Origin: a bacterium SCSIO 12643
GTDB lineage: Bacteria > Bacteroidota > Bacteroidia > Flavobacteriales_G > Salibacteraceae
Assembly (NCBI GenBank): GCA_024398135.1
Contig: CP073750.1
Location: 3,958,471 to 4,022,470 of the forward strand
Reading direction: 5' to 3'
DNA: 64,000 nucleotides
A program made the translations under genes and the position numbers. Shown in pieces: positions 1 through 64,000 of the stretch. Positions within the stretch are counted from its first letter, which is position 1. Every line of letters starts with the position of its first letter. The notes under the pieces were generated by a model, which did no database searches, was not told where the DNA came from, and saw nothing but the letters and a program-made list of their open reading frames with translations.

Positions 1-677
1 CGCATCAACTTCTGCCAGGTATCCAACTCGTGGGCTTCAACCTCGGTTTTGATGTCATACAAAGAGAAAATGCGATACGTTTTATCTGAGAACCGAATCT
101 GTGCTACTTTCACCGCCACAAGCTTTAATTGATTTCCATCCAAAATCTTTAAATGCTCACTTTGATCCGGTTTTAAATTTTGCATTAAAGCAAACAATGT
201 AGGTTGATGTTGCTCCAACCTACGCATATGAGTTAAATTCGGTAAGCCAATGATTTGAAGCGCAGTATCGTTTACAATCTCAACAAATTGTTCATCATCC
301 ACAGCAATCAATCCGCTAGCTGATCGCTTCATAAATTCTTTAAAAAATCGTTCGCTATTGGCTTCACGAATTCTAATATCTGTGATGACCTCATTCATCT
401 CGTTTAGCTTCTGATACAATTCGTTGAGATGCGGGTCATTCTGATCTGTAGAAAATCGCAAACTCCCATCTTCATACTTCACCCCTTCAAAAAACAAATG
501 CACTTTGCTATGCATTTGAAACATCCACTGCAAAGTGCTCCACACAACCACAAACATGAGCAATACAGCCAATGCTCCCAATTCCCAATATTGATACACA
601 AAAGCCAGCGTTCCTCCGGAGACCAAAAGAATCAATAAGACCAGACGCCATAAAACCGAGGTATATCTAGAGCGCAT
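1..677 (-). CDS. Sensor histidine kinase, NtrY-like, N-terminal part (cut by window edge)
   Basis: About 225 residues are visible, reading in from position 677; the C-terminal catalytic half lies beyond position 1. The protein begins with two closely spaced hydrophobic segments (about residues 9-27 and 33-50), then a PAS-like domain (about 95-200, with a run reading SASGLIAVDDEQF), and then enters the region leading to the H-box. Its start codon overlaps the last 11 bases of the sigma-54 regulator gene upstream of it in the same transcript, so the two are translationally coupled and are very likely a cognate two-component pair. By its neighbours, the likely output is control of the divergent HlyD/ABC export operon. 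The kinase identity rests on architecture and context, since the ATPase domain is not in the window. Confidence 0.75.
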   Translation of the reverse strand, partial: MRSRYTSVLWRLVLLILLVSGGTLAFVYQYWELGALAVLLMFVVVWSTLQWMFQMHSKVHLFFEGVKYEDGSLRFSTDQNDPHLNELYQKLNEMNEVITDIRIREANSERFFKEFMKRSASGLIAVDDEQFVEIVNDTALQIIGLPNLTHMRRLEQHQPTLFALMQNLKPDQSEHLKILDGNQLKLVAVKVAQIRFSDKTYRIFSLYDIKTEVEAHELDTWQKLM

Positions 678-2025
678 AACGTTTGATTTTGTTGTACAAT
701 GTCTGACGTGTCACGCCCAGTTTCTCTGCCACCAAAGACAAATTCCCCTGATAACGATCCATCGCGTTAATAATCAAGTCTTTTTCCATTTCCGAAAGTG
801 ATGGTAATTCTTTGGGCATAGATGAATTTACTGCTTTTAAATCAAAATCTGCCGGCATCAATACATCTCCTTCCGATAAAATCACCGCTTTTTCAATGGT
901 ATGTTGCAATTCCCGAACATTCCCAGGCCAATGGTAATTATTAAGTTTACGTAAAGCCTGGGTTCCCAGTCTTAGATGTGGTTTCTGATACTTTTTCTGA
1001 TATACCTTCAAAAAATGAGTTGCTAATAATTCAATATCTTCTCCCCGTTCTCTTAATGGCGGCAACTCAATCTGAATGGTATTAATCCGATACAATAAAT
1101 CTTGTCTAAAACTTCCCTCTTGTACCATTTGGTCCAAATTGGCATTTGATGCAGCAATCAATCGGATATCTACAGGAACCGCTTTACTCGTTCCTAAAGG
1201 AAACACCGTTCGACTTTCCAACGCTACCAGAATCTTAGATTGCAATGGCATGGTTAAATTTCCAATCTCATCTAAAAACAAAGTGCCTTTATCTGCCAAT
1301 TGAAATTTACCCGGTTTATCGGATTTCGCATCGGTAAACGCGCCTTTTTTATATCCAAACAACTCACTTTCAAATAAGTTTTCCGGAATGGCACCCATAT
1401 CTACATTCATCAACAAACCTTGATGACGGGCAGATAACCTATGGATTTGTTCCGCAATTACGGCTTTCCCGGTTCCATTCTCTCCTGTAATCAAAACATT
1501 GGCATCGGTAGCTGCCACCTTTTCCGCCATCCGCAATACTTTTTGCATGGCTTCAGATTGCCCTATCAGTTCATTCCGGGACTGTAGCGCATCTTTGAGA
1601 TAAGATTCACGCTGTTTCATCTCCGATAACTTCTGATGCGATTGACGCAACTTTAAAGCGGATTGCAAGGTCGCACGTAGCTTTTCATTATCCCAGGGTT
1701 TAAGCACAAAATCTACCGCACCTAATTTCAGTGCTTTTACAGCCAATTCCACATCTCCATATGCAGTGATCATGATCACTTCGATCTGCGGACTCCATTT
1801 TTTAATCTCCTGTAACCAGTACAATCCTTCATTGCCAGTATTTAATCCGGCAGAAAAGTTCATATCCAACAAAGCCACATCAAAGTCATTACGATCCAGC
1901 TGTTCTTTGATCAAATTCGGGTTGGCCAAACACTCGATTTCTTCAAAGTCACTCTGCAACATCAATCGCAAAGCACTCAAAGCGCTTTGGTTGTCATCTA
2001 CGATTAAAATTCGTCCGGTTTTCAT
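667..2025 (-). CDS. Sigma-54-dependent response regulator (NtrC family)
   Basis: A 452-residue three-domain regulator. The receiver (about 1-125) has the acidic pair D10-D11, phosphoacceptor D54 and K109. The AAA+ domain (about 150-380) has Walker A GENGTGKA at 181-188, the sigma-54 contact loop as GAFTDA at 228-233 and Walker B FLDE near 250. A Fis-type helix-turn-helix closes the protein. The open frame extends 24 codons upstream to 2097, but the receiver fold starts immediately at the ATG at 2025 and the extension lies over a promoter-like sequence, so I place the start at 2025. It is expected to activate sigma-54 promoters; the adjacent divergent export operon is the obvious target. Confidence in family is very high, in target only moderate. 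Confidence 0.95.
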   Translation of the reverse strand: MKTGRILIVDDNQSALSALRLMLQSDFEEIECLANPNLIKEQLDRNDFDVALLDMNFSAGLNTGNEGLYWLQEIKKWSPQIEVIMITAYGDVELAVKALKLGAVDFVLKPWDNEKLRATLQSALKLRQSHQKLSEMKQRESYLKDALQSRNELIGQSEAMQKVLRMAEKVAATDANVLITGENGTGKAVIAEQIHRLSARHQGLLMNVDMGAIPENLFESELFGYKKGAFTDAKSDKPGKFQLADKGTLFLDEIGNLTMPLQSKILVALESRTVFPLGTSKAVPVDIRLIAASNANLDQMVQEGSFRQDLLYRINTIQIELPPLRERGEDIELLATHFLKVYQKKYQKPHLRLGTQALRKLNNYHWPGNVRELQHTIEKAVILSEGDVLMPADFDLKAVNSSMPKELPSLSEMEKDLIINAMDRYQGNLSLVAEKLGVTRQTLYNKIKRYAL

Positions 2026-2033
2026 ATCGAAAT

Positions 2034-2066
2034 CAAATGTACAAAATGCAAACACGCGATAGCAAA
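2034..2066 (-). promoter_or_regulatory. Candidate Bacteroidetes-type promoter for the NtrC regulator
   Basis: On the minus strand TACATTTG (plus 2034-2041) matches the -7 consensus TAnnTTTG, and a TTTG at 2063-2066 lies 21 bases upstream, close to the usual spacing. It would start transcription only a few bases before the ATG at 2025, so the message would be nearly leaderless. Sequence match only. Confidence 0.35.
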
Positions 2067-2160
2067 GTGTAAAAATATTAGACAGTGGATTGTCCATTTC
2101 TTTGACACTCCCCTATACTCCTAAAAACTCAAACCATTACTAAACAACACTTTAACCTTA

Positions 2161-2177
2161 TGGCATTTCGTTTGGCA
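2161..2177 (+). promoter_or_regulatory. Possible sigma-54 -24/-12 promoter upstream of the export operon
   Basis: TGGCAT at 2161-2166 followed by TTGGCA at 2172-2177 resembles the sigma-54 consensus TGGCAC-N5-TTGCA, but the -12 GC is one base too far away. A second register (TGGCA at 2173, GGCA at 2185) has the exact GG-to-GC spacing but would start transcription inside the annotated gene. The location, between a sigma-54 activator and its likely target, is what makes it worth noting. Confidence 0.25.
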
Positions 2178-2187
2178 TAGGCACGGC

Positions 2188-3438
2188 ATGGATCGCACCA
2201 TTGAAAATAAAAATTGGCTCCGCATCAAACACCGCGGAATTTGGATTTTGGGTATTCTGGGCATTGGACTCACTTCTATTGCTTTGATTTGGGACGACAG
2301 TTCCGCATTAAGAGTTTCACGAGATCAATTGACCATTACCACGGTACTGGACTCTCCTTTTCAGGAATACATCAACGTACGTGGACGTGTAGAACCTAAA
2401 TACATGAGCTATGTAGATGCCGTAGAAGGCGGAATTGTAGAAAAGATCTACCTGGAAGAAGGCGCGATGGTCCGTAAAGGCGATACACTTTTGATTTTAA
2501 GCAATCTTAATCTCAGCTTAAACATTCTCAATAGTGAAGCACAATTGGCAGAGAAAGCCAACTTCTTACGCGAAACGCAAATCAGTATGGAGCAACAAAA
2601 GCTTTCTTTAGAACGTGAACTACTCCGTTTAGAATTCGACCTCAAACAAACTGAACGTAAATATCAGCAAAATCAGGCTTTCTATAAAGAACAATTGATT
2701 TCAAAAGAAGACTTTTTAGCCTCTGAAGAAGCTTATCATTTGGCTATCAAACTCAAAAACTTAAGTATAGAACGTCAAAAGCAGGATGCTGTATTTCGCA
2801 AAACCCAAATTCAGAAAATTGAACAAAACCTGCAAAACATGGAACGTAATCTGGCTTTGATCTACCAACGTCAGGAGCATTTGATTGTTCGCGCTTCTGT
2901 GGATGGACAATTGGCAGCGCTAAACGCAGTTCCGGGCCAATCTGTAATTCCCGGATATCGTCTGGGACAGATCAACGTTTTGGGTAATTATAAACTACAA
3001 GCCAGCATTGATGAACACTACATTGATCGCATTCATAAAGATTTAGCCGCTCAATTGGAACGCCAAAATGAAAACTATGCTTTACATGTAGATAAAATCT
3101 ACCCGGAAGTTCGCGAGGGTCGTTTTCTGGTGGATCTGGTTTTTGATGATGCCATGCCCGAAAATATTCGCAGCGGTCAAAACTATCATCTCAATATTCA
3201 GTTGGATGACCCACGCCCTGCACTACTCGTGCAACGTGGAGCTTTCTTCCAATCTACCGGAGGACGCTGGATTTACGTACTCGACAAAGACGGACAAACC
3301 GCCAGTCGTCAAACCATTCAAGTGGGAAAACAAAATCCTAAATACTATGAAATCCTGGATGGACTCCATGCCGGAGATCAGGTCGTGGTTTCGTCTTATG
3401 ACCTGTTAGGAAACAACGATAAATTAGAAATAGAATAA
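2188..3438 (+). CDS. HlyD-like periplasmic adaptor (membrane fusion) protein of an ABC exporter
   Basis: 416 residues. A single N-terminal membrane segment (about residues 18-36) is followed by a first biotinyl-lipoyl half (about 68-108), a long Glu/Lys/Gln-rich coiled-coil hairpin (about 112-230), the second lipoyl half (VRASVDGQLAALNAVPGQSV) and beta-barrel domains to the C-terminus. This is the classic layout of the adaptor that bridges an inner-membrane transporter and an outer-membrane channel. It is the first gene of a three-gene operon with an ABC ATPase and a MacB/FtsX-like permease. No TolC-like gene is in the window, so the outer-membrane partner must be encoded elsewhere. Substrate unknown. 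Confidence 0.9.
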   Translation: MDRTIENKNWLRIKHRGIWILGILGIGLTSIALIWDDSSALRVSRDQLTITTVLDSPFQEYINVRGRVEPKYMSYVDAVEGGIVEKIYLEEGAMVRKGDTLLILSNLNLSLNILNSEAQLAEKANFLRETQISMEQQKLSLERELLRLEFDLKQTERKYQQNQAFYKEQLISKEDFLASEEAYHLAIKLKNLSIERQKQDAVFRKTQIQKIEQNLQNMERNLALIYQRQEHLIVRASVDGQLAALNAVPGQSVIPGYRLGQINVLGNYKLQASIDEHYIDRIHKDLAAQLERQNENYALHVDKIYPEVREGRFLVDLVFDDAMPENIRSGQNYHLNIQLDDPRPALLVQRGAFFQSTGGRWIYVLDKDGQTASRQTIQVGKQNPKYYEILDGLHAGDQVVVSSYDLLGNNDKLEIE

Positions 3439-3472
3439 CACGATTCAATACATTAGCAAAGAAATTAAGCGT

Positions 3473-4180
3473 ATGGAAAACATGATCAACTTACAGAACG
3501 TTACCAAAGCATTCCGCACCGAAGAAGTCGAAACTCTGGCTTTAAACGAAGTGAATTTACAAGTCAAAAAAGGCGAATTCACTGCCATTATGGGCCCATC
3601 AGGATGCGGCAAGTCTACCCTGCTCAATATGATTGGCTTATTGGACAATCCTACTTCAGGAACTTATACTTTAGATGGTCAGGATGTTTCCGGTTTACGC
3701 GAAAAACAACGCACGGCTTTACGTAAAGGAAATGTAGGTTTCGTTTTCCAGAGCTTTAACCTGATTGATGAACTCAATGTATATGAAAATGTAGAAATGC
3801 CCTTAAAATATCTGGGATACAGCGCTGCAGAGCGTAAAGTCAAGATTGAAGCAGTATTAGACCGTATGAAAATCGGGCATCGTAAAAAGCATTTCCCCCA
3901 ACAACTTTCCGGTGGCCAACAACAGCGTGTGGCTTTATGTCGTGCAGTTGTTGCAGAACCTAAGCTATTACTGGCCGATGAGCCTACCGGGAATCTGGAT
4001 TCTCAAAATGGTCAGGAAGTTATGAAACTACTTCTGGAACTCAACCGTGAAGGTACCACGATTGTTATGGTGACTCACTCTGATTACGATGCAGGTTTTG
4101 CCCATCGGGTGATTCACCTGTTTGATGGTCAGATCATCACCGAAGAAGAGAAAAGAAAATTAACCGCTGAATTGATTTAA
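3473..4180 (+). CDS. ABC transporter ATP-binding protein (MacB/LolD family)
   Basis: 235 residues with every nucleotide-binding motif: Walker [10 protein letters not shown] at 41-49, Q-loop FVFQSFNL near 90-97, signature LSGGQ at 145-149, Walker B LLLADEP at 165-171 and the H-loop in MVTHSD. The sequence GNLDS after Walker B is typical of the LolD/MacB/FtsE group, which power mechanotransmission-type transporters rather than importers. It lies 34 bases after the adaptor gene and 10 bases before the permease, so the three are one transcription unit. An in-frame ATG lies three codons downstream and could be the true start. Confidence 0.95.
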
Positions 4181-4190
4181 ACCGATCGCC

Positions 4191-6608
4191 ATGCAACTAT
4201 TACGTAAAATCAGCCGCAATTGGCAATGGATATTTATCAATATTTTAGGACTCACGCTAGCATACGCCTGTGTCGCACTTGTATTTTCATATACCACACA
4301 AGAATTGAGTTACGATCGAATGCATTCCAAAGCAGATCGTATTTATCGGGTCACCACCAGCTCTGGAAACTTCAGTACCATGCACCCTGCTCGCGTTTGG
4401 GGACAATGGGTACCGCAATTACCACAAGAATATCCTGAGATTGAAAACTTTGTGCGCATGGTGCCTTTTAAAAAAGGTGTTGTGGAAATTGAAAGTAATC
4501 GCTTTTACTCCAATAACCTATTCAAAGTGGACAGCTCATTTTTTGAGATTTACGACTTTCCTTTATTAAGTGGAGATCGAGAAACTGTACTCACCCAGCC
4601 CTATGAGGCTGTGATTTCCCAAAGCTTAGCCCTAAAATATTTCGGTCATCTGGATGTATTGGGTAAAACCATGGATATCACCCATCAGCAAACCGATACT
4701 GCCGATAATTACACCATTGTAGGTGTGATGGAAGATGTGCCTCCCAATGCACATTTCCATATAGATGTGCTTACGACTATCCCAGATATGGCTGTAAATC
4801 AATCCTGGGGTTACACCTATTATTTGGTACAACCCCAAACGGATATGGAAGCGCTCCGTCAGGATATTCAAGCCAAATGGGACATTGAGGCTCAAGAAAA
4901 TGGACATCCTAAAAACATTCACTTTCAAAAACTCACAGACATTCACCTCCATAGTCATAAAACCCGCGAGATTGAACCTAATGGAGATTTTAAAGCTTTG
5001 ATCTTACTAGCAAGCGGTGGTATCATCATCTTATTTATTGCTTTGATCAACTTCTTAAACCTAAGCCGTGTTCAATTTATCAATGAGGTTAAGTCCATTA
5101 AAATAAGATTGATACATGGCGCAACCAAAAGTATTGTGGCACGTGAAATGGCACGTGAATCTTTATTTATTTCAGGTGCTACTATTCTACTGGGACTCAT
5201 GGCATCTTATCGCTTAAGCAACTATTTGGGAATTGATGTTTTTGCATCCTTGCTTCCACTATTCATAATCTCCGTTATATTCATTTTGGGAATTGCAGCC
5301 ATTTCGGTCTTTCCTTTATTGACCTCTAAAATTACGTCTGATACCAAAGTAACGGCTTCACGAGATAAACTGTATACATTTCCGCTGATCCTGCAATTTA
5401 CATTGGCTGTAGTGGCCATTACCGGAACCATAGTGCTCAACAAACAGATGCATTTTTTAAATGCGCAACATCCGCAAGCGCAAAATGAAGATATCATCGT
5501 GCTTGAAAGAAATTCCTGGGCTGCTGTTCAACGTTACGATCAACTAAAGGAAGAATTACTCAAAAACCCTTCAATTGTGAATATGACTGGTTGTATGGAA
5601 GAACCTGGTGGAGATATTTTAGATAATTTTCAATTCACTATGGAAGGCGTAACTCCTGATGATCAACAGTCTATGTATATCCTCACTACTGATGCCAATT
5701 TTTTTTCTATGTTGGGCATACAACCTTTAGCCGGTTCTGTGAGTCTAGCTTATACACCTGATCAAAAATGGGAACATCAGGCGATCGAATTAAGCACCCT
5801 TGAAAACAGAGGCCAAAATGATCACCCGCGTGTTGCCGAGCTTAAAGAAAGCTTAGGTCAGTATAAAGAACAGTATATTCTGAATGAAAGCGCGCTCAAC
5901 ATGCTGGGAATAACGGATCCGGCTGCTGTCATTGGGCGCGCTTTTCGTTTAAAGTTTCAACTACCCTATTTGTTCCCGGAAGGAGAAATTGTAGCAGTTG
6001 TTCCTGATTTTCATTATACAAATTTACACAATGCAGAGCGACCAATGGTTATTGCGCCTCGCAAAGTATTCAGTTACAACTTTCTGATTCAAATAGATTC
6101 CAATCGTAAAGAGGAAGCTTTAGCGGCTATTAATACGGCCTGGGAACAAATTAATCCGGAGTTTCCTTTTGTATATGGCTACATCAACGACAGTTATCAT
6201 AAAGTTTATGCCACTGAATATGCGCAAACCAAAGTACTTTCCTTGTTTGCCATGATTTCAGTATTGCTTTCTGCGCTAGGCATCTATGCTTTAGCAGCAT
6301 TTACCATGCAAAGACGTGTCAAAGAAATTGGCGTTCGAAAAGTAAATGGCGCTTCGATTTCCGAGATCATGTTGATGCTCAATCGAAAGTTCGTCATCCT
6401 GATCGGTATCGCCTTTCTTATTGCTATTCCCCTCGCCTGGTACGCTATGAGACGTTGGCTAGAGAGTTTTGCTTATAAAACTGAGCTCAGCTGGTGGATC
6501 TTTGCTTTAGCTGGTCTGATTACCATGTTAATTGCCCTAATCACAGTTTCTATTCAATCTTATCGTGCGGCTACACGAAATCCTGTAGAGAGTTTGAGGT
6601 ATGAGTAG
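4191..6608 (+). CDS. ABC transporter permease, double FtsX / MacB_PCD type
   Basis: 805 residues in the long two-FtsX arrangement common in Bacteroidetes: an N-terminal membrane helix (about 13-33), a large periplasmic MacB_PCD domain (about 40-265), four helices (about 270-430), a second periplasmic region and three terminal helices. It ends in NPVESLRYE, a tail I recognise from this family. With the preceding adaptor and ATPase it forms a MacAB-like tripartite exporter; such systems move peptides, lipoproteins or antibiotics, but the substrate is not evident here. The last codons run straight into a purine-rich degenerate repeat. Confidence 0.92.
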   Translation: MQLLRKISRNWQWIFINILGLTLAYACVALVFSYTTQELSYDRMHSKADRIYRVTTSSGNFSTMHPARVWGQWVPQLPQEYPEIENFVRMVPFKKGVVEIESNRFYSNNLFKVDSSFFEIYDFPLLSGDRETVLTQPYEAVISQSLALKYFGHLDVLGKTMDITHQQTDTADNYTIVGVMEDVPPNAHFHIDVLTTIPDMAVNQSWGYTYYLVQPQTDMEALRQDIQAKWDIEAQENGHPKNIHFQKLTDIHLHSHKTREIEPNGDFKALILLASGGIIILFIALINFLNLSRVQFINEVKSIKIRLIHGATKSIVAREMARESLFISGATILLGLMASYRLSNYLGIDVFASLLPLFIISVIFILGIAAISVFPLLTSKITSDTKVTASRDKLYTFPLILQFTLAVVAITGTIVLNKQMHFLNAQHPQAQNEDIIVLERNSWAAVQRYDQLKEELLKNPSIVNMTGCMEEPGGDILDNFQFTMEGVTPDDQQSMYILTTDANFFSMLGIQPLAGSVSLAYTPDQKWEHQAIELSTLENRGQNDHPRVAELKESLGQYKEQYILNESALNMLGITDPAAVIGRAFRLKFQLPYLFPEGEIVAVVPDFHYTNLHNAERPMVIAPRKVFSYNFLIQIDSNRKEEALAAINTAWEQINPEFPFVYGYINDSYHKVYATEYAQTKVLSLFAMISVLLSALGIYALAAFTMQRRVKEIGVRKVNGASISEIMLMLNRKFVILIGIAFLIAIPLAWYAMRRWLESFAYKTELSWWIFALAGLITMLIALITVSIQSYRAATRNPVESLRYE

Positions 6609-6680
6609 TGAGGTTTGAGTATGGAGGGAAGAGTTTTGAGGTACGAGGACTGAGTAAGGAGTTTTAGTGCTGGGGACCGA
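6588..6680 (+). repeat. Purine-rich degenerate short repeat at the end of the permease gene
   Basis: The strand is almost all G, A and T, with repeated variants of GAGTTTTGAGGTATGAG. The permease stop codon lies inside it, so the run appears to start from the gene's own last codons. No protein is encoded. The rest of the gap to 6806 has a possible hairpin (AAGGAGG near 6728 with CCTCCTT near 6748) that could end the converging transcripts. Confidence 0.5.
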
Positions 6681-6806
6681 GCAAACAGTATTTCTTATTA
6701 GTTTTTTATTCAACAGTATTGAGTCTTAAGGAGGTTTCTTTCTCATTCCTCCTTTGGCTTGGTGCTTGGTGGTAAATACTCATATACCAAGATAACAAGT
6801 ATTTAG

Positions 6807-8102
6807 TTAAATTATCTGAGTTATACCTAATCTGCTAGAATAGCTACTATATTCCACTTGCATTTCAGATAATAATTCTTTGTTGAAAATCTTAATGTTG
6901 TTGAACTTCTCAACGAAAATTTTCTCAGGTACTGAGAATACATATCTAAAGTCAAAAACTAATGCAATATCATTGTCCGTATTGTCAAAGTGTAGATGAT
7001 CAAAAAACTTTGTAGAATCTGGAAGTGTGCCATTAAAATCGATATTTCCTTTTTTCTTGCCACTTGAAATTCTAAATGGATTTTTAATCAATACGCCACT
7101 TATTAATTTAATGTTTTTTCCAAATTTCCCTTGAGCAATATCACATGGTCTTGTTAATACCAAAGTAATATCTTTTATGTTTACTCCTTCACTTAATTGT
7201 TTTTCGAAACGTTTAGCCAATTTTGTATCGTCAGTGATGGAATATATGTTTCTAAATAGTGAATGATTGTTTTCACAAATTAGCCCTGGTAATATTGAAT
7301 TTTCAGGAATGCTTTCTTGTAATTTAAAGTGAAACCAACTATTTAGTTCTTTGTCCATTTCAGCTGAGTTGAAAGAGCCCAATGAATATAGTTGCTCTTT
7401 ATTTAATTGATCAATATTTTCAATTGGAATAGAATTCCTAGTATTGGATATTAATACTTGATCAAGAGCATCAAATAAAGTTCTTCTTTTGTATTCACTA
7501 TCTTCATTATCTAGTAGTGATGTACCACCATGTCCAACTATTATTTTTTGCAGTTTAGCATTAAAAAGAGAAGGGTCACTATTTTTTGACAGGTTACCTA
7601 TCACAATATTACTTGCTCCTTTGATGCTCTTTTTCCAAATGCCGATTTCTGCTAAGGAAGGAATGTTTTCTACTTCTTTGTCAATTTCAGAGAATAACTT
7701 TGAGTAATCATATTTTGTATTATCATCTATTGGAAAATCAGTTTTGTTTTTCACAATAAATGTAAAAGGTAGACGATTTACTTTACTCAACTCTTTAATT
7801 ACATCATCTGCATGAGCTGGGTCTTTTGACCAAATAATCAAGATGTAAAATAACTTTTCAGGGATAAGTGATTGTACCCAGTTTGCACATAGTTCTGCAT
7901 CAAACTTGGTTTCGGAAAAGAATAAGTCAAGAAAGATTAAGTTAACATCAGAATATGGATTATCAGGCATTGTATCTCCTTCATAGAGGTCAGCATTGAA
8001 AAATTTGCAGCCAACACCTTGTTCCCTGTATTGGTCAAGGATTCCTTGAATCTCGTCTTGTTTATCGTCAATTACGACTATGTTTGGTTCAAATGAAAGC
8101 AT
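6807..8102 (-). CDS. Receiver-domain protein with an unassigned C-terminal domain (island partner of the double-ATPase kinase)
   Basis: 431 residues. Residues 1-125 fold-match a two-component receiver: acidic pair D12-D13 in IVVIDDKQ, candidate phosphoacceptor D59 at the end of strand three (LIFLDLFF), and a conserved Lys in the FIVKNK strand. The remaining 300 residues are not a DNA-binding output domain I recognise; they include RPCDIAQGK and RNIYSI. The gene starts one base after the stop of the double-ATPase gene, so the two are co-transcribed. The inference is that it receives phosphate or a conformational signal from that ATPase and acts as the island's effector or control protein. The start is clear. 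Base composition is AT-rich like the rest of the island. Confidence 0.7.
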   Translation of the reverse strand: MLSFEPNIVVIDDKQDEIQGILDQYREQGVGCKFFNADLYEGDTMPDNPYSDVNLIFLDLFFSETKFDAELCANWVQSLIPEKLFYILIIWSKDPAHADDVIKELSKVNRLPFTFIVKNKTDFPIDDNTKYDYSKLFSEIDKEVENIPSLAEIGIWKKSIKGASNIVIGNLSKNSDPSLFNAKLQKIIVGHGGTSLLDNEDSEYKRRTLFDALDQVLISNTRNSIPIENIDQLNKEQLYSLGSFNSAEMDKELNSWFHFKLQESIPENSILPGLICENNHSLFRNIYSITDDTKLAKRFEKQLSEGVNIKDITLVLTRPCDIAQGKFGKNIKLISGVLIKNPFRISSGKKKGNIDFNGTLPDSTKFFDHLHFDNTDNDIALVFDFRYVFSVPEKIFVEKFNNIKIFNKELLSEMQVEYSSYSSRLGITQII

Positions 8103-8103
8103 C

Positions 8104-10323
8104 TTATTCCTGATTTTTATTAAATACTAATTCTACAACTGCCCCAGTATAAATCTCAGGAATACCTTTTTCTTTTAGTTCTTCCTTGTCTGTAATAATG
8201 TCAAACTTCCCATATTTCATCATAATAGTATCTATCAAATACATTCCAATCCCAATCCCATCATCTTTTCTAGAGAAAAAAGGTCTAATTAAATCGGAAA
8301 TATCATCTTTAAATCCAGGACCATTATCCGCCAATATGATATGAACGGAAGAGCCTTTCTTAAAAGCTCTTACAAAAATTTGTTTATTATTCCTATAGAC
8401 TGTGTTTAGCCAATAAATACTATTATCTATTATGTTCATGATCATGGTTATGAAGTACCTTTTGTCACATTTTATAGTACTTAAACCATCTTCAATATCA
8501 ATGGTATGTTCTATTTTTCTATTAGATAATTTTAGTTTGTAATTGGAAAAAGACCTAGTAATAGATTCTTTTAAATCTAATGGTTTATTACCTCCTTTTC
8601 TTAATACAGAAATAATCCCCTCTGTGTATTGTTTTAATTCATCAACTTGATCTGTGATTGTGGCAGTTTTAATTGGTCTTGACTTTACAGTCTCTTCCAT
8701 TCTTGGTACAAGCTTTTCTATTTCATGAAGAGCAACAGATGCTGTCATACCAACTCCTGCTGGGATTAGAAGTGTATTTTTGTCTTCTTCATATTTATCT
8801 TCAAGTTTCTTCGCTTCAGTTAATAAAAGGATCTTTCGTTCATCTTCGTTAAGAGTTACATCTTCAACAATAGCTTTGAAAGAATCAATTTTACTGTCAA
8901 ACAGGTTACTTGATTCTTTTTTGCTAAACTTGAGCCATTTAGTTCTGTCTGATGATCTAGTTGCTTTAAACTCAGTAAGTATTTTTTCTAATACAATTGT
9001 GAATAGGGATGAGGCCTCATTATTAATGAACCCTTCTCGGTTTGTTTTCTCGATTAAAGCTCCAGATGTTTCAGGGTCTAAAAATACGTATCCAATATTT
9101 TGATTGTTTGAAAACCATTCTTTGTTTTGAATACGTTTTAAATCCAAACCAAGCCAGTCTATTCCAGGTTCTCCATAATCATATACTCGCATATCACCTT
9201 TAAAAACTTTGATCCCAGAATGTTCTTTGAGAATATTTTTTAATGCATTAGAATTATCAGTGTAATCTCTCATTGAAGCAGCATCAAGATCAAAAGAGTA
9301 AAACTCGAAAATTAAATTTCCAAAAGGCAGTTCTTTTGTGTCAAATTCAATCAATAATTTTTCAATCGATTCTTTTTCAAATTCTTTTCTTTCTAAATCG
9401 ATTTGATATTTACTTCGGATATCTCCCTTTATGTTTCTATTATAGTCGGAATCATTGATAATTTTTCGACTTCCGATTTCTGAATTGTTTTTTAGCGAAA
9501 AGTCATATTCAAAATCCAAATTATAATCACTATCAATAAAAGCCGTGATTTTATATGGAGCATCATCCAATATTTTATCAGCTGTAGGAAAATCAATCAG
9601 CCATTGATTGTCAAAGTTTAGGTTAATTCTAAAGGATTCTTCATTTACTTTAGGCGATAACATTGATAAAGTTTGACCTTTTAATTGTCTTGCCATCCCT
9701 TTAGTCCAAGACTCTTTAAGTCCACTCAAATGTATGTAGGTTCCACTACTTTCTTTGAACCTAAATTCGTTTAGATCTTTTTTAACTTTCCATTGAATTG
9801 GGATATCTGAAAGATGTTTTGATTGACTAAAATCTTTCCAATTTATATAAAGTTGAATTTCATAGTCTGCAAGGGTCTGTTTTTTAATATCATTAGTGTC
9901 TTCATCTAATTCAATAATTAGAGGTCTTGTTATTAGAAGTATTTTGCTACTAAGCTTATGCACGGCAAATCGTCCAACTCCTTTTTCTCCCATTGGTACT
10001 CGACCAAAAAGCGGTGACTTAGTAATCTCTCTTAATCCAGTTTCGGAATTAACTGGTTTTCTATAATCTGACCCAGGTTCTAACCATACATCTTCAATTA
10101 TTTCATTGGTCATTCCTGTGCCATCATCTTCAATTATTATAGCGGCATCCTCCACATTCTCAATGTCTCTGAAATAAACGTTTACCTTTTTTGAATCCGC
10201 ATCATAACTATTTTTTACTAGCTCATAAATTGCCATAACAGGACTTTTTATGAGTTCCTCTCCAAGAAGCGTCAGGATATGAGCTTTTGGATTAAAATGT
10301 TTTTCTTTTAATTCTTCGCTCAT
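8104..10323 (-). CDS. Double GHKL-ATPase protein: Hsp90/MutL-like N-terminal domain fused to a histidine-kinase-like core
   Basis: 739 residues. The N-terminal domain carries a complete GHKL (Hsp90/MutL/MORC) ATP site: E34 and N38 in YELVKNSYDAD, DDGTGM at 66-71, and the glycine lid GEKGVGRFA at 112-120. Near the C-terminus is a second, histidine-kinase-type HATPase: N-box NIIDNS at 630-635, DNGPGF at 666-671 and the lid DDGIGIGMYL around 685-695. Just before it, ASVALHEIEKL places H533 where a kinase phosphoacceptor histidine would be. There are no membrane segments, so it is cytoplasmic. The start abuts the methyltransferase stop codon and the stop is one base from the receiver gene. Such a protein could sense DNA or DNA-bound complexes with its first ATPase and signal through the second; that role is inference. 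Confidence 0.8.
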   Translation of the reverse strand: MSEELKEKHFNPKAHILTLLGEELIKSPVMAIYELVKNSYDADSKKVNVYFRDIENVEDAAIIIEDDGTGMTNEIIEDVWLEPGSDYRKPVNSETGLREITKSPLFGRVPMGEKGVGRFAVHKLSSKILLITRPLIIELDEDTNDIKKQTLADYEIQLYINWKDFSQSKHLSDIPIQWKVKKDLNEFRFKESSGTYIHLSGLKESWTKGMARQLKGQTLSMLSPKVNEESFRINLNFDNQWLIDFPTADKILDDAPYKITAFIDSDYNLDFEYDFSLKNNSEIGSRKIINDSDYNRNIKGDIRSKYQIDLERKEFEKESIEKLLIEFDTKELPFGNLIFEFYSFDLDAASMRDYTDNSNALKNILKEHSGIKVFKGDMRVYDYGEPGIDWLGLDLKRIQNKEWFSNNQNIGYVFLDPETSGALIEKTNREGFINNEASSLFTIVLEKILTEFKATRSSDRTKWLKFSKKESSNLFDSKIDSFKAIVEDVTLNEDERKILLLTEAKKLEDKYEEDKNTLLIPAGVGMTASVALHEIEKLVPRMEETVKSRPIKTATITDQVDELKQYTEGIISVLRKGGNKPLDLKESITRSFSNYKLKLSNRKIEHTIDIEDGLSTIKCDKRYFITMIMNIIDNSIYWLNTVYRNNKQIFVRAFKKGSSVHIILADNGPGFKDDISDLIRPFFSRKDDGIGIGMYLIDTIMMKYGKFDIITDKEELKEKGIPEIYTGAVVELVFNKNQE

Positions 10324-11574
10324 TTATTTTAAAGTTTGTTTAATAACTTTAGCTATCTCATAAGCCATCAAAGGAGGTACAGCATTTCCTATTTGCTTAA
10401 AAGCTGGTGTTCTATTAACATTCTCCCGAACACCTTCAAAATAATAATCATCAGGAAATGATTGAAGTCTTGCAGCTTCTCGAATTGAGAGAGAACGATT
10501 TTGTTTCAAATCTGGATGAATATAATAATGACCATCTTTTGCAATATGAGCAACAATCGTTTGGGAATATGGCTTATCAGAGGCAACAACTTTAAACCTA
10601 TCAAAAAAAGAAGATCTATTTTTATGTGTTTTTAATTTCTCAGGAAGATCATTATAATCCAGTCTTTCTTTTTCAATATTCCACTTTTCCACAGCGATTC
10701 TGTAGATTTCTTTATCTTGCTCAGAATGTGGTCTTGTCTTATGTTGTGCCAAAATATCCACACCATTCCGAATACAATTTGAATTTAAATATTCATTTGT
10801 ATCAGATCTGTAATGAGTATATTTATTCTGCCCTTCACCAGCTTGGAGTTTTGGTAAATCATCTAATACATCATTAACAGAATATTTGTCATTCGCTAAA
10901 TTTATTGACTCTAAATCTGGAATTTCAAAATCATATTGTTTATCCCAACCAATGATTATAATCCTTCTCCTATTTTGTAATACGCCAAAACTGCTAGCCT
11001 TAATCGTAAAAAGCTTCATATTATATCCTTTTTTATCAAAAAGCTTTTTCATATTCTTTAAATAAATGCCTTTGTTGGCAGATTTCAGACCTATAACATT
11101 TTCAAAAACAAACATTTTTGGTTTATACTCTTCCAAGTACTTTGCATACTGAACATATAGATAATTCCTAGAGTCACCTTTCATTCCATTTTCTGATCTA
11201 GCCCTCCCTACAAGTGAATAGGCTTGACATGGTGGCCCTCCGATTATTAAGTCTACTTTTTTACGTTTTTTATTTTTATGAATCCTCTTTTGTATTTCAT
11301 CATTATATTCCTTAGAAATTGGAAGATTAATAACAGAATTTAATAATTCATCGGGAATAAGCGAATATAAATCGGCTCTAGAAATCTCACCTTTTAAGTA
11401 TTTCACATAAACATCATATAAACCTTTAGATTTCAAATAGTGATACGCAGCCCTAGTTTTCAATGTATTACAAGCAGCTAAATCCATTTCTACATGAGCA
11501 ATTGGTTCAAATCCATTCCGTATAAAACCTTCTGAAAGTCCACCAGCTCCTGAAAATAAATCAATAAAATTCAT
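10324..11574 (-). CDS. C5-cytosine DNA methyltransferase (Dcm/DNMT1 family)
   Basis: 416 residues with the ordered motifs of the family: motif I FSGAGGLSEGF (7-17) binding AdoMet, motif IV GGPPCQAYS with catalytic C116, motif VI FENV (157-160), motif VIII QNRRR (200-204), a target-recognition region about 215-345, motif IX SIREAARLQSFP (about 366-377) and motif X GNAVPP (about 397-402). The stretch between motifs I and IV is unusually long and Lys-rich. All catalytic residues are present, so it should methylate cytosine; the recognition sequence cannot be read off. It is the first gene of the three-gene unit with the double ATPase and receiver protein, and the vsr gene lies just upstream on the same strand. 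No restriction nuclease is recognisable beside it. Confidence 0.96.
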   Translation of the reverse strand: MNFIDLFSGAGGLSEGFIRNGFEPIAHVEMDLAACNTLKTRAAYHYLKSKGLYDVYVKYLKGEISRADLYSLIPDELLNSVINLPISKEYNDEIQKRIHKNKKRKKVDLIIGGPPCQAYSLVGRARSENGMKGDSRNYLYVQYAKYLEEYKPKMFVFENVIGLKSANKGIYLKNMKKLFDKKGYNMKLFTIKASSFGVLQNRRRIIIIGWDKQYDFEIPDLESINLANDKYSVNDVLDDLPKLQAGEGQNKYTHYRSDTNEYLNSNCIRNGVDILAQHKTRPHSEQDKEIYRIAVEKWNIEKERLDYNDLPEKLKTHKNRSSFFDRFKVVASDKPYSQTIVAHIAKDGHYYIHPDLKQNRSLSIREAARLQSFPDDYYFEGVRENVNRTPAFKQIGNAVPPLMAYEIAKVIKQTLK

Positions 11575-11686
11575 AGTGTGAATTTCGTAATATAGTTGAC
11601 TTATAATAACATGTTATTATAAGTATTACTAACAATTTTCTTAACATGAAATCGGGTTCGAAGGTAAATCCTTGTTTTTTTAAACC

Positions 11687-11775
11687 CCATCCGTATAAAC
11701 CCTTATTTAAATTATGTGGTAAATACGCACACAAGTCATGTAACCAACTTATTTTAAACAGAGTATATTACACAC
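11687..11775 (-). repeat. Long upstream element, copy A (before the methyltransferase gene)
   Basis: About 90 bases closely resembling the stretch at 12399-12490 upstream of vsr. Shared blocks are ATCCGTATAAACCC (11689 on), ATGTGGTAAATACG (11714-11727) and AGTATATT near the end. It lies 110-200 bases upstream of the methyltransferase start, in the same orientation relative to its gene as the other copies, which suggests an operator rather than a mobile repeat. Confidence 0.6.
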
Positions 11776-11837
11776 CAAAATCCAAGCACAAAATATCCAT
11801 TCTAATTTTGCTGCATAAAACTCATATTCAAGCATTC

Positions 11838-12269
11838 TTATTTTATCAATCTTATTTTAATTTCATTTAATTTACTTTCTCGTCTTTCTGAGTTTTTCTT
11901 TCTCGGTTCCAGCTCACATTCAGCCCAAACGACAATCACGTTCCAACCCAGTTTCTTCCATTCAGCTACTTTTATTTGATCTCGTTTTACAGCAGACTTT
12001 CTCCGAAGAGTGATTTTTTGAGAAGCTGTAGAAACCCGATCTCCATATTTACATCCATCATGTAAATGCCAAAAACAACCTCGAACATCAATAATGGTTT
12101 TGTATTTGCTTAAAACAATGTCAGGTTTCCCTGGTAATTTTTTACTGTGCAAACTATACCTAAAACCATGTGAATGAAGAAACCTTCTAACCAACATTTC
12201 CGGACGGGTGTTTTTACCCTTGATCTGGCTCATGTTGTAACTTCTCGTTTCGGTATTATGAACATCCAT
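11838..12269 (-). CDS. vsr: Very short patch repair endonuclease (Vsr family)
   Basis: 143 residues from the ATG at 12269. That start gives the family's standard opening (MDVHNTETRSYNMSQIKGKN); the open frame continues upstream to 12317 but adds nothing conserved. D50 in KPDIV matches the catalytic aspartate of E. coli Vsr, and GCFWHLH at 64-70 matches the zinc/active-site segment, although the residue before the glycine is Arg where E. coli has His. Vsr nicks T:G mismatches left by deamination of 5-methylcytosine, so it normally accompanies a C5 methyltransferase, as here. The gene lies upstream of that gene on the same strand with a 263-base gap and appears to have its own promoter region. 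Confidence 0.93.
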   Translation of the reverse strand: MDVHNTETRSYNMSQIKGKNTRPEMLVRRFLHSHGFRYSLHSKKLPGKPDIVLSKYKTIIDVRGCFWHLHDGCKYGDRVSTASQKITLRRKSAVKRDQIKVAEWKKLGWNVIVVWAECELEPRKKNSERRESKLNEIKIRLIK

Positions 12270-12398
12270 TACTGAATTATTATCTGGTGGACTAAACCAG
12301 ACCAAAGTAGATAACAATGACTAAAACAAAATGATAATTATTATGTATTTTTTAATTATTACTAGATACCCAAAATACGTTATCAAAAAATTAAAATT

Positions 12399-12490
12399 CC
12401 ATCCGTATAAACCCGTATTTTACCAATGTGGTAACTACGTATACAAAACACGTAAACACTTAATTTAAAAGGAAGTATATTTAGACCAGA
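12399..12490 (-). repeat. Long upstream element, copy B (before vsr)
   Basis: Near-duplicate of the element at 11687-11775, with ATCCGTATAAACCC at 12401-12414, ATGTGGTAACTACGTATA at 12427-12444 and AGTATATTTAGACC near the end. It lies about 130-220 bases upstream of vsr. Between it and vsr the gap (12270-12634 in total) holds only AT-rich sequence. A 23-codon frame starting near 12503 on the plus strand has no support as a gene. Confidence 0.6.
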
Positions 12491-12576
12491 ATAAGGGCTA
12501 ATATGAGACACTATTATGCAGGACGTCATAAAATCCCAAAATGGAATTCAAAACGTAGGTTAATTAGATTTTAAAT

Positions 12577-12620
12577 AAAAAACATTTTGCCATGACTCAA
12601 AGCCACAACAAAATGTTTTT
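12577..12620 (-). terminator. Rho-independent terminator after the FAD oxidase gene
   Basis: A 12-base perfect stem, AAAAACATTTTG (12578-12589) with CAAAATGTTTTT (12609-12620), with T-runs on both strands. It lies just past the stop of the minus-strand oxidase gene at 12635. Confidence 0.75.
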
Positions 12621-12634
12621 ATGGTAATAACAAT

Positions 12635-14344
12635 TTATAAAATCGTTTTGCGCGTTCTAAAGAGCAGTTTAGGGTCCTGACTACATTCTACTTTTACATC
12701 AATTAGCGCATTGTAGTTTTCCATAAAATAGGTAGATGTAGGAATTGAAGAATCTTTAAAACTAATAAACGCCCCACTGGTATGTGGAATGTGATAATCA
12801 CGGCTATCTTCAATCCAATCCTGCGCACGATTGACAAATGGACGGTTAATGATCATTTCTTTTTCAATCTCTTCCGGAGTTAAACAAGATTGATCATCTC
12901 GATCTAAAAACTGATTCCACCACGCTTGATATTGAATGGTAAATGGGCGCTTTTTATATGGAAATGAACTACCTATACTGCCTTCAGGTTGCGAATAATT
13001 CGCATAAAAGTTGCCCGAAATAGCACCTAATGTAATGTAGGTATGTACGCCATGACGCATATCTGCATCAAAATCTTCAGGTATTTTATTGGACTGTAAA
13101 GAACACATCAACGCTTCTCTACTTCTATCATCCCAGTTATCGTTACGATCTTCACAAATAGCATCTACCAAACGAGATGTGATTTTATGGGGTGCTGGGC
13201 CATCCGGATCCAATTTAATTCTATTGATCACATGACGATCCCATGATTCAAAATGCCAGGTATACTGATCACTAAAATTACGTCCTAAATTCTGCGCATC
13301 CTTGATTCTATCTTGTTTAAAGGTCAACGACTTTAAAGCTTCGGTTCCCAATATTTTTTGAACAAATTCCTTTAATTCAATTTCAGAACCGCCATAATAT
13401 CCGTTGATTTGACATTTTAGATATGCATTTGGATCAGGTCTTTCACCTTCCTTTAAATGCGCAGTTTCCACTTTTAAATTGGTTCCAATTAAACTCGGAA
13501 AAGCATCCGGAGCAATGGCTTTCTCCCAAAGTTTTAAAACCTCAATGGCTTTCATTTTAATAGGCTCTTCCACTTTTTTAATGCTCCCGTCCAATTGAGG
13601 AATGGTATATAGTTGATTGAACTTGATGTTAAAACTAAACGAAACATCAGGTAACTCAAAGGTCTTAAAAACGAGTTCAGTAACGACACCATAACTCATA
13701 CCACCTCCACCTCTTAGTGCCCAAAGTAAACGTCCTTCATCACTTTTGGGATCATCTAAATAGGAGAGCTTTTTAATCTCTCCATTTCCCAAAACAATAG
13801 TGGCTCCAATTAAACTTTCACAGGCCATCCCATGTAAACGGGTCCATGGCCCCCAGCCGCCACCCATCGTGAATCCGGCAATGGCTACGGTTTCACAAGT
13901 TCCATGTGGAATCCCAACACCTGCGGCATCTAGTTTAGGTTTGATCTTAATAAATCGTGCACCTGGTCCTACAATCAGCTTTTTATATTTCTCCTTGGTT
14001 GGTTCGAATATCTGGTCTTTTTGAATCTCTATGGTACTCAGTTTCGAAAAATCCAATACTACCGTATTCGTACCTGAGCACTCTCCTTCGTGATCATGTC
14101 CTCCTGATCTAAATCTTAAAATGATCTCTGTGGGATGTTTTCGCGCAAATTTCACAACGGTACTTACTTGCTCCGCATTTTCGACATATACAATTAGTGT
14201 AGGTCTAAACTCAAATTTTCGGTTAAATACCAATCTGGATTGGGCATAGTCTTCAGAACCCGTACAATCTTCCAATACTGTCGGGTTTCCTTGCTGAACT
14301 AGTTTCTCTTTTAATTCGGTAATCAGGTCGTTAGTATGATTCAT
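12635..14344 (-). CDS. FAD-linked oxidase, berberine-bridge-enzyme type
   Basis: 569 residues. The FAD_binding_4 (PCMH) domain spans about 45-240. RSGGHDHEG places H83 where FAD is attached through its 8-alpha carbon, and HGTCETVAIAGF places C150 where the second, 6-S-cysteinyl link occurs, so bicovalent flavin attachment is predicted. The C-terminus (YNALIDVKVECSQDPKLLFR) matches the BBE tail that completes the FAD site. There is no signal peptide, so the enzyme should be cytoplasmic. BBE-like enzymes oxidise sugars, alcohols or alkaloid-type substrates; the substrate is not predictable. It stands alone, with a good terminator behind it. Confidence 0.88.
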   Translation of the reverse strand: MNHTNDLITELKEKLVQQGNPTVLEDCTGSEDYAQSRLVFNRKFEFRPTLIVYVENAEQVSTVVKFARKHPTEIILRFRSGGHDHEGECSGTNTVVLDFSKLSTIEIQKDQIFEPTKEKYKKLIVGPGARFIKIKPKLDAAGVGIPHGTCETVAIAGFTMGGGWGPWTRLHGMACESLIGATIVLGNGEIKKLSYLDDPKSDEGRLLWALRGGGGMSYGVVTELVFKTFELPDVSFSFNIKFNQLYTIPQLDGSIKKVEEPIKMKAIEVLKLWEKAIAPDAFPSLIGTNLKVETAHLKEGERPDPNAYLKCQINGYYGGSEIELKEFVQKILGTEALKSLTFKQDRIKDAQNLGRNFSDQYTWHFESWDRHVINRIKLDPDGPAPHKITSRLVDAICEDRNDNWDDRSREALMCSLQSNKIPEDFDADMRHGVHTYITLGAISGNFYANYSQPEGSIGSSFPYKKRPFTIQYQAWWNQFLDRDDQSCLTPEEIEKEMIINRPFVNRAQDWIEDSRDYHIPHTSGAFISFKDSSIPTSTYFMENYNALIDVKVECSQDPKLLFRTRKTIL

Positions 14345-14420
14345 TTTCGGTGTGTATCTAAATAGTGTTGTATTTCTTAAATAGGACGTCTAAACTAGTT
14401 TAGAGGGAGTTAAGTTTCAT

Positions 14421-14440
14421 AGGTATAATTACCTGTTTTT
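14421..14440 (+). promoter_or_regulatory. Conserved palindromic operator-like motif, copy 1
   Basis: AGGTATAATTACCTGTTTTT. The arms AGGTA and TACCT form an inverted repeat followed by GTTTTT. It lies between the divergent FAD oxidase and the type B T9SS cargo gene, 77 bases from the first and 172 from the second. Three further copies occur in the window. Confidence 0.55.
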
Positions 14441-14612
14441 AAAATTCCGTAGAAAATGCACGAGGCAACTTTATGAGACTACTTACAGTCAAATATCTAA
14501 CATCTTGTTGCTAGTGAATGAACAGATCTAATTCACATGGCGCAAACTCTGATATTTTTTATATCTTGAGACCCAAATAGTTATTGCTCTAACTTTTAAA
14601 TCTCGGACTCCA

Positions 14613-16913
14613 ATGAAACAAAGTACCTACGCTATTCGTACCACTATCCTATTATTTACGCTATTTTTTATGACGGACATCTCCGCTCAGTGTGTCTGGC
14701 AAGTTCACGATTCCGATAACTTTGAATATTCCACAACCATCCCTGGCTATATTGCCGGAACCACCTATCATCCCGCACCATCAGTACATGGTAAACGAAC
14801 TGGTACGAAAGGGTTTTATATGAACTTTGTAAATGGATTGGCTTTCAACACTATGGTTTTTAGTCGCGCGTATCCAGTTTGTCAAACCAGTGCCTATAGA
14901 TTTAAGACGTGGCTCAAAGAGATTAATGGCGGTTCCAGTACGGTGACGCTACAAGTTCGAGATAACAACAATAATATTTTAGCTACCAATACCAATACGT
15001 ATGTGGCCAGTGCCGGATGGATTCAATGGGTGACGCCTTCTTTTACACCAACAACAGGAACCATTTACTTTGAAATCATTTACAATAGTGGCGTGGGAAA
15101 CAATGACTTTGGAATGGATGATTTATACTTTGAGGTATGTGCGCCTCCGGTAACCCAAAGCTCTGTAGATTTCTGTGCCAGTGGAGCGGTATTCAATCTA
15201 TACGATTCTTTAAATACATTGACTGGAACCACAGGAACCTGGTCTGGTCCTTCTACATTAACCAATGGTTCGTTGGGTACATTTGACCCTTCCTCCAATA
15301 TTAGCGGCACTTATCAATACACTATTGCGGACCCCAATCCGGTTTGTCCGGATTCCATTGAATCCTTCAATGTAGTGGTCGGACAAGGTCCAACACTGGA
15401 TTTAGGAAACGATACCAACCTGTGTACCAATGATGTGTTGCTTCTGGATGCCACCAACGACAACGCAACTTATTTATGGCAGGACAACTCTACCAATTCG
15501 ACATTTAATGTGACACAACCGGGAACGTATTGGGTACAGGTATCTGATAGTTGTGCTGTAGTTTCTGATACCATCGTGATCCAATACTTTAATTATCCAA
15601 CAGTATCTATCGGAAACGACACCAATCTATGTGTAGGCGATACACTTGCTTTGGATGCCACAACTACAAACGCGATCTACCAATGGAGTACCAATGCAAC
15701 CACTCCGGATATTACGGTACAATCACAAGGCTCGTATTGGGTAGGAGTTACTGTAAACGGTTGTACCACATACGATACAATTTTGGCGAACTTCCATCCT
15801 TCTCCAACTGTAAACCTGGGACCTGATACCACATTGTGTCAGGGACAATCCATTATTCTACAAGCGAACAATACCAATGCGACTTATCAATGGCAAGATG
15901 GATCTGCGAATCCAATCTTCTTTGTGAATTCCACTGGGACGTATTGGGTGGAAGCCGCCATTAACAATTGTACGGATAGCGATACGATCAATGTAACCGT
16001 GACTCCACTTCCTACACCAAATCTGGGGAACGATACCGCTTTATGTACCGGAGAAACTTTTACATTGGATGCGACTTCGCCCAATTGCACCTATTCATGG
16101 CATGATGGTTCTACAAATGCTACGTTTGTGGTGAATCAAGGCGGAACCTATTGGGTAGCAGCCACCAATAATTGTGGTACGGTAGCTGAGACTTTACTGG
16201 TTACCTATAATCCTATTCCAAATGTAGATTTAGGACCTGATTTCGATATCTGTGATGATTCCGATACGACCATTTCTGCGCAAATGTCTGGTGCATCTTA
16301 TCTATGGAGCGATAATTCTACAGCTGCTACGCTACAGATCAATCAAAGCGGACCTTATTGGGTAAATGTAACCGTAAAAGGTTGTACCGGTCAGGATACC
16401 ATTAATGCGAACGTTTTACCCACGCCAGTGGTGAATCTGGGAAGTGATTCTGTTTTATGTAGTAATCAACCTGCTTTATTGACTGCTGGTAATTCCAATG
16501 CCAGCTATTTGTGGATTGATGGTTCCACCGCACAAGACTTTACAGTAAATACCAAAGGACAATATTGGGTACAGGTATTTTTAGGACAGTGTTCCGCTTC
16601 TGATACAATCTTCTTTGACGAGATAGACTGCGAGGTAATTGTGGTAATGCCAAATATTTTCACCCCAAATGCGGATGATGTCAATGATGCTTTCACACCT
16701 AAAATCATATCTGGTGTGGCCCGTATGACCACTACGATTTATTCACGTTGGGGAAATGAAGTTTATTCTGAAACAGCTAATTCCGTACAATGGAACGGTA
16801 ATAACAACAAAGGTGAACAATCTCCTTCCGGACTTTATTTCTGGATTATTAGCGCCACTGGTGAAGACGGTTCGACACATCAATACAAAGGCACGGTGAC
16901 GTTGGTTAGATAA
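14613..16913 (+). CDS. Large secreted Ig-like repeat protein with type B T9SS sorting domain
   Basis: 766 residues. A signal peptide (residues 1-26, ending DISAQ) is followed by a carbohydrate-binding-like beta domain (about 30-180), then a string of six similar Ig-like repeats of about 77 residues. Each repeat carries a LGNDTxLC-type start and a GxYWVxV strand. The C-terminal 90 residues (PNIFTPNADDVNDAF, then IYSRWGNEVY, WNGNNNKGE and SGLYFWII) are the gliding-motility-associated / type B T9SS domain. The protein is therefore exported by the type IX system to the surface or medium, probably as an adhesin or filament. It converges with the dioxygenase gene, with three bases between them. Confidence 0.93.
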   Translation: MKQSTYAIRTTILLFTLFFMTDISAQCVWQVHDSDNFEYSTTIPGYIAGTTYHPAPSVHGKRTGTKGFYMNFVNGLAFNTMVFSRAYPVCQTSAYRFKTWLKEINGGSSTVTLQVRDNNNNILATNTNTYVASAGWIQWVTPSFTPTTGTIYFEIIYNSGVGNNDFGMDDLYFEVCAPPVTQSSVDFCASGAVFNLYDSLNTLTGTTGTWSGPSTLTNGSLGTFDPSSNISGTYQYTIADPNPVCPDSIESFNVVVGQGPTLDLGNDTNLCTNDVLLLDATNDNATYLWQDNSTNSTFNVTQPGTYWVQVSDSCAVVSDTIVIQYFNYPTVSIGNDTNLCVGDTLALDATTTNAIYQWSTNATTPDITVQSQGSYWVGVTVNGCTTYDTILANFHPSPTVNLGPDTTLCQGQSIILQANNTNATYQWQDGSANPIFFVNSTGTYWVEAAINNCTDSDTINVTVTPLPTPNLGNDTALCTGETFTLDATSPNCTYSWHDGSTNATFVVNQGGTYWVAATNNCGTVAETLLVTYNPIPNVDLGPDFDICDDSDTTISAQMSGASYLWSDNSTAATLQINQSGPYWVNVTVKGCTGQDTINANVLPTPVVNLGSDSVLCSNQPALLTAGNSNASYLWIDGSTAQDFTVNTKGQYWVQVFLGQCSASDTIFFDEIDCEVIVVMPNIFTPNADDVNDAFTPKIISGVARMTTTIYSRWGNEVYSETANSVQWNGNNNKGEQSPSGLYFWIISATGEDGSTHQYKGTVTLVR

Positions 16914-16916
16914 ACC

Positions 16917-17600
16917 TTAAAGTTCTGCCCAAAGTCGGATGAGATTGCTATACACCTGTTGTAATTTCAGGTGTTCTTCGGTATTGGCTTTTCCATTTTT
17001 TTCCATTGCCTGAATGACTTCATAGGTTTGGTAAATTAATTCGCGTTTATGGGCATCACGTACAATACACTGCATCCAGGTCACTGCAACCAAACGCTCT
17101 CCTGATTTCACCGGATTCACCCGATGTAATTGTGTGGTTGGATAACAAATCGCATCTCCGGCTGCTAGTTTATAAGCTTTGTACTCACCTCCAGTCATCA
17201 CTTCTAACTCTCCGCCCTCATAGTCTTCCGGCTCGTTTAAAAACAAGGTCATACCCACATCCGTACGGATGGTATACTCTCGCCCATTCAACGGACTATC
17301 CACATGAGTACCATAATGCATTCCTTCAGTATAACGACTTACCAATGGCGGCATATACATCTTGGGCATCACCCCAAATTTTACCAGTTCGTGGTTCAAC
17401 ATCGCACGCAGTAAATACTGCTCAATTTGCAGATTCTGAGGTGAATTGACCAATTGCTCGTTATACTTCACTTTCACTGCAGCACCTGATGCGGTGAGCT
17501 TACCATCCTCAAATTTGCTATTCCGTAGGGAGTCACGTACTTGTTGGAGTTCTTCCTGATTTAATACACCTTTTAAGTGTATAAAACTTCCTGTTGCCAT
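16917..17600 (-). CDS. Fe(II)/2-oxoglutarate-dependent PKHD-type hydroxylase (PiuC/YbiX family)
   Basis: 227 residues, the usual size for this family. The double-stranded beta-helix metal site is visible as HVD (in YGTHVDSPL) and a distal His in YPTTQLHRVNPV, with Arg in SGERLVAVTW as the 2-oxoglutarate ligand; the family tail IYQTYEVI is also present. E. coli YbiX and Pseudomonas PiuC are iron-regulated relatives linked to siderophore uptake, but no TonB receptor lies beside this gene. There is no signal peptide. It is transcribed alone, towards the T9SS cargo gene. Confidence 0.9.
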   Translation of the reverse strand: MATGSFIHLKGVLNQEELQQVRDSLRNSKFEDGKLTASGAAVKVKYNEQLVNSPQNLQIEQYLLRAMLNHELVKFGVMPKMYMPPLVSRYTEGMHYGTHVDSPLNGREYTIRTDVGMTLFLNEPEDYEGGELEVMTGGEYKAYKLAAGDAICYPTTQLHRVNPVKSGERLVAVTWMQCIVRDAHKRELIYQTYEVIQAMEKNGKANTEEHLKLQQVYSNLIRLWAEL

Positions 17601-17690
17601 ATGTGTGGTTATTTAGATTGGGCTTGTTAATGTCGCCTATCTGATGAAACATTGAGCCTCAAAACTAGTGGAGCAATTCAGAATCTTTAT

Positions 17691-17710
17691 AGGTAAAATT
17701 ACCTGTTTCA
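17691..17710 (+). promoter_or_regulatory. Conserved palindromic operator-like motif, copy 2
   Basis: AGGTAAAATTACCTGTTTCA lies 91 bases upstream of the minus-strand dioxygenase and about 380 bases upstream of the plus-strand TPR-LuxR gene. The rest of the 17601-18086 gap is AT-rich and holds no gene I can support. Confidence 0.55.
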
Positions 17711-18057
17711 TGAAAACCCCAGTAACCCTCTTCTAAGAAAAAATAAACGGAAAAAAGCCTTTTTGGTTAGTGATTAGATAGTGGTAATGAAAGTAGACTC
17801 ACTTCCCAAAAAGACTTTATATTTGAAACATTTGTGTTTGGAAATCTCAAGTAATAAATTCCCTATGTTCTTGCGGCTAATTTCAGCTAATCACCACAAA
17901 ATATTCAGTTAAACACCTTTACATCACCTTATCAATTCACTAAAATCACCTTTACTTTAACTATACATAAAAAACAAGCAACTAATAACCAGTTGTTTAT
18001 TTTAATTTTTAAATTATGAATACATTCTGATTTTTATGGTGCGATTTCCGCATTGCC

Positions 18058-18065
18058 TAATTTTG
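18058..18065 (+). promoter_or_regulatory. Candidate -7 promoter element of the first TPR-LuxR gene
   Basis: TAATTTTG matches TAnnTTTG and lies 22 bases before the ATG at 18087. It supports that start over the earlier in-frame ATG at 18036, which would lie upstream of the transcript. Confidence 0.4.
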
Positions 18066-18086
18066 CTCGCACACAACGATCAAATC

Positions 18087-19778
18087 ATGAATATACTTTT
18101 AAAAGCAACCTTATTCATCTACTTTCTGATTTTATCTAACCCTTCATTTTCGCAAACCTCAAAATACAACCTTGATGATGTGAATCATTTCTTAGAACTG
18201 GCCGAATCCTATAGAATATCTCAACCCGATAGTTGTTTATATTATTCGGAAAAAGCCGCTCAGATTTCATCTAAATATAAGTATCCACTCCAACTGGTTA
18301 AGTCATATCTTCTTTTAGCCAACTACCACTGGAGAAGAACCGAATATAAAGAAGCTTTACAATATGCACATGATGCACAGAAACGATCCAGAGATTTGGA
18401 TAATAAAGAACAACTTGCACATGCCAATCTACTTATTGCCAACATATACCTGGAACTTGGTGATTACGATCAAAAAATAGATTTAATATTTGATGCCCTG
18501 GAAATATTTAAACGCTCCGGAAACAAAAAAGGGATCTCGTACGCATACATCAGTATTTCAGCTGCTTATTTTAAACAAAACAACATGGATAAAGCTTTTG
18601 AATATGCGTTTAATTCTTTGGAGACCTCAAAGAAAATCAAAGATTTAAATGGTACAGCAAGAGCGCTAAACAATATTGGAGTAATGTACGGTACTCTTAA
18701 AAACTACAAACAAGAACAATCCTATTATCTCAAATCTATCGCAATTGCACAACAAATGCATGATGAACTCAGAGAAGGAGTTTTGTATTTAAATATCGGT
18801 AAAACGCTCTACAACCTGAATGCACTGGATTCTTCATACCAATACATCAAACAAGCACAACTCATTTTTGAAAACACAAAAAATGACAAATACCTCGCAG
18901 AGATTCATATCCAACTAGCATATAATTATTTAAAATCGCTCCAATATGATCTGGGTATCCAAAATGCTCAGATTGCCTTTAACCTTGGAGAAAAACATCG
19001 ACTAGTGAATACTATGGCAGATGCTGCGAAGGTTTCTCAACTACTCTATGAAGCCTCAAATGATGTCGCGCAAGCGTATCAATACGCCAAAATACACTTT
19101 AACCTTCAGGATAGTCTAAACCTCCAAAGTATCAACTCCCAGGTAGCCCAAATCGAAATGAAATATGAAGTTGAACACGCACTTTTAAAAAAAGAAGCCG
19201 AACAAAAGCATAAACAATCTTCCTACGTCATGATATTCACCATTGTGGTAGCCATAATGTGCCTGGTGGTAATCGGAATCTACTACAGCAGCAAAATAAA
19301 AATAACCCAAACCATACAGGAACGAATTGAATTAGAGTTTGAGTTAGAAACTAAACACAAAGAACTGGTATCCAACACTATGTCTTTATTAAAAACAAAC
19401 AAGACCCTCACTGAGATCACCAATAATTTAAATGAAGTGTTAAATTATGACAACCTGTACGAAACACAGCTAGCTGTCAATGCCATTGCCAACTCTGTTA
19501 AACAAGCTACCAGATCTAATGTTTGGAAAGAATTTGAAATGCGGTTTCAACAGGTACATCATAAGTTTAACGAGAACCTATTGTCCAAGTTTCCAAATTT
19601 AACTCCATCTGAACTTAGATTATGTGCACTACTCCGGCTCAACCTCACTACCAAAGAGATTTCTGAACTTACCGGTCAACGAACCTCTTCACTGGAAATT
19701 GCTCGTTCACGTTTACGTAAAAAACTGGGCATCACGGACCGAAACATCAATTTGGTGGTATTTCTTTCTGCTTTTTAG
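18087..19778 (+). CDS. TPR protein with membrane helix and C-terminal LuxR-type HTH, paralog 1
   Basis: About 563 residues from the ATG at 18087, which gives a clean signal peptide (MNILLKATLFIYFLILSNPS then FSQ). Residues about 25-360 are tetratricopeptide repeats with the ALNNIGVMY-type signature. One transmembrane helix follows (about 378-398, IFTIVVAIMCLVVIGIYY), then a coiled coil and a C-terminal LuxR-type helix-turn-helix (LTPSELRLCALLRLNLTTKE, then SSLEIARSRLRKKLGI). The layout is that of the Bacteroidetes regulators in which a periplasmic TPR sensor is wired across the membrane to a cytoplasmic DNA-binding domain. A close paralog follows directly, in the same orientation. The targets are unknown. 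Confidence 0.88.
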   Translation: MNILLKATLFIYFLILSNPSFSQTSKYNLDDVNHFLELAESYRISQPDSCLYYSEKAAQISSKYKYPLQLVKSYLLLANYHWRRTEYKEALQYAHDAQKRSRDLDNKEQLAHANLLIANIYLELGDYDQKIDLIFDALEIFKRSGNKKGISYAYISISAAYFKQNNMDKAFEYAFNSLETSKKIKDLNGTARALNNIGVMYGTLKNYKQEQSYYLKSIAIAQQMHDELREGVLYLNIGKTLYNLNALDSSYQYIKQAQLIFENTKNDKYLAEIHIQLAYNYLKSLQYDLGIQNAQIAFNLGEKHRLVNTMADAAKVSQLLYEASNDVAQAYQYAKIHFNLQDSLNLQSINSQVAQIEMKYEVEHALLKKEAEQKHKQSSYVMIFTIVVAIMCLVVIGIYYSSKIKITQTIQERIELEFELETKHKELVSNTMSLLKTNKTLTEITNNLNEVLNYDNLYETQLAVNAIANSVKQATRSNVWKEFEMRFQQVHHKFNENLLSKFPNLTPSELRLCALLRLNLTTKEISELTGQRTSSLEIARSRLRKKLGITDRNINLVVFLSAF

Positions 19779-19832
19779 ACTGGCATCAATCCCATATATT
19801 GAAAATATCTAGAAGGTTGATCCATAAACAAA

Positions 19833-19860
19833 AGAGCACCTGCAAATTTGCAGGTGCTCT
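19833..19860 (+). terminator. Perfect 28-base palindrome after TPR-LuxR paralog 1
   Basis: AGAGCACCTGCAAA meets TTTGCAGGTGCTCT with no spacer. It is a strong hairpin 55 bases past the stop codon, but lacks a T-run on the plus strand, so it is either a non-canonical terminator or a protein-binding site. The 19779-20211 gap holds this, AT-rich sequence and the promoter of the next gene. Confidence 0.6.
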
Positions 19861-20174
19861 ATCAATAAACAACACAATTTTAACAGCTTAAGTTAATTAT
19901 TTAATGAACTATATAATAAAACTTATCCATATTATTTATTGACTTTTTGATAGGGTTACGTAGATCTATTAATTACTAATATTTCACCTATGACGAAAGT
20001 GAATTAATCAAAGGAATAATCTAACCTAAACCATCTCAACATTGCCTTAACATCATTAAAAAATAACCTTACATCAACTATACAAACAAAATAAACAACT
20101 GATTAACAAAAACATACTCACAAGCCACTTCTCTAAACAAAAAACCATTTTCAAGTTTCGATATAGACATTCGC

Positions 20175-20182
20175 TAAATTTG
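20175..20182 (+). promoter_or_regulatory. Candidate -7 promoter element of the second TPR-LuxR gene
   Basis: TAAATTTG matches TAnnTTTG, 29 bases before the ATG at 20212. No clear TTTG was found at the -33 spacing. Confidence 0.4.
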
Positions 20183-20211
20183 TTTTTTAGACAATCAATA
20201 CAATCCATAAA

Positions 20212-21903
20212 ATGAATCAGGTTTTAAGAGTAATGACCATCATCTTTTTTTTGATTATATCTCATTCATCATTTACACAAAATCAAAAGGTAGACTATGA
20301 ACAGATAAACCATTTACTAGAAAGAGCGCAATCTTATAAAAGTTCTCAATCAGATAGTTGTTTAGTCTATGCAGAACAAGCAATGCTATTATCTAAAGAA
20401 AATAAATACCCTATTCTACTTATTGAATCGTATCTTCTTTTAGCTGATTATCATTGGAAAAGAAGTGAATATAAAAATGCGCTGGAATATGCGCACAAAG
20501 CCGAAGAGCTTTCCCAAGACCAAGATGATAAAAAACTATATGCCCGTTCAATTCTAATTATTGCCGACATACATATCGAAACGGGCAGCTCTAATCAGAA
20601 ATTGGACTTATTATTTGACGCACTGGATATATTCGATCAACAGAATAATTTCAAAGGTAAATCACACACTTACATCAGTATTAGTGGCGCATATTACAGA
20701 TATGGTAATATCGCTAAAGCCCTTGAATATTGCCAAAAATCACTGGATGAATCCAGAAAAATCAATGACCTTAATGGAATCTCCAGAGCCTTGAATAACC
20801 TCGGAGCTATGTATCATGAACTTAAAAACTTTGAACAGGAAAAATTATACTATCTAGAATCGTTAACCATTGCTCATGAAATGAATAACGAATTATTGGC
20901 AGGAATTATCTATTCAAATCTCAGCAAAGTATATTCTAACCTTAATGATTTAGATTCGTCATACTACTACCTAAATCAAGCAATGACTATTTTTAAAACC
21001 ATTCAAAATCATAAGCGTATTGCTCAATCTTATATTCTATTAGCCATTTACTATCAAAAATTACAACAATATGACCTTGCATTTGAAAACGCACAAATTG
21101 CATTAGAAATTAGTAAGTCCTATGATTTAGATATTACAATAGCCCACTCTGCACAGTTATTACGAGAGCTATATGAAAAAACTGGCGACATAGAAAATGC
21201 TTATAAAAATTCCCAGATTTATCACGATATTAAGGATAGCATAAATTCTCATACTATAGATTCACGTATAGAACAGATCGAAATGAAGTATGCCTTTGAG
21301 CACACGCTTTTAGAAAAAGAATCTGAGCAAAAGCATACACGTTTGATTTATATCACCGTTTTCACTATCGTGATCACATTGATGAGTTTAGCCTTGATTA
21401 TTACGTACTTTAGAAGTAAAATTAGAATAGCCCATTCAATTCAAGAAAAAATCAAACTGGAATCCGAATTGGAAATTAAACACAAAGAGTTAGCAACCAA
21501 CACTATGCATCTAATTAAAACCAATAAGACATTGAATGAAATCACCACCCATCTAATCGAAGTACTTGACTATGATAACTTACATGACACACAATCGGCT
21601 GTCAACACCGTAATCAATGGTATTAAACAAGCTTCCAGATCTAAAGTTTGGAAAGAATTCGAAATACGATTTCAACAAGTGCACAACAATTTTTATGATA
21701 ACCTATTGACCAGGTTCCCCAAACTAACGGCATTGGACCTTAGACTATGCGCACTACTTCGACTTAATTTGACCACCAAAGAAATATGTGAACTTACCGG
21801 TCAAAGAACTTCATCATTAGAAATTGCTCGTTCTCGCTTAAGAAAAAAACTGGGTATTACTGACCGAAGTATAAATTTAGTGGTATTTCTTTCTGCATTC
21901 TAA
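20212..21903 (+). CDS. TPR protein with membrane helix and C-terminal LuxR-type HTH, paralog 2
   Basis: 563 residues, collinear with the preceding gene along its whole length. It has a signal peptide ending SSFTQ, TPR repeats about 25-360, one membrane helix (about 378-398), a coiled coil and a LuxR-type HTH whose last 45 residues are almost identical to paralog 1. The sensing part has diverged much more than the DNA-binding end. That suggests the two read different signals but bind the same or overlapping sites. The two genes arose by tandem duplication that included the upstream region. Confidence 0.88.
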   Translation: MNQVLRVMTIIFFLIISHSSFTQNQKVDYEQINHLLERAQSYKSSQSDSCLVYAEQAMLLSKENKYPILLIESYLLLADYHWKRSEYKNALEYAHKAEELSQDQDDKKLYARSILIIADIHIETGSSNQKLDLLFDALDIFDQQNNFKGKSHTYISISGAYYRYGNIAKALEYCQKSLDESRKINDLNGISRALNNLGAMYHELKNFEQEKLYYLESLTIAHEMNNELLAGIIYSNLSKVYSNLNDLDSSYYYLNQAMTIFKTIQNHKRIAQSYILLAIYYQKLQQYDLAFENAQIALEISKSYDLDITIAHSAQLLRELYEKTGDIENAYKNSQIYHDIKDSINSHTIDSRIEQIEMKYAFEHTLLEKESEQKHTRLIYITVFTIVITLMSLALIITYFRSKIRIAHSIQEKIKLESELEIKHKELATNTMHLIKTNKTLNEITTHLIEVLDYDNLHDTQSAVNTVINGIKQASRSKVWKEFEIRFQQVHNNFYDNLLTRFPKLTALDLRLCALLRLNLTTKEICELTGQRTSSLEIARSRLRKKLGITDRSINLVVFLSAF

Positions 21904-21931
21904 AGGACTTACTCATTTTTTAAAACAAAAA

Positions 21932-21959
21932 GCACTTACAACTAAATTGCTGTAAGTGC
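21932..21959 (+). terminator. Hairpin after TPR-LuxR paralog 2
   Basis: GCACTTACA (21932-21940) pairs with TGTAAGTGC (21951-21959), with a 10-base loop and then CTTTAAAA. It lies 29 bases past the stop and is a plausible terminator with a weak T-tract. Confidence 0.6.
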
Positions 21960-22125
21960 CTTTAAAATACCTATCTAATTAATGATGCTTAATAATGTTT
22001 AGGGCATTAATGCACCAATTAGTTAGATAACCACATTATCTCAATTTTAGTTTAAGTGAGCGTACATAAAACTAAAAACTCACTACAAAAATCGCTTTAA
22101 CACTTTATACATTTGATTTAAAACG

Positions 22126-22185
22126 CCTTAAAACAACCTTAACGAATCTGTAAAATCCCCATACTCCAACTATACTTTAAGCTCA
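22126..22185 (+). repeat. Third copy of the upstream sequence of the TPR-LuxR genes, without a gene
   Basis: GCCTTAAAACAACCTTAACG and, further on, CTCCAACTATAC resemble the stretches upstream of the two paralogs (about 17919-17980 and 20045-20090, which read CCTTTACTTTAACTATAC and CCTTACATCAACTATAC). No plus-strand gene follows it. The 21904-22286 gap otherwise holds only the hairpin and AT-rich sequence. Confidence 0.4.
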
Positions 22186-22286
22186 AATAATGAATCACAC
22201 GCGTACAGTTTAATTAAACACTTCAAAAATCTAATGTTTTCATTAAACAAATACACCTTCTAAGCTGATAGGTAAGTTCTCAAACA

Positions 22287-23345
22287 CTACTTCTTTCGAA
22301 TCGTATAAAACTCCGTGTTATTTAAACCATAACCAATATAGTCCTCAGGGAAATGATATCGAACTATGGATATATCGGAAAACAACTTTGAATGCGCCCA
22401 ATGACTCCCTTCATCAACGGTTTGAGCTCCTGTACTCCCTATAAATTCCAACAATCCACCATTAGATGTATCATAAGTCCGCTCTATAGCTATCCACTCC
22501 ATATCATTTGCGCAGTGAAACATATCCAACGTGTTCAATGGCATAGAGGTAATTTCCCAATGCAAACCACCATCTTCAGTTTTGTAAAAACTACTACCAC
22601 CATCCATAAAACCCAATAGGTTGCCATAGAAATGCATGCTTCTTACATAACTCCATGGAATATGTGGTTTGACAACCGTTTTCCATGTAACTCCCATATC
22701 ATCACTTCTGTAAAGCTCTTGATTTTCACCAGGAACAAAAACCAGTTCACCAGTCGTATAAAATTTATCATCATAATTTTTCACATCCAGATTCATCAAT
22801 GTCCAACTCTTACCTCCATCAGTAGTTCGCCCCATATGAAAGCTACGCGCCCCCATCTGGTAAGGCGTACGAATAATTGCTAATCCATTCATTTCATCAA
22901 AAAAATGCAATGATTTAATGCTTTCATACTGAGAAAAAAAGCTTTTCACCCATGTACGACCACCGTTTATTGTCTTAAGTAAAACCGCACCTTTATCACA
23001 ATCATCATCTAAACACCCGTGCATGGCATCTCCGGATGCAAAGCCAATATTGGGGTCAATAAAATTCACAGAAAAGAGATGTAGAGTTGTTCCGGAGTTT
23101 TGCTTTTGCCAAATCTGTCCAGCATTCGAGGTTTTATAGATTTCTCCATTATACCCAACAATAAACCCTGTACTGGAATTCACAAAAAATAAATCCCGGT
23201 GGTTAATCGTCAAATTATGGATTCGTTTGGTAACTGTCCAGTTCTCTAAAATTTCAATTTTAGAAGCTGAATTTGTTGTCTCCTTTTCGCAGCTACTCCA
23301 GAACAAAGAAGTTGCGATAATTGCTAAGGTGAAGTATCTTTTCAT
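22287..23345 (-). CDS. Lipoprotein with YCF48/BNR-like beta-propeller repeats
   Basis: 352 residues. The N-terminus has a lipoprotein signal peptide with the lipobox ending SSC at about residue 19. The rest is a series of short repeats of the form KTxNGGxTW / TTDGGKSW / KTEDGGLHW, each with G-F and Asp-box character, as in the YCF48/photosystem-assembly-like and BNR propellers that Bacteroidetes use as surface proteins. No enzyme active site is evident. The likely location is the outer membrane. Single gene. Confidence 0.8.
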   Translation of the reverse strand: MKRYFTLAIIATSLFWSSCEKETTNSASKIEILENWTVTKRIHNLTINHRDLFFVNSSTGFIVGYNGEIYKTSNAGQIWQKQNSGTTLHLFSVNFIDPNIGFASGDAMHGCLDDDCDKGAVLLKTINGGRTWVKSFFSQYESIKSLHFFDEMNGLAIIRTPYQMGARSFHMGRTTDGGKSWTLMNLDVKNYDDKFYTTGELVFVPGENQELYRSDDMGVTWKTVVKPHIPWSYVRSMHFYGNLLGFMDGGSSFYKTEDGGLHWEITSMPLNTLDMFHCANDMEWIAIERTYDTSNGGLLEFIGSTGAQTVDEGSHWAHSKLFSDISIVRYHFPEDYIGYGLNNTEFYTIRKK

Positions 23346-23467
23346 AGTATCTAACCTGGTTATTTAAACTTAGGACGTGGTAAATATAGGTGATATCCTC
23401 TATTCAATAAAATAAATCATGGCATTATCCTTGTGCTTTTCTGCTACAAAATAAAAACATTCATCAT

Positions 23468-23797
23468 ATGAAAATATTCATACTCATAATCGGAATTTTA
23501 ACCCTATCCTTTTCTACCAAAGCCCAGTATATTGGAAAAACGCTGGACATTACTCACAATTACGATCATTCATATATAGAAGCTGAATTCGAACCAAACA
23601 CTTCCTATATCATGATTTATTGGGGCAACCAAAACGGACTTTTAAAAAATCAGGATCGCAAAAACATGAAGTTTAGATCATATGCCGCTTTCTTTGAATA
23701 TCTGGAACAGTTTGGATGGATATACATGGAAAGGTTTCCGATTGTTAACTCTAGCGTTGTTAAGATCATTTTTAAGCGTGAACCCCATCAACATTGA
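23468..23797 (+). CDS. Small secreted protein of unknown function
   Basis: 109 residues: a signal peptide (about 1-19, ending TKAQ) and a short mature domain rich in Tyr, Ile and Phe. I do not recognise the family. The start ATG is preceded by A-rich sequence. The gene is isolated between the propeller lipoprotein (divergent) and the next lipoprotein gene. Confidence 0.6.
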   Translation: MKIFILIIGILTLSFSTKAQYIGKTLDITHNYDHSYIEAEFEPNTSYIMIYWGNQNGLLKNQDRKNMKFRSYAAFFEYLEQFGWIYMERFPIVNSSVVKIIFKREPHQH

Positions 23798-23950
23798 GCC
23801 TTAGCCCCATTTGATAGAATCTAATTCTGTAGTATTTGATGGTCCGGGTTCAACACCTCTCTTCTTATCTCTTTTAGCGAGACTCATTGAATTCAATTCG
23901 TTTGACGATTTCGATTTTAATAGGTTAAAAACACGTGTTTTATTAAAACC

Positions 23951-23970
23951 AGTACAATTACCTGTTTTTA
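23951..23970 (+). promoter_or_regulatory. Conserved palindromic operator-like motif, copy 3
   Basis: AGTACAATTACCTGTTTTTA, differing from the consensus in the left arm only. It lies 208 bases upstream of the lipoprotein gene at 24178. Further down the same gap, GTTTCGTCTACA (24016-24027) recurs exactly at 31596-31607 before another secreted-protein gene and may be part of a promoter. The rest of 23798-24177 holds no gene. Confidence 0.5.
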
Positions 23971-24177
23971 AATTCAACTGATTTCATTCCTTTTTTCCTT
24001 CTCCTTTTATATCTAGTTTCGTCTACATAACAAAAAAACAACCATTGAAAAGCACCTGAGTTAATCACATTATGCCCCTAAGTTTATACTAGCGTACAAT
24101 CTATCTCGATTTTATGAGTTAAAAAAGTGTTTAACCGATAAAACACCTGGTCAAGTAATTTTTAACTATCTATAATT

Positions 24178-25125
24178 ATGAAAAATCAAGTAGCCATAGC
24201 CGCACTTGCGCTCTCCATGCTTGGAGTCAGCTGTCAGAAAGACGAAATGTCTAACCTACAACAAACATCATCAGCATCCACGATGAATAAAACCATCCTG
24301 GTATTTGATGACGCCAACGATCTACGAAAAGGACTGGATCAGGCTTACCTTCTACTAGAAAATGATCAAAAAGCTTTAGATCAAATTGCGCAGAAAATGA
24401 ATTTGTCAAACCTGGATCTAACCCAATCGGAAAGTTACAAAACAGTTCTCCAGTATAATTCGGAATCTCTGGAATATCTGAAAAACAGAACAAAAGAAGG
24501 CGTGTTAGCTCATTTTACGTCTGCCCTGGATATTTACAATGAGGCTATTAGATTAACGGATAAAAATCAGCAACAAGCCATGGTGGAAAAGTATTCTACG
24601 ATTTTAGGTATGGAAGAGTCTGGCTTGGTGGTTTGTAAAATCGGGAATCCAGCCTTAGCAGCCATATCTAACTCAAATGGTCAATATCAAATAGCAGAAA
24701 ATATTGAATCCGCAATTCCAGTAAGTCGAAGCAACAGAATACTATACTCTGTAAAACAGCACGTATATTATTCTCCGGGATTTAAATTTCTAGTTGCCAC
24801 TCATTTATATTATGAATACAGTGGATCAGGTATTATTGGGCAATCTTACCATACTTATGTATGGGCAAATAATACCTGGGTGGCATATCCAACATCTGAA
24901 ACAACATTCAACTCTACATGTTGGTGGTATGGTTCCGGATCTGCGAATTATCTAAGCGGAACACGATATAACGCAAATAATGTATCTCATTCAGTGAGTT
25001 ACCCCGGGGTTGGTGCTAATACATGGTTTGGATTAGACTCTAATTATAAAATCGTATTAAACGGTTTTACTAGATATGGAAATTTCAATGGGGTAACCAG
25101 TACAATTAACCACATTCCAATATAA
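24178..25125 (+). CDS. Putative lipoprotein of unknown function
   Basis: 315 residues with a lipoprotein signal peptide (lipobox LGVSC near residue 19). Residues about 40-150 look helical and charged. From about 185 to the end the sequence is rich in Tyr, Trp, Gly, Ser and Asn, with the look of a beta-sheet extracellular domain. No family recognised. The gene has an unusually long leader region with an operator-like motif and ends at a strong terminator, so it is a single-gene transcript. Confidence 0.7.
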   Translation: MKNQVAIAALALSMLGVSCQKDEMSNLQQTSSASTMNKTILVFDDANDLRKGLDQAYLLLENDQKALDQIAQKMNLSNLDLTQSESYKTVLQYNSESLEYLKNRTKEGVLAHFTSALDIYNEAIRLTDKNQQQAMVEKYSTILGMEESGLVVCKIGNPALAAISNSNGQYQIAENIESAIPVSRSNRILYSVKQHVYYSPGFKFLVATHLYYEYSGSGIIGQSYHTYVWANNTWVAYPTSETTFNSTCWWYGSGSANYLSGTRYNANNVSHSVSYPGVGANTWFGLDSNYKIVLNGFTRYGNFNGVTSTINHIPI

Positions 25126-25148
25126 GTCAAACAATATCTAGATTTAAG

Positions 25149-25176
25149 AGCGCTCTGTTTCTAGAGCGCTTTTTTT
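25149..25176 (+). terminator. Rho-independent terminator between converging genes
   Basis: AGCGCTCT (25149-25156, read on the plus strand from AGCGC) pairs with AGAGCGCT (25163-25170) across a GTTTCT loop, followed by six T. It ends the lipoprotein transcript and overlaps the stop codon of the converging TetR gene. Confidence 0.88.
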
Positions 25177-25786
25177 AGACCCTTAGACTATCCCAGGCAG
25201 CCTTAAACGCTTCATTTAACATCGATTCTTTCAACTCGCCAAAAACTGCTTTAGATTGCATCAAAAAAGTCAATGGATAAATCATATACGCATACAAAAT
25301 AGAATCCGGAATCTCCTTGATAATCCCTTCATCCTGTCCTCGTTTCCATAACTCTAAAAGTGGCTGATTATACTTCATGCGATCAGAATTGTATTCTACC
25401 TCCACAATATTCGTATGCTCACATTGCCACAAAAAAGCAGCTTCTTTTTCATGTTCCTGATGAAACCTTACTACATATTCCCAAATCATCTGAAAACATT
25501 TTTTAATAGGTTGGTTCGATTCATACCCTGAGTAAACAATTTCGGCATATTGGGATTGAACTTCCAGATAAAGTTGATTAACTAAATCCTGCTTATGTTC
25601 AAAGTATAAATAAATAGTGGCTGGAGACACCTCCGCAAGCTTCGCAATTTTTGACATCGAAGCTCCTTGAAATCCACCGGAATTTACAAGCAATAAAGTG
25701 GCCTCAAAAATCCTGTTTTTCTTATCAATACTTTTCTGTAATTTCAAGGTTCTGGAACCACTATTTTTAACCTTATTCTCCTCCAC
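25175..25786 (-). CDS. TetR/AcrR family transcriptional regulator
   Basis: 203 residues. The N-terminal HTH region is typical: FEATLLLVNSGGFQGASMSK, then AKLAEVSPATIYLYFEHKQD. The C-terminal ligand domain (about 75-203) is divergent and Trp/Tyr-rich, as usual. There is no adjacent pump or enzyme gene on either side, so its target is unclear. A palindrome about 75-100 bases upstream is a good candidate for its own operator. Confidence 0.93.
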   Translation of the reverse strand: MEENKVKNSGSRTLKLQKSIDKKNRIFEATLLLVNSGGFQGASMSKIAKLAEVSPATIYLYFEHKQDLVNQLYLEVQSQYAEIVYSGYESNQPIKKCFQMIWEYVVRFHQEHEKEAAFLWQCEHTNIVEVEYNSDRMKYNQPLLELWKRGQDEGIIKEIPDSILYAYMIYPLTFLMQSKAVFGELKESMLNEAFKAAWDSLRV

Positions 25787-25860
25787 TTTTTTATTCTATA
25801 TCGTATTTAAAGCTGAAAATCCACTCTTTTGCTCAACACAAAAATACAAATCTCTCATTA

Positions 25861-25886
25861 AAAAAGAATGAATATTCACTTTTTAA
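25861..25886 (-). promoter_or_regulatory. Palindrome upstream of the TetR gene, probable operator
   Basis: An inverted repeat centred on GAATATTC, reading AAAGAATGAATATTCACTTT in its core. Only two positions of the 12-base arms are mismatched. TetR regulators commonly bind such sites upstream of their own genes. Confidence 0.45.
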
Positions 25887-26310
25887 ATCATAATCAAATA
25901 ACCAAACCAACATGCACAAACGAACAACAAATTATAAAACAAATATTTAAATACATCAAACTAAATTTAATTATAACTTAAAAACACCACTTCAAAAACG
26001 ATCACCACATGCACAATATCATAAATTCAAGAGCCTATCACATGACTTTCAAAATAATATTTGGCTATTTCCCGTCTGTTTTAAGCCGTATTCGCATCAA
26101 ATTCACACCTGATTTTACCTAAAGTTTTCTACCTCTAACTTTGGATCGGAAACCTGGTTAAAACAGCTCTCTTTTTGAAGTGTTCTTTGCCATACGAAAA
26201 GTGCTATTATTCGCCTCCAATTTGAGCTAAAAACCACCTCGCAGATCTACCTTCTTTTTTGGCTTCTCCCCTACTCTATTTTCAATATCCAGACATCCAA
26301 ATTCATACTT

Positions 26311-26331
26311 AAAATACGTGTTTATACGGAT
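26311..26331 (+). repeat. Partial copy (E) of the long upstream element, opposite orientation, in a 678-base gap
   Basis: AAAATACGTGTTTATACGGA matches the complement of 12401-12421 (near vsr) at all but one position. Unlike the other copies it would face plus-strand transcription, but no plus-strand gene follows before 27551. The whole gap 25787-26464 shows no convincing gene; apart from the TetR palindrome and this element I see only AT-rich sequence. Confidence 0.4.
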
Positions 26332-26464
26332 ACCGAATCTCATAGGATAAACTTTACTTTGTCATGATCATATAATTCTAAGACTCCAAAAAGCATCGTA
26401 GGGAAATAGATCAAAATGTATTGTTCAGAAAATCGTTTTCTATTTTCCCGCTTTTTGGATTTAA

Positions 26465-27412
26465 CTATTTGAATGAAGCCTTGAGTTGATTCGCAATGTC
26501 TTTTTGCAAATAAATAATCAGCTGTTTTAGTTCGTTCAAATACTTCTCTTGATTTGCGTCAATGGCATAATCGGCACTAGAAGATAGACCCAAAGCGGAT
26601 CCATCTCTAGAACCTGTTTTAATCAACCCATTGCTCCAATCGTTATTACCATAGATATTCTTATCGTAGGTAATCCAAGCAAACGATCCTTTCGGGTTGA
26701 CCAAGCTTATTACTGGTGTAATCATCAATCCAGCTGTAGTAGTCAATGAGTTTTTAGACAATCCTGAATTTTGTCCTTCGAATTGTGCGAATCTCACAAT
26801 ATATCCAATACTAATCAAATTAATTTTTTCCTTAGCGGCCAGATTTTGATAAAAAGTCCCTGGAATTTTAAAAGTGGTAAACACATTATTATTCTTTGGA
26901 CGAAAAATATATTGTTCTTTGATGTCACTCCCACTCATATCAATGGCTGGTGACTTATCATATATATATTGGCCATCGGTTTTTCCAATCATTACGTTCT
27001 TTTTATCCGCTTTGCTCAACACATATTTGCTTTGCATAGTAGCATCTCCATTGGTCACATTTAACCCAATCCCCTTCAAATCCGCCACGAAACTTATATA
27101 CAACTCTTCAATCAAAGCTTGTAGCGCTTCAGGGCTTACTCCTACCAGTGCAGCTTCTGCAAAAACCGATGTTACTCCTTGCTTTTGTATAGTTCCTGCA
27201 TGAGAGACACCCTTCATCAACGAAGCTTGAGTTAAATAGTAATCGTTAATAAATACAGGGTTGGATTGTAATGATTTTGCTGCTGACCCCGGAATTTTTG
27301 TTTTGGCTTTATATTCATCCTCAAAATTTACTTTGCTCCAATCAATTTGAGCTTGTGCTTGAGCTCCCAGACACATCATTAAGATGATGAAGTGTATTCT
27401 TATCTTTTTCAT
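26465..27412 (-). CDS. Secreted protein of unknown function
   Basis: About 315 residues from the ATG at 27412, which gives a signal peptide (MKKIRIHFIILMMCLGAQAQ). The open frame reaches 27436 but adds eight residues with no signal character. The mature part is Lys/Asn/Ser-rich, with SDIKEQYIFRPKNN and a C-terminal helix (KYLNELKQLIIYLQKDI). Family not recognised. Single gene. Confidence 0.7.
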   Translation of the reverse strand: MKKIRIHFIILMMCLGAQAQAQIDWSKVNFEDEYKAKTKIPGSAAKSLQSNPVFINDYYLTQASLMKGVSHAGTIQKQGVTSVFAEAALVGVSPEALQALIEELYISFVADLKGIGLNVTNGDATMQSKYVLSKADKKNVMIGKTDGQYIYDKSPAIDMSGSDIKEQYIFRPKNNNVFTTFKIPGTFYQNLAAKEKINLISIGYIVRFAQFEGQNSGLSKNSLTTTAGLMITPVISLVNPKGSFAWITYDKNIYGNNDWSNGLIKTGSRDGSALGLSSSADYAIDANQEKYLNELKQLIIYLQKDIANQLKASFK

Positions 27413-27522
27413 ATTTAAGCTTTTAATGCTGCTCAAAAATGAAAGCTTTAATCCGCCAGCACAATACGCAGAGTTGCGTATTTATAGAATACTAATTCTC
27501 TTTCCAAAATCACTAATATGAG

Positions 27523-27530
27523 TACATTTG
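27523..27530 (+). promoter_or_regulatory. Candidate -7 element of yjdM
   Basis: TACATTTG matches TAnnTTTG, 20 bases before the ATG at 27551. It overlaps the earlier in-frame start at 27518 and so supports the later one. Confidence 0.5.
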
Positions 27531-27550
27531 CCCACTTTAAAATCAACATC

Positions 27551-27892
27551 ATGTCAGAAGAATTACCAGCTTGTCCAAAGTGCAACTCAGAATATACTTA
27601 CCAAATGGATGCTTTGATGGTATGTCCGGAATGTGGTTATGAATGGAATCCTGAAGAATTGGCTGCCGAAGAAGCTGCATCCATCATTAAAGATGCCAAT
27701 GGAAATCCTTTAGCGGATGGAGATACTGTAATTGTGATTAAAAACTTACCAGTCAAAGGAGCTCCCGGCCCTGTAAAGGCAGGAACTAAGGTGAAGAATA
27801 TTCGCCTCACTGATGGAGACCACAATATTGCATGTAAAATTGATGGTTTTGGGGCCATGGGGTTAAAATCTGAGTTTGTAAAGAAGGCGTAA
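27551..27892 (+). CDS. yjdM: YjdM/PhnA family zinc-ribbon protein
   Basis: 113 residues from the ATG at 27551, the usual length and N-terminus ([20 protein letters not shown]) for this family. A four-cysteine zinc ribbon (CPKC and CPEC, about residues 8-30) is followed by the conserved beta domain ([20 protein letters not shown], then [14 protein letters not shown] and [18 protein letters not shown]). E. coli YjdM was named PhnA but is not a phosphonoacetate hydrolase; the function of the family is not settled. Single gene, ending in a hairpin that contains its stop codon. Confidence 0.96.
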
Positions 27893-27902
27893 CCGCCTTC
27901 TT
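27881..27902 (+). terminator. Hairpin holding the yjdM stop codon in its loop
   Basis: AAGAAGGCG (27881-27889) pairs perfectly with CGCCTTCTT (27894-27902); the four-base loop TAAC contains the TAA stop. There is no T-run, so termination would be atypical; it may instead protect the 3' end or serve the converging gene. Confidence 0.5.
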
Positions 27903-27925
27903 ACAGAAAGAAACTAACCCTCCTC

Positions 27926-28987
27926 TTACAATTCAAAACTATATGTCACTAACTCCTGATCTTTTAATACCTCTTCTCTGGATTTCATTTCAAAAGGGCG
28001 ATTGAGACGGTTATTTGCAAAGTCACAGACTTTCTTTTCAAATACAATCTGGTATTCACCTGATACCCATTTTTCATTAGGAACAAAACCAAAAGTTTGA
28101 TCTGTTTCGTTCCAGGTATACACCCCATTAATCTGTTTTCCATCACGCGTATAAATCTTTACCCCATCCACAATAGATGAATGATCCATCCCTTCCGAAA
28201 ATGGAATAATTAAAGTCTTACGTGAATTGGCCTTAGGTTTTTTAATCAAATCAAATAGAACCTTAGGCATTTCATAATCTTCCGCTATAATTGTGAATTG
28301 GTGTACATAAGGTTTTGCCATGGCCCTGCCATATACATCTTTCATTTCCGGCAATACCTCAAGTGTATAAGTCTCTCCTATCTGAAATGGAATTTCCATA
28401 TCAATTCCGCGCTTTACTTTACCTGGATGCACCATTAACACCAAAACCTTTTGGTCTTCCAACCAATAAGACCTTTGACGCCAAACCGTTGGAATTTCCT
28501 TTCCTTGTGGATCCAAAATTCTAACGTTTTCGTAACCATTAATATCATGAAGCATCGTATTGGAAAATTGTACATGAAAAAACAATATATTTCTTGGTAC
28601 TTCTGTAGATGCTGGAAAAACATTTTCTACATAAGCCAATGGTTCATTCGCATTTAATGGTTTAGGTGTCTGATATTTTTGCACTTCAGACTGGTATCTA
28701 ATCTCGAATTCCAACCCAGCCCCTAAATCGGTTAATGGTTTAAATATAAGATCTCCATCCTTATGAGTGTATTTACCGCTTACGGATACAGGCGCTGGTT
28801 TGCCATCCATAACCTGCGTGAATGTCAATTGACTTTCTACGTTTTTTTCAACAGAATCCGATGGCACTTTCCCTTCGTAGATATTTGCTACTCGAATTAC
28901 GGGTTGTAATGGGTCTGTATCGTCAATTTGAATATGCTGCGCCCAAACCCCAAATGGACACAGTAAAATCAGTATTAAAGCTTTCAT
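27926..28987 (-). CDS. Secreted protein with Ig-like (SbsA-type) domains
   Basis: About 353 residues from the ATG at 28987, which begins a clear signal peptide (MKALILILLCPFGVWAQ); an upstream in-frame ATG at 29032 would translate a terminator hairpin. The sequence has repeated bacterial Ig-like strands, such as VFPASTEVPRNILFFHVQFS and later TLIIPFSEGMDHSS, of the type that describes values at the limits of a fold (SbsA/Big_5). No sorting domain at the C-terminus. It may be a periplasmic or surface accessory protein. Confidence 0.72.
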   Translation of the reverse strand: MKALILILLCPFGVWAQHIQIDDTDPLQPVIRVANIYEGKVPSDSVEKNVESQLTFTQVMDGKPAPVSVSGKYTHKDGDLIFKPLTDLGAGLEFEIRYQSEVQKYQTPKPLNANEPLAYVENVFPASTEVPRNILFFHVQFSNTMLHDINGYENVRILDPQGKEIPTVWRQRSYWLEDQKVLVLMVHPGKVKRGIDMEIPFQIGETYTLEVLPEMKDVYGRAMAKPYVHQFTIIAEDYEMPKVLFDLIKKPKANSRKTLIIPFSEGMDHSSIVDGVKIYTRDGKQINGVYTWNETDQTFGFVPNEKWVSGEYQIVFEKKVCDFANNRLNRPFEMKSREEVLKDQELVTYSFEL

Positions 28988-28993
28988 TTGAAT

Positions 28994-29026
28994 CAAAAAA
29001 GCGCTCCGGAAACATCCGGAACGCTT
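28994..29026 (-). terminator. Terminator after the T9SS cargo gene, abutting the next start codon
   Basis: On the minus strand AAGCGTTCCGGA pairs with TCCGGAGCGCTT (arms at 29015-29026 and 28999-29010, one G-T pair), followed by six T ending at 28995. Only seven bases separate the T-run from the downstream ATG at 28987. Confidence 0.82.
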
Positions 29027-29032
29027 ATACAT

Positions 29033-30430
29033 TTACTTAATAATTAATTGTTGTTGATAAACGCGTTCTTGCGACTGATATATGTTCATCATATATACCC
29101 CCTGAGTCAGTTTACTTACATCCACCGGAATTCTATTTCCTTGAATGAATACACGCAAAGCTTCTTTTCCATCAGCGGTATAAACCACCAATTGTCCATT
29201 ATTTATGGTCGTATTTTCATCTAATTGAATTTGAATAAAATCGCTTGCCGGATTTGGATATACTTTAACACCCGTTAATTGAGGAACTGATTCCACGCTC
29301 AATGCTACGCATGAAGCTGACACACCAGTCGTCAATAACTTCATGACGTCATTTTCCAACACCAACAGCTTACAGTCATTCCAATATGCGATTTGATCAT
29401 AACTGTTCGGATATATTTTAATTTGTTCATCGGTCATCCCTGGACCTGGATTTCCATTAAAATCTCGTAATTCCTCGCTATTGTTATTGAATTTGTTACT
29501 TGTAATAGGCGATCCGTCCAAATATTCCTCCCCAATACGAATTAAAACAGGATTGGGATTCCCATAATGCAAGTCAAACAAATAATCCTTTCCATCCTGG
29601 TTTTGATACACCACCTTAACCGGAGGCATCGTATTCACGTTAAACTGCTCTCTCACCTGAAGCACACCTCCAATTCCTGTAATATCACTTGTTTTAAGAG
29701 AAAATCCAGGCGCACACACCGTTACTCCTAACAAACGACTTTCTCCATTTACATTGGCAAATGCGGCACGTTCTAATGGGGCATCGGTAAAATAGTTTCC
29801 ACCCCAATTTGTCTTAAACATGGATGTTGCTCGATTTGTTGTAGATGAATTATGTTCAAATGGTGCTGCTACTGTAGCCACCTCTCCGTCAAGCGTCCAG
29901 GAACCCGAAGTAATGTATAGCGTATTATCTCCAAAGGTCATATCCTCAACACCATAACCATTTACTCCATTCCAGTCAATCAAACTATAGGTCATACTCG
30001 ATTGGTCTAACACATTCACTGTAGCACCATCATCCTCAATCTTAATCAAATATGAATTTGTTTGACCTGCATCGATCGCTAAAACATAAATAGCTCGGGT
30101 AATTGGGTTTACCTCAAAGTTCTTTATGGTCAAATTCGTTTGACCGGTAGCCCCATTAATCAAATTACTAAAGTTATTTATCTCAGTAACATTATTATCG
30201 ATCGCATCATTCGGATCATTATCCTCAATATCTATCGCATAGAACTCACTATTGGTCTGATTTGCAGCTACCAGCACCACATCGGTACCATTAGATACGA
30301 TTTCTATATCGTTGATAATTCCACCAACTGGTAAGGCTCCGGTTGTTGGGTTTTGCAAGAGAGAATTTTGGGCGGTCACCCAGGATACAGAAGCTCCAAG
30401 GACTAGTGATAGTAGTACTTCTTTTTTCAT
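29033..30430 (-). CDS. Secreted T9SS cargo protein (type A sorting domain)
   Basis: About 465 residues from the ATG at 30430, which gives the signal peptide MKKEVLLSLVLGASVSWVTA. The long central part is a beta-rich domain (about 40-375) with FEVNPITRAIYVLAID, probably a propeller. The last 80 residues start with VKVYPNPASDFIQI and run through GKEALRVF and GVYMMNIYQ to the end, the type A sorting domain cleaved on export. A LytTR regulator gene lies 141 bases upstream on the same strand and may share the transcript. Confidence 0.85.
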   Translation of the reverse strand: MKKEVLLSLVLGASVSWVTAQNSLLQNPTTGALPVGGIINDIEIVSNGTDVVLVAANQTNSEFYAIDIEDNDPNDAIDNNVTEINNFSNLINGATGQTNLTIKNFEVNPITRAIYVLAIDAGQTNSYLIKIEDDGATVNVLDQSSMTYSLIDWNGVNGYGVEDMTFGDNTLYITSGSWTLDGEVATVAAPFEHNSSTTNRATSMFKTNWGGNYFTDAPLERAAFANVNGESRLLGVTVCAPGFSLKTSDITGIGGVLQVREQFNVNTMPPVKVVYQNQDGKDYLFDLHYGNPNPVLIRIGEEYLDGSPITSNKFNNNSEELRDFNGNPGPGMTDEQIKIYPNSYDQIAYWNDCKLLVLENDVMKLLTTGVSASCVALSVESVPQLTGVKVYPNPASDFIQIQLDENTTINNGQLVVYTADGKEALRVFIQGNRIPVDVSKLTQGVYMMNIYQSQERVYQQQLIIK

Positions 30431-30571
30431 AATACATTTTTGTTTACGGTTTACCCTAACCAAACGTATCAGAACTTTTTGGGTTGCTTTACTTAAATTA
30501 ATTCTTAAATATTTCGCTACACAACTAAATAACAAAATAAAATTACACAAACATACTAGCTCCTGTCAGGT

Positions 30572-31315
30572 CTATCTTCCTTTTAAATACTCCAATAATT
30601 CATGTTTTTTGCGTGTGGAAACCGTTATCGTACTCCCATCTTCCATTAGCAAATACCCTCCGTCACGATTAATATAACTCTTAATCTTGCTTAAATTCAA
30701 AACATGTGACTGATGAACACGTTGAAACATTTTTCGTGGTAAAATCTGCTCATATGACTTCAGTGTTTTTGAAGTGAGCATACTTTCCTGATTCACAAAA
30801 TGAATTCTTGTATAATTCCGCTCCGCTTTTAAACGTATAATACTACCAATAGGAAACAAATGAATTCCATCATTTGATGGGATAGCCACTTTTCGTTCCA
30901 TCATGTTCACTTTTGAACTCCCTTTCAATTCTTCGATTTGTTGACGTAAAAGCTGATTCTCTTTCCATAGAATTTTCTTTACAACTCGGGATAATTCTTG
31001 CTTTAGAATAGGCTTCAACAAAAAGTCCAACCCATTATAAACAAATGCTTTGACAGAGTTCTCAATCCATTCAGAAGTAAAAATCAAATAGGTCTTTTGC
31101 GTTAATATTCTTAATAGATTCTCATGAACCTGTTCAACCATATCCGTATCAATAAAGACCATATCCGGCCTTAAATCATGTATCTGAGAAAGGGCTTCAG
31201 CAATATCAGAATATTCCCCTAATACTTCAATTTCAGGACAATTAGCGACAAGTTCTTTATAAATAACGGGGATATTTTGTGGGGCAGCATCAACAATAAG
31301 GCAGGTGTACTTCAT
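30572..31315 (-). CDS. LytTR response regulator with a degenerate receiver
   Basis: About 247 residues from the ATG at 31315 (MKYTCLIVD). The receiver keeps the phosphoacceptor Asp (MVFIDTDM) and the Lys (LLKP), but the usual acidic pair reads DA (LIVDAAPQN), so the metal site is weakened. A coiled segment and a normal LytTR DNA-binding domain follow (about 145-247, with IIRLKAERNYTRIHF and the FQRVHQSHVLNLSKI signature). No kinase gene is adjacent. It may work without phosphorylation. The gene next in line encodes a T9SS cargo protein. Confidence 0.92.
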   Translation of the reverse strand: MKYTCLIVDAAPQNIPVIYKELVANCPEIEVLGEYSDIAEALSQIHDLRPDMVFIDTDMVEQVHENLLRILTQKTYLIFTSEWIENSVKAFVYNGLDFLLKPILKQELSRVVKKILWKENQLLRQQIEELKGSSKVNMMERKVAIPSNDGIHLFPIGSIIRLKAERNYTRIHFVNQESMLTSKTLKSYEQILPRKMFQRVHQSHVLNLSKIKSYINRDGGYLLMEDGSTITVSTRKKHELLEYLKGR

Positions 31316-31595
31316 TGACTCAATAGGTTTATAATTCATAGCATAGCACTATCAATGTCTCTACATTGACAACACATTTAAATCACATGGCCTCACTTTA
31401 TTAACGCTGGATAGGCATTAATGGTTTGAATTAAACACAATATCTACCTGATATACATTTAATTGCACTCAAATATAGCACTTATTTTTATAAAAATCCA
31501 CACTATATTATTCTCGATAAATCAAACCATTCAAATGAAAAGCGAAACCATACGAATATCAATAACAATCTGAATTACAAAAAGTTATTTTGTAA

Positions 31596-31632
31596 GTTTC
31601 GTCTACAATCACCGATAATAACCTGTTTACCG
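31596..31632 (+). promoter_or_regulatory. Candidate regulatory region upstream of the 31677 gene
   Basis: GTTTCGTCTACA (31596-31607) is identical to 24016-24027 upstream of a lipoprotein gene, and AACCTGTTTACC (from 31620) resembles the right half of the palindromic motif. The rest of the 361-base gap 31316-31676 is AT-rich with no gene. Confidence 0.35.
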
Positions 31633-31676
31633 TTGTCGGTCATTTAATCAATTATTCACTATACAAAATCAATGTT

Positions 31677-33416
31677 ATGAACATGAAAAACAAACCTATT
31701 CAATGGCTTTTGACAGCCATACTTGCAACCTCCGGTAGCCTCTTGATGGCACAACCTGTGATTTTAAATCCTCTAGCAACAAGTGAGGATATCTATGTTA
31801 GTGGACCTCCAACCACAAATAACACTGGAAACGACATTTGCCATGTTCCTTTTGCCCCACCAAGCAATTTAGTTAACGTCATGGTCTATGAAAACGGACC
31901 AAACGTATTCCTAACTCATCAAAATGTAGGTAACAATAGTCCTGGAACGGTGATCACATTAGGTACAATGTTACCCCCTGGAACCATTTTTTTTGATCCG
32001 GATGTAGTTTCAGTTGTGTCAGGTGGTACTGGAATTGGAGCTCTTAAAGAATGGATTATTGTTGTATATATCGCTGACACTCCAGGCCCTTCCGCTCCAA
32101 CCATATTTGCCGAAATGTATAATTGGGGTGGCACGACTTTCTCATTAGTAGGTGGTCCTTATGATTTATCGAATAGCGGTGGAGTTTTGCCTTGTAATTC
32201 ACCAAATATTGATGCTGACTATTTAGGCAATTATGCCATTGTATGGGAAGAGGATAACGAGATTTTTATGGCGAGCGAAAATGCTTTTGGAACATTCCCA
32301 AATCAGCCTTCACACTTTATTAACCATTCTATTTCCTGTTCTCTATCCGGAAACGAAAGAAGCCCTGATGTATGTATTATTCCCGATGGTGGTACGAATT
32401 CACTAATCAATGTGACTTTTACAAATACCGCAAATGATATATTATATCTGGAACGTATTTTCACCAATCAAATCCCAGGGCTCCCAGGAACTTATCCGTT
32501 TCCTCCGTCAAACTGTGCATCTCCAATGTTTTACGCGCAAAGTTTTGTTTCTTTAGGAACTATTCATGATCCAAGAATTGCCTGTCCTCCATCCACTAGT
32601 GGAACTCGTAATATTTTAGATATGACCATCGCATTTCAATTTATATATAGTACGTCCCCTTTTAATTCACATTTAGTTACTGCAACTCATAATTTAATTA
32701 ACTACCCTCCTGCGGGTAGCATTGTTTATAATAGATTAGATGTTGCCGGATCTTCTTTTCCAGCATATGGTCCCAATTATACCAATCAAAAACCTGCAAT
32801 TGCATACAAACAGGTTATAGATGAATTTGTGGTCGCATGGGAATTGCAAGATTTATCTACCGGAGCCAATAACGCCTACTCTCCTGTTAACAACAATTTC
32901 AATTTAGTAGCTGTAAAATGTACTGATGCTAATATTCCTGTAAACGTTGATATGTCAAGTGTAAACAACGTTACTACATCTAGCAACCAGGCGCGTTCTG
33001 TAAGTATAAGTAAAGGAGATATTCCTCCAATGCAATACGGTTTTGTTAAAGACAATAATGTGATTAGATATAATAGTGTCTTTTCCGGATCCAACCTCAA
33101 GAAAGAAAACCCAGGAAAAATATGGTTTATAGATTATTCACACTCTACAACAGATGTACCTGATTTTACAACAAATTCAGAAATTAAAATGTACCCGAAT
33201 CCTGTAGCATTCAATGGAGGCGACATTCATTTGGATTTAAACAATACTACTGTGTCGGAAATTTCAATTATGACCATTGATGGCAAACAAGTATATCATT
33301 TGGATATCGAAAACCAATCTACCGTAACTATTCCAAATCAGTTCCCGAAAGGCGCTTATTTTGTTGTGATTAAAAGCGATAATACACAAGAAACTAAAAA
33401 ACTTATGATCCAGTAA
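31677..33416 (+). CDS. Secreted T9SS cargo protein (type A sorting domain), unknown main domain
   Basis: 579 residues: signal peptide (about 1-27, ending LLMAQ), a 460-residue beta-rich body I cannot assign, with repeated phrases such as PNIDADYLGNYAIVWEEDNE and later ACPPSTSGTRNILDMTIAFQ, and a type A T9SS domain from about residue 505 (IKMYPNPVAFNGGDI, DGKQVYHLDI, GAYFVVIKS). A second ATG two codons in could be the start. It ends at a strong terminator. Confidence 0.85.
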   Translation: MNMKNKPIQWLLTAILATSGSLLMAQPVILNPLATSEDIYVSGPPTTNNTGNDICHVPFAPPSNLVNVMVYENGPNVFLTHQNVGNNSPGTVITLGTMLPPGTIFFDPDVVSVVSGGTGIGALKEWIIVVYIADTPGPSAPTIFAEMYNWGGTTFSLVGGPYDLSNSGGVLPCNSPNIDADYLGNYAIVWEEDNEIFMASENAFGTFPNQPSHFINHSISCSLSGNERSPDVCIIPDGGTNSLINVTFTNTANDILYLERIFTNQIPGLPGTYPFPPSNCASPMFYAQSFVSLGTIHDPRIACPPSTSGTRNILDMTIAFQFIYSTSPFNSHLVTATHNLINYPPAGSIVYNRLDVAGSSFPAYGPNYTNQKPAIAYKQVIDEFVVAWELQDLSTGANNAYSPVNNNFNLVAVKCTDANIPVNVDMSSVNNVTTSSNQARSVSISKGDIPPMQYGFVKDNNVIRYNSVFSGSNLKKENPGKIWFIDYSHSTTDVPDFTTNSEIKMYPNPVAFNGGDIHLDLNNTTVSEISIMTIDGKQVYHLDIENQSTVTIPNQFPKGAYFVVIKSDNTQETKKLMIQ

Positions 33417-33437
33417 TTTTCTGATTCATAAAAGCCA

Positions 33438-33471
33438 AAATCCCACCCAATAATTGGGTGGGATTTTTTTT
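33438..33471 (+). terminator. Rho-independent terminator
   Basis: AAATCCCACCCAA (33438-33450) pairs with TTGGGTGGGATTT (33454-33466) across a TAA loop, followed by more T. It serves the T9SS cargo gene and, on the other strand, the end of the 33486-37055 operon. Confidence 0.92.
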
Positions 33472-33485
33472 AGGGCCAGACTTAC

Positions 33486-34112
33486 TTAATTATAAATCCA
33501 AAGTAAAACGGGTACGGTTTCATCTTGTAAAATGGAGTCTAGCAACTTCATTGCTTTATTAGAAACCATGGGGCACCCCAAACTATTTGGGGCGTATTTG
33601 GGGTAAATCTCCTGATCTGGTACATGCTCCCAGGAATGAAGAACTATGATTCTTTTATAAGCATTGTTGTTTGTAGATTCTAAACCATGAAGTTTATAAT
33701 TCACGTGAATTCCCCAATTGCTATATCCCCGTTTCCCTATTTTGTATTTCCCCAAAGAACTACAATAACTTTCAGGTAAATTACTGAATTTAGGCAGCTT
33801 ATACGCTGTTTCAGGATGAGGTTTTCCGCCACAACTTCCATGGCTACAAAGGGCCTTCATACGGATACTATCCCCTTTGAAATCCCATAAAAACAACCTG
33901 TATTTCCCAGAATGCTTACTCATATCTACCAAAATAGCATAACGGATATTCATTTGATTTGCTTCACTATAACTGCGTGCTTGTTGGGCTTTTAATCTTA
34001 AGTTGGAGAGATCATTGTTTTGTGTGTAACTACAAAAATTCAAATTCATAAAAAGCAATACACCTACTCCTACTTTAATCACTGCTCCAGGACTATACTT
34101 CATATTTATCAT
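33486..34112 (-). CDS. YkuD_2-type murein L,D-transpeptidase-like protein
   Basis: 208 residues with an N-terminal signal/anchor segment (about 10-28). The catalytic part has LFLWDFKGDSIRMKALCSHG, the His-bearing RIIVLHSWEHVP and NSLGCPMVSNKA with the nucleophile Cys, the pattern of the YkuD_2 family in Bacteroidetes. Such enzymes are related to L,D-transpeptidases acting on peptidoglycan, though activity of this subgroup is little tested. The start overlaps the TPR gene stop as ATGA; it is the last gene of a four-gene operon. Confidence 0.85.
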   Translation of the reverse strand: MINMKYSPGAVIKVGVGVLLFMNLNFCSYTQNNDLSNLRLKAQQARSYSEANQMNIRYAILVDMSKHSGKYRLFLWDFKGDSIRMKALCSHGSCGGKPHPETAYKLPKFSNLPESYCSSLGKYKIGKRGYSNWGIHVNYKLHGLESTNNNAYKRIIVLHSWEHVPDQEIYPKYAPNSLGCPMVSNKAMKLLDSILQDETVPVLLWIYN

Positions 34113-35221
34113 TTTTTAAACCATTTAATCAATAATAGAATTGTAGCTATAACTGCGAACACACCTAATCCCCATATATAGCGGCTTTGTATTTCTATCT
34201 TTTTAAAAGCATCATTATTTTGTTGGTGAAGCTTCTCTTGTACCCCCTTTAAAGAATCTATTTCACGACTCAATAGTTTTAAAGAATCAATTTTTATGAT
34301 TTCAGCCATATGAATTGAATCTAAATGATTGGCATAATCATCTATCCCCATTAGCAATATCTCCGGATCAATCTTACTTCTATTCATCATTCGAATAAAT
34401 GTTGGTGATAATTCGGCCATATTTTGAGCATTAATCCGTGAATTATTAAGCTTACCGATTTTGGTCTTTATTTTTCTTTGAATGTATGCATCGATTTGAA
34501 AATCTATCGCATAGGTATATGCAAGCAATGCATTTTCATATGTGCCGACTTGAAAATTAAAATCACCTAGTGACACTAATAAATTTGAGATCACCTGATT
34601 GGGTGCCGGTGTAAAAGGGACACGAGTTCTTATTTGGTAACTTATATGATCGTTTATTTTTCTAACCCCATTAGAGCTATGGTTGTAATCTACTCTAGCC
34701 ACTAATTTCGAAACATCCAGTATGCGATGCGTTTTTAGCCAGCCGGGAGACTTTTTCTCCTTTAATTTGGCTTTTAATATTTCTATATGCACCCATTCGC
34801 TCCCAAAATGAGAATCCTTATTTAATTCGTATCCTAACGAAATATATTTCAGTGCACTATCTAACTCTCCAATTAACTCATAAGAAGTCCCAATATTGGC
34901 TATAATATTATACTCGTTAGGGTGCTGTTGATACAACGGCAAAAGAATCTGTAATGCAGAATCTGCTTGTCCCAGTTTCATTAAATTCACCGAAATATCG
35001 GACCAGACTTTATGATCTTCGGGATGACTGATTGACTCAGCTTTTAACTTTAGCAACTTTTCATTAATAAAAACAGTATCAAACTGTTTCATCCCATCAG
35101 TTAAATAAAAATATCGCGTAAATATTCTTTTACCTGATAAGGAATAACCATACTCATTCCCACACCCAAAGGCCATTTGAAACATGGAAATTCCTACTAC
35201 TAAAACCAATATTTTTTTCAT
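34109..35221 (-). CDS. TPR protein with C-terminal membrane anchor
   Basis: About 370 residues from the ATG at 35221 (MKKILVLVVGISMFQMAFGC), with a signal peptide and a possible lipobox Cys. TPR-like helices lie at about 60-150 (ADSALQILLPLYQQHPNEYN), a charged coiled coil at about 300-345, and a membrane helix near the end (WGLGVFAVIATILLLIKWF). The earlier ATG at 35239 abuts the preceding stop codon; the later one fits a signal peptide better. Probably an envelope scaffold for its operon partners. Confidence 0.75.
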   Translation of the reverse strand: MKKILVLVVGISMFQMAFGCGNEYGYSLSGKRIFTRYFYLTDGMKQFDTVFINEKLLKLKAESISHPEDHKVWSDISVNLMKLGQADSALQILLPLYQQHPNEYNIIANIGTSYELIGELDSALKYISLGYELNKDSHFGSEWVHIEILKAKLKEKKSPGWLKTHRILDVSKLVARVDYNHSSNGVRKINDHISYQIRTRVPFTPAPNQVISNLLVSLGDFNFQVGTYENALLAYTYAIDFQIDAYIQRKIKTKIGKLNNSRINAQNMAELSPTFIRMMNRSKIDPEILLMGIDDYANHLDSIHMAEIIKIDSLKLLSREIDSLKGVQEKLHQQNNDAFKKIEIQSRYIWGLGVFAVIATILLLIKWFKK

Positions 35222-35239
35222 ATTCTCTTTATTATTCAA

Positions 35240-35875
35240 TCAATACACACGTGTACCTAAAAGCCAGGTCTTTAACATCATTGTATTGGGTAAGAATGTT
35301 CCCACAACATACACTTGAGAAGATTGAAACGCTTCTGATTCATCCAGCTTCTCGCGTACCACTGCCCCACTGATATAATCAGAATGGACAAAGAATGCTT
35401 CTTCGTTTTGTACTACTACAAATCCCACATGATAATCCAGTCCAACAATAAAAATGCTATTCTGCAATCCCTGGAATTGAGCTATTACCCGATCATAGCC
35501 TTGATATCTAACTGTATTATTTTCGCCACATACAGACTTCACTATTATTGCCGCAGCTTGTTGTGCCAGCTTATATCTATTCAATTGAAAACCTACATGT
35601 TTTAGTGTGGTACTCACAAAATATCCGCAGGCAATTTCTCCTTTTCCCGGTGTATTCGAAATCCCGTTGAAATCCCAGGGAGTTCCGTACCAGGCTGGAA
35701 ACACACTATCTACCAGTGTTTGATACATGATTTGATTATATAAATTGGAATCTGTTAAAGTCCAATTACTTCTATGTTGCTTCATGTTATGCAAAACCTG
35801 AGTATAGTGCGGCCTTTGAGCATAACCAACGCCAAAAACACCTAAAAGACATACCGTAAACAGATAGAGATTCAT
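35240..35875 (-). CDS. Secreted protein with a possible NlpC/P60-like cysteine-peptidase fold
   Basis: About 211 residues from the ATG at 35875, with a signal peptide (MNLYLFTVCLLGVFGVGYAQ). GEIACGYFVSTTLKHVGF places a Cys at the start of a helix and LDYHVGFVVVQ places a His in a following strand, the order and spacing expected of NlpC/P60- or CHAP-like peptidases; the third residue is not obvious. The family is not one I can name. The gene starts one base after the vWA gene's stop codon, so it is co-transcribed with it. Confidence 0.6.
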   Translation of the reverse strand: MNLYLFTVCLLGVFGVGYAQRPHYTQVLHNMKQHRSNWTLTDSNLYNQIMYQTLVDSVFPAWYGTPWDFNGISNTPGKGEIACGYFVSTTLKHVGFQLNRYKLAQQAAAIIVKSVCGENNTVRYQGYDRVIAQFQGLQNSIFIVGLDYHVGFVVVQNEEAFFVHSDYISGAVVREKLDESEAFQSSQVYVVGTFLPNTMMLKTWLLGTRVY

Positions 35876-35876
35876 C

Positions 35877-37055
35877 CTATTTTTCAAAGTAGAATGATTT
35901 GGATTCTGCTTGAGATACAATGGCTTGCACCATCACATCTTCGAGTTGAGAAGTTGTACTGGATACATCCTTTAACTTTTCGTTAGCCACATACACTTTT
36001 CGTTTTTTACTTAAAGCTGTGATTTCAGACTGAATACGATTTCTTTCAGCTTTAAGCTTTTGGATATATGCCAACTTCTCCTCATTAGTCATGGTGCGCA
36101 TTTCAGGTGGTAACATTTTAATTTTTTGAATATCAAAATCTTTACGATCGGAAGCATCTACTAAATCCCAGCTTCCATTTTTGTACACCTTCCCTCCTTT
36201 AGAGATATAGCGTTTAGCAGCATTTGCAGAACCCAATGAACTCGCATTGGCATCTTCACGAATTTGTTTTTCCTTTTTAGTCGCGCCATAGGTTCCGTAA
36301 GGAATATACGTATCGTTTAACTTCACATTTAACTGTGATAATTCCTGATCATATGGAGATTCAATATGTTTGATTTGGTCATTATGGTCAATATTCATGT
36401 ATTTTCCTAAAGCAATGTCTGCCCCATCTTTCCAGAATGTACGCACTCCCGTATTATAATTCCCGCAAAAGATGGTATTGACGATCACATCCTGATCTAC
36501 TGCTTTTTGACATGCTTTTCTGAAGTCTACCAGCCCCTGTGTAAACTCTTCATTCCCGGCAATAAAAACCATATGTAAATCCTCGTTACTATCTGTCCAT
36601 TCTAAATGATCCAAAGCATCCTGAATCACAGTACCACAATATTCTGAACCTCCATTGGTATGCAATGCAAAAAGCTGTTCCGAGATTTCATCCAATTCAG
36701 TAGTAAACCCACTAATTTGTTGCACATAACCATTCATGACGTTCAAACCATCATTTCCGTATTGATACAGAGCCAATTCAATTTCCGGATCATTTCCATC
36801 CGTATCTTTTGCTAAAGCCAACTGATTTACAATCTGCCACAATTGATTTTTAGTCTGCTCAATTAAACCGTTCATACTTCCTGAAGTATCCAATAAAATG
36901 GCCAACTGAATCTTACGCGTTCGTTTTACATTCGTTTCTACTGTTTCATTTTGAGGCGGATCTAATGGGTTGATTCTGTTTTCTGTTTGAGGCGCCTGAC
37001 AAGCCATAAGCCCCATCAACGTTCCATAACCTATGGTGTGAATTGCATTTTTCAT
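35877..37055 (-). CDS. von Willebrand factor A domain lipoprotein
   Basis: 392 residues. The lipoprotein signal has MACQA near residue 19. The vWA domain (about 48-235) has an intact MIDAS start, LDTSGSMN, and a second acidic strand (EDLHMVFIAGNEEF). A C-terminal helical region (about 310-392) is coiled-coil-like (EKLAYIQKLKAERNRIQSEI). The first gene of the operon vWA / peptidase-like / TPR / YkuD_2, all predicted to be exported. It is divergent from the LytS-type kinase gene. An envelope complex is likely, its task unknown. Confidence 0.85.
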   Translation of the reverse strand: MKNAIHTIGYGTLMGLMACQAPQTENRINPLDPPQNETVETNVKRTRKIQLAILLDTSGSMNGLIEQTKNQLWQIVNQLALAKDTDGNDPEIELALYQYGNDGLNVMNGYVQQISGFTTELDEISEQLFALHTNGGSEYCGTVIQDALDHLEWTDSNEDLHMVFIAGNEEFTQGLVDFRKACQKAVDQDVIVNTIFCGNYNTGVRTFWKDGADIALGKYMNIDHNDQIKHIESPYDQELSQLNVKLNDTYIPYGTYGATKKEKQIREDANASSLGSANAAKRYISKGGKVYKNGSWDLVDASDRKDFDIQKIKMLPPEMRTMTNEEKLAYIQKLKAERNRIQSEITALSKKRKVYVANEKLKDVSSTTSQLEDVMVQAIVSQAESKSFYFEK

Positions 37056-37226
37056 TTCGAGTCGTTTTTAAATGATTACCACTCAAAAGTGAGTTGAAAA
37101 AAAATCGAAAAAAATACAGATTGAGTGAACCGACCGTTTGATTTAGGGAACGAACCACAAGCTTTAGTTTAGCATCTAAAAAAGCTCTATTTCGCTATAT
37201 TTTATAGTCATTACAGAGATTTATGG

Positions 37227-37258
37227 TTTGAGCAACTCATTCAAAAAGGCTACTTTTA
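37227..37258 (+). promoter_or_regulatory. Candidate promoter of the LytS-type kinase operon
   Basis: TTTG at 37227-37230 and TACTTTTA at 37251-37258 are separated by 20 bases, the usual Bacteroidetes spacing; the second differs from TAnnTTTG in the last base. The ATG follows four bases later, implying a very short or absent leader. Confidence 0.4.
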
Positions 37259-37262
37259 TCGC

Positions 37263-39221
37263 ATGTTTAGATGGATCATCACCATAGGATTTTGGATACT
37301 ATTAAGCTTACCTTTAATAGCCGGTGGACCTGGAATGAAAAATTTCCGGGAAGATCAAGAGACCTTAAAAGAATTAAAAGCTCTGGCGCCACAAGTTTCT
37401 ACAAATCCTGAAGAAAGTATTAAAGTATTAGACGGACAAATTAAACTGGCCATCCGCAATAACTTGTCTCAATCATTAGCTTACGCTTATTTATTAATGG
37501 GGAGCGCTTATCGCGAATTACATCAACCGCAACTGGCATTACACTTTTTACAGCTTTCGCAGGAAAACTATGTCAAGCCTATTCAGATTAAACAAAAGGA
37601 ATTCAAAGGCAAAATCAATTATACGATTCCCTCAGAGTATTACTACGAACTGGGCGAGATTTACACGCAACTAGGGCGTTATTCTGAAGCCAATACAGAG
37701 TATGAACGTTTTCAAAAAAACAGTAAAAACCGAACACTCATTACCGCTTCAAATTATGCTTTAGCCCAGAATTATTATGCTTTAGAAGAATTTGAGGAAG
37801 CTATTTCTGTATACGAAAAACTACTCGTCATTGAACAACAAGCTCAAAATGACATTCAAATTCGCATGTGTTATTCTGCACTAGCAGCATGTTATATTTC
37901 TATGGGAAAAACAGACCAGGGCCTACTCTATTATAAGAAATCGGTTCAGGGCGTCTCACAAACCAGTAGTTTGGATAATAATGGTAACTACTCGCAAATA
38001 GCCGAAAACAAAGAAATTGTTACCAAAGCTTTAAGAAAGCAAAACAAACTGGAAGAGGAACTTCAGGTGAGAAATGATAACCTAAGTATTACCAATGATA
38101 ATCTGGAATACTTGAGGTTAGCCCAAACCTATTTAAAGGCGCAAAATATTACCAAAACTGAATCTTCATTAGACCAGTACTTTGAAAATATCTCCTACAA
38201 TATCATTGATATGAACGAAATTCAGGTCATCAAAGACATGGCGCTGATTCTCAAATCTCAAAACCGCGATAACAAAGCATTTGATTACCTCATTCACTAT
38301 GAAGAATTATCTGATACCATTCAAAATCGCTTGTTACAAATTGAACAAAACTCCCAACAAGTAGGTTCATCAGGATATCAGAACTATCTACAGTTAGAAA
38401 TCCTTCAAAAAGACAAAGAGATTTCTGAAAACACCATTCAACTCCTTATGCGTGAGAGTGAATTAAATGAAAAGAATTTACAATTTCAAAAAACGATCAT
38501 CTGGTTACTGGCTATAGGCATTACGCTCATCATCATTGCATTAGTCTACATTGTACGCGTTTCTAAACAACGAAGAATTGCGAATCAACAACTGGCTTTG
38601 CGTTCTTTACGTACCCAGATGAACCCCCATTTTATCTTTAATGCTTTAAACTCAGTAAATAGCTTTATTTCTATGAGTGACGAACGCGCTGCTAACAAAT
38701 TCTTATCTGAATTCTCCACTTTGATGCGTACGGTAATGGAAAACTCCGAACATGAGTTTATTTCCTTAACCAAAGAACTGGAAATCTTAAAGATTTATCT
38801 GGATCTGGAACATTTTAGATTTCAAAACAAATTCGATTATCAATTGAATATCGATCCCCAATTAGATACTGATGAATTGGTGATCCCTCCTATGATTATT
38901 CAGCCATATATTGAAAATGCAATATGGCATGGCTTGCGTTATAAAGAAGACAAAGGTACTTTAAAAGTTGCAGTGAATTCTCAAAACTCAGCTATTAGAA
39001 TCATTGTTGAGGATGATGGAATTGGACGAAATAAAAGTCAGGAAATCAAAACCAAAAACCAACGTAAAAGCAATAGTACCGCACTAAAAAACATCAAACA
39101 ACGTGTAGAGTTATTTAATGATTTACACCGCATTCAAGTACAGGTAAACATTGCGGATTTGCACCAGGATGGTTCAGGAACCGTTGTTACTTTAATTATT
39201 CCACAACCGAATTATGAATAA
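37263..39221 (+). CDS. LytS-family sensor histidine kinase with periplasmic TPR domain
   Basis: 652 residues: signal segment (1-21), TPR repeats (about 60-370), a membrane helix (about 418-440, IIWLLAIGITLIIIALVYIV), a coiled linker, then the His_kinase domain with the phosphoacceptor His in QMNPHFIFNALNSV (about residue 456) and a HATPase with PPMIIQPYIENAIWHGL and EDDGIGRN. This is the Bacteroidetes TPR-sensor version of LytS. It overlaps the response regulator gene by eight bases, so the pair is cognate. Confidence 0.95.
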   Translation: MFRWIITIGFWILLSLPLIAGGPGMKNFREDQETLKELKALAPQVSTNPEESIKVLDGQIKLAIRNNLSQSLAYAYLLMGSAYRELHQPQLALHFLQLSQENYVKPIQIKQKEFKGKINYTIPSEYYYELGEIYTQLGRYSEANTEYERFQKNSKNRTLITASNYALAQNYYALEEFEEAISVYEKLLVIEQQAQNDIQIRMCYSALAACYISMGKTDQGLLYYKKSVQGVSQTSSLDNNGNYSQIAENKEIVTKALRKQNKLEEELQVRNDNLSITNDNLEYLRLAQTYLKAQNITKTESSLDQYFENISYNIIDMNEIQVIKDMALILKSQNRDNKAFDYLIHYEELSDTIQNRLLQIEQNSQQVGSSGYQNYLQLEILQKDKEISENTIQLLMRESELNEKNLQFQKTIIWLLAIGITLIIIALVYIVRVSKQRRIANQQLALRSLRTQMNPHFIFNALNSVNSFISMSDERAANKFLSEFSTLMRTVMENSEHEFISLTKELEILKIYLDLEHFRFQNKFDYQLNIDPQLDTDELVIPPMIIQPYIENAIWHGLRYKEDKGTLKVAVNSQNSAIRIIVEDDGIGRNKSQEIKTKNQRKSNSTALKNIKQRVELFNDLHRIQVQVNIADLHQDGSGTVVTLIIPQPNYE

Positions 39222-39963
39222 ACTCAAAGCACTCATTATAGAAGATGAAGAAGCCAGTAGAATTACGCTTCGAAATTATTTAGGGAAATACTGTCCTTCG
39301 GTAGAATTGTTGGGTGAAGCCGGTAATGTGGAAGATGCTTACAAGCTAATCCTGAAACATCAACCTCAGGTGATCTTTCTAGATGTGGAAATGCCCTATG
39401 GTAACGCTTTTGACTTATTGGAAAAGTTTGATCGTCTGGATTTTGAAGTCATATTTGTGACCGCTTTTAGCAAATATGCATTGGAAGCGCTGAATCTAAG
39501 TGCCAGCAACTATTTATTAAAACCTGTAAACATTGACCAACTGGTAGAAGCTGTAGATAAAGTACAGCAACATGTAAATGACCACGAAGCCATTAAAACT
39601 TCCAATATCCTTTTGGAAAATCTGGCCATTGAAAACAAACAACTTAAAAAGATGGTGCTCCCTATGTTGGATGGTTTTGAAGTGGTTACGCTTAAAGACA
39701 TCATATGGTGTGCAGCCAATGATAATCTAACAGATTTACATCTTACGGATGGTTCTAAACGCACTGTATGCCGTACTTTAAAGTTTTATGAAGGTGTTTT
39801 AACCGATTATGATTTTATCCGTATTCACAAATCTCATATGATCAATCTAAACTATGTCAAACTCTACCGTAAAGGTAAAGGAGGTGAGATCACTCTCGAA
39901 AATGGCACTACACTCAAGCTCTCTCCTACCCGTAAAAATGAGTTTTTAGAACGATTTGTTTAG
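39214..39963 (+). CDS. LytTR response regulator
   Basis: 249 residues. The receiver is complete: acidic residues in LIIEDEEAS, phosphoacceptor Asp in VIFLDVEMP, Thr and Lys in FVTAFS and LLKPVN. The LytTR domain (about 150-249) has the expected FIRIHKSHMINLNYVKLYRK segment. Partner of the overlapping kinase gene. Its regulon is not visible; the beta-barrel genes or the divergent envelope operon are possible targets. Followed by two tandem hairpins. Confidence 0.95.
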   Translation: MNKLKALIIEDEEASRITLRNYLGKYCPSVELLGEAGNVEDAYKLILKHQPQVIFLDVEMPYGNAFDLLEKFDRLDFEVIFVTAFSKYALEALNLSASNYLLKPVNIDQLVEAVDKVQQHVNDHEAIKTSNILLENLAIENKQLKKMVLPMLDGFEVVTLKDIIWCAANDNLTDLHLTDGSKRTVCRTLKFYEGVLTDYDFIRIHKSHMINLNYVKLYRKGKGGEITLENGTTLKLSPTRKNEFLERFV

Positions 39964-40003
39964 GTGTGATGCTTTTGTCCATATAACAACACTTAAAATG
40001 TAG

Positions 40004-40052
40004 TTCTTCGAACTTCAGTAAGATTAGAACTTCTTTATGGCAATTGAATCAT
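40004..40052 (+). repeat. 49-base repeat flanking the solitary beta-barrel gene, copy 1
   Basis: TTCTTCGAACTTCAGTAAGA and then TAGAACTTCTTTATGGCAAT (on to 40052). The last 28 bases are identical to 41098-41125 and the first 21 similar to 41077-41097. The two copies lie in the same orientation on either side of the gene at 40252-40881. Confidence 0.65.
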
Positions 40053-40071
40053 ATCATTAAAAAACAAAAAA

Positions 40072-40128
40072 CCGGATATAGTAAACTACATCCGGCTAGC
40101 CTTTCACCCGTTGGCTATTATTATTTTT
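40072..40128 (+). terminator. Two tandem hairpins downstream of the LytTR regulator
   Basis: First, CCGGATaTAGT (from 40072) pairs with ACTAcATCCGG (to 40095). Second, TAGCC (40097) pairs with GGCTA (40113-40117), followed by TTATTATTTTT. The second has the T-tract of a terminator. Confidence 0.65.
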
Positions 40129-40188
40129 AACATTATTAAAACGTACGCCACCAAAAATGGTTGCCGTTGTAAATGAATATATTACCAT

Positions 40189-40222
40189 AAAAAAAGCGAA
40201 TACTTTACATATTCGCTTTTTT
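40189..40222 (-). terminator. Bidirectional Rho-independent terminator
   Basis: AAAAAGCGAATA pairs with TATTCGCTTTTTT across a short loop. It lies past the stop of the minus-strand beta-barrel gene at 40252, with T-runs on both strands. Confidence 0.88.
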
Positions 40223-40251
40223 AGAAATTTCTTTTTTCGTTTCAACAACGT

Positions 40252-40881
40252 CTATAATGCACCAAAACGATAATTTAATCCTAATAACACTTGTGAATTG
40301 GTACCGTATATATTCGACCAATCCCCAAAGTAATATGCAGCTACCCTTCCTTCAAGTGAAACGGCTATACTCTTGGTTAACGGATAAGATCCTCCCAATC
40401 CGGCAATTAATGATCCATCATATCTATTTTGATCGTAAGTATATTCAACCACAGAACTTGAATTATATGTGGTTGTACTTTTTCCATTATAAAACATCAT
40501 AAGTTGAGCGCCAACACTTCCAAATACCTTTGCCTTTTGTCCAAAAGTCCATTTAGCCATTACCGGAATCGTTACAAAATTACTGTTACCAGAAGTTACG
40601 GCTACGAGCCAACAATTCCCTCCAGAACTACAAGCCTGAATTTCATTATAGTTAAATCCATAGCTATAGAATATAGCACTATAATTTAAAGAAAATCTCT
40701 TCATTAAATTATGTTGAAATGTAATACCATAAGCCGCTTTGTTTTGATAAGTGGCTACTGCATTTTCTCCAGGGTTAATAATATTAATACCTCCCAAAAC
40801 TCCGACTTCAAACTTATGATCCTGAGCATAGGTAAAAATGGTGGTCAATGATATGACCGATAGCATAAATAGATTTTTCAT
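40252..40881 (-). CDS. Outer-membrane beta-barrel protein, solitary paralog of the tandem family
   Basis: About 209 residues from the ATG at 40881 (signal peptide MKNLFMLSVISLTTIFTYAQ). It shares the family plan seen in 43453-48629: DHKFEVGVLGGI after the signal, FQHNLMKRFSLNYSAIFYS, VMAKWTFGQKAKVF and a C-terminal LLGLNYRFG strand ending in an aromatic-rich beta signal. Alternating strands throughout suggest an eight-strand barrel of the PorT/OMP_b-brl_2 kind. It is flanked by two copies of a 49-base repeat and lies apart from the array. Confidence 0.85.
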   Translation of the reverse strand: MKNLFMLSVISLTTIFTYAQDHKFEVGVLGGINIINPGENAVATYQNKAAYGITFQHNLMKRFSLNYSAIFYSYGFNYNEIQACSSGGNCWLVAVTSGNSNFVTIPVMAKWTFGQKAKVFGSVGAQLMMFYNGKSTTTYNSSSVVEYTYDQNRYDGSLIAGLGGSYPLTKSIAVSLEGRVAAYYFGDWSNIYGTNSQVLLGLNYRFGAL

Positions 40882-41076
40882 GGGTGAAAATTTAATGTTA
40901 AATATCAGCAATTTAATTGTTTATCATATGCGCTCCAAATATTATTGAGCCTATTAAGAATTATGCAAGTGTCATAAAGCTTTTCTAGTTTCCGATTACC
41001 ATCAGAATAGAAAGCTATAATATGTCAACTCGCTACTCTTACCATTCCTAATTTTAAAATTGACATATTATAGAAA

Positions 41077-41125
41077 TTCTTCGAGCTATTGCGAGACTAG
41101 AACTTCTTTATGGCAATTGAATCAT
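41077..41125 (+). repeat. 49-base repeat flanking the solitary beta-barrel gene, copy 2
   Basis: TTCTTCGAGCTATTGCGAGA and then TAGAACTTCTTTATGGCAAT. See copy 1 at 40004-40052. The surrounding gap 40882-41278 holds no gene. Confidence 0.65.
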
Positions 41126-41278
41126 TTTCATAAAGTCAACTTATCTTTTTATATAAGTTGACTCTGTTTATTAACAAATTGATTGTTACTAACTTAAATA
41201 TCACATCACTTTGAGTTAATATCCACTCCATAATTTTAAGTCTCAAAATTTTATGAACTATACTAATAAATCCATCTT

Positions 41279-43378
41279 ATGAAAAAGTCAGACTTTTTTA
41301 CACTAACAAAATGCACACTGATTGCATTCACTTTGCTATTGAGTAACCTTGCCTTTGCTCAAATCCCTTCAGGATATTACAACTCTGCAAACGGTTTAAC
41401 CGGAAATGCGCTGAAATCTGCTTTAAACGACATTATTGACGGCCACACCGAATACCCTTACAGTAGTTCAGGAACAGATGTTTGGGACATTTTAAAAATA
41501 GCCGACCGTGATCCGAATAATGCCAATAATGTGATCGGACTATACTCTGGTTTTTCGATGAATGCCGCTGCCGAATATGATGGCGGTGCGGGCTGGAACC
41601 GTGAACACGTTTGGGCCAAGTCCAGAGGTGACTTTGGTACATCCAAAGGTGCCGGAACTGATTTGCACCATTTAAGAGCGGCCGATGTGTCTACCAATTC
41701 AGCCAGAAACAACCGTAATTTTGATGAAGCACCTACCCAATATGTGGATGGTTCAGGAAATTACAGCGGTACGACAGATTCTTATACCAGTTCTACCGAC
41801 TGGGTTTGGGAACCACGTGATGAAATTAAAGGTGATGTAGCCCGAATGATTTTTTACATGACGGTACGTTATGAAGGTGAAAACGGAGAAGTTGATCTGG
41901 AATTGACCGATAACCTACTTTCCAGCACTGATAAAACTCCTTTTCATGGAAAAGCATCTGTATTGGTACAATGGCACCTGGATGATCCGGTAAGCAGCGA
42001 AGAAATCGCAAGAAACAATGTGATCTACGGTTATCAGGGAAATCGTAACCCTTTTATTGACCATCCGGAATATGTATGCGAAATCTACGGGTCTTACTGC
42101 TCAGGTAGTGGGAACGGAAATGGTAATGGCGGAGGAAATGGCAGTGACCTTTTTATCTCCGAATACATTGAAGGTTCTTCTTACAACAAAGGTTTGGAGG
42201 TTGCCAATACCACAGGTTCTTCGGTTGATTTATCGAGCTATTCACTCAAAAAACAAACCAACGGTTCCGGAAGCTGGGGTTCTGAATACACTTTAAGCGG
42301 TACTTTAAACAACAACGATGTTTTTGTGATTGTTCATAGTTCTTCCAGCTCTACTATGAAAGCTGTAGCTGATGTGCAAACCAGTTCTGGTATTGTTACA
42401 TTTAACGGAAACGATCCAATTGGCTTGTTTAAAAATGGTGTGTTGATTGACATTATTGGCACGTATAATGGTGGCTCCTCTCACTTTGCACAAAACACTA
42501 CGCTGGTTAGAAAAGAAACCGTAAGTGGACCAAATACCACGCACACCACAACTGAGTGGGACAATCACGCTTCTAATACCTTTACCTATTTAGGTGCGCA
42601 CACTTCTACTTCCGGTGGATCAGGATCAGGTTCTGGAAGTTCTGAAATTTATATTTCTGAATACATTGAGGGATCTTCTTATAACAAAGGTTTAGAGATT
42701 GCAAATACAACGGGCTCTTCGGTTGATTTATCCAGCTATTCATTAAAGAAACAAACCAATGGTTCGGGAAGCTGGAGTTCTGAATATACCTTAAGCGGCA
42801 CTCTAAACACCGGAGACGTTTTTGTAATTGTACACAGTTCTTCCAGTTCAACTATGAAAGCTGTAGCAGACGTACAAACCAGTTCGGGAATTGTATCATT
42901 TAATGGAAACGATCCGATTGGTTTATTTAAAAACGGAGTCTTGATTGATATCGTTGGAACTTACAATGGTGGATCCAGCAATTTTGCAAAAGATGTGACA
43001 CTGGTACGTAATGTTACGGAACCAAATACAACTTACACCACTGCAGAGTGGGATAGTCACTCATCCAATACATTCACCTATTTGGGTATTTCAGGAACCG
43101 GACAATTTAAAGCGGCATTGACTTCTACTCCATCATTTGATGCCATTCCTGAACTTCAGGTATATCCCAACCCGGTTGAGGATGTATTGACCATTTCAAG
43201 CTCTGAGAACGAAGTGGAATCTGTAATGTTTTATGATGTAACCGGAAAAGTTGTTTTCGCTAGCCGTCCAATGCAAAATACCGCGCAAATAGATGTTTCT
43301 TCTTTTGAAAAAGGATTCTATGTGGTTCGCATTTATGCCAATGCAAAATACACTACTCAGAAATTAACGATTCTGTAA
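41279..43378 (+). CDS. Secreted endonuclease I (Bsn/NucM family) with two lamin-tail domains and T9SS type A domain
   Basis: 699 residues. Signal peptide 1-28 (ending AFAQ). Nuclease domain about 30-275, with WNREHVWAKSRG, TDLHHLRAAD and NRNPFIDHPEYVCEIYG, the His-Asn-His metal-site elements of the endonuclease I family. A Gly/Asn linker leads to two copies of a lamin-tail domain (about 291-440 and 456-603), each starting with an ISEYIEGSSYNKGLE segment. A type A T9SS domain closes the protein (LQVYPNPVEDVLTI). It should be a secreted nuclease that degrades extracellular DNA, tethered or released through T9SS. Confidence 0.95.
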   Translation: MKKSDFFTLTKCTLIAFTLLLSNLAFAQIPSGYYNSANGLTGNALKSALNDIIDGHTEYPYSSSGTDVWDILKIADRDPNNANNVIGLYSGFSMNAAAEYDGGAGWNREHVWAKSRGDFGTSKGAGTDLHHLRAADVSTNSARNNRNFDEAPTQYVDGSGNYSGTTDSYTSSTDWVWEPRDEIKGDVARMIFYMTVRYEGENGEVDLELTDNLLSSTDKTPFHGKASVLVQWHLDDPVSSEEIARNNVIYGYQGNRNPFIDHPEYVCEIYGSYCSGSGNGNGNGGGNGSDLFISEYIEGSSYNKGLEVANTTGSSVDLSSYSLKKQTNGSGSWGSEYTLSGTLNNNDVFVIVHSSSSSTMKAVADVQTSSGIVTFNGNDPIGLFKNGVLIDIIGTYNGGSSHFAQNTTLVRKETVSGPNTTHTTTEWDNHASNTFTYLGAHTSTSGGSGSGSGSSEIYISEYIEGSSYNKGLEIANTTGSSVDLSSYSLKKQTNGSGSWSSEYTLSGTLNTGDVFVIVHSSSSSTMKAVADVQTSSGIVSFNGNDPIGLFKNGVLIDIVGTYNGGSSNFAKDVTLVRNVTEPNTTYTTAEWDSHSSNTFTYLGISGTGQFKAALTSTPSFDAIPELQVYPNPVEDVLTISSSENEVESVMFYDVTGKVVFASRPMQNTAQIDVSSFEKGFYVVRIYANAKYTTQKLTIL
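42149..43087 (+). repeat. Tandem duplication of the lamin-tail domain (DNA repeat)
   Basis: Two in-frame units offset by 498 bases, beginning at 42149 and 42647. Their translations are nearly identical for the first 100 residues, while the DNA has many silent differences, so the duplication is not recent. Confidence 0.85.
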
Positions 43379-43390
43379 TCTCACCCCACA

Positions 43391-43428
43391 AAAAAAGCCC
43401 CATGAAACAAACTTCATGGGGCTTTTTT
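43391..43428 (+). terminator. Bidirectional Rho-independent terminator
   Basis: AAAAAAGCCCCATGAA pairs with TTCATGGGGCTTTTTT across ACAAAC. It separates the nuclease gene from the converging beta-barrel array. Confidence 0.95.
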
Positions 43429-43452
43429 ATTTAACGTTATATCTTTAAAATC

Positions 43453-44100
43453 TTACTCTTTCCCAAAACCATACTTTAAGCTGATCAACCATTGCCCATT
43501 TAATTCATACTGATCAAAATCAAAGTCATACCAATAGTACTGCGCTATTCTAGCTTCGGTGGAGATGGTGTATTTATCGGTTAAGTCATAGGAAACACCT
43601 ACTCCTGAAGTAATTGCATTTCCAAACCAAACGTAATTCTTAATCGTTACATCCGATGACCGCATATCATCTAAACGATCATAGTAGCTGTATTGAAGGC
43701 CTAATTTTAAAAGCATTCCAACATCCACAGACCAATGAAATTTTTTTTGACCAAAAGTCCACTTTGCCAATACAGGTGCCAAAATTGATTTTTCAATATA
43801 AGTTTTCTCTTTAGGTACCACTCGATCTGGCATATAATACTGTTTGTATATCGTATAATTTATTTTGGACTTGTTAAACATCAGTTTATAATGAATGGAA
43901 AATCGCTTCATCATATTATGCTGCATACTCACTCCTGCTGACCAGCCTAGCATATGGTCAGGTGTAACTCTTTCAAAAGAATAAGTACTAAAACGTTGGA
44001 TATCTCCTCCTCCAACAACTCCAAATTGTAATTTATGATTTTGTGCTTGTGCAAAAATCGACATCAAGACACATGTCAGTGTAATAGTAAAGTATTTCAT
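43453..44100 (-). CDS. Outer-membrane beta-barrel protein, array member 8 (last)
   Basis: 215 residues with signal peptide (ending FAQA-Q). Shared family blocks: NHKLQFGVVGGGD, SMQHNMMKRFSIHYKLMFNK, VLAKWTFGQKKFHWSVDVGM and the C-terminal LISLKYGFGK. It is separated from the previous member by 91 bases, so it may have its own promoter, and it ends at a strong terminator. Confidence 0.85.
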   Translation of the reverse strand: MKYFTITLTCVLMSIFAQAQNHKLQFGVVGGGDIQRFSTYSFERVTPDHMLGWSAGVSMQHNMMKRFSIHYKLMFNKSKINYTIYKQYYMPDRVVPKEKTYIEKSILAPVLAKWTFGQKKFHWSVDVGMLLKLGLQYSYYDRLDDMRSSDVTIKNYVWFGNAITSGVGVSYDLTDKYTISTEARIAQYYWYDFDFDQYELNGQWLISLKYGFGKE

Positions 44101-44191
44101 GGGTATTATTTATTTTAAACGCTCCAATATAGCAAACATCTCATTGTATGTCAACAGTATACAGACCTAATAATATTAATTAAAATCCCTC

Positions 44192-44761
44192 TCACTTCTT
44201 CTGCCCTAAACCATAAGTAACTCCAACAAGAATTTGTGCATTAGTGTCGTATGTATCCGGCTCAAAATAATACCAATAGTAATGCCCCAATCTTCCTTCC
44301 ATAAATATTTTAGTTTGTTCATTAATACTATAAGTACCTCCTAACCCTATAGTTAGTACATTATAATAGTCAAGCTCATCCTTATAAAACCAAATCAAGT
44401 TTTGTAATCCAACATCAGTTGTAAGTTTGAGTTTCTTTTGGCCAAAGGTCCATCTAGCCAATATGGGTATAACTATGCATTTTTTAGATTCAAAAACTAC
44501 TTCATTCCACCAGCCTGACCAATATTCCAATTTTGATTGGTTATACATAATTTTATAATTCAAAGAAAAACGCTTCTTTAAATTATGCTGAACCGAAAAA
44601 CCAGCAGACCATCCAAAACCAGTGAATCTATCCCCTTCCATTCGCGCCAAAGCATAATCCGTATCAAATCCTCCAACAACCCCAATTTCGGTTTTATAAT
44701 TTTGTCCAAAACCCAGGAATGATGCAGCAATTAACCCTATGAGAACAATAATCGATTTCAC
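44192..44761 (-). CDS. Outer-membrane beta-barrel protein, array member 7
   Basis: 189 residues, one of the shortest. Signal peptide ends GFGQ. Family blocks NYKTEIGVVGGFD, VQHNLKKRFSLNYKIMYNQ, ILARWTFGQKKLKLTTDVGL and ILVGVTYGLGQ are present; the extracellular loops are shorter than in its neighbours. The start is one base past the stop of member 6, so the two are co-translated. Confidence 0.85.
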   Translation of the reverse strand: MKSIIVLIGLIAASFLGFGQNYKTEIGVVGGFDTDYALARMEGDRFTGFGWSAGFSVQHNLKKRFSLNYKIMYNQSKLEYWSGWWNEVVFESKKCIVIPILARWTFGQKKLKLTTDVGLQNLIWFYKDELDYYNVLTIGLGGTYSINEQTKIFMEGRLGHYYWYYFEPDTYDTNAQILVGVTYGLGQKK

Positions 44762-44762
44762 T

Positions 44763-45407
44763 TTATTTCTGCTTCAAACTATAACTTACTCCAGCCAAAA
44801 CCTGTAGTTTATAATCATCCAAATGACGAATATCACTCCAGTATGCTCCTGCTAACCTACTTTCCAAGGAAACTTTTAGCTTATCTGATATAGAATAAGA
44901 ACAACCGCCTCCAATTAAAAATGCAAAATCAATCTCTCTAGAACTCAGTCCCACATATGAATGATCTTCTTCTGGTTCATGTTCTGCATAATCAACAAAC
45001 ACTTTTGATCGAAAAAAATATTCAGTTTGGATTCCAGCATCCAGCAACACCTTAAATCTTTTACCAAATGACCAACGTGCCATCACCGGAAGTATCAAAA
45101 ATTGATCATAATTCGTCATATCATAATCCCTTTCCGGAAGCGATCCACAACATCCTCCATTAACCGATCTATGTGACTTCTCTTGCTGAAATATCAGATT
45201 CGTATTTAAAGAAAAGTGCTTTTTAATATTCCGTTGAGCAGAGATTCCGGTAGTGAATCCTACTTTAAAAGGGTGTCCATCCCAGTCAACAAAAACTCTT
45301 TGATTAATTCCTCCAACAACTCCCAATTCCCATTTATAATCTTGTGCATAAGAAATCGAAAATATCATTAGGACTCCAATAAGTACAGGTATTTTTTTCA
45401 TGATCAT
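44763..45407 (-). CDS. Outer-membrane beta-barrel protein, array member 6
   Basis: 214 residues; the start may instead be the third-codon ATG at 45401. Nearly identical to member 5 in the signal peptide and first strand (PVLIGVLMIFSISYAQDYKW), so these two are the most recent duplicates, but the loops differ strongly. Contains a Cys-pair loop (GGCCGSLP). Confidence 0.85.
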   Translation of the reverse strand: MIMKKIPVLIGVLMIFSISYAQDYKWELGVVGGINQRVFVDWDGHPFKVGFTTGISAQRNIKKHFSLNTNLIFQQEKSHRSVNGGCCGSLPERDYDMTNYDQFLILPVMARWSFGKRFKVLLDAGIQTEYFFRSKVFVDYAEHEPEEDHSYVGLSSREIDFAFLIGGGCSYSISDKLKVSLESRLAGAYWSDIRHLDDYKLQVLAGVSYSLKQK

Positions 45408-45413
45408 AATATT

Positions 45414-46058
45414 TTATAAACTATATGAAAGTCCGGTTAATACTTGCCAATTCAATCTATCCGGATCATTAAATTCTCTAAAATACAAGCCAGTAAGTCT
45501 TCCTTCTAAAGACACGTTTAACCTCTTTGATATAGAATAAGTACTTCCAATTCCCGAAGAAAACGCAATATCCCATTCGTAATATTTCATTGGTTCTATC
45601 AACGGCCCATCACTTACTGAAGATAGTTCTTCGTAAGACTCTTTCTGATTAAATAAATAGGACATCTGTACTCCGGCATCTACAAATAGTTTCAACTTTT
45701 GTCCATATGACCAACGTGTCATTACCGGCATCGTTAAATATTGATTTGTTATTCTTCTTTCCAAAGAACCATAACATAGTCCTGACAATTTTCCTCCACA
45801 TGAATGGTCTATATATTGTTCAACCAAATGCCCTTGCTGATAAATGATGTTAGTATACACCGAGAAATGTTCTTTCCAATTATACTTTACGGACAAACCT
45901 ACAGTAGGTCCCAATCGAAAAGCCCAATCATTGTATGGTTTATTGGTATAATGCGTTTGATTGATTCCTCCCAAAACTCCCAATTCCCATTTATAATCTT
46001 GTGCATAAGAGATCGAAAATATCATTAGGATTCCAATAAGTGCAGGTATTTTTTTCAT
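45414..46058 (-). CDS. Outer-membrane beta-barrel protein, array member 5
   Basis: 214 residues. Signal peptide MKKIPALIGILMIFSISYAQ. Blocks YKWELGVLGGINQ, LSVKYNWKEHFSVYTNIIYQ, VMTRWSYGQKLKLFVDAGVQ and WQVLTGLSYSL. It follows member 4 after a 117-base gap, which probably holds a promoter, so members 5-7 may form their own unit. Confidence 0.85.
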   Translation of the reverse strand: MKKIPALIGILMIFSISYAQDYKWELGVLGGINQTHYTNKPYNDWAFRLGPTVGLSVKYNWKEHFSVYTNIIYQQGHLVEQYIDHSCGGKLSGLCYGSLERRITNQYLTMPVMTRWSYGQKLKLFVDAGVQMSYLFNQKESYEELSSVSDGPLIEPMKYYEWDIAFSSGIGSTYSISKRLNVSLEGRLTGLYFREFNDPDRLNWQVLTGLSYSL

Positions 46059-46175
46059 GGCTAAAAAATAAAGTTTTACTGGGCTAATATAATGGGCAAA
46101 ACAACTGTTACCAAATAAAATTTCGAATCATTTCAAAAAACGTACTTTCCTTATATTTTACTTGGGTTTCAAGTT

Positions 46176-46763
46176 TTACTTTGATCCTATTCCATAAGAC
46201 AAACCTATTAATCCCTGATAACTATAGCCGTTTTGTTTATCAAACTCTCCAATTCGAAATTCAGTTCCCACCGCCATTCTATCGGTAAAATCATAAGAAA
46301 TTCCAAGTCCACTGGTCAATCCAAGGTTAAGGTTATCAGATACTTTTTCAAATGGCATTTGTAACTGCATCCCTATATCCACCATCCAATGCAGTTTTTG
46401 CTGACCAAAAGTCCATTTGGCCAATACCGGAACTACCATAAATTGATCAGTGATCGTTCTTTTCTCCAATAAATCGGTATTGGCATATATAATATCACCC
46501 ATGGTTTCCGGGTATATGGTTTCGGTTTTTATATCCTCCCGATACATGAATCTATAATGAAGCGAAAAACGTTTCATAAAATTATGTTGTATGCTGATAC
46601 CGCTCGACCATCCATATTCATAATGATAATTACTTAGTGCGTCTTCCTGAGGTTGAAAATAAGAATCCACACCTCCAATGGCTCCTATCTGGAGTTTATG
46701 ACTTTGCGCCCCAACGCTTGAAAAGGCTGCAATAACGAATATATATAAGACTATCTTTTTCAT
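46176..46763 (-). CDS. Outer-membrane beta-barrel protein, array member 4
   Basis: About 195 residues from the ATG at 46763 (MKKIVLYIFVIAAFSSVGAQ). An earlier ATG at 46784 would overlap member 3. Family blocks SHKLQIGAIGGVDSYF, IQHNFMKRFSLHYRFMYRED, VLAKWTFGQQKLHWMVDIGM and GLIGLSYGIG. Confidence 0.85.
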   Translation of the reverse strand: MKKIVLYIFVIAAFSSVGAQSHKLQIGAIGGVDSYFQPQEDALSNYHYEYGWSSGISIQHNFMKRFSLHYRFMYREDIKTETIYPETMGDIIYANTDLLEKRTITDQFMVVPVLAKWTFGQQKLHWMVDIGMQLQMPFEKVSDNLNLGLTSGLGISYDFTDRMAVGTEFRIGEFDKQNGYSYQGLIGLSYGIGSK

Positions 46764-46773
46764 CACGTCATTT

Positions 46774-47376
46774 TTACAATCCATAACTTACCCCTAAAAA
46801 CAACTGTCCATTGACCCCATCTTCAAATAAGGGGCCTTCATCCAGACTATTGAAGTCCATGACTCTTAGTTCAGTATTTACAGCTATTTTTTCCGAAATA
46901 TCGTATGACACACCTAGTCCACTGGAAATACCCAAAAGCACATCATTCCGCTTCCTTAAATAACTAAACCCTTTATCATTGGTCCATTTTGCATGATTGA
47001 TCAGTTGGGTTTGTATACCAACATCTAACATCCAATGCCATTTTCCCTGTCCAAATGTCCACTTGGCCAATACAGGAATCACAATAGACTTTTCTAAAAT
47101 CTCCCCTCTACCAATGTCGAACACCCCCCACCAGGAAGTGAAGTCTTGCTTAATCCGTTCCTCACGATATAGTACTCTATAGTTTAGCGAAAAATGTTTT
47201 TTGAGGTTGTGTTGTATCGAAACCCCAGTTGACCAGGCATATTGAGATTCGTTGTATGATGGTCTCGAAAAATATGAATCCATACCACCTAACACACCTA
47301 GTTGGATTTTGTGACTTTGTGCCTCAGCACCTGCAAATGCTACAATAGCGCATATAAGTAATACAGTTTTTTTCAT
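46774..47376 (-). CDS. Outer-membrane beta-barrel protein, array member 3
   Basis: About 200 residues from the ATG at 47376 (or 47379), with signal peptide ending AEAQ. Blocks SHKIQLGVLGGMDSYF, IQHNLKKHFSLNYRVLYREE and VLAKWTFGQGKWHWMLDVGI. The gap to member 2 is about ten bases, so they share one message. Confidence 0.85.
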   Translation of the reverse strand: MKKTVLLICAIVAFAGAEAQSHKIQLGVLGGMDSYFSRPSYNESQYAWSTGVSIQHNLKKHFSLNYRVLYREERIKQDFTSWWGVFDIGRGEILEKSIVIPVLAKWTFGQGKWHWMLDVGIQTQLINHAKWTNDKGFSYLRKRNDVLLGISSGLGVSYDISEKIAVNTELRVMDFNSLDEGPLFEDGVNGQLFLGVSYGL

Positions 47377-47386
47377 CATTCCATTT

Positions 47387-48028
47387 TTATAATCCATAAC
47401 TTACGCCCAACATCAACTGACCATTCAAATCATGTTTGTAAAATTTCAGATCGCTAATAAGATCAAAATCTACTGCTCTAAATTCTCCGGTTACTGATAT
47501 TCTATCTGTAACATCATACGACATACCTACTCCACTGGAAACACCTAAATACAGCTCACGCCAATTACTGAAACCACTATAAGAATAACCTACAAATGGC
47601 TCATGTTGCCATACGTATTCAAAATTCAGCTGTGCCTGAATTCCAATATCTACCATCCAGTGTAATTTTTTCTGCCCGAAAGTCCATTTGGCCAATACGG
47701 GAACAATCATCGATTTACTGGTAGACGTTCCTTTACCTATATAATCTTCATGACTCAACCCCGTACCACAGAATGGATATAGATTAAATTTCATTTTCTC
47801 TTCGCGATACAACACTCTGTAGTGAAGCGAAAACCGCTGCATTATATTATGCTGTAAGGAAATTCCGGTAGACCAACCATATTCATAGTCCGGGCCATAA
47901 GGTTCATGTTTTAATGCTTCAAAATAGGAATCGACTCCACCAAGTACGCCTATTTGCAATTTATGTTCTTGCGCCTGTGTACTCGTAAAGGCTAAAAAAA
48001 CTAAAATAAGTATGGATAATTTTTTCAT
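47387..48028 (-). CDS. Outer-membrane beta-barrel protein, array member 2
   Basis: 213 residues, signal peptide MKKLSILILVFLAFTSTQAQ. Blocks EHKLQIGVLGGVDSYF, LQHNIMQRFSLHYRVLYREE, VLAKWTFGQKKLHWMVDIGI and LMLGVSYGL. Members 2, 3 and 4 share the VDSYF/MDSYF segment and form a sub-group. Confidence 0.85.
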   Translation of the reverse strand: MKKLSILILVFLAFTSTQAQEHKLQIGVLGGVDSYFEALKHEPYGPDYEYGWSTGISLQHNIMQRFSLHYRVLYREEKMKFNLYPFCGTGLSHEDYIGKGTSTSKSMIVPVLAKWTFGQKKLHWMVDIGIQAQLNFEYVWQHEPFVGYSYSGFSNWRELYLGVSSGVGMSYDVTDRISVTGEFRAVDFDLISDLKFYKHDLNGQLMLGVSYGL

Positions 48029-48038
48029 GGTTTAGTTT

Positions 48039-48629
48039 TTAAAGTCCGTAAGTTATTCCAAAAAACAATTGAGAGTTTTCACTATATACATTACCAGTTA
48101 GGTTGCTTTCATGAATCACCAACCTGGCTTCCATAGTTCCGGATAATCTATCCGTAAATGCGTATTTAGCTCCTGTACCAAAAACAAGCGCACCTTTATG
48201 CCAATGCGCTGGGTTATTCAACACTTCGACAACTCCCCCAACAAACTCAGAATCTAAAATTTCCCTATATCCTCTGGTATATTGCAATCCTGCATCCAGC
48301 AAAACCTTTAATTTACTCTGACCAATCATGTATCTGGCAGTGAAAGGAATGGCAAACGATTTCATGGTCATTTTAAAATTACCACTACTATTCTCCGTTT
48401 TTACGATCATTTCGTGATATAGAAATTTGGTATTTAAAGCAAACCGCTCTGTCCAGTTAAACTGCGCATTTAATCCGGCCGACCATCCCAATGGATAATG
48501 ATCAAAGGCTTCATTTTCAACCCAGGAGATATCGCCACCTCCGGTAAGTCCTAATTCAAATTTATGATCTTGTGCTTTAGCTGCTATAGAGATCAATGCC
48601 GCAGCAAATAGTATAGAAAGGTATTTCAT
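48039..48629 (-). CDS. Outer-membrane beta-barrel protein, array member 1 (first transcribed)
   Basis: 196 residues, signal peptide ending AKAQ. Blocks DHKFELGLTGGGDISW, AQFNWTERFALNTKFLYHE, FTARYMIGQSKLKVLLDAGL and LFFGITYGL. The most divergent of the array. It lies ten bases before member 2 and is divergent from the AraC regulator gene at 48779, which could regulate the array. Confidence 0.85.
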   Translation of the reverse strand: MKYLSILFAAALISIAAKAQDHKFELGLTGGGDISWVENEAFDHYPLGWSAGLNAQFNWTERFALNTKFLYHEMIVKTENSSGNFKMTMKSFAIPFTARYMIGQSKLKVLLDAGLQYTRGYREILDSEFVGGVVEVLNNPAHWHKGALVFGTGAKYAFTDRLSGTMEARLVIHESNLTGNVYSENSQLFFGITYGL

Positions 48630-48778
48630 GGGTGAAATATTTTAAAGTTCGGAATGCCAATGTAATACATAATATCATATAGGTCAAATAAAATATCGGA
48701 GCTTTATCTCATCTTATAAAACCACCCCCGTCCGCATAACAACATCTCGGTATTTACGTATCATTGTTTTAGTATTTG

Positions 48779-49873
48779 ATGATGATCCCGGAAAACATAT
48801 TAATTATCCAGCTCGTGGCAGTCACTATCTGCCTGTTTTTGGGATTACACTATTGTTTTCTCTATACCCAAAACAGACTTTCCAATATCCTGCTGGGTTT
48901 TATATTCATTGCATTGGGGTTTTCCATTGCATCCGAAGCTTTGGAGTATTATTTTGATCACCCGGTATACGATATCGTGGCATTAATCTTTAATTCTCCA
49001 CTGCTATTCGTTACCATCCTGTTGTATTACGCATCCACGGTAACGCAAACCTGGAAAACCAATTGGCCGATTCATAAACGTTTTTTGTTATTGGTATTGG
49101 CCGATATTCTACTGGCATTCATCCTATTCATTTTTCAAATAGAGCCACACCCTATCCTATTTGGGCTCTATTTTACGGTGATTGGTGCAATCAACCTATA
49201 TATGTTGTATTTGATTTTAAAACAGATTGATTTGCACAACAAGCACATTCGCAACTTGTTTTCGAGTATTGAAAACAAACAACTGAACTGGCTGCGATTG
49301 CTGGCTGTGATCAATATGGGGTTTATTGTTTTTTGGTGGATGGACGATACACTGGCTGCTTTGATTGGAGACAATCTATTGTCCGGGATTATTTCGGAGC
49401 TTTCTATTTACTTTACCGTAATCAATGTGATTTGGATGGGTTATGCGAGCTTACGCCAACCGGTGATATTTGAAACCGAACCGGAGGTATTTTTTACGGA
49501 AGAACCCGCAAAGGAAACACAGCAACCTTCATCAGATGATCGGGCTACTTTTAAACGCATCCAAAAACAAATTGAAAACCAGCAATTGTATACCCACCCT
49601 ACACTTTCGTTAAAATCACTGGCAGATACTTTAGAGATGCGAGATCGTGAACTCTCCCGAATCATTAACCAATGTTACGGGCACAATTTCTATCATTTTA
49701 TTAATGCCTACCGTGTAGCGCATTTTAAAGAAGCTTTTTCCAACGGTCAAAACCAGCATCTGAGCATCATGGGATTGGCCACCGAAGCCGGATTTAAATC
49801 TAAATCGACCTTTTACGCGGCCTTTAAAAAAATGGAAGGCATTACACCCAGGGAGTTTGCCGAGAAAACCTAG
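48779..49873 (+). CDS. Membrane-anchored AraC-family regulator
   Basis: About 364 residues; I use the first ATG at 48779 (a TTG lies just before, another ATG just after). The first 225 residues form about seven hydrophobic helices (LLGFIFIALGFSIASEALEY and so on), then a charged linker, and residues about 260-364 are an AraC HTH (LSLKSLADTLEMRDRELSRI, then GFKSKSTFYAAFKKMEGITP). Bacteroidetes carry many such 7TM-AraC proteins; the membrane part is presumed to sense lipid-soluble or envelope signals. Divergent from the beta-barrel array. Confidence 0.9.
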   Translation: MMIPENILIIQLVAVTICLFLGLHYCFLYTQNRLSNILLGFIFIALGFSIASEALEYYFDHPVYDIVALIFNSPLLFVTILLYYASTVTQTWKTNWPIHKRFLLLVLADILLAFILFIFQIEPHPILFGLYFTVIGAINLYMLYLILKQIDLHNKHIRNLFSSIENKQLNWLRLLAVINMGFIVFWWMDDTLAALIGDNLLSGIISELSIYFTVINVIWMGYASLRQPVIFETEPEVFFTEEPAKETQQPSSDDRATFKRIQKQIENQQLYTHPTLSLKSLADTLEMRDRELSRIINQCYGHNFYHFINAYRVAHFKEAFSNGQNQHLSIMGLATEAGFKSKSTFYAAFKKMEGITPREFAEKT

Positions 49874-49965
49874 CTGGTTTACCCATTCTCACGAGGCTTC
49901 TTTTTTATCGTATTTTTTCTATTGCATTCCCTCCCATTATCAAATACTTTTACGCTTTACTATCG

Positions 49966-49973
49966 TATATTTG
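49966..49973 (+). promoter_or_regulatory. Candidate -7 element of the RadC-like gene
   Basis: TATATTTG matches TAnnTTTG just five bases before the ATG at 49979. The flanking sequence (TTTTACGCTTTACTATCG) closely resembles the region before the NtrC regulator (TTTTACACTTTGCTATCG at about 2058-2075 on the minus strand). Confidence 0.45.
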
Positions 49974-49978
49974 ATTTT

Positions 49979-50599
49979 ATGAATGTCCGTTTAACACCTG
50001 AGCAAAAAATCAAGATTTTGAATGCTGATGATGTATACAAAATCATGCAGCAAATCCTACTGCGCGAAAACAAAATAAGCCGCAATCAAGAGCATTTTTG
50101 GGTGGTAGGACTCGATACCAAAAACAAAATTTTGTTTATTGAACTCATTGGACTGGGCACCGTAAACCGGGTAAATGCCAACCCGCCCGATGTGTTTAGA
50201 ATGGGAATTTACAAACTGGCAGTAAGCATGATTTTGGTACACAACCACCCCAGTGGTGATTTAACACCTTCGCAGGCCGATCTGGATATGACCGATAGAA
50301 TGCTTAAAGTGGGCCAACTCATTAATATTGAAGTACTGGATCATTTGATTATTTCGGAAAAAGGATTTACCAGCCTCGAAAACACCAATGCCATGCAGCA
50401 GCTCCGCACCTCTGGCCTATTTGAAATAGTAGAACGCGAAAAACTCGAAATTCAAAAATGGAAATTGGATATTGAAAAGAATAAAGCGCGTAAAGAGGAA
50501 AGATTGAACTTGGCTAAAAAGCTTAAAGCTGAAGGCATGGATGAAAAATTCATCAAGAAAGTGACTGGTTTATTGGTTGGTGATATTAGGGGGATTTAG
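49979..50599 (+). CDS. RadC-like JAB/MPN domain protein, short form
   Basis: 206 residues from the ATG at 49979; the frame opens earlier with a TTG at 49922 but that part is promoter. The JAMM metal site is intact: E55 in FIELIGLGT, then HNHPSGDLTPSQAD with H88, H90, S92 and D101. It lacks the N-terminal helix-hairpin-helix region of full RadC and instead ends in a charged helix and a motif AKKLKAEGMDEKFIKKVTGL that I know from the tails of Rpn/PD-(D/E)XK transposase-like proteins. RadC short forms often occur in mobile and defence islands. The biochemical role of the family is not settled. Confidence 0.85.
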   Translation: MNVRLTPEQKIKILNADDVYKIMQQILLRENKISRNQEHFWVVGLDTKNKILFIELIGLGTVNRVNANPPDVFRMGIYKLAVSMILVHNHPSGDLTPSQADLDMTDRMLKVGQLINIEVLDHLIISEKGFTSLENTNAMQQLRTSGLFEIVEREKLEIQKWKLDIEKNKARKEERLNLAKKLKAEGMDEKFIKKVTGLLVGDIRGI

Positions 50600-50622
50600 G
50601 GGATACTTATCAATTATATGAT

Positions 50623-51669
50623 TCATACCTGCCTATCCTTCTCTTTAATAATCTCTTCAACTTTGCTTACAAATAGCTCTTGACTCTTTAAATCTTCTGT
50701 TTGAGGTATTATAACACTTTCTTCAAAGTTTACTACCTTTTTGAAATTTTCATCGTTATCCATAATTCTATCTATATTCACCGATGTTTCAAAATGATGC
50801 TCATAACTCTGATAATAATAGGGTCTAATAGTTTTTACATTAGGTTCATTAAATATTTGATTTAAGATCAATTTATCTGACAATCCACAGGAATGACCAA
50901 TTATCGAAACTTCTATATCTCCCTTCTCCAAAAAGTCTTTTAGTCTATTTTCTTCATTAGTTCTCTTATAGTTATGCTTCTTTATATTTCTTAAGTACTC
51001 CTTATTTCCCAAGCCTAACAACTCCCTAGAATCCTCATTATTAGCTGCATAACCAAATATTATTGGATTTCTATTACTATCTATCTCTCCATGAATTTGA
51101 ACTAACTGTATTCGATCTGCATTTTTCACATATTTTAAATACTGTTTAATTGAATCGGTATAATTGAAGTTTAATATCATCAAATCACCCTGCTGGACCA
51201 TGCTATTAAAAAATTCCTTGAATACTGAAATAGGCTTAAATTTCCTCTGTTCTTGTTTAAGGAATTCTGAAAGATATTTTTTAACAATTTCAAAATCTTC
51301 ATTTAGTTTTTCAGGGTTCTCATACAAAGGATCAATTCTCTTTGATAACTCACCGACAATTAATAATTCTAAAAAATACTGAGTCTCAATATCACACCAG
51401 TTATTAGTAATCAATTCATTGGTAATTTTTCTAAAAAAATAATTGTCAGTTCCAAACGGTTCATCTAAACTTCTGGAATATTTCTTCCAATCATCAAAAC
51501 TCTTATAAACTCTATTAGAATCACTAATTACAAGTAAATCAGGGAACTTTTCTTTATTCTTTAATTCTTCATTAAATAGATAGTTAATAAAATGCCAATA
51601 ACTTGTTTTTAGCCCATGAGCTAAATCAAATCCATTTCCAATTATTATGAGGTTGTTCATTTTTTTCAA
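50623..51669 (-). CDS. AbiH family abortive-infection protein
   Basis: 348 residues opening with NLIIIGNGFDLAHGLKTSYW, the N-terminal signature of the AbiH family; further motifs are FLELLIVGE in the middle and VQIHGEID and SIIGHSCGLSDK in the second half. Lactococcal AbiH blocks phage by abortive infection; the mechanism is not established. The gene lies 28 bases downstream of the AAA/TOPRIM-like gene on the same strand and is AT-rich like it, so the pair looks like a laterally acquired unit. The start could also be the ATG three codons in. Confidence 0.88.
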   Translation of the reverse strand: MKKMNNLIIIGNGFDLAHGLKTSYWHFINYLFNEELKNKEKFPDLLVISDSNRVYKSFDDWKKYSRSLDEPFGTDNYFFRKITNELITNNWCDIETQYFLELLIVGELSKRIDPLYENPEKLNEDFEIVKKYLSEFLKQEQRKFKPISVFKEFFNSMVQQGDLMILNFNYTDSIKQYLKYVKNADRIQLVQIHGEIDSNRNPIIFGYAANNEDSRELLGLGNKEYLRNIKKHNYKRTNEENRLKDFLEKGDIEVSIIGHSCGLSDKLILNQIFNEPNVKTIRPYYYQSYEHHFETSVNIDRIMDNDENFKKVVNFEESVIIPQTEDLKSQELFVSKVEEIIKEKDRQV

Positions 51670-51697
51670 TTAATACTTAGCAACATTCGCTTTTAAA

Positions 51698-53503
51698 CTA
51701 CTGTTGTAATAGTTTAAAAGTTTCAAATACATCTTTTGGGATTAATTCTGGTATATCATCAACTACGTTTTCTAAAATTGATTTTTTCAATCGAAACTCA
51801 ACATTTCTTTTAATTTTATTTAATTGGGGATATGTATTAATCAATTTATCTTCTAATTGATGTCCATTTTCTAGCAAATACCAATTTGGTATTTCAATAC
51901 TTCTACCATTTAAATAGGGTACATTATTTAATCCATTGTCCGATGTATCAAATTCATTTTTTAATGAGTCAACAACAAAGTTTACAATCTGTTGCAATTC
52001 ACTATCAGTTAACGATTTGAAATCAGTATAATTTTGATTATCACTCAAACCTAAATCACTTCTTTTGATAATCTTTTCTCTAAGAAGTAAAGCCGCTATT
52101 AAAATAGGGTCGAATAAATATGATTCAATACTATATCTTTTTCCTTCTCCTAATACCTTAACATGATCACTTGATTTATTACTCTTATCATAATCAATAA
52201 TCCCCCAAACCTGCTTGTTCCCATTGTCTCTAAGAGTTTTTACAATTTTATTAACCTGAGCACATCCTGAAATACCTCCCCCATTTTTATCAATTTTGCT
52301 ATCTCCTGCCGAAATAAAGCTTAAGGATATATCCTTTTCCAAATTAGGTTTTAATTTCTCATATAAGCTATCATAAAACATTACATCATTCTTACTTTCA
52401 ACAAAAACTTGCCGTCTATTTTCATAATTAATACTTAAAGAAGGTATTCCTGTAGTCAAAATTTTTAATGCATTATCCTTACTTATTTTCTTTATCCTTG
52501 GATTACCAGACCTTTCAATCATAAAAATAGACTCTTCTGGTGCTAATGCTATGGTGGTTGGAGAATGGGTTGTTAAAATAACTTTCGTCCCTTTTTCATA
52601 TGTGAAAACATTATAAATTACATCAAGAAACTTTTTTATCATAGATGGATGCAAGGAAGAATCAGGTTCATCAAGTAATAAAACCTTTGGGAATTTAGTA
52701 TTTGAAGTAGAATTATAAATTGCAAAAATGAGTGAGATTATTACCTTTTCACCAGAAGACAAATTTTCTACATCCACCTCAAAAGAGTTTGTTTTATTAA
52801 TGAGTTTAAACTTAAATGATGATCCTAGATAACTGGATTCAGGTTTTTTTACATAATAATCCAAATCGGCTTTTTCCAATAGTGAATTAACATATTCCCA
52901 CGGAGGTGCTCCATATAAACTATTGAATTTTTCATCCGACAAATAAGGGTACTTATTGTTTTTTTCTTTTTCATTCCAGAAATGATTCATTTGATTTCTA
53001 ATAATTTTATTAGAATATCTTTTGAATATCGTAGCGAAATTTTGTAAAAAAACACCTCTATGTTCTGAATTATCATCAAGCGGATAATAATTAAAAAAAT
53101 CGTCTTGTGTTAATTCATGAATTTCTTTATTAGCATTGTTTACAATCTGTTTAAAAACAGAATATCCATTAATAGAACTTGTAAATGCTTCTTCAATGGC
53201 ATGCGGGTTTCTTTGTCCAATTTGATTTCTAAAAGTTTGATAATCTCTCCATAAGCGATCAACATGATCGTCTAACATTGAATTATCTACCATACCACTA
53301 TTACCTGGACTAACCTCATTTCTAAACCACTTTCTATCAATCACATTCCCATTCTCAAGAACTTCGATTTGCCCATTATTAATTGCTTCTAGTAATTGTG
53401 TTTTCCCTGCCCCATTTAAACCTGTTAAAACAGTTAGGTTAGGTAAATCAATCTCAAACGGGTCGAATAATTTATTTGAAATTTCTAACTTTAGTTTTAT
53501 CAT
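51698..53503 (-). CDS. AAA (SMC/ABC-like) ATPase with C-terminal TOPRIM-like region, OLD-related
   Basis: 601 residues. Walker A GLNGAGKT at 28-35, signature LSSGEKVI near 245, Walker B VLLLDEPDSSLHP near 275 and the H-loop LTTHSPTT make an AAA_15/21-type ATPase. The C-terminal region has the order VESKNDVMFYDSLY (acidic strand and helix), GIIDYDKSN (DxD) and YSIESYLFDP, which resembles the TOPRIM/DUF4435-type nuclease of OLD proteins. First gene of a two-gene operon with AbiH. Proteins of this kind are known from phage defence (Gabija, OLD, PARIS-like), but this exact pair is not one I can name. Confidence 0.82.
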   Translation of the reverse strand: MIKLKLEISNKLFDPFEIDLPNLTVLTGLNGAGKTQLLEAINNGQIEVLENGNVIDRKWFRNEVSPGNSGMVDNSMLDDHVDRLWRDYQTFRNQIGQRNPHAIEEAFTSSINGYSVFKQIVNNANKEIHELTQDDFFNYYPLDDNSEHRGVFLQNFATIFKRYSNKIIRNQMNHFWNEKEKNNKYPYLSDEKFNSLYGAPPWEYVNSLLEKADLDYYVKKPESSYLGSSFKFKLINKTNSFEVDVENLSSGEKVIISLIFAIYNSTSNTKFPKVLLLDEPDSSLHPSMIKKFLDVIYNVFTYEKGTKVILTTHSPTTIALAPEESIFMIERSGNPRIKKISKDNALKILTTGIPSLSINYENRRQVFVESKNDVMFYDSLYEKLKPNLEKDISLSFISAGDSKIDKNGGGISGCAQVNKIVKTLRDNGNKQVWGIIDYDKSNKSSDHVKVLGEGKRYSIESYLFDPILIAALLLREKIIKRSDLGLSDNQNYTDFKSLTDSELQQIVNFVVDSLKNEFDTSDNGLNNVPYLNGRSIEIPNWYLLENGHQLEDKLINTYPQLNKIKRNVEFRLKKSILENVVDDIPELIPKDVFETFKLLQQ

Positions 53504-53538
53504 TTAATACTATTGTATCTTGATTGTTTTTTTGATAA

Positions 53539-53778
53539 TCACAAACTCACCTTCTCCCTAAAACTCATAGCTACAGGCTCTACAGTATCTAAATGGATTT
53601 CCATGGGGCGCTGTTCCATTTCCAAAATCAGTTCTTCGGGTATTTCCAGGGTACCGTTGCTCAAAATCACGGTATAACCGCTGTTTTCGTTACGTTGATG
53701 CTTCAAGTATTTACCTATGTTGGGGTTGTGTTCCTGTGCCATATCGAGCACATAAAGTACCATGAGTTTGTTGTGCAT
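53539..53778 (-). CDS. Small hypothetical protein
   Basis: 79 residues, acidic to neutral, with a central stretch NSGYTVILSNGTLEIPEELI. No signal peptide and no recognised family. It lies 35 bases upstream of the ATPase gene on the same strand, but its composition is closer to the chromosome than to the AT-rich pair, so I do not assign it to the defence operon with confidence. Confidence 0.4.
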   Translation of the reverse strand: MHNKLMVLYVLDMAQEHNPNIGKYLKHQRNENSGYTVILSNGTLEIPEELILEMEQRPMEIHLDTVEPVAMSFREKVSL

Positions 53779-53813
53779 TTAATCTATGTTTTTTAATGGT
53801 TAGTTTTCATTTA

Positions 53814-54041
53814 TTACCCTTTACACTTACATGCGCGCTTGCCCTGTTTTGTAGCAATGTCTTTGGTCATTTCAGATATGCCAGACTTACATCTTTTCAG
53901 TGCACCATGTGTACGAGCAGTGTGGTAAATGGTACTTTTTCCACATACATATACCGTTGTGGAATCTATGATTTGTGTAGCAGGAGTAAAACCTACGGAG
54001 AGTAAGGCTAAACCTAAAATGGATAGTAGTTTTATTTGCAT
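53814..54041 (-). CDS. Small secreted Cys/His-rich protein
   Basis: 75 residues: signal peptide (1-22) and a short mature part, TTVYVCGKSTIYHTARTHGA then LKRCKSG and GKRACKC. This is the pattern (VYVC, YH, L..C, GRRAC.C) of a small Bacteroidetes domain seen singly or at the ends of longer secreted proteins. A metal-binding or disulphide role is possible; function unknown. A copy of the long upstream element precedes it. Confidence 0.7.
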   Translation of the reverse strand: MQIKLLSILGLALLSVGFTPATQIIDSTTVYVCGKSTIYHTARTHGALKRCKSGISEMTKDIATKQGKRACKCKG

Positions 54042-54092
54042 GGTAGGTTGTTGTAAAAAAACGCTACAATGTAAAACGTCATTCTAAATTTT

Positions 54093-54180
54093 GGTATCAG
54101 GGTAAATACGTATTTCACTTATGTGGTAACTACGTATATAAATCTTATAACAATCTGATTTTAAACAAGAAATATTAAAC
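54093..54180 (-). repeat. Long upstream element, copy C
   Basis: GGTATCAGGGTAAATACGTA (from 54093), ATGTGGTAACTACGTATA (54121-54138) and GATTTTAAACAAGAAATATT further on, matching copies A and B in order. It lies about 50-140 bases upstream of the small secreted protein gene. Confidence 0.6.
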
Positions 54181-54330
54181 TTCAATTTTGAGTAAAAATT
54201 GGAATGGAATGGTTTGAAGGAATATTTGAGAGGGTTGATCTGTAAAACGTTTCTTGCCGGATTGAACCACTGCTTTAGAGAATCTTTGTATTCAGAAGTA
54301 TTTTGCGTTTTAAACCTTAACCCTATGTTT

Positions 54331-54436
54331 TCTATGTCCTTTTTTTACTTCGTGAGCTCGCAAGCTCGGTTGTTTGCCCCAAAAAAAGAACGACACTTCG
54401 ATAGGCTCAGCGCAGGAAAAAGGGCACTTTTTGGAA
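54331..54436 (+). repeat. 106-base intergenic repeat, copy 1
   Basis: From TCTATGTCC to TTTTTGGAA, nearly identical to the reverse complement of 59555-59660. It contains GCTCGCAAGCTC and CACTTCGATAGGCTCAGCGC. A 108-codon frame running through it (54199-54525) is not a gene. The rest of the gap 54042-54836 holds another repeat and no gene. Confidence 0.85.
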
Positions 54437-54711
54437 TGAATTTTTCCAATCCGCTACGCTTCATGGAAAACCAAAGATTCAAGTCTAAATTCTCTCCAAG
54501 GCTTCAAGAATTCTTAACGACTTGAACTTTTATTCTACCCAAAAAGACCGCGAAATATTGTATTCTCAGAGGTTATAATACATTACGGCAAAATAATACT
54601 GTTTGAGAATCCGGCCTTAGGAAGTCTTGGTAGAAAGCTTTCTTCAGCCTTGAACTTTTTAAGCACATCTTTTAAGTTTTCATTTGTGCTTTTCCTTCAT
54701 TCCATTCCGGT

Positions 54712-54789
54712 TGATTCTTTTGGTCGGACACTGAGCGCTGTGCCCTGAGCGGAGTCGAAGGGGAGCGAAGTATCAAGCCAAAAAGAATA
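54712..54789 (+). repeat. Imperfect inverted repeat of the CTTCGACTCCGCTCAGG family
   Basis: GATTCTTTTGG (54713-54723) faces CCAAAAAGAAT (54778-54788), enclosing GTGCCCTGAGCGGAGTCGAA. This is an intergenic repeat type common in bacterial genomes. Confidence 0.7.
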
Positions 54790-54836
54790 GAATAATTTTC
54801 AGAATGGTTGGTCAAAGTAATTCGAGGTCTACATCA

Positions 54837-56264
54837 TTACTCCTTCACAAAAGAAAACACATAATTCTTATTCTTTGTGATCAATTCTCCAAAGTACATG
54901 CCCTGAGAAAGTTGGGATAAATCCAATTGTAGTTTTTGGTTGGCTACATATTGAGAACGCTGGAACATCAACTGCCCCACCTGATTGTATACTTGTATTT
55001 CTACTTCTTGATTTTGTAATTCTGGCAGCATTAAATAAATAGACTCACGTACGGGATTGGGATACCCCACCAATTGTTTCTTTTCGGCTTCCAGTGTTTT
55101 AATCCCCACCGATATTGATCCACAGGTATCGGCAAAATCATCTCCAATAAAACGTGCAATTTTAACAATACTGTCTCCGTCAATAACATTAAAATTTCCA
55201 CTCACATATAAAGTATCTCTATAGTGCGTCATCCCCGAAATCACTCCATTAAAGCTTGAACCACACCCACACCATTCATGCCCATCCCAACGGGCAACAG
55301 AACTAGCGGGAATCCCACCTGGAGTTTCAAACCGTCCTGCTACATATAAATAACCATTATGGACTTCCATAACTCGAATAGTCTCAGAACCAGGTGCCAA
55401 TCCCCAGCCGAAACCACCACCCACTGTTTTCCAGTTTTGTCCATCCCATCGGGCTATCATGTTTTCTTTGCTATGATTGGTTTGATAAAACATCCCTCCA
55501 ATATATAAATCGCCTTTATATTCGATCATATCATTGATTCCACCCAGATTTGACACATCGGTAATCCCACTATCACAATCCGACCAGTTTTGTCCATTCC
55601 ACATCATCATACCATTCATCAAACTACCCGAAACGTAACTCCCTGTTCCTCCCACATACAAATTACCTTGATATGACGTCATGGCAAAAATGCCATCTCC
55701 AGTATAGGTCACATCCGTTATGTTTTGAAACTCAGTAAACGTTGTGTCTCCGTCCCATTCCACAAGTTGCGCATTCTTTTTTAGTGGATGAAAATAACTA
55801 TAACCCAGAGCTAATAAATAATGGTTTTTATAAGGCAAAATCTTATAAACCGCATGATTGGTATTCGTATAGTTATAGATCCATTGGTTGTTTTTGTAGA
55901 TGGCTATACCAAAATCGCCTACCACGATCATGGAATCATGAGAAAACAGCACATCATTAATGGTCGTCACACCCATAAGATTCAGATCATGTGGGGCTAA
56001 AATTTCTACACCATTTTCAGGGGTCCATTTTAAAATAGACGAAGACGACACACCATTCACCTGAGTTAAATAATCTGTTCCTCCTAAAACCAATTTGTCT
56101 TGCACAGAATCGACCGATAAATGATTGAAATAGGCCAAACCAATATTACCAATGCCCAAACCTTCCCACTTTTGTGCCCAGGCATTAGGCACAAAAAGCA
56201 AGAAACTGATACCGCATAGCGATATCAGTTTGAATAGTTTATTGTTTAATAAATGAGTACACAT
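54837..56264 (-). CDS. Secreted T9SS cargo protein with delta-60/propeller-like repeats
   Basis: 475 residues with signal peptide (about 12-31, ending NAWAQ). The body is a beta-propeller-like set of repeats, such as LYVGGTGSYVSGSL, LYIGGMFYQTNHS, LYVAGRFETPGG and LYVSGNFNVIDG, each following a WDGQNW / WNGQNW segment. A type A T9SS domain ends the protein (LVGYPNPVRESIYL, GQLMFQRS, GMYFGELI). The start overlaps the end of the preceding gene by 26 bases, so it is the second gene of a two-gene operon. Confidence 0.88.
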   Translation of the reverse strand: MCTHLLNNKLFKLISLCGISFLLFVPNAWAQKWEGLGIGNIGLAYFNHLSVDSVQDKLVLGGTDYLTQVNGVSSSSILKWTPENGVEILAPHDLNLMGVTTINDVLFSHDSMIVVGDFGIAIYKNNQWIYNYTNTNHAVYKILPYKNHYLLALGYSYFHPLKKNAQLVEWDGDTTFTEFQNITDVTYTGDGIFAMTSYQGNLYVGGTGSYVSGSLMNGMMMWNGQNWSDCDSGITDVSNLGGINDMIEYKGDLYIGGMFYQTNHSKENMIARWDGQNWKTVGGGFGWGLAPGSETIRVMEVHNGYLYVAGRFETPGGIPASSVARWDGHEWCGCGSSFNGVISGMTHYRDTLYVSGNFNVIDGDSIVKIARFIGDDFADTCGSISVGIKTLEAEKKQLVGYPNPVRESIYLMLPELQNQEVEIQVYNQVGQLMFQRSQYVANQKLQLDLSQLSQGMYFGELITKNKNYVFSFVKE

Positions 56265-59001
56265 AGCTCTTTGCGTTTGGATCGTTTTTCACTTCTATTT
56301 TCATAAAATACACTCCACCCTTTAGTGAGGTAATATCCAGATGCAGACGATTTCCTTCGGTAAAAGTAGCTTTTCGTTGCATTTCCTGCCCCAGATTGTT
56401 GTAAATAATCAATTGCACCTGGGTAGATGGACTAAAGGGCATTTGCACATGAATGGTATTTAGAGCCGGATTGGGATAGCCCTGTAAATATTCCAGCTTA
56501 CCGTTTTGCGTCAACTCCTCTAAGAAGAGTGCTAAATTGGAAACATTTACCTTGGCGATATAACCATCATTTACACGGGTATTGCTTAAAATCGATCCTT
56601 GCTGATCGTCATAATACGCTCCTGCCCAGGACTGATGACGCGGGGTATTTAAACTTTTGGTATCGCCACCAAAATAAATCCACTCTGCATTAAACACGGT
56701 CAAAGCTTCTGCATATTCATCTCCCTGATCGTTGGTACATCCAGCGCATCCACCGCCATAATAAGTAGCCCACAATCTGCTATTCTGATCATCAAACATC
56801 AACAGGATATTATCCGAACCTGATCCGCCTTCGGTAATGTGTTGGTTATTGGATTGGTAATATACCCCTCCCGGATCGCTCGTACTCATATTGGCCGGAC
56901 TTGAAGCACTCGGTAAAGAATTAGCGGTGATGTAAACATTGTCTGCTTTGTCGGACACACAATTGACATATCCGTAATAAGCCTCTTGCCCACTACCTCC
57001 ATAACAGGTAGACCACTGCAAAACACCAGCATCGCTAAACTGGGTAATTAAAACATCACGCATACCTTGATTAGAAGCCAGATAGGCATTTACTGATGTG
57101 GCACATTTGGGAATATTTCCGTTTAAATTGGTGGTACATGTACCAGAATTGTCTGTGGTCGATTCGGTATATCCCACCACTGTGATTCCATTGCCATTGG
57201 TGGCGATATCGGAAAACTGATCATCGCCATCGCCTCCATAAAAAGTAGACCATACCAACTGGCGCTGCTCATCAAACCGGGCCAGAAAACCATCGGCTGC
57301 GTTGGTAGATGCCGTGGCTCCCAATACCGATTGGAAATATGCCCCACCTTGAGGATTGGCCAAAGGAAAACTCCCGCTAGTATTGGCACTAGCGGGAGAA
57401 CTGTATGAGCCTGTGGTTTGGGAGGTGCTGGTTTTTCCTGCAATGTAGATATCGTTTTTATGGGTGACACTATTATACTGATACGCGATGGCATAGGCAC
57501 GATCATTTTGATGTCCGCCTAAAAACGTACTCCATTCTAATTCCATTGTTTGCAGTGGTTTCGCGCTAAATTGTGCTACAAAAGCTTCTTTGCCACCCTG
57601 ATTGGTATTTTGATAAAAGCTGGAACCCAAACTATTGCACATGGGCATTCCCGCAGTACCACTACAATTTCCGGTATTGGTAGATGAGGTCACCCCACAG
57701 ATATACAGTTCTTCGGTAGAGGCTTGCATATCCATAATATACTCCGAGCCATTTCCACCGAAATAGGTTACCCATCTTTTGTGTCCCAATTGAGCATCAA
57801 ATTTCATCAACAATCCATCCAAGCCCTGCTGTTTGATTTGATTAAACGTGGACGTGTTTTGTCCATGTTCCAGATGGTCGCTAAGCGTATATCCTCCTAT
57901 GTAAATGTTGCCTACTCCGTCAGGTACGACCTGATAGGCAATCGCCATTCCGTTATCATCTTTAGTCCCGCCAATATATGTTGCGAAAACCCTTTTTTCA
58001 TATGAATAGAATTTAGAAATCATTATGTTAAACGTCAGATTATTAGGGTTATCAACTCCTTTCTTGGCTGGAAAAGACCCTCCACCACCTTTTACATTGG
58101 TTAACGTATAAAAATTCCCATCCGGGTCGGTATCAAAATCTTTGTTTTCGTCTATGCCTTCTCCTCCATAATAGGTTCCCCAATATGGTGGTATATTAGA
58201 GCCGCCAGCGGCTACTTGTCCGGGTCCGCCCATTTCAATAATCAATGGGAGGTCGGCATTGTACGATCCTGTAGTAATCGCCACAATGCCGTTCCCATCA
58301 TGTACCCACAGTGGTGTCCAGTTCACTAAAATCGGTTGTCCATTACTCACCTGGTATGCATAGGCTTGTCTGAATTTTAGTTCCCACGAACTGAGCAAAA
58401 ACTCCATATCACCGTTGGTACGTTCCACTATGTTCTCTTGTCCGGTAAACTTCAGTAAAATATCATCGGGATCTGCATCCGGGTATACAATAAAACGGGC
58501 TTTCATCCCCGATACATTACTGGTAAACTCCACATCGATATTTGGATAGGCATCTTCATACACGAGGCGTTCGTAGCCATGTACTTCCTCTATTCCATCG
58601 GCACAATGCGGGAGATAGTAGTTTAAATGTTCTTCTTTTTGGTTTCTGGGAATTGGATTATCAGCTGCTTCGCTGGTGTTTATTGAAGCAGTTCCATGAT
58701 AAAACTCCATATCGATCCGTAAACTGGTATCGGGGTGAATCGAATCGAGTCTTAAAGTGGTAAAGCTGATTTTGTTGTTCTGAAAATAGTATGATGGCGA
58801 AGTCATTTCTGTATAAAACAGCACTTCGGGGTGCAAATGCCCATCATCATCGGCTATTTGCCCTTTGTTGGGATAGTAATAATGAGCCGGACTTACCGGG
58901 TCATTACTCAAAAATGGAATTTCGGTTTCTTGTGCGACTAACAACACGCTAAAGAGCGCTGCGAAACCTAAAGTAAATGCTTTGGTTAAAAATGTTTTCA
59001 T
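56239..59001 (-). CDS. Large secreted SBBP-repeat T9SS cargo protein
   Basis: 920 residues. Signal peptide 1-23 (ending LLVAQ). Residues about 25-270 form a DUF7948-like N-terminal domain (HYYYPNKGQIADDDG, then ERLVYEDAYPNIDVEFTSNV). Then come SBBP propeller repeats with WSTFLGG, WSTFYGGDGDD, WSTCYGGSGQE and WATYYGGG, the signature YGG/D repeats. A type A T9SS domain closes it (LQGYPNPALNTIHV). A surface-exposed propeller, perhaps an adhesin; it shares a transcript with the following propeller gene. Confidence 0.9.
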   Translation of the reverse strand: MKTFLTKAFTLGFAALFSVLLVAQETEIPFLSNDPVSPAHYYYPNKGQIADDDGHLHPEVLFYTEMTSPSYYFQNNKISFTTLRLDSIHPDTSLRIDMEFYHGTASINTSEAADNPIPRNQKEEHLNYYLPHCADGIEEVHGYERLVYEDAYPNIDVEFTSNVSGMKARFIVYPDADPDDILLKFTGQENIVERTNGDMEFLLSSWELKFRQAYAYQVSNGQPILVNWTPLWVHDGNGIVAITTGSYNADLPLIIEMGGPGQVAAGGSNIPPYWGTYYGGEGIDENKDFDTDPDGNFYTLTNVKGGGGSFPAKKGVDNPNNLTFNIMISKFYSYEKRVFATYIGGTKDDNGMAIAYQVVPDGVGNIYIGGYTLSDHLEHGQNTSTFNQIKQQGLDGLLMKFDAQLGHKRWVTYFGGNGSEYIMDMQASTEELYICGVTSSTNTGNCSGTAGMPMCNSLGSSFYQNTNQGGKEAFVAQFSAKPLQTMELEWSTFLGGHQNDRAYAIAYQYNSVTHKNDIYIAGKTSTSQTTGSYSSPASANTSGSFPLANPQGGAYFQSVLGATASTNAADGFLARFDEQRQLVWSTFYGGDGDDQFSDIATNGNGITVVGYTESTTDNSGTCTTNLNGNIPKCATSVNAYLASNQGMRDVLITQFSDAGVLQWSTCYGGSGQEAYYGYVNCVSDKADNVYITANSLPSASSPANMSTSDPGGVYYQSNNQHITEGGSGSDNILLMFDDQNSRLWATYYGGGCAGCTNDQGDEYAEALTVFNAEWIYFGGDTKSLNTPRHQSWAGAYYDDQQGSILSNTRVNDGYIAKVNVSNLALFLEELTQNGKLEYLQGYPNPALNTIHVQMPFSPSTQVQLIIYNNLGQEMQRKATFTEGNRLHLDITSLKGGVYFMKIEVKNDPNAKSYVYSFIKQ

Positions 59002-59209
59002 TTTAATTTATATGTGGTTTATAAGAAAATTAAGTGGGATAGGTGTTTCGTGTTTAGCCCAAGTTAAGTGAACCCTGAAATGCATATGTACCCCATTGGA
59101 ATCATATTTTTGGATGATCAATTTTGTTATTAAATTTTTCCTTTTGCACACACAAAGAAACATATGTTTCATTTTATAAACAAGTTTATATTTCATTTAT
59201 TCAATTCTG

Positions 59210-59241
59210 TATCAGGGTAAATGGGTATTTAATTTATATGG
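59210..59241 (-). repeat. Long upstream element, copy D (partial)
   Basis: TATCAGGGTAAATGGGTATT then TAATTTATATGG, matching the first half of copy C. It lies about 210-240 bases upstream of the large SBBP protein gene. The surrounding gap 59002-59974 has no gene. Confidence 0.5.
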
Positions 59242-59338
59242 AAAGCGTGATTATCATTTGGGTTTACTGATTAATAAATTGCTTCAAAAAAATTTGATTT
59301 AGTTTATGATCCCGGTCTTTTGATTGGAGACTTGGACT

Positions 59339-59369
59339 CCCCTTCGACTTACTTCGACAAGCTCAGCAC
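59339..59369 (+). repeat. Short repeat of the CTTCGACAAGCTCAG family
   Basis: CCCCTTCGACTTACTTCGAC then AAGCTCAGCAC. Related to the repeats at 54331-54436 and 54712-54789. Confidence 0.6.
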
Positions 59370-59554
59370 AAGACACTCTCGAAGCAGTATCTCATAAAGC
59401 CACTTGTAAAGCATTCCAGATTCTATAGCTCGAATTAAGTCATGAAAGTGATTCCTATTATTTGAGAGTCTTTTTGGGCAGTGGTAATGTTCTATGCTTA
59501 AAATTTCCGCAGGAAATTTAAAAGCAATCACGGTAGTGATTCGCTTATCGATAT

Positions 59555-59660
59555 TTCCAAAAAGAGCCCTTTTTCCTGCGCTGAGCCTATCGAAGTGTCG
59601 TTCTTTTTTTGGAGCAAGCAACCGAGCTTGCGAGCTCACGAAGTAAAAAAAGGACATAGA
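59555..59660 (-). repeat. 106-base intergenic repeat, copy 2 (inverted)
   Basis: Reverse complement of 54331-54436 with only a handful of differences. A 130-codon minus-strand frame running through it (59349-59741) is not a gene. The two copies bracket the propeller gene pair in opposite orientation. Confidence 0.85.
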
Positions 59661-59876
59661 GAAAATAAGCGTTTTAATATGACCAGGTACTCTGGAAGTT
59701 AGAGTATTCTTTTTGACAAGTCTCGTAACTCCAATAAACAAGCTCGGAGCAAAGTTCTATATCCGTGATCAAAAAGTGTACAGTTTGTTTCTCGATTAAT
59801 CATCCGCACAACTACCAAGACTCAGATAACCAAACCATTACCCCTACAACTAGTATAAATCACGCCCCTTCAAAAC

Positions 59877-59921
59877 AGGTAAAATTACCCGTTTTATCCG
59901 CTTTCGGATTCGGTAGTTTTG
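59877..59921 (+). promoter_or_regulatory. Promoter of the DUF2589 operon with overlapping palindromic motif, copy 4
   Basis: AGGTAAAATTACCCGTTTTA (59877-59896) is the fourth copy of the operator-like motif; its right end falls at the -33 position of a promoter whose -7 element is TAGTTTTG at 59914-59921. The start of transcription would be about 45 bases before the ATG at 59975. The overlap suggests direct control of this operon by whatever binds the motif. Confidence 0.55.
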
Positions 59922-59974
59922 GGACGTAGATTCGCGAAACCTACTATTAATTAATAACTTAAAAACGTCAAATT

Positions 59975-60661
59975 ATGGCAGACACAGACAGAGAATTAGT
60001 CTCGATGGCCCAGCAGTTTTCTGGGTTACCGATGGACTCCTTGATTGGAGCTCCGTTGAATGCAGCGGCTAAGGGTAATGCTTCCATGGCTTTGACACAG
60101 ACAAGTTTCTTATTGGACACATGCTTTAACAAAACCACCAGTTCAGGTTCTGGATCTGGTTCAGGGGCCAGTGTAAGCTATACACCAATTATGATTGAAA
60201 TGTCTTTGTCAAGACCTGTGATTGTACAGCCCGACAGCGGTTCTGGTTCAGGAACGGGATCTGGAAGTGGTGTTACATTCAACAATGTAACTACCCAATT
60301 TAACCTTCCATTGTTAACCATTATCCCTATTAACTCTTTAGGGGTAGATAACGTAGATGTTACGTTTGAAATGGAAGTTAAATCCAGCTTCTCAGAAGAC
60401 ACCAACAAAACAATTTCTAACAGTACACATGCGCAGGCTAGCTTTGAAGCTAAAATGGGCTGGGGACCTTTCTCCGCTACTGTAAAAGGAAGTGCTAGTT
60501 ACGATCACAAAGATTCTGAAACACACAGCACGCACTACCAAAAAAGTAACTCTGCAAAATACACGGTAAACGTGCATGCAGGTCAACTTCCGGTGCCTAA
60601 AGGGGTGAATACCATTATTGAAGCATTCACTAATGCCATTCAACCTATTAAGGTCAATTAA
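59975..60661 (+). CDS. DUF2589-family protein, copy 1
   Basis: 228 residues, no signal peptide. Family blocks: SLIGAPLNAAAKGNASMALT near the N-terminus, YTPIMIEMSLSRPVI, FNLPLLTIIPINSL and VDVTFEMEVKSS, then a C-terminal helix (VNTIIEAFTNAIQP). Two Gly-Ser runs (about residues 54-60 and 88-98) look like flexible linkers. DUF2589 has no established role. It has its own promoter and a terminator-like hairpin behind it, so it may be made in excess over the rest of the operon. Confidence 0.7.
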   Translation: MADTDRELVSMAQQFSGLPMDSLIGAPLNAAAKGNASMALTQTSFLLDTCFNKTTSSGSGSGSGASVSYTPIMIEMSLSRPVIVQPDSGSGSGTGSGSGVTFNNVTTQFNLPLLTIIPINSLGVDNVDVTFEMEVKSSFSEDTNKTISNSTHAQASFEAKMGWGPFSATVKGSASYDHKDSETHSTHYQKSNSAKYTVNVHAGQLPVPKGVNTIIEAFTNAIQPIKVN

Positions 60662-60676
60662 TCAACATGCTTATTT

Positions 60677-60706
60677 AAACGGGTGGATCTTGATCCGCTC
60701 GTTTTT
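60677..60706 (+). terminator. Terminator-like hairpin between DUF2589 genes 1 and 2
   Basis: AAACGGGTGGATC (60677-60689) pairs with GATCCGCTCGTTT (60692-60704), two of the pairs being G-T, followed by TTT. It may partly stop transcription before the downstream genes. Confidence 0.75.
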
Positions 60707-60724
60707 AATCAAATTTAAAAAACC

Positions 60725-61345
60725 ATGAATCCAAAGAATATACGGCCATTTAATCCCACGTTTACAAAATCGCACCATATCGAAAAGATCATTAGTGCGC
60801 CTTTGGAGGCTGCCGCTCATGCCAATGCAATGATGCAACGTGAGCAAACCACATATATGATGGAAACCGGGTTTAACGAAAATAATGGGCGCTACGAGCC
60901 AATTATGATCGAAATGTTACTGGTACAGCAAGTATTGGATCAGGATGCTCAAAATGGCTCTGCCGCACCTCAAATGAAAACCATAGAAACCACATTCAAC
61001 TTACCAATTCTAACAATTATACCGATTAACTCCCTGGCAGTAGATCAGGTGAATGTGCAGTTTGAAATGGAAATCCACCAGGAGATTACGCAAAACAATA
61101 ATAACGCGACATCATCCGGAATTCCTCAGACAGATAAAACACAGTTAAAAGGTAAAATCAGTTATGATTCAAAAGAGTATGTACCGAATACAACCCGGAG
61201 AAGGCAAAACTCATCGTCTCTTAAGGTAGAAGTCAATGCCGCTCCACTCCCACTACCGGTAGGGGTTAACATCATTTTAGATCTCTATCAAAAAGCCATC
61301 CGTCCGGTAGAATTAAACAATAAGAATAATACACAACAAAATTAA
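60725..61345 (+). CDS. DUF2589-family protein, copy 2
   Basis: 206 residues, collinear with copy 1: ISAPLEAAAHANAMMQREQT, YEPIMIEMLLVQQVLDQ, FNLPILTIIPINSLAV and VNVQFEMEIHQE, with a C-terminal helix NIILDLYQKAIRPVEL. It lacks the Gly-Ser linkers of copy 1 and ends in a polar Asn/Gln tail. Cytoplasmic by sequence. It lies five bases before the zinc-ribbon gene. Confidence 0.7.
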   Translation: MNPKNIRPFNPTFTKSHHIEKIISAPLEAAAHANAMMQREQTTYMMETGFNENNGRYEPIMIEMLLVQQVLDQDAQNGSAAPQMKTIETTFNLPILTIIPINSLAVDQVNVQFEMEIHQEITQNNNNATSSGIPQTDKTQLKGKISYDSKEYVPNTTRRRQNSSSLKVEVNAAPLPLPVGVNIILDLYQKAIRPVELNNKNNTQQN

Positions 61346-61350
61346 AAACC

Positions 61351-61566
61351 ATGCAATTCAATATCCATATTCCTTGTCCAGTGTGTCAAACACAAATCCC
61401 GGCAGATTCTAACTTATTACTGACCGGAACCCAGTTTTCATGTCCAACCTGCAATGCAGCTATCGGACTATCTCCAAAAAGTGCTCCTGTAGTGGAACGT
61501 GCCATGAACGATTTTGAAGAACTCCGTAAAGAAGTTGGAAACTTAAAAGATAACGCTTTAGACTAG
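61351..61566 (+). CDS. Small zinc-ribbon protein in the DUF2589 operon
   Basis: 71 residues. CPVC (about 9-12) and CPTC (about 31-34) form a treble-clef-like zinc ribbon, followed by a helix (RAMNDFEELRKEVGNLKDNA). The gene lies five bases before the third DUF2589-like gene, so it is clearly part of the operon. A structural or adaptor role is likely; function unknown. Confidence 0.7.
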   Translation: MQFNIHIPCPVCQTQIPADSNLLLTGTQFSCPTCNAAIGLSPKSAPVVERAMNDFEELRKEVGNLKDNALD

Positions 61567-61571
61567 TTGGT

Positions 61572-62186
61572 ATGATTAGCTTTAAATCATTTGTGAGCGC
61601 CATTCATGATGCGATTCTATCGGCCAACGAGCAATTGATGGATAAGAACATCGGTTTGCTCGATAAGTATTTTATTGATCCATACGGTCCTACAGATGTT
61701 CAGGGTAGTTTGGATGATGCTTTAAGAGTATCACAAAACATCTCAAACAAAAAAGGCTCGGTGACCAATGAAGACTTACAACGTGCTTCTGAAGTTTTTT
61801 CAAAAGCCAAAGACGCTTTATCCGGAAATGCCAATAGTACTTCCAATCCCAAAGCTTCGGGGGTATTATCTCCCAAAACCGTGGCAATGGAATATCCAAG
61901 GGAAACCGCTAATGGCATGGAATCCGTTGAGGTTCAGGTTCCCCTACTCACATTGGCTCCTTTATCTATGTCTCAAATTGAAAAAGCCACATTAATTGCG
62001 GATTTTGAACTGGAAATCATCAATGATGAGGTGCAAATCAGTTTTGTAGATGAAAAGCGTAGAAGACGTAGAGATCATGCAACACGTGGCAGTTTGGAAA
62101 TCACTATTTCTCCGCAGGAACCATCAGACGGATTAAAGTTATTGATCGAAGGTTATGAAAAAGCGCTCAAAAGCCAAATTCCATAG
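61572..62186 (+). CDS. DUF2589-like protein, copy 3 (divergent)
   Basis: 204 residues. It retains VEVQVPLLTLAPLSMSQIEK and the following ATLIADFELEI, equivalent to the FNLP..TIIPINSL and FEMEI blocks of copies 1 and 2, and the final helix (DGLKLLIEGYEKALKSQIP). The N-terminal third is different, with a helical ANEQLMDKNIGLLDKYFIDP, and there is a basic patch DEKRRRRRDH. Probably a third subunit of the same assembly. Confidence 0.6.
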   Translation: MISFKSFVSAIHDAILSANEQLMDKNIGLLDKYFIDPYGPTDVQGSLDDALRVSQNISNKKGSVTNEDLQRASEVFSKAKDALSGNANSTSNPKASGVLSPKTVAMEYPRETANGMESVEVQVPLLTLAPLSMSQIEKATLIADFELEIINDEVQISFVDEKRRRRRDHATRGSLEITISPQEPSDGLKLLIEGYEKALKSQIP

Positions 62187-62191
62187 ACTTC

Positions 62192-62530
62192 ATGAGGAAA
62201 CCAGGTAAATATGAACCATATCGTTCTTCGGGGGCGCTTAAAACAAGAGAGGCCGAACGAAGAACCAAATGGTTTACATATGATCCTTATACCAAAGAAA
62301 AAGTGAATGCCAAAGATCTGGGCTCATACATTCCGAAAACTCCTCCTGTAGTACCTAAGGAACCTATGGGCATGGCGTTTCAACCAGAAACATTCAAACC
62401 ACAAGAGAAACCAAAGCCATTAATTATAAATGCTTTACTAAGGTTATTTCAACCATTTTTCAAAAAGATTTCATTTGGTATATCCAACGCCACACAGTCA
62501 TTATTAAATAAATTTAAACGTCATAAGTGA
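62192..62530 (+). CDS. Small basic protein in the DUF2589 operon, unknown function
   Basis: 112 residues, Lys/Pro/Arg-rich, with no recognised domain. The C-terminal third (ALLRLFQPFFKKISFGISNA) is an amphipathic hydrophobic-basic stretch that could touch a membrane. Its last codons overlap the GTG start of the muramidase gene, so the two are translationally coupled. Confidence 0.6.
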   Translation: MRKPGKYEPYRSSGALKTREAERRTKWFTYDPYTKEKVNAKDLGSYIPKTPPVVPKEPMGMAFQPETFKPQEKPKPLIINALLRLFQPFFKKISFGISNATQSLLNKFKRHK

Positions 62531-63528
62531 GTAGACTCGAAGTAAAATTCAGACGAGACGAACAAGCCGAAACCAATCGTCTGATTCGAAAAATATGGAA
62601 ATGGGTGGTCATTTTTGTCCTCCTTAATATTTTGGTGATTGTATTACATGCATGGTACATCAGTAAACTACATGACCCTTTCAGTCATTTATTTCATGAT
62701 CAAATGCCTGCGGATACGATCACTAAAGATAGCGTCCCATTCGATTACAATCACACCCCCTATTATTATCTGGGGCACTCCTATCATGCAGATACAATCA
62801 AGGACACGACCTCTTTCCGAGATCATTATAATTTCTATAAACAAATCATCCCCGATAGTAATCAAAATGGGATTCAGGGCTACTATGGAATTGATGTATC
62901 CATGTGGCAAAATAGTATTGACTGGGCACAAGTTCAGGCGGATACTGCTCCGCATCCTTTACTGTTTTTTATCATTAAAGCCACACAAGGCGCTTCTATA
63001 ATAGATCCATATTTCAAGCACAACTGGCAGGAAGCTCCAACAAAAAAGAATGTGGTTGGTGCTTACCATTTTTATGATTACAATGATAGTCCTATTGCTC
63101 AGGCGGAGAATTTTATCAAAACTGTGGATTTAAAATCGGGCAACCTACGTCCTATTATTGATATTGAGCTGGCGTGTGCTTCATGCTTAAAACCTGGTAT
63201 TCCCAAGCGCAAGATGATTCAGAATTTAAGAACGTTTATCGATCGTATTGAATCCCATTATCAGATTCAGCCCATTTTATACACCTATTCCTCATTTTAT
63301 GTGGAATACCTCAAACCACACTTTAACAACTACACATTTTGGATGGCGCAGTACGACATAAATCCTCCGATGGGCATGCACATCATTGAAAACGATACCA
63401 TGCCTCTGGCACCGCCCCATGTGGCTATGTGGCAATTTACCTGTAAAGGCCGCATTAAGGGAATCACCGGACATGTAGATTTAAGTTTTGTTCCCGCTTA
63501 TGAATTCAACGATTTAAGAATGCCGTAA
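62527..63528 (+). CDS. Membrane-anchored GH25 muramidase
   Basis: 333 residues, starting with GTG in a four-base overlap (GTGA) with the preceding stop. A basic N-terminus leads to one membrane helix (about 24-44, IWKWVVIFVLLNILVIVLHA). The GH25 lysozyme domain spans about 115-325, with GIDVSMW (D123), the catalytic DIE at 212-214 and WMAQYD, VAMWQFT near the end. The active site should face the periplasm and cut peptidoglycan glycan strands. GH25 enzymes are usual in phages and tailocins and in some bacterial secretion devices; here it is tied to DUF2589 genes. Confidence 0.9.
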   Translation: MSRLEVKFRRDEQAETNRLIRKIWKWVVIFVLLNILVIVLHAWYISKLHDPFSHLFHDQMPADTITKDSVPFDYNHTPYYYLGHSYHADTIKDTTSFRDHYNFYKQIIPDSNQNGIQGYYGIDVSMWQNSIDWAQVQADTAPHPLLFFIIKATQGASIIDPYFKHNWQEAPTKKNVVGAYHFYDYNDSPIAQAENFIKTVDLKSGNLRPIIDIELACASCLKPGIPKRKMIQNLRTFIDRIESHYQIQPILYTYSSFYVEYLKPHFNNYTFWMAQYDINPPMGMHIIENDTMPLAPPHVAMWQFTCKGRIKGITGHVDLSFVPAYEFNDLRMP

Positions 63529-63549
63529 ATCGTATTAAACAACTTGAAT

Positions 63550-64000
63550 ATGAAAATATTAGACTTTCAAAACAACGGATTAGGTGACGTGATACTGGGC
63601 TGCTGGATCATAGAAAGCGCTCAACGCGTAAATGAGATGGTTTATGTCAACCCCAGAAATCATCGCGCCATCACAGAAATGTTGAATATGCCGGAGGAAA
63701 ACATTACTTACGAATCCGGAGGGAACTGGACTCAATTACCGGATAGTGGATTTAATCACGAATTGCAAAGAGCGCATGAAGTCAGTCTCAACCGATTTCA
63801 GTTTTGGACGCATAGTATTGGTTTAGAAGGCCTCACTCCTGTTCGTCCGCAATTTACCGCAGATGAACATGCCAAAAACTGGGCACAAGACGAATGGAAT
63901 AAAGTCTGCAACAAAGACGCTCCTAAAATCATTATTCTCCCTGAAGCCACACGTGTCACCCGCTCCTGGCCCATGATTTACTGGCTGGATTTAGCTCAAA
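63550..64000 (+). CDS. GT9-like (heptosyltransferase-type) glycosyltransferase, N-terminal part
   Basis: 150 residues are visible before the window ends. MKILDFQNNGLGDVILGCW is the start of the nucleotide-sugar-binding fold of the ADP-heptose/LPS-heptosyltransferase family (GT9), and IIILPEATRVTRSWPMIYWL is the hinge into the second domain. It starts 21 bases after the GH25 gene on the same strand; it may belong to the same operon or begin a cell-envelope glycan gene set. Confidence 0.65.
   Translation, partial: MKILDFQNNGLGDVILGCWIIESAQRVNEMVYVNPRNHRAITEMLNMPEENITYESGGNWTQLPDSGFNHELQRAHEVSLNRFQFWTHSIGLEGLTPVRPQFTADEHAKNWAQDEWNKVCNKDAPKIIILPEATRVTRSWPMIYWLDLAQ

What the first reader, a model, noticed from the sequence alone, without database searches (positions are those of the whole stretch)
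6807..12269. Methyltransferase / double-ATPase kinase / receiver / Vsr island without a visible restriction nuclease
Seen: four same-strand genes; the last three touch or nearly touch. Catalytic motifs are intact in the C5 methyltransferase, in Vsr and in both ATP sites of the second-unit ATPase, and the receiver pocket is intact. The block is AT-rich compared with both flanks. Known: GHKL ATPases of the MutL/MORC kind occur in restriction-modification contexts, and Vsr accompanies C5 methyltransferases. Inference: the methylation state of DNA could be read by the Hsp90/MutL-like domain and passed by phosphotransfer to the receiver protein, which would then be an effector or regulator. This would be a two-component defence or epigenetic system.
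Basis: partly seen in the sequence, partly recalled or inferred. Interest (0 to 1): 0.8.

Follow-up and report, generated by a model that had tools for sequence, protein, structure and literature searches.

The report
Two-component guard of methylated DNA
Four neighbouring bacterial genes encode a DNA methyltransferase, its repair helper, a histidine kinase with two ATP-binding domains and a receiver protein, and related loci suggest that the kinase likely reads the DNA site the methyltransferase marks and would switch on an effector against foreign DNA.

Summary
The four genes are real and intact; the island is AT-rich and absent from 99 related genomes. Of 62 related kinase loci, 57 hold a C5 methyltransferase in the fetched DNA, 44 directly upstream. 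The phospho-histidine is kept in 63 of 63 kinases, the receiver Asp in 52 of 52 window-like receivers. A predicted two-component pair beside C5 methyltransferases and Vsr is published (PMC8011034); this is a divergent class its Pfam models miss. New here: 13 sister kinases carry an EcoRII-N DNA-reading domain, and 12 of the 13 sit with Dcm-like methyltransferases, against 0 of 41 other loci typed; the tree needs five changes of each trait, too few independent pairs for significance. Every one of 19 short receivers is followed by a ComEC-like metallo-beta-lactamase-fold gene; none of the other 43 loci has it. Inferred: the kinase reads the methyltransferase's site and fires an effector by phosphotransfer. 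Nothing biochemical was tested; the window's DNA reader and effector remain unidentified.

The parts
11838..12269 (-). Vsr (very short patch repair) endonuclease, 143 aa
   Evidence: Pfam Vsr E 4.5e-28; E. coli Vsr structure 1cw0 E 4.4e-20
10324..11574 (-). C5 cytosine DNA methyltransferase, 416 aa; the only C5 methyltransferase locus found in the genome
   Evidence: Pfam DNA_methylase E 7.3e-62; PADLOC DrmMII 571.6 bits; own-genome search
8104..10323 (-). Histidine kinase with two GHKL ATPase domains, 739 aa, phospho-acceptor H533 predicted
   Evidence: Pfam HATPase_c_3 and HATPase_c; invariant motifs in 34 aligned homologues and across loci
8944..10293 (-). MORC/Hsp90/MutL-like ATPase half of the kinase (residues 11-460)
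8107..8757 (-). DHp plus catalytic half of the kinase (residues 523-739) with H533
6807..8102 (-). Receiver protein, 431 aa, predicted acceptor D59
   Evidence: AlphaFold model and receiver match; D12, D59, K120 in 52 of 52 window-like receivers
6810..7319 (-). C-terminal output domain of the receiver protein (residues 262-431), no known fold, C320 D321 K326 G336 Q415 R424 G426 invariant
   Evidence: Invariant in 22 of 22 aligned; no significant PDB or Pfam match

Best explanation
The island encodes a Vsr repair nuclease, a C5 methyltransferase, a double-ATPase histidine kinase and a receiver protein that likely work as one restriction-like defence, in which DNA lacking the methyltransferase's mark would start phosphotransfer from the kinase to the receiver. 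Shown: intact genes and motifs, tight gene order, conservation of the pair beside C5 methyltransferases, and in sister loci co-occurrence of an EcoRII-N reader with Dcm-like methyltransferases and of short receivers with an MBL-fold gene. Inferred: (1) the methyltransferase marks the host's own sites and Vsr repairs the T:G mismatches that 5-methylcytosine gives; (2) the MORC/Hsp90/MutL-like half of the kinase closes on DNA with ATP, the site being read in sister kinases by the fused EcoRII-N domain and here by an unidentified surface or partner; (3) unmethylated sites favour closure, H533 is phosphorylated and the phosphate passes to D59; (4) the phosphorylated receiver activates an output, in short-receiver loci the separate ComEC-like nuclease, here probably the fused C-terminal domain.
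For: C5 methyltransferase in the fetched DNA of 57 of 62 kinase loci, directly upstream in 44; receiver directly downstream in 51. H533 63/63; D12, D59, K120 52/52. Fold of both kinase halves and of the receiver. Thirteen kinases with EcoRII-N (alignment to EcoRII-N structures, E 7.1e-8, for the one tested); 12 of the 13 with Dcm-like methyltransferases against 0 of 41 others typed; five changes of each trait on the tree. Three EcoRII-N loci (L005, L006, L049) have methyltransferase, kinase, receiver and MBL but no EcoRII-C enzyme in the fetched DNA. MBL gene in 19/19 short-receiver loci, 0/43 others, related to ComEC nucleases (E 1.2e-14) and, for the one protein tested, to defence MBLs. Patchy distribution, low GC.
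Against: No biochemistry or phage data. The window's kinase has no recognised DNA-reading domain, and neither its methyltransferase's site nor its effector is known. Kinase-receiver-MBL loci without an adjacent methyltransferase exist (L017, L018, L019, L022). Eight of 13 EcoRII-N loci also hold an intact EcoRII-C enzyme, so there the relay could serve that enzyme. No EcoRII-C or MBL of this kind was found in the own genome (both without a positive control).
Confidence: 0.5

Rival explanations
1. A regulatory two-component system that controls expression of the methyltransferase or other genes; the receiver's C-terminal domain would bind DNA or a transcription factor and no DNA is destroyed.
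For: Receiver proteins commonly end in output domains that regulate transcription (established knowledge). The 2021 paper speculates on signalling that controls R-M systems (PMC8011034, discussion). Most window-type loci show no separate nuclease next to the receiver.
Against: The C-terminal domain matches no DNA-binding family in Pfam or the PDB by sequence. In 19 short-receiver loci the partner gene is a ComEC-like MBL, not a regulator.
Confidence: 0.2
2. A repair or chromosome-maintenance module: the MutL-like half of the kinase works with Vsr on T:G mismatches made by 5-methylcytosine deamination, and the receiver only signals damage.
Against: 28 of 62 loci show no Vsr in the fetched DNA. 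An EcoRII-N reader and a ComEC-like nuclease partner fit defence better than repair. Vsr is the one gene of the four that is spaced away (263 bp).
Confidence: 0.12
3. An ordinary solitary methyltransferase with Vsr, as Dcm/Vsr in E. coli, that merely neighbours an independent mobile two-component pair.
For: Dcm and Vsr stand together without a restriction enzyme in E. coli K-12. Four Hymenobacter loci have the pair without an adjacent methyltransferase.
Against: Methyltransferase directly upstream of the kinase in 44 of 62 loci and abutting it here; methyltransferase type changes with the kinase's reader domain.
Confidence: 0.13

Closest known systems
HEF_HK (PF19191) / Response_reg_2 (PF19192) two-component-like pair beside R-M systems (PMC8011034; abstract, introduction, results and discussion read)
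   Same: GHKL + DHp + GHKL kinase next to a receiver protein, beside C5 methyltransferases and often Vsr; soluble; the kinases are homologous (my kinase profile scores the published class at 110-132 bits).
   Different: Neither Pfam model hits the window's pair, and the receivers do not join significantly by profile (E 0.11). EcoRII-N readers, Dcm-type co-change and MBL partners are not in that paper's main text.
paraMORC/MORC ATPases of restriction-modification operons (Iyer et al. 2008, PMC2292703, passages)
   Same: GHKL+S5-like ATPase in an operon with a C5 methyltransferase and Vsr.
   Different: Those are described with helicases and endonucleases; the island has neither and adds a true kinase half and a receiver.
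EcoRII restriction-modification (PMC4081073, passages)
   Same: EcoRII-N is an allosteric site-binding domain; sister kinases carry its homologue beside Dcm-like methyltransferases.
   Different: There it activates the EcoRII-C nuclease in one protein; in sister loci it is fused to a kinase, and the window's kinase lacks it.
MBL nucleases of Hachiman, AVAST, Lamassu and DRT defence (PMC12799240, passages)
   Same: The MBL partner of short receivers is hit by PADLOC models for MBLs of that kind (one protein).
   Different: Those are activated by a fused protease; here a phosphorylated receiver would do it (inferred). The window itself has no MBL gene.
Detocs (recalled, no paper read)
   Same: A two-component relay used in phage defence.
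   Different: Recalled as having no methyltransferase and no MORC-like half; not compared here.

Membership tests
HEF_HK / Response_reg_2 pair | Kinase hits Pfam HEF_HK (PF19191) | tested here: not met
   No hit at E<=1 for the window's kinase; 3 of 3 kinases of the published class hit (L052, L057, L061)
HEF_HK / Response_reg_2 pair | Receiver hits Pfam Response_reg_2 (PF19192) | tested here: not met
   No hit at E<=1; profile comparison with the published class E 0.11; 7 of 7 published-class receivers scanned one by one hit
HEF_HK / Response_reg_2 pair | HATPase_c_3 + DHp + HATPase_c kinase adjacent to a receiver, beside a C5 methyltransferase | tested here: met
Two-component system | Conserved phospho-His in a DHp domain and conserved acceptor Asp in a receiver | tested here: met
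   H533 63 of 63; D59 52 of 52
Two-component system | Phosphotransfer from kinase to receiver | not testable with these tools
   Needs biochemistry
Type II restriction-modification | Methyltransferase plus a cognate site-cutting endonuclease | tested here: not met
   Methyltransferase present; no endonuclease gene other than Vsr in the island
DISARM | drmA, drmB and drmC beside the methyltransferase (recalled) | tested here: not met
   Only the DrmMII-type methyltransferase; no Drm hit among eight flanking proteins nor in the other three island proteins

The most novel reading that the evidence does not exclude
A two-component system whose input is the methylation state of DNA: a MORC-like clamp kinase reads the very site its own methyltransferase marks, and unmarked foreign DNA fires a phosphorelay that unleashes a swappable effector (a ComEC-type nuclease in sister loci, a new output domain here): restriction by phosphotransfer instead of by a site-cutting enzyme.
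Probability: 0.37. Interest if true: 0.87.

Novelty: new variant of a known kind. Interest (0 to 1): 0.62.

Why it matters
If the chain holds, bacteria have coupled self/non-self reading of DNA to His-Asp phosphotransfer, with reader (EcoRII-N or another) and effector (MBL nuclease or fused domain) exchangeable around a constant kinase-receiver core. It would give the published HEF_HK/Response_reg_2 pair a concrete input and output, and offer a bacterial parallel for MORC ATPases, which in eukaryotes are linked to DNA methylation. Every step can be tested with simple assays in laboratory strains.

Tried and rejected
Rejected: membership in DISARM. Led nowhere: PDB and Pfam searches with the receiver's C-terminal domain (best PDB hits AcrE1 at E 0.8; weak Pfam hits only); a protein search with that domain alone, whose 120 listed of 204 proteins bear no other Pfam domain; site counts in 64 kb, too short to bear on specificity; promoter scan, 30 found against 28.7 expected. 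Carriage: the receiver has no match in the plasmid collection; the kinase has two short unannotated records of the phage collection at 28-32% identity; in viral contigs 36 stretches matched a pattern, none encodes a relative. VIA-align covered residues 2-152 of the receiver protein; its C-terminal part was not folded alone, so a known fold is not excluded. The tree is a quick one of 51 rows; L050 and the published class were left out. In it every methyltransferase not Dcm-like was given one state, although L038 has only fragments and L001 and L042 are just 30% identical to the window's. Four of 66 loci (L053, L055, L063, L065) had no kinase ORF above my profile threshold and were dropped from the tallies. 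Three loci (L018, L019, L038) have only methyltransferase fragments under 300 aa and were not typed against Dcm; hence 41, not 44. Literature: no text on an EcoRII-N kinase or an MBL partner of this pair showed in the listings, nor in PMC8011034 by term search; papers outside the held library were not searched. PMC13092281 (passages) lists HATPase and REC in a legend on predicted, unvalidated systems; I cannot tell whether it is this pair.
Full report
Observation. Methyltransferase, kinase and receiver genes touch (0 and 1 bp); Vsr ends 263 bp before the methyltransferase. GC is 31.4% in the island against 40.8% and 40.9% in the flanks. The genome is one contig of 4.12 Mb with one C5 methyltransferase locus, this one. 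Of 100 genomes searched with the kinase profile (own included, from same genus to same class), only the own one has it. In a genome of the same genus the right-hand flanking gene is present, but in the 10 kb fetched there it is the only stretch that matches the window, so neither island nor left flank lies beside it.

Neighbourhoods. A scan of one genome per species gave 66 loci; 62 held a kinase ORF by my profile and four were dropped. Of 62, 57 have a C5 methyltransferase-like ORF in the fetched DNA, 44 directly upstream of the kinase; a receiver of three window-like classes lies directly downstream in 51, and the other 11 have there a receiver of the published class by alignment, 7 of 7 scanned one by one hitting Response_reg_2. 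In L018 and L019 the methyltransferase is only a fragment about 9.6 kb away. Of the five without any, three have under 2.5 kb of upstream DNA. Vsr ORFs are in the fetched DNA of 34 of 62. In the phylum, 10 of 395 genomes have the kinase at E<=1e-60, own included.

Output modules. Profile comparison joins the window's receivers with those of class C (A5) over full length (E 6e-29) and with the short receivers over residues 1-216 (E 5e-84; four window-type rows were in that second alignment, which inflates it). Long receivers of these classes share a C-terminal domain with C320, D321, K326, G336, Q415, R424 and G426 invariant in 22 of 22 aligned, without known relatives by sequence. The 19 short receivers lack it; each is followed within about 110 bp, overlaps included, by a gene for a metallo-beta-lactamase (MBL) fold protein, which none of the other 43 loci has. 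Lactamase_B was hit by 13 of 20 proteins scanned, one of the 20 being no MBL. The profile's best solved relatives are ComEC competence proteins (E 1.2e-14); VGQGDS, HxHxDH and HHG motifs are in 19 of 19; the one protein tested hits PADLOC models of DRT, Lamassu and Avs1. MBLs of that group are DNases that a protease activates in Hachiman and AVAST (PMC12799240, passages). That a phosphorylated receiver takes the protease's place is my inference.

Sensor modules. Thirteen kinases carry an added N-terminal EcoRII-N domain (Pfam E 9e-17 for L009). That of L009 aligns with EcoRII N-terminal structures (E 7.1e-8), and three motif patterns are kept in 13 of 13. In EcoRII this domain binds extra CCWGG sites as an allosteric activator (PMC4081073, passages). 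Twelve of the 13 loci have a Dcm-like methyltransferase (42-52% identity to E. coli Dcm, a CCWGG enzyme by recalled knowledge); of the other loci, 41 had a methyltransferase over 300 aa to compare and none is Dcm-like. On the kinase-core tree each trait needs five changes, at least four being forced by well-supported branches for EcoRII-N. In three well-supported independent pairs the methyltransferase type goes the same way in 2.9 on average and never the other way, but three pairs cannot reach significance (p 0.25). The exception, L029, pairs EcoRII-N with a window-type methyltransferase (66% identity) and is the one row with N for H in the TG.HQ.G motif: either its site has shifted, or window-type enzymes use a related site. 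For the latter there is weak support: the window's enzyme best matches a DISARM DrmMII model, and a review states that DISARM methylates CCWGG (PMC5957327, one passage). Eight of the 13 loci also hold an intact EcoRII-C enzyme and L007 has pieces; L005, L006, L029 and L049 have none in the fetched DNA.

Interpretation. The pair is best read as a two-component relay whose input is DNA at the methyltransferase's site and whose output is exchangeable. Shown: architecture, conserved chemistry, linkage, association of reader with methyltransferase type, exclusive pairing of short receivers with the MBL gene. Inferred: methylation sensing, phosphotransfer, activation of an effector, and defence as the purpose. 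For the window itself reader and effector are unidentified; confidence 0.5.

Known or new. PMC8011034 (2021) predicted a two-component pair beside C5 methyltransferases and Vsr and speculated on control of R-M systems. [quoted passage not shown] The EcoRII-N fusion with its Dcm-type association and the MBL partner were not seen in the searches made. I rate it a new variant of a known kind.

Noticed in passing
11679-11769 and 12391-12481: A 91-nt intergenic direct repeat (76% identical) flanks the Vsr gene; the own genome holds six matches to it in all, four of them in the window. Nature unknown.
   Followed up: partly
50623-53503: Second AT-rich patch (27-30% GC) with a 601 aa AAA_21 ATPase (best PADLOC hit ATPase-Toprim_I-B) and a 348 aa AbiH-like protein (E 1.4e-9): perhaps another defence module.
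   Followed up: partly
43453-48629: Tandem array of eight paralogous genes of 189-215 aa; the four scanned are outer-membrane beta-barrel proteins.
   Followed up: partly
18036-21903: Two neighbouring TPR-repeat proteins, 56% identical to each other (TPR hits in the one scanned by Pfam).
   Followed up: no
[not shown]
   Followed up: partly
L017, L018, L019, L022: Hymenobacter kinase-receiver-MBL loci without an adjacent methyltransferase; L017-L019 have a 192-195 aa gene upstream (weak MtlR hit in the one scanned).
   Followed up: no
L007 13785-14562: Two short pieces related to the EcoRII-C enzyme beside an EcoRII-N kinase locus: probably a decayed restriction gene.
   Followed up: no
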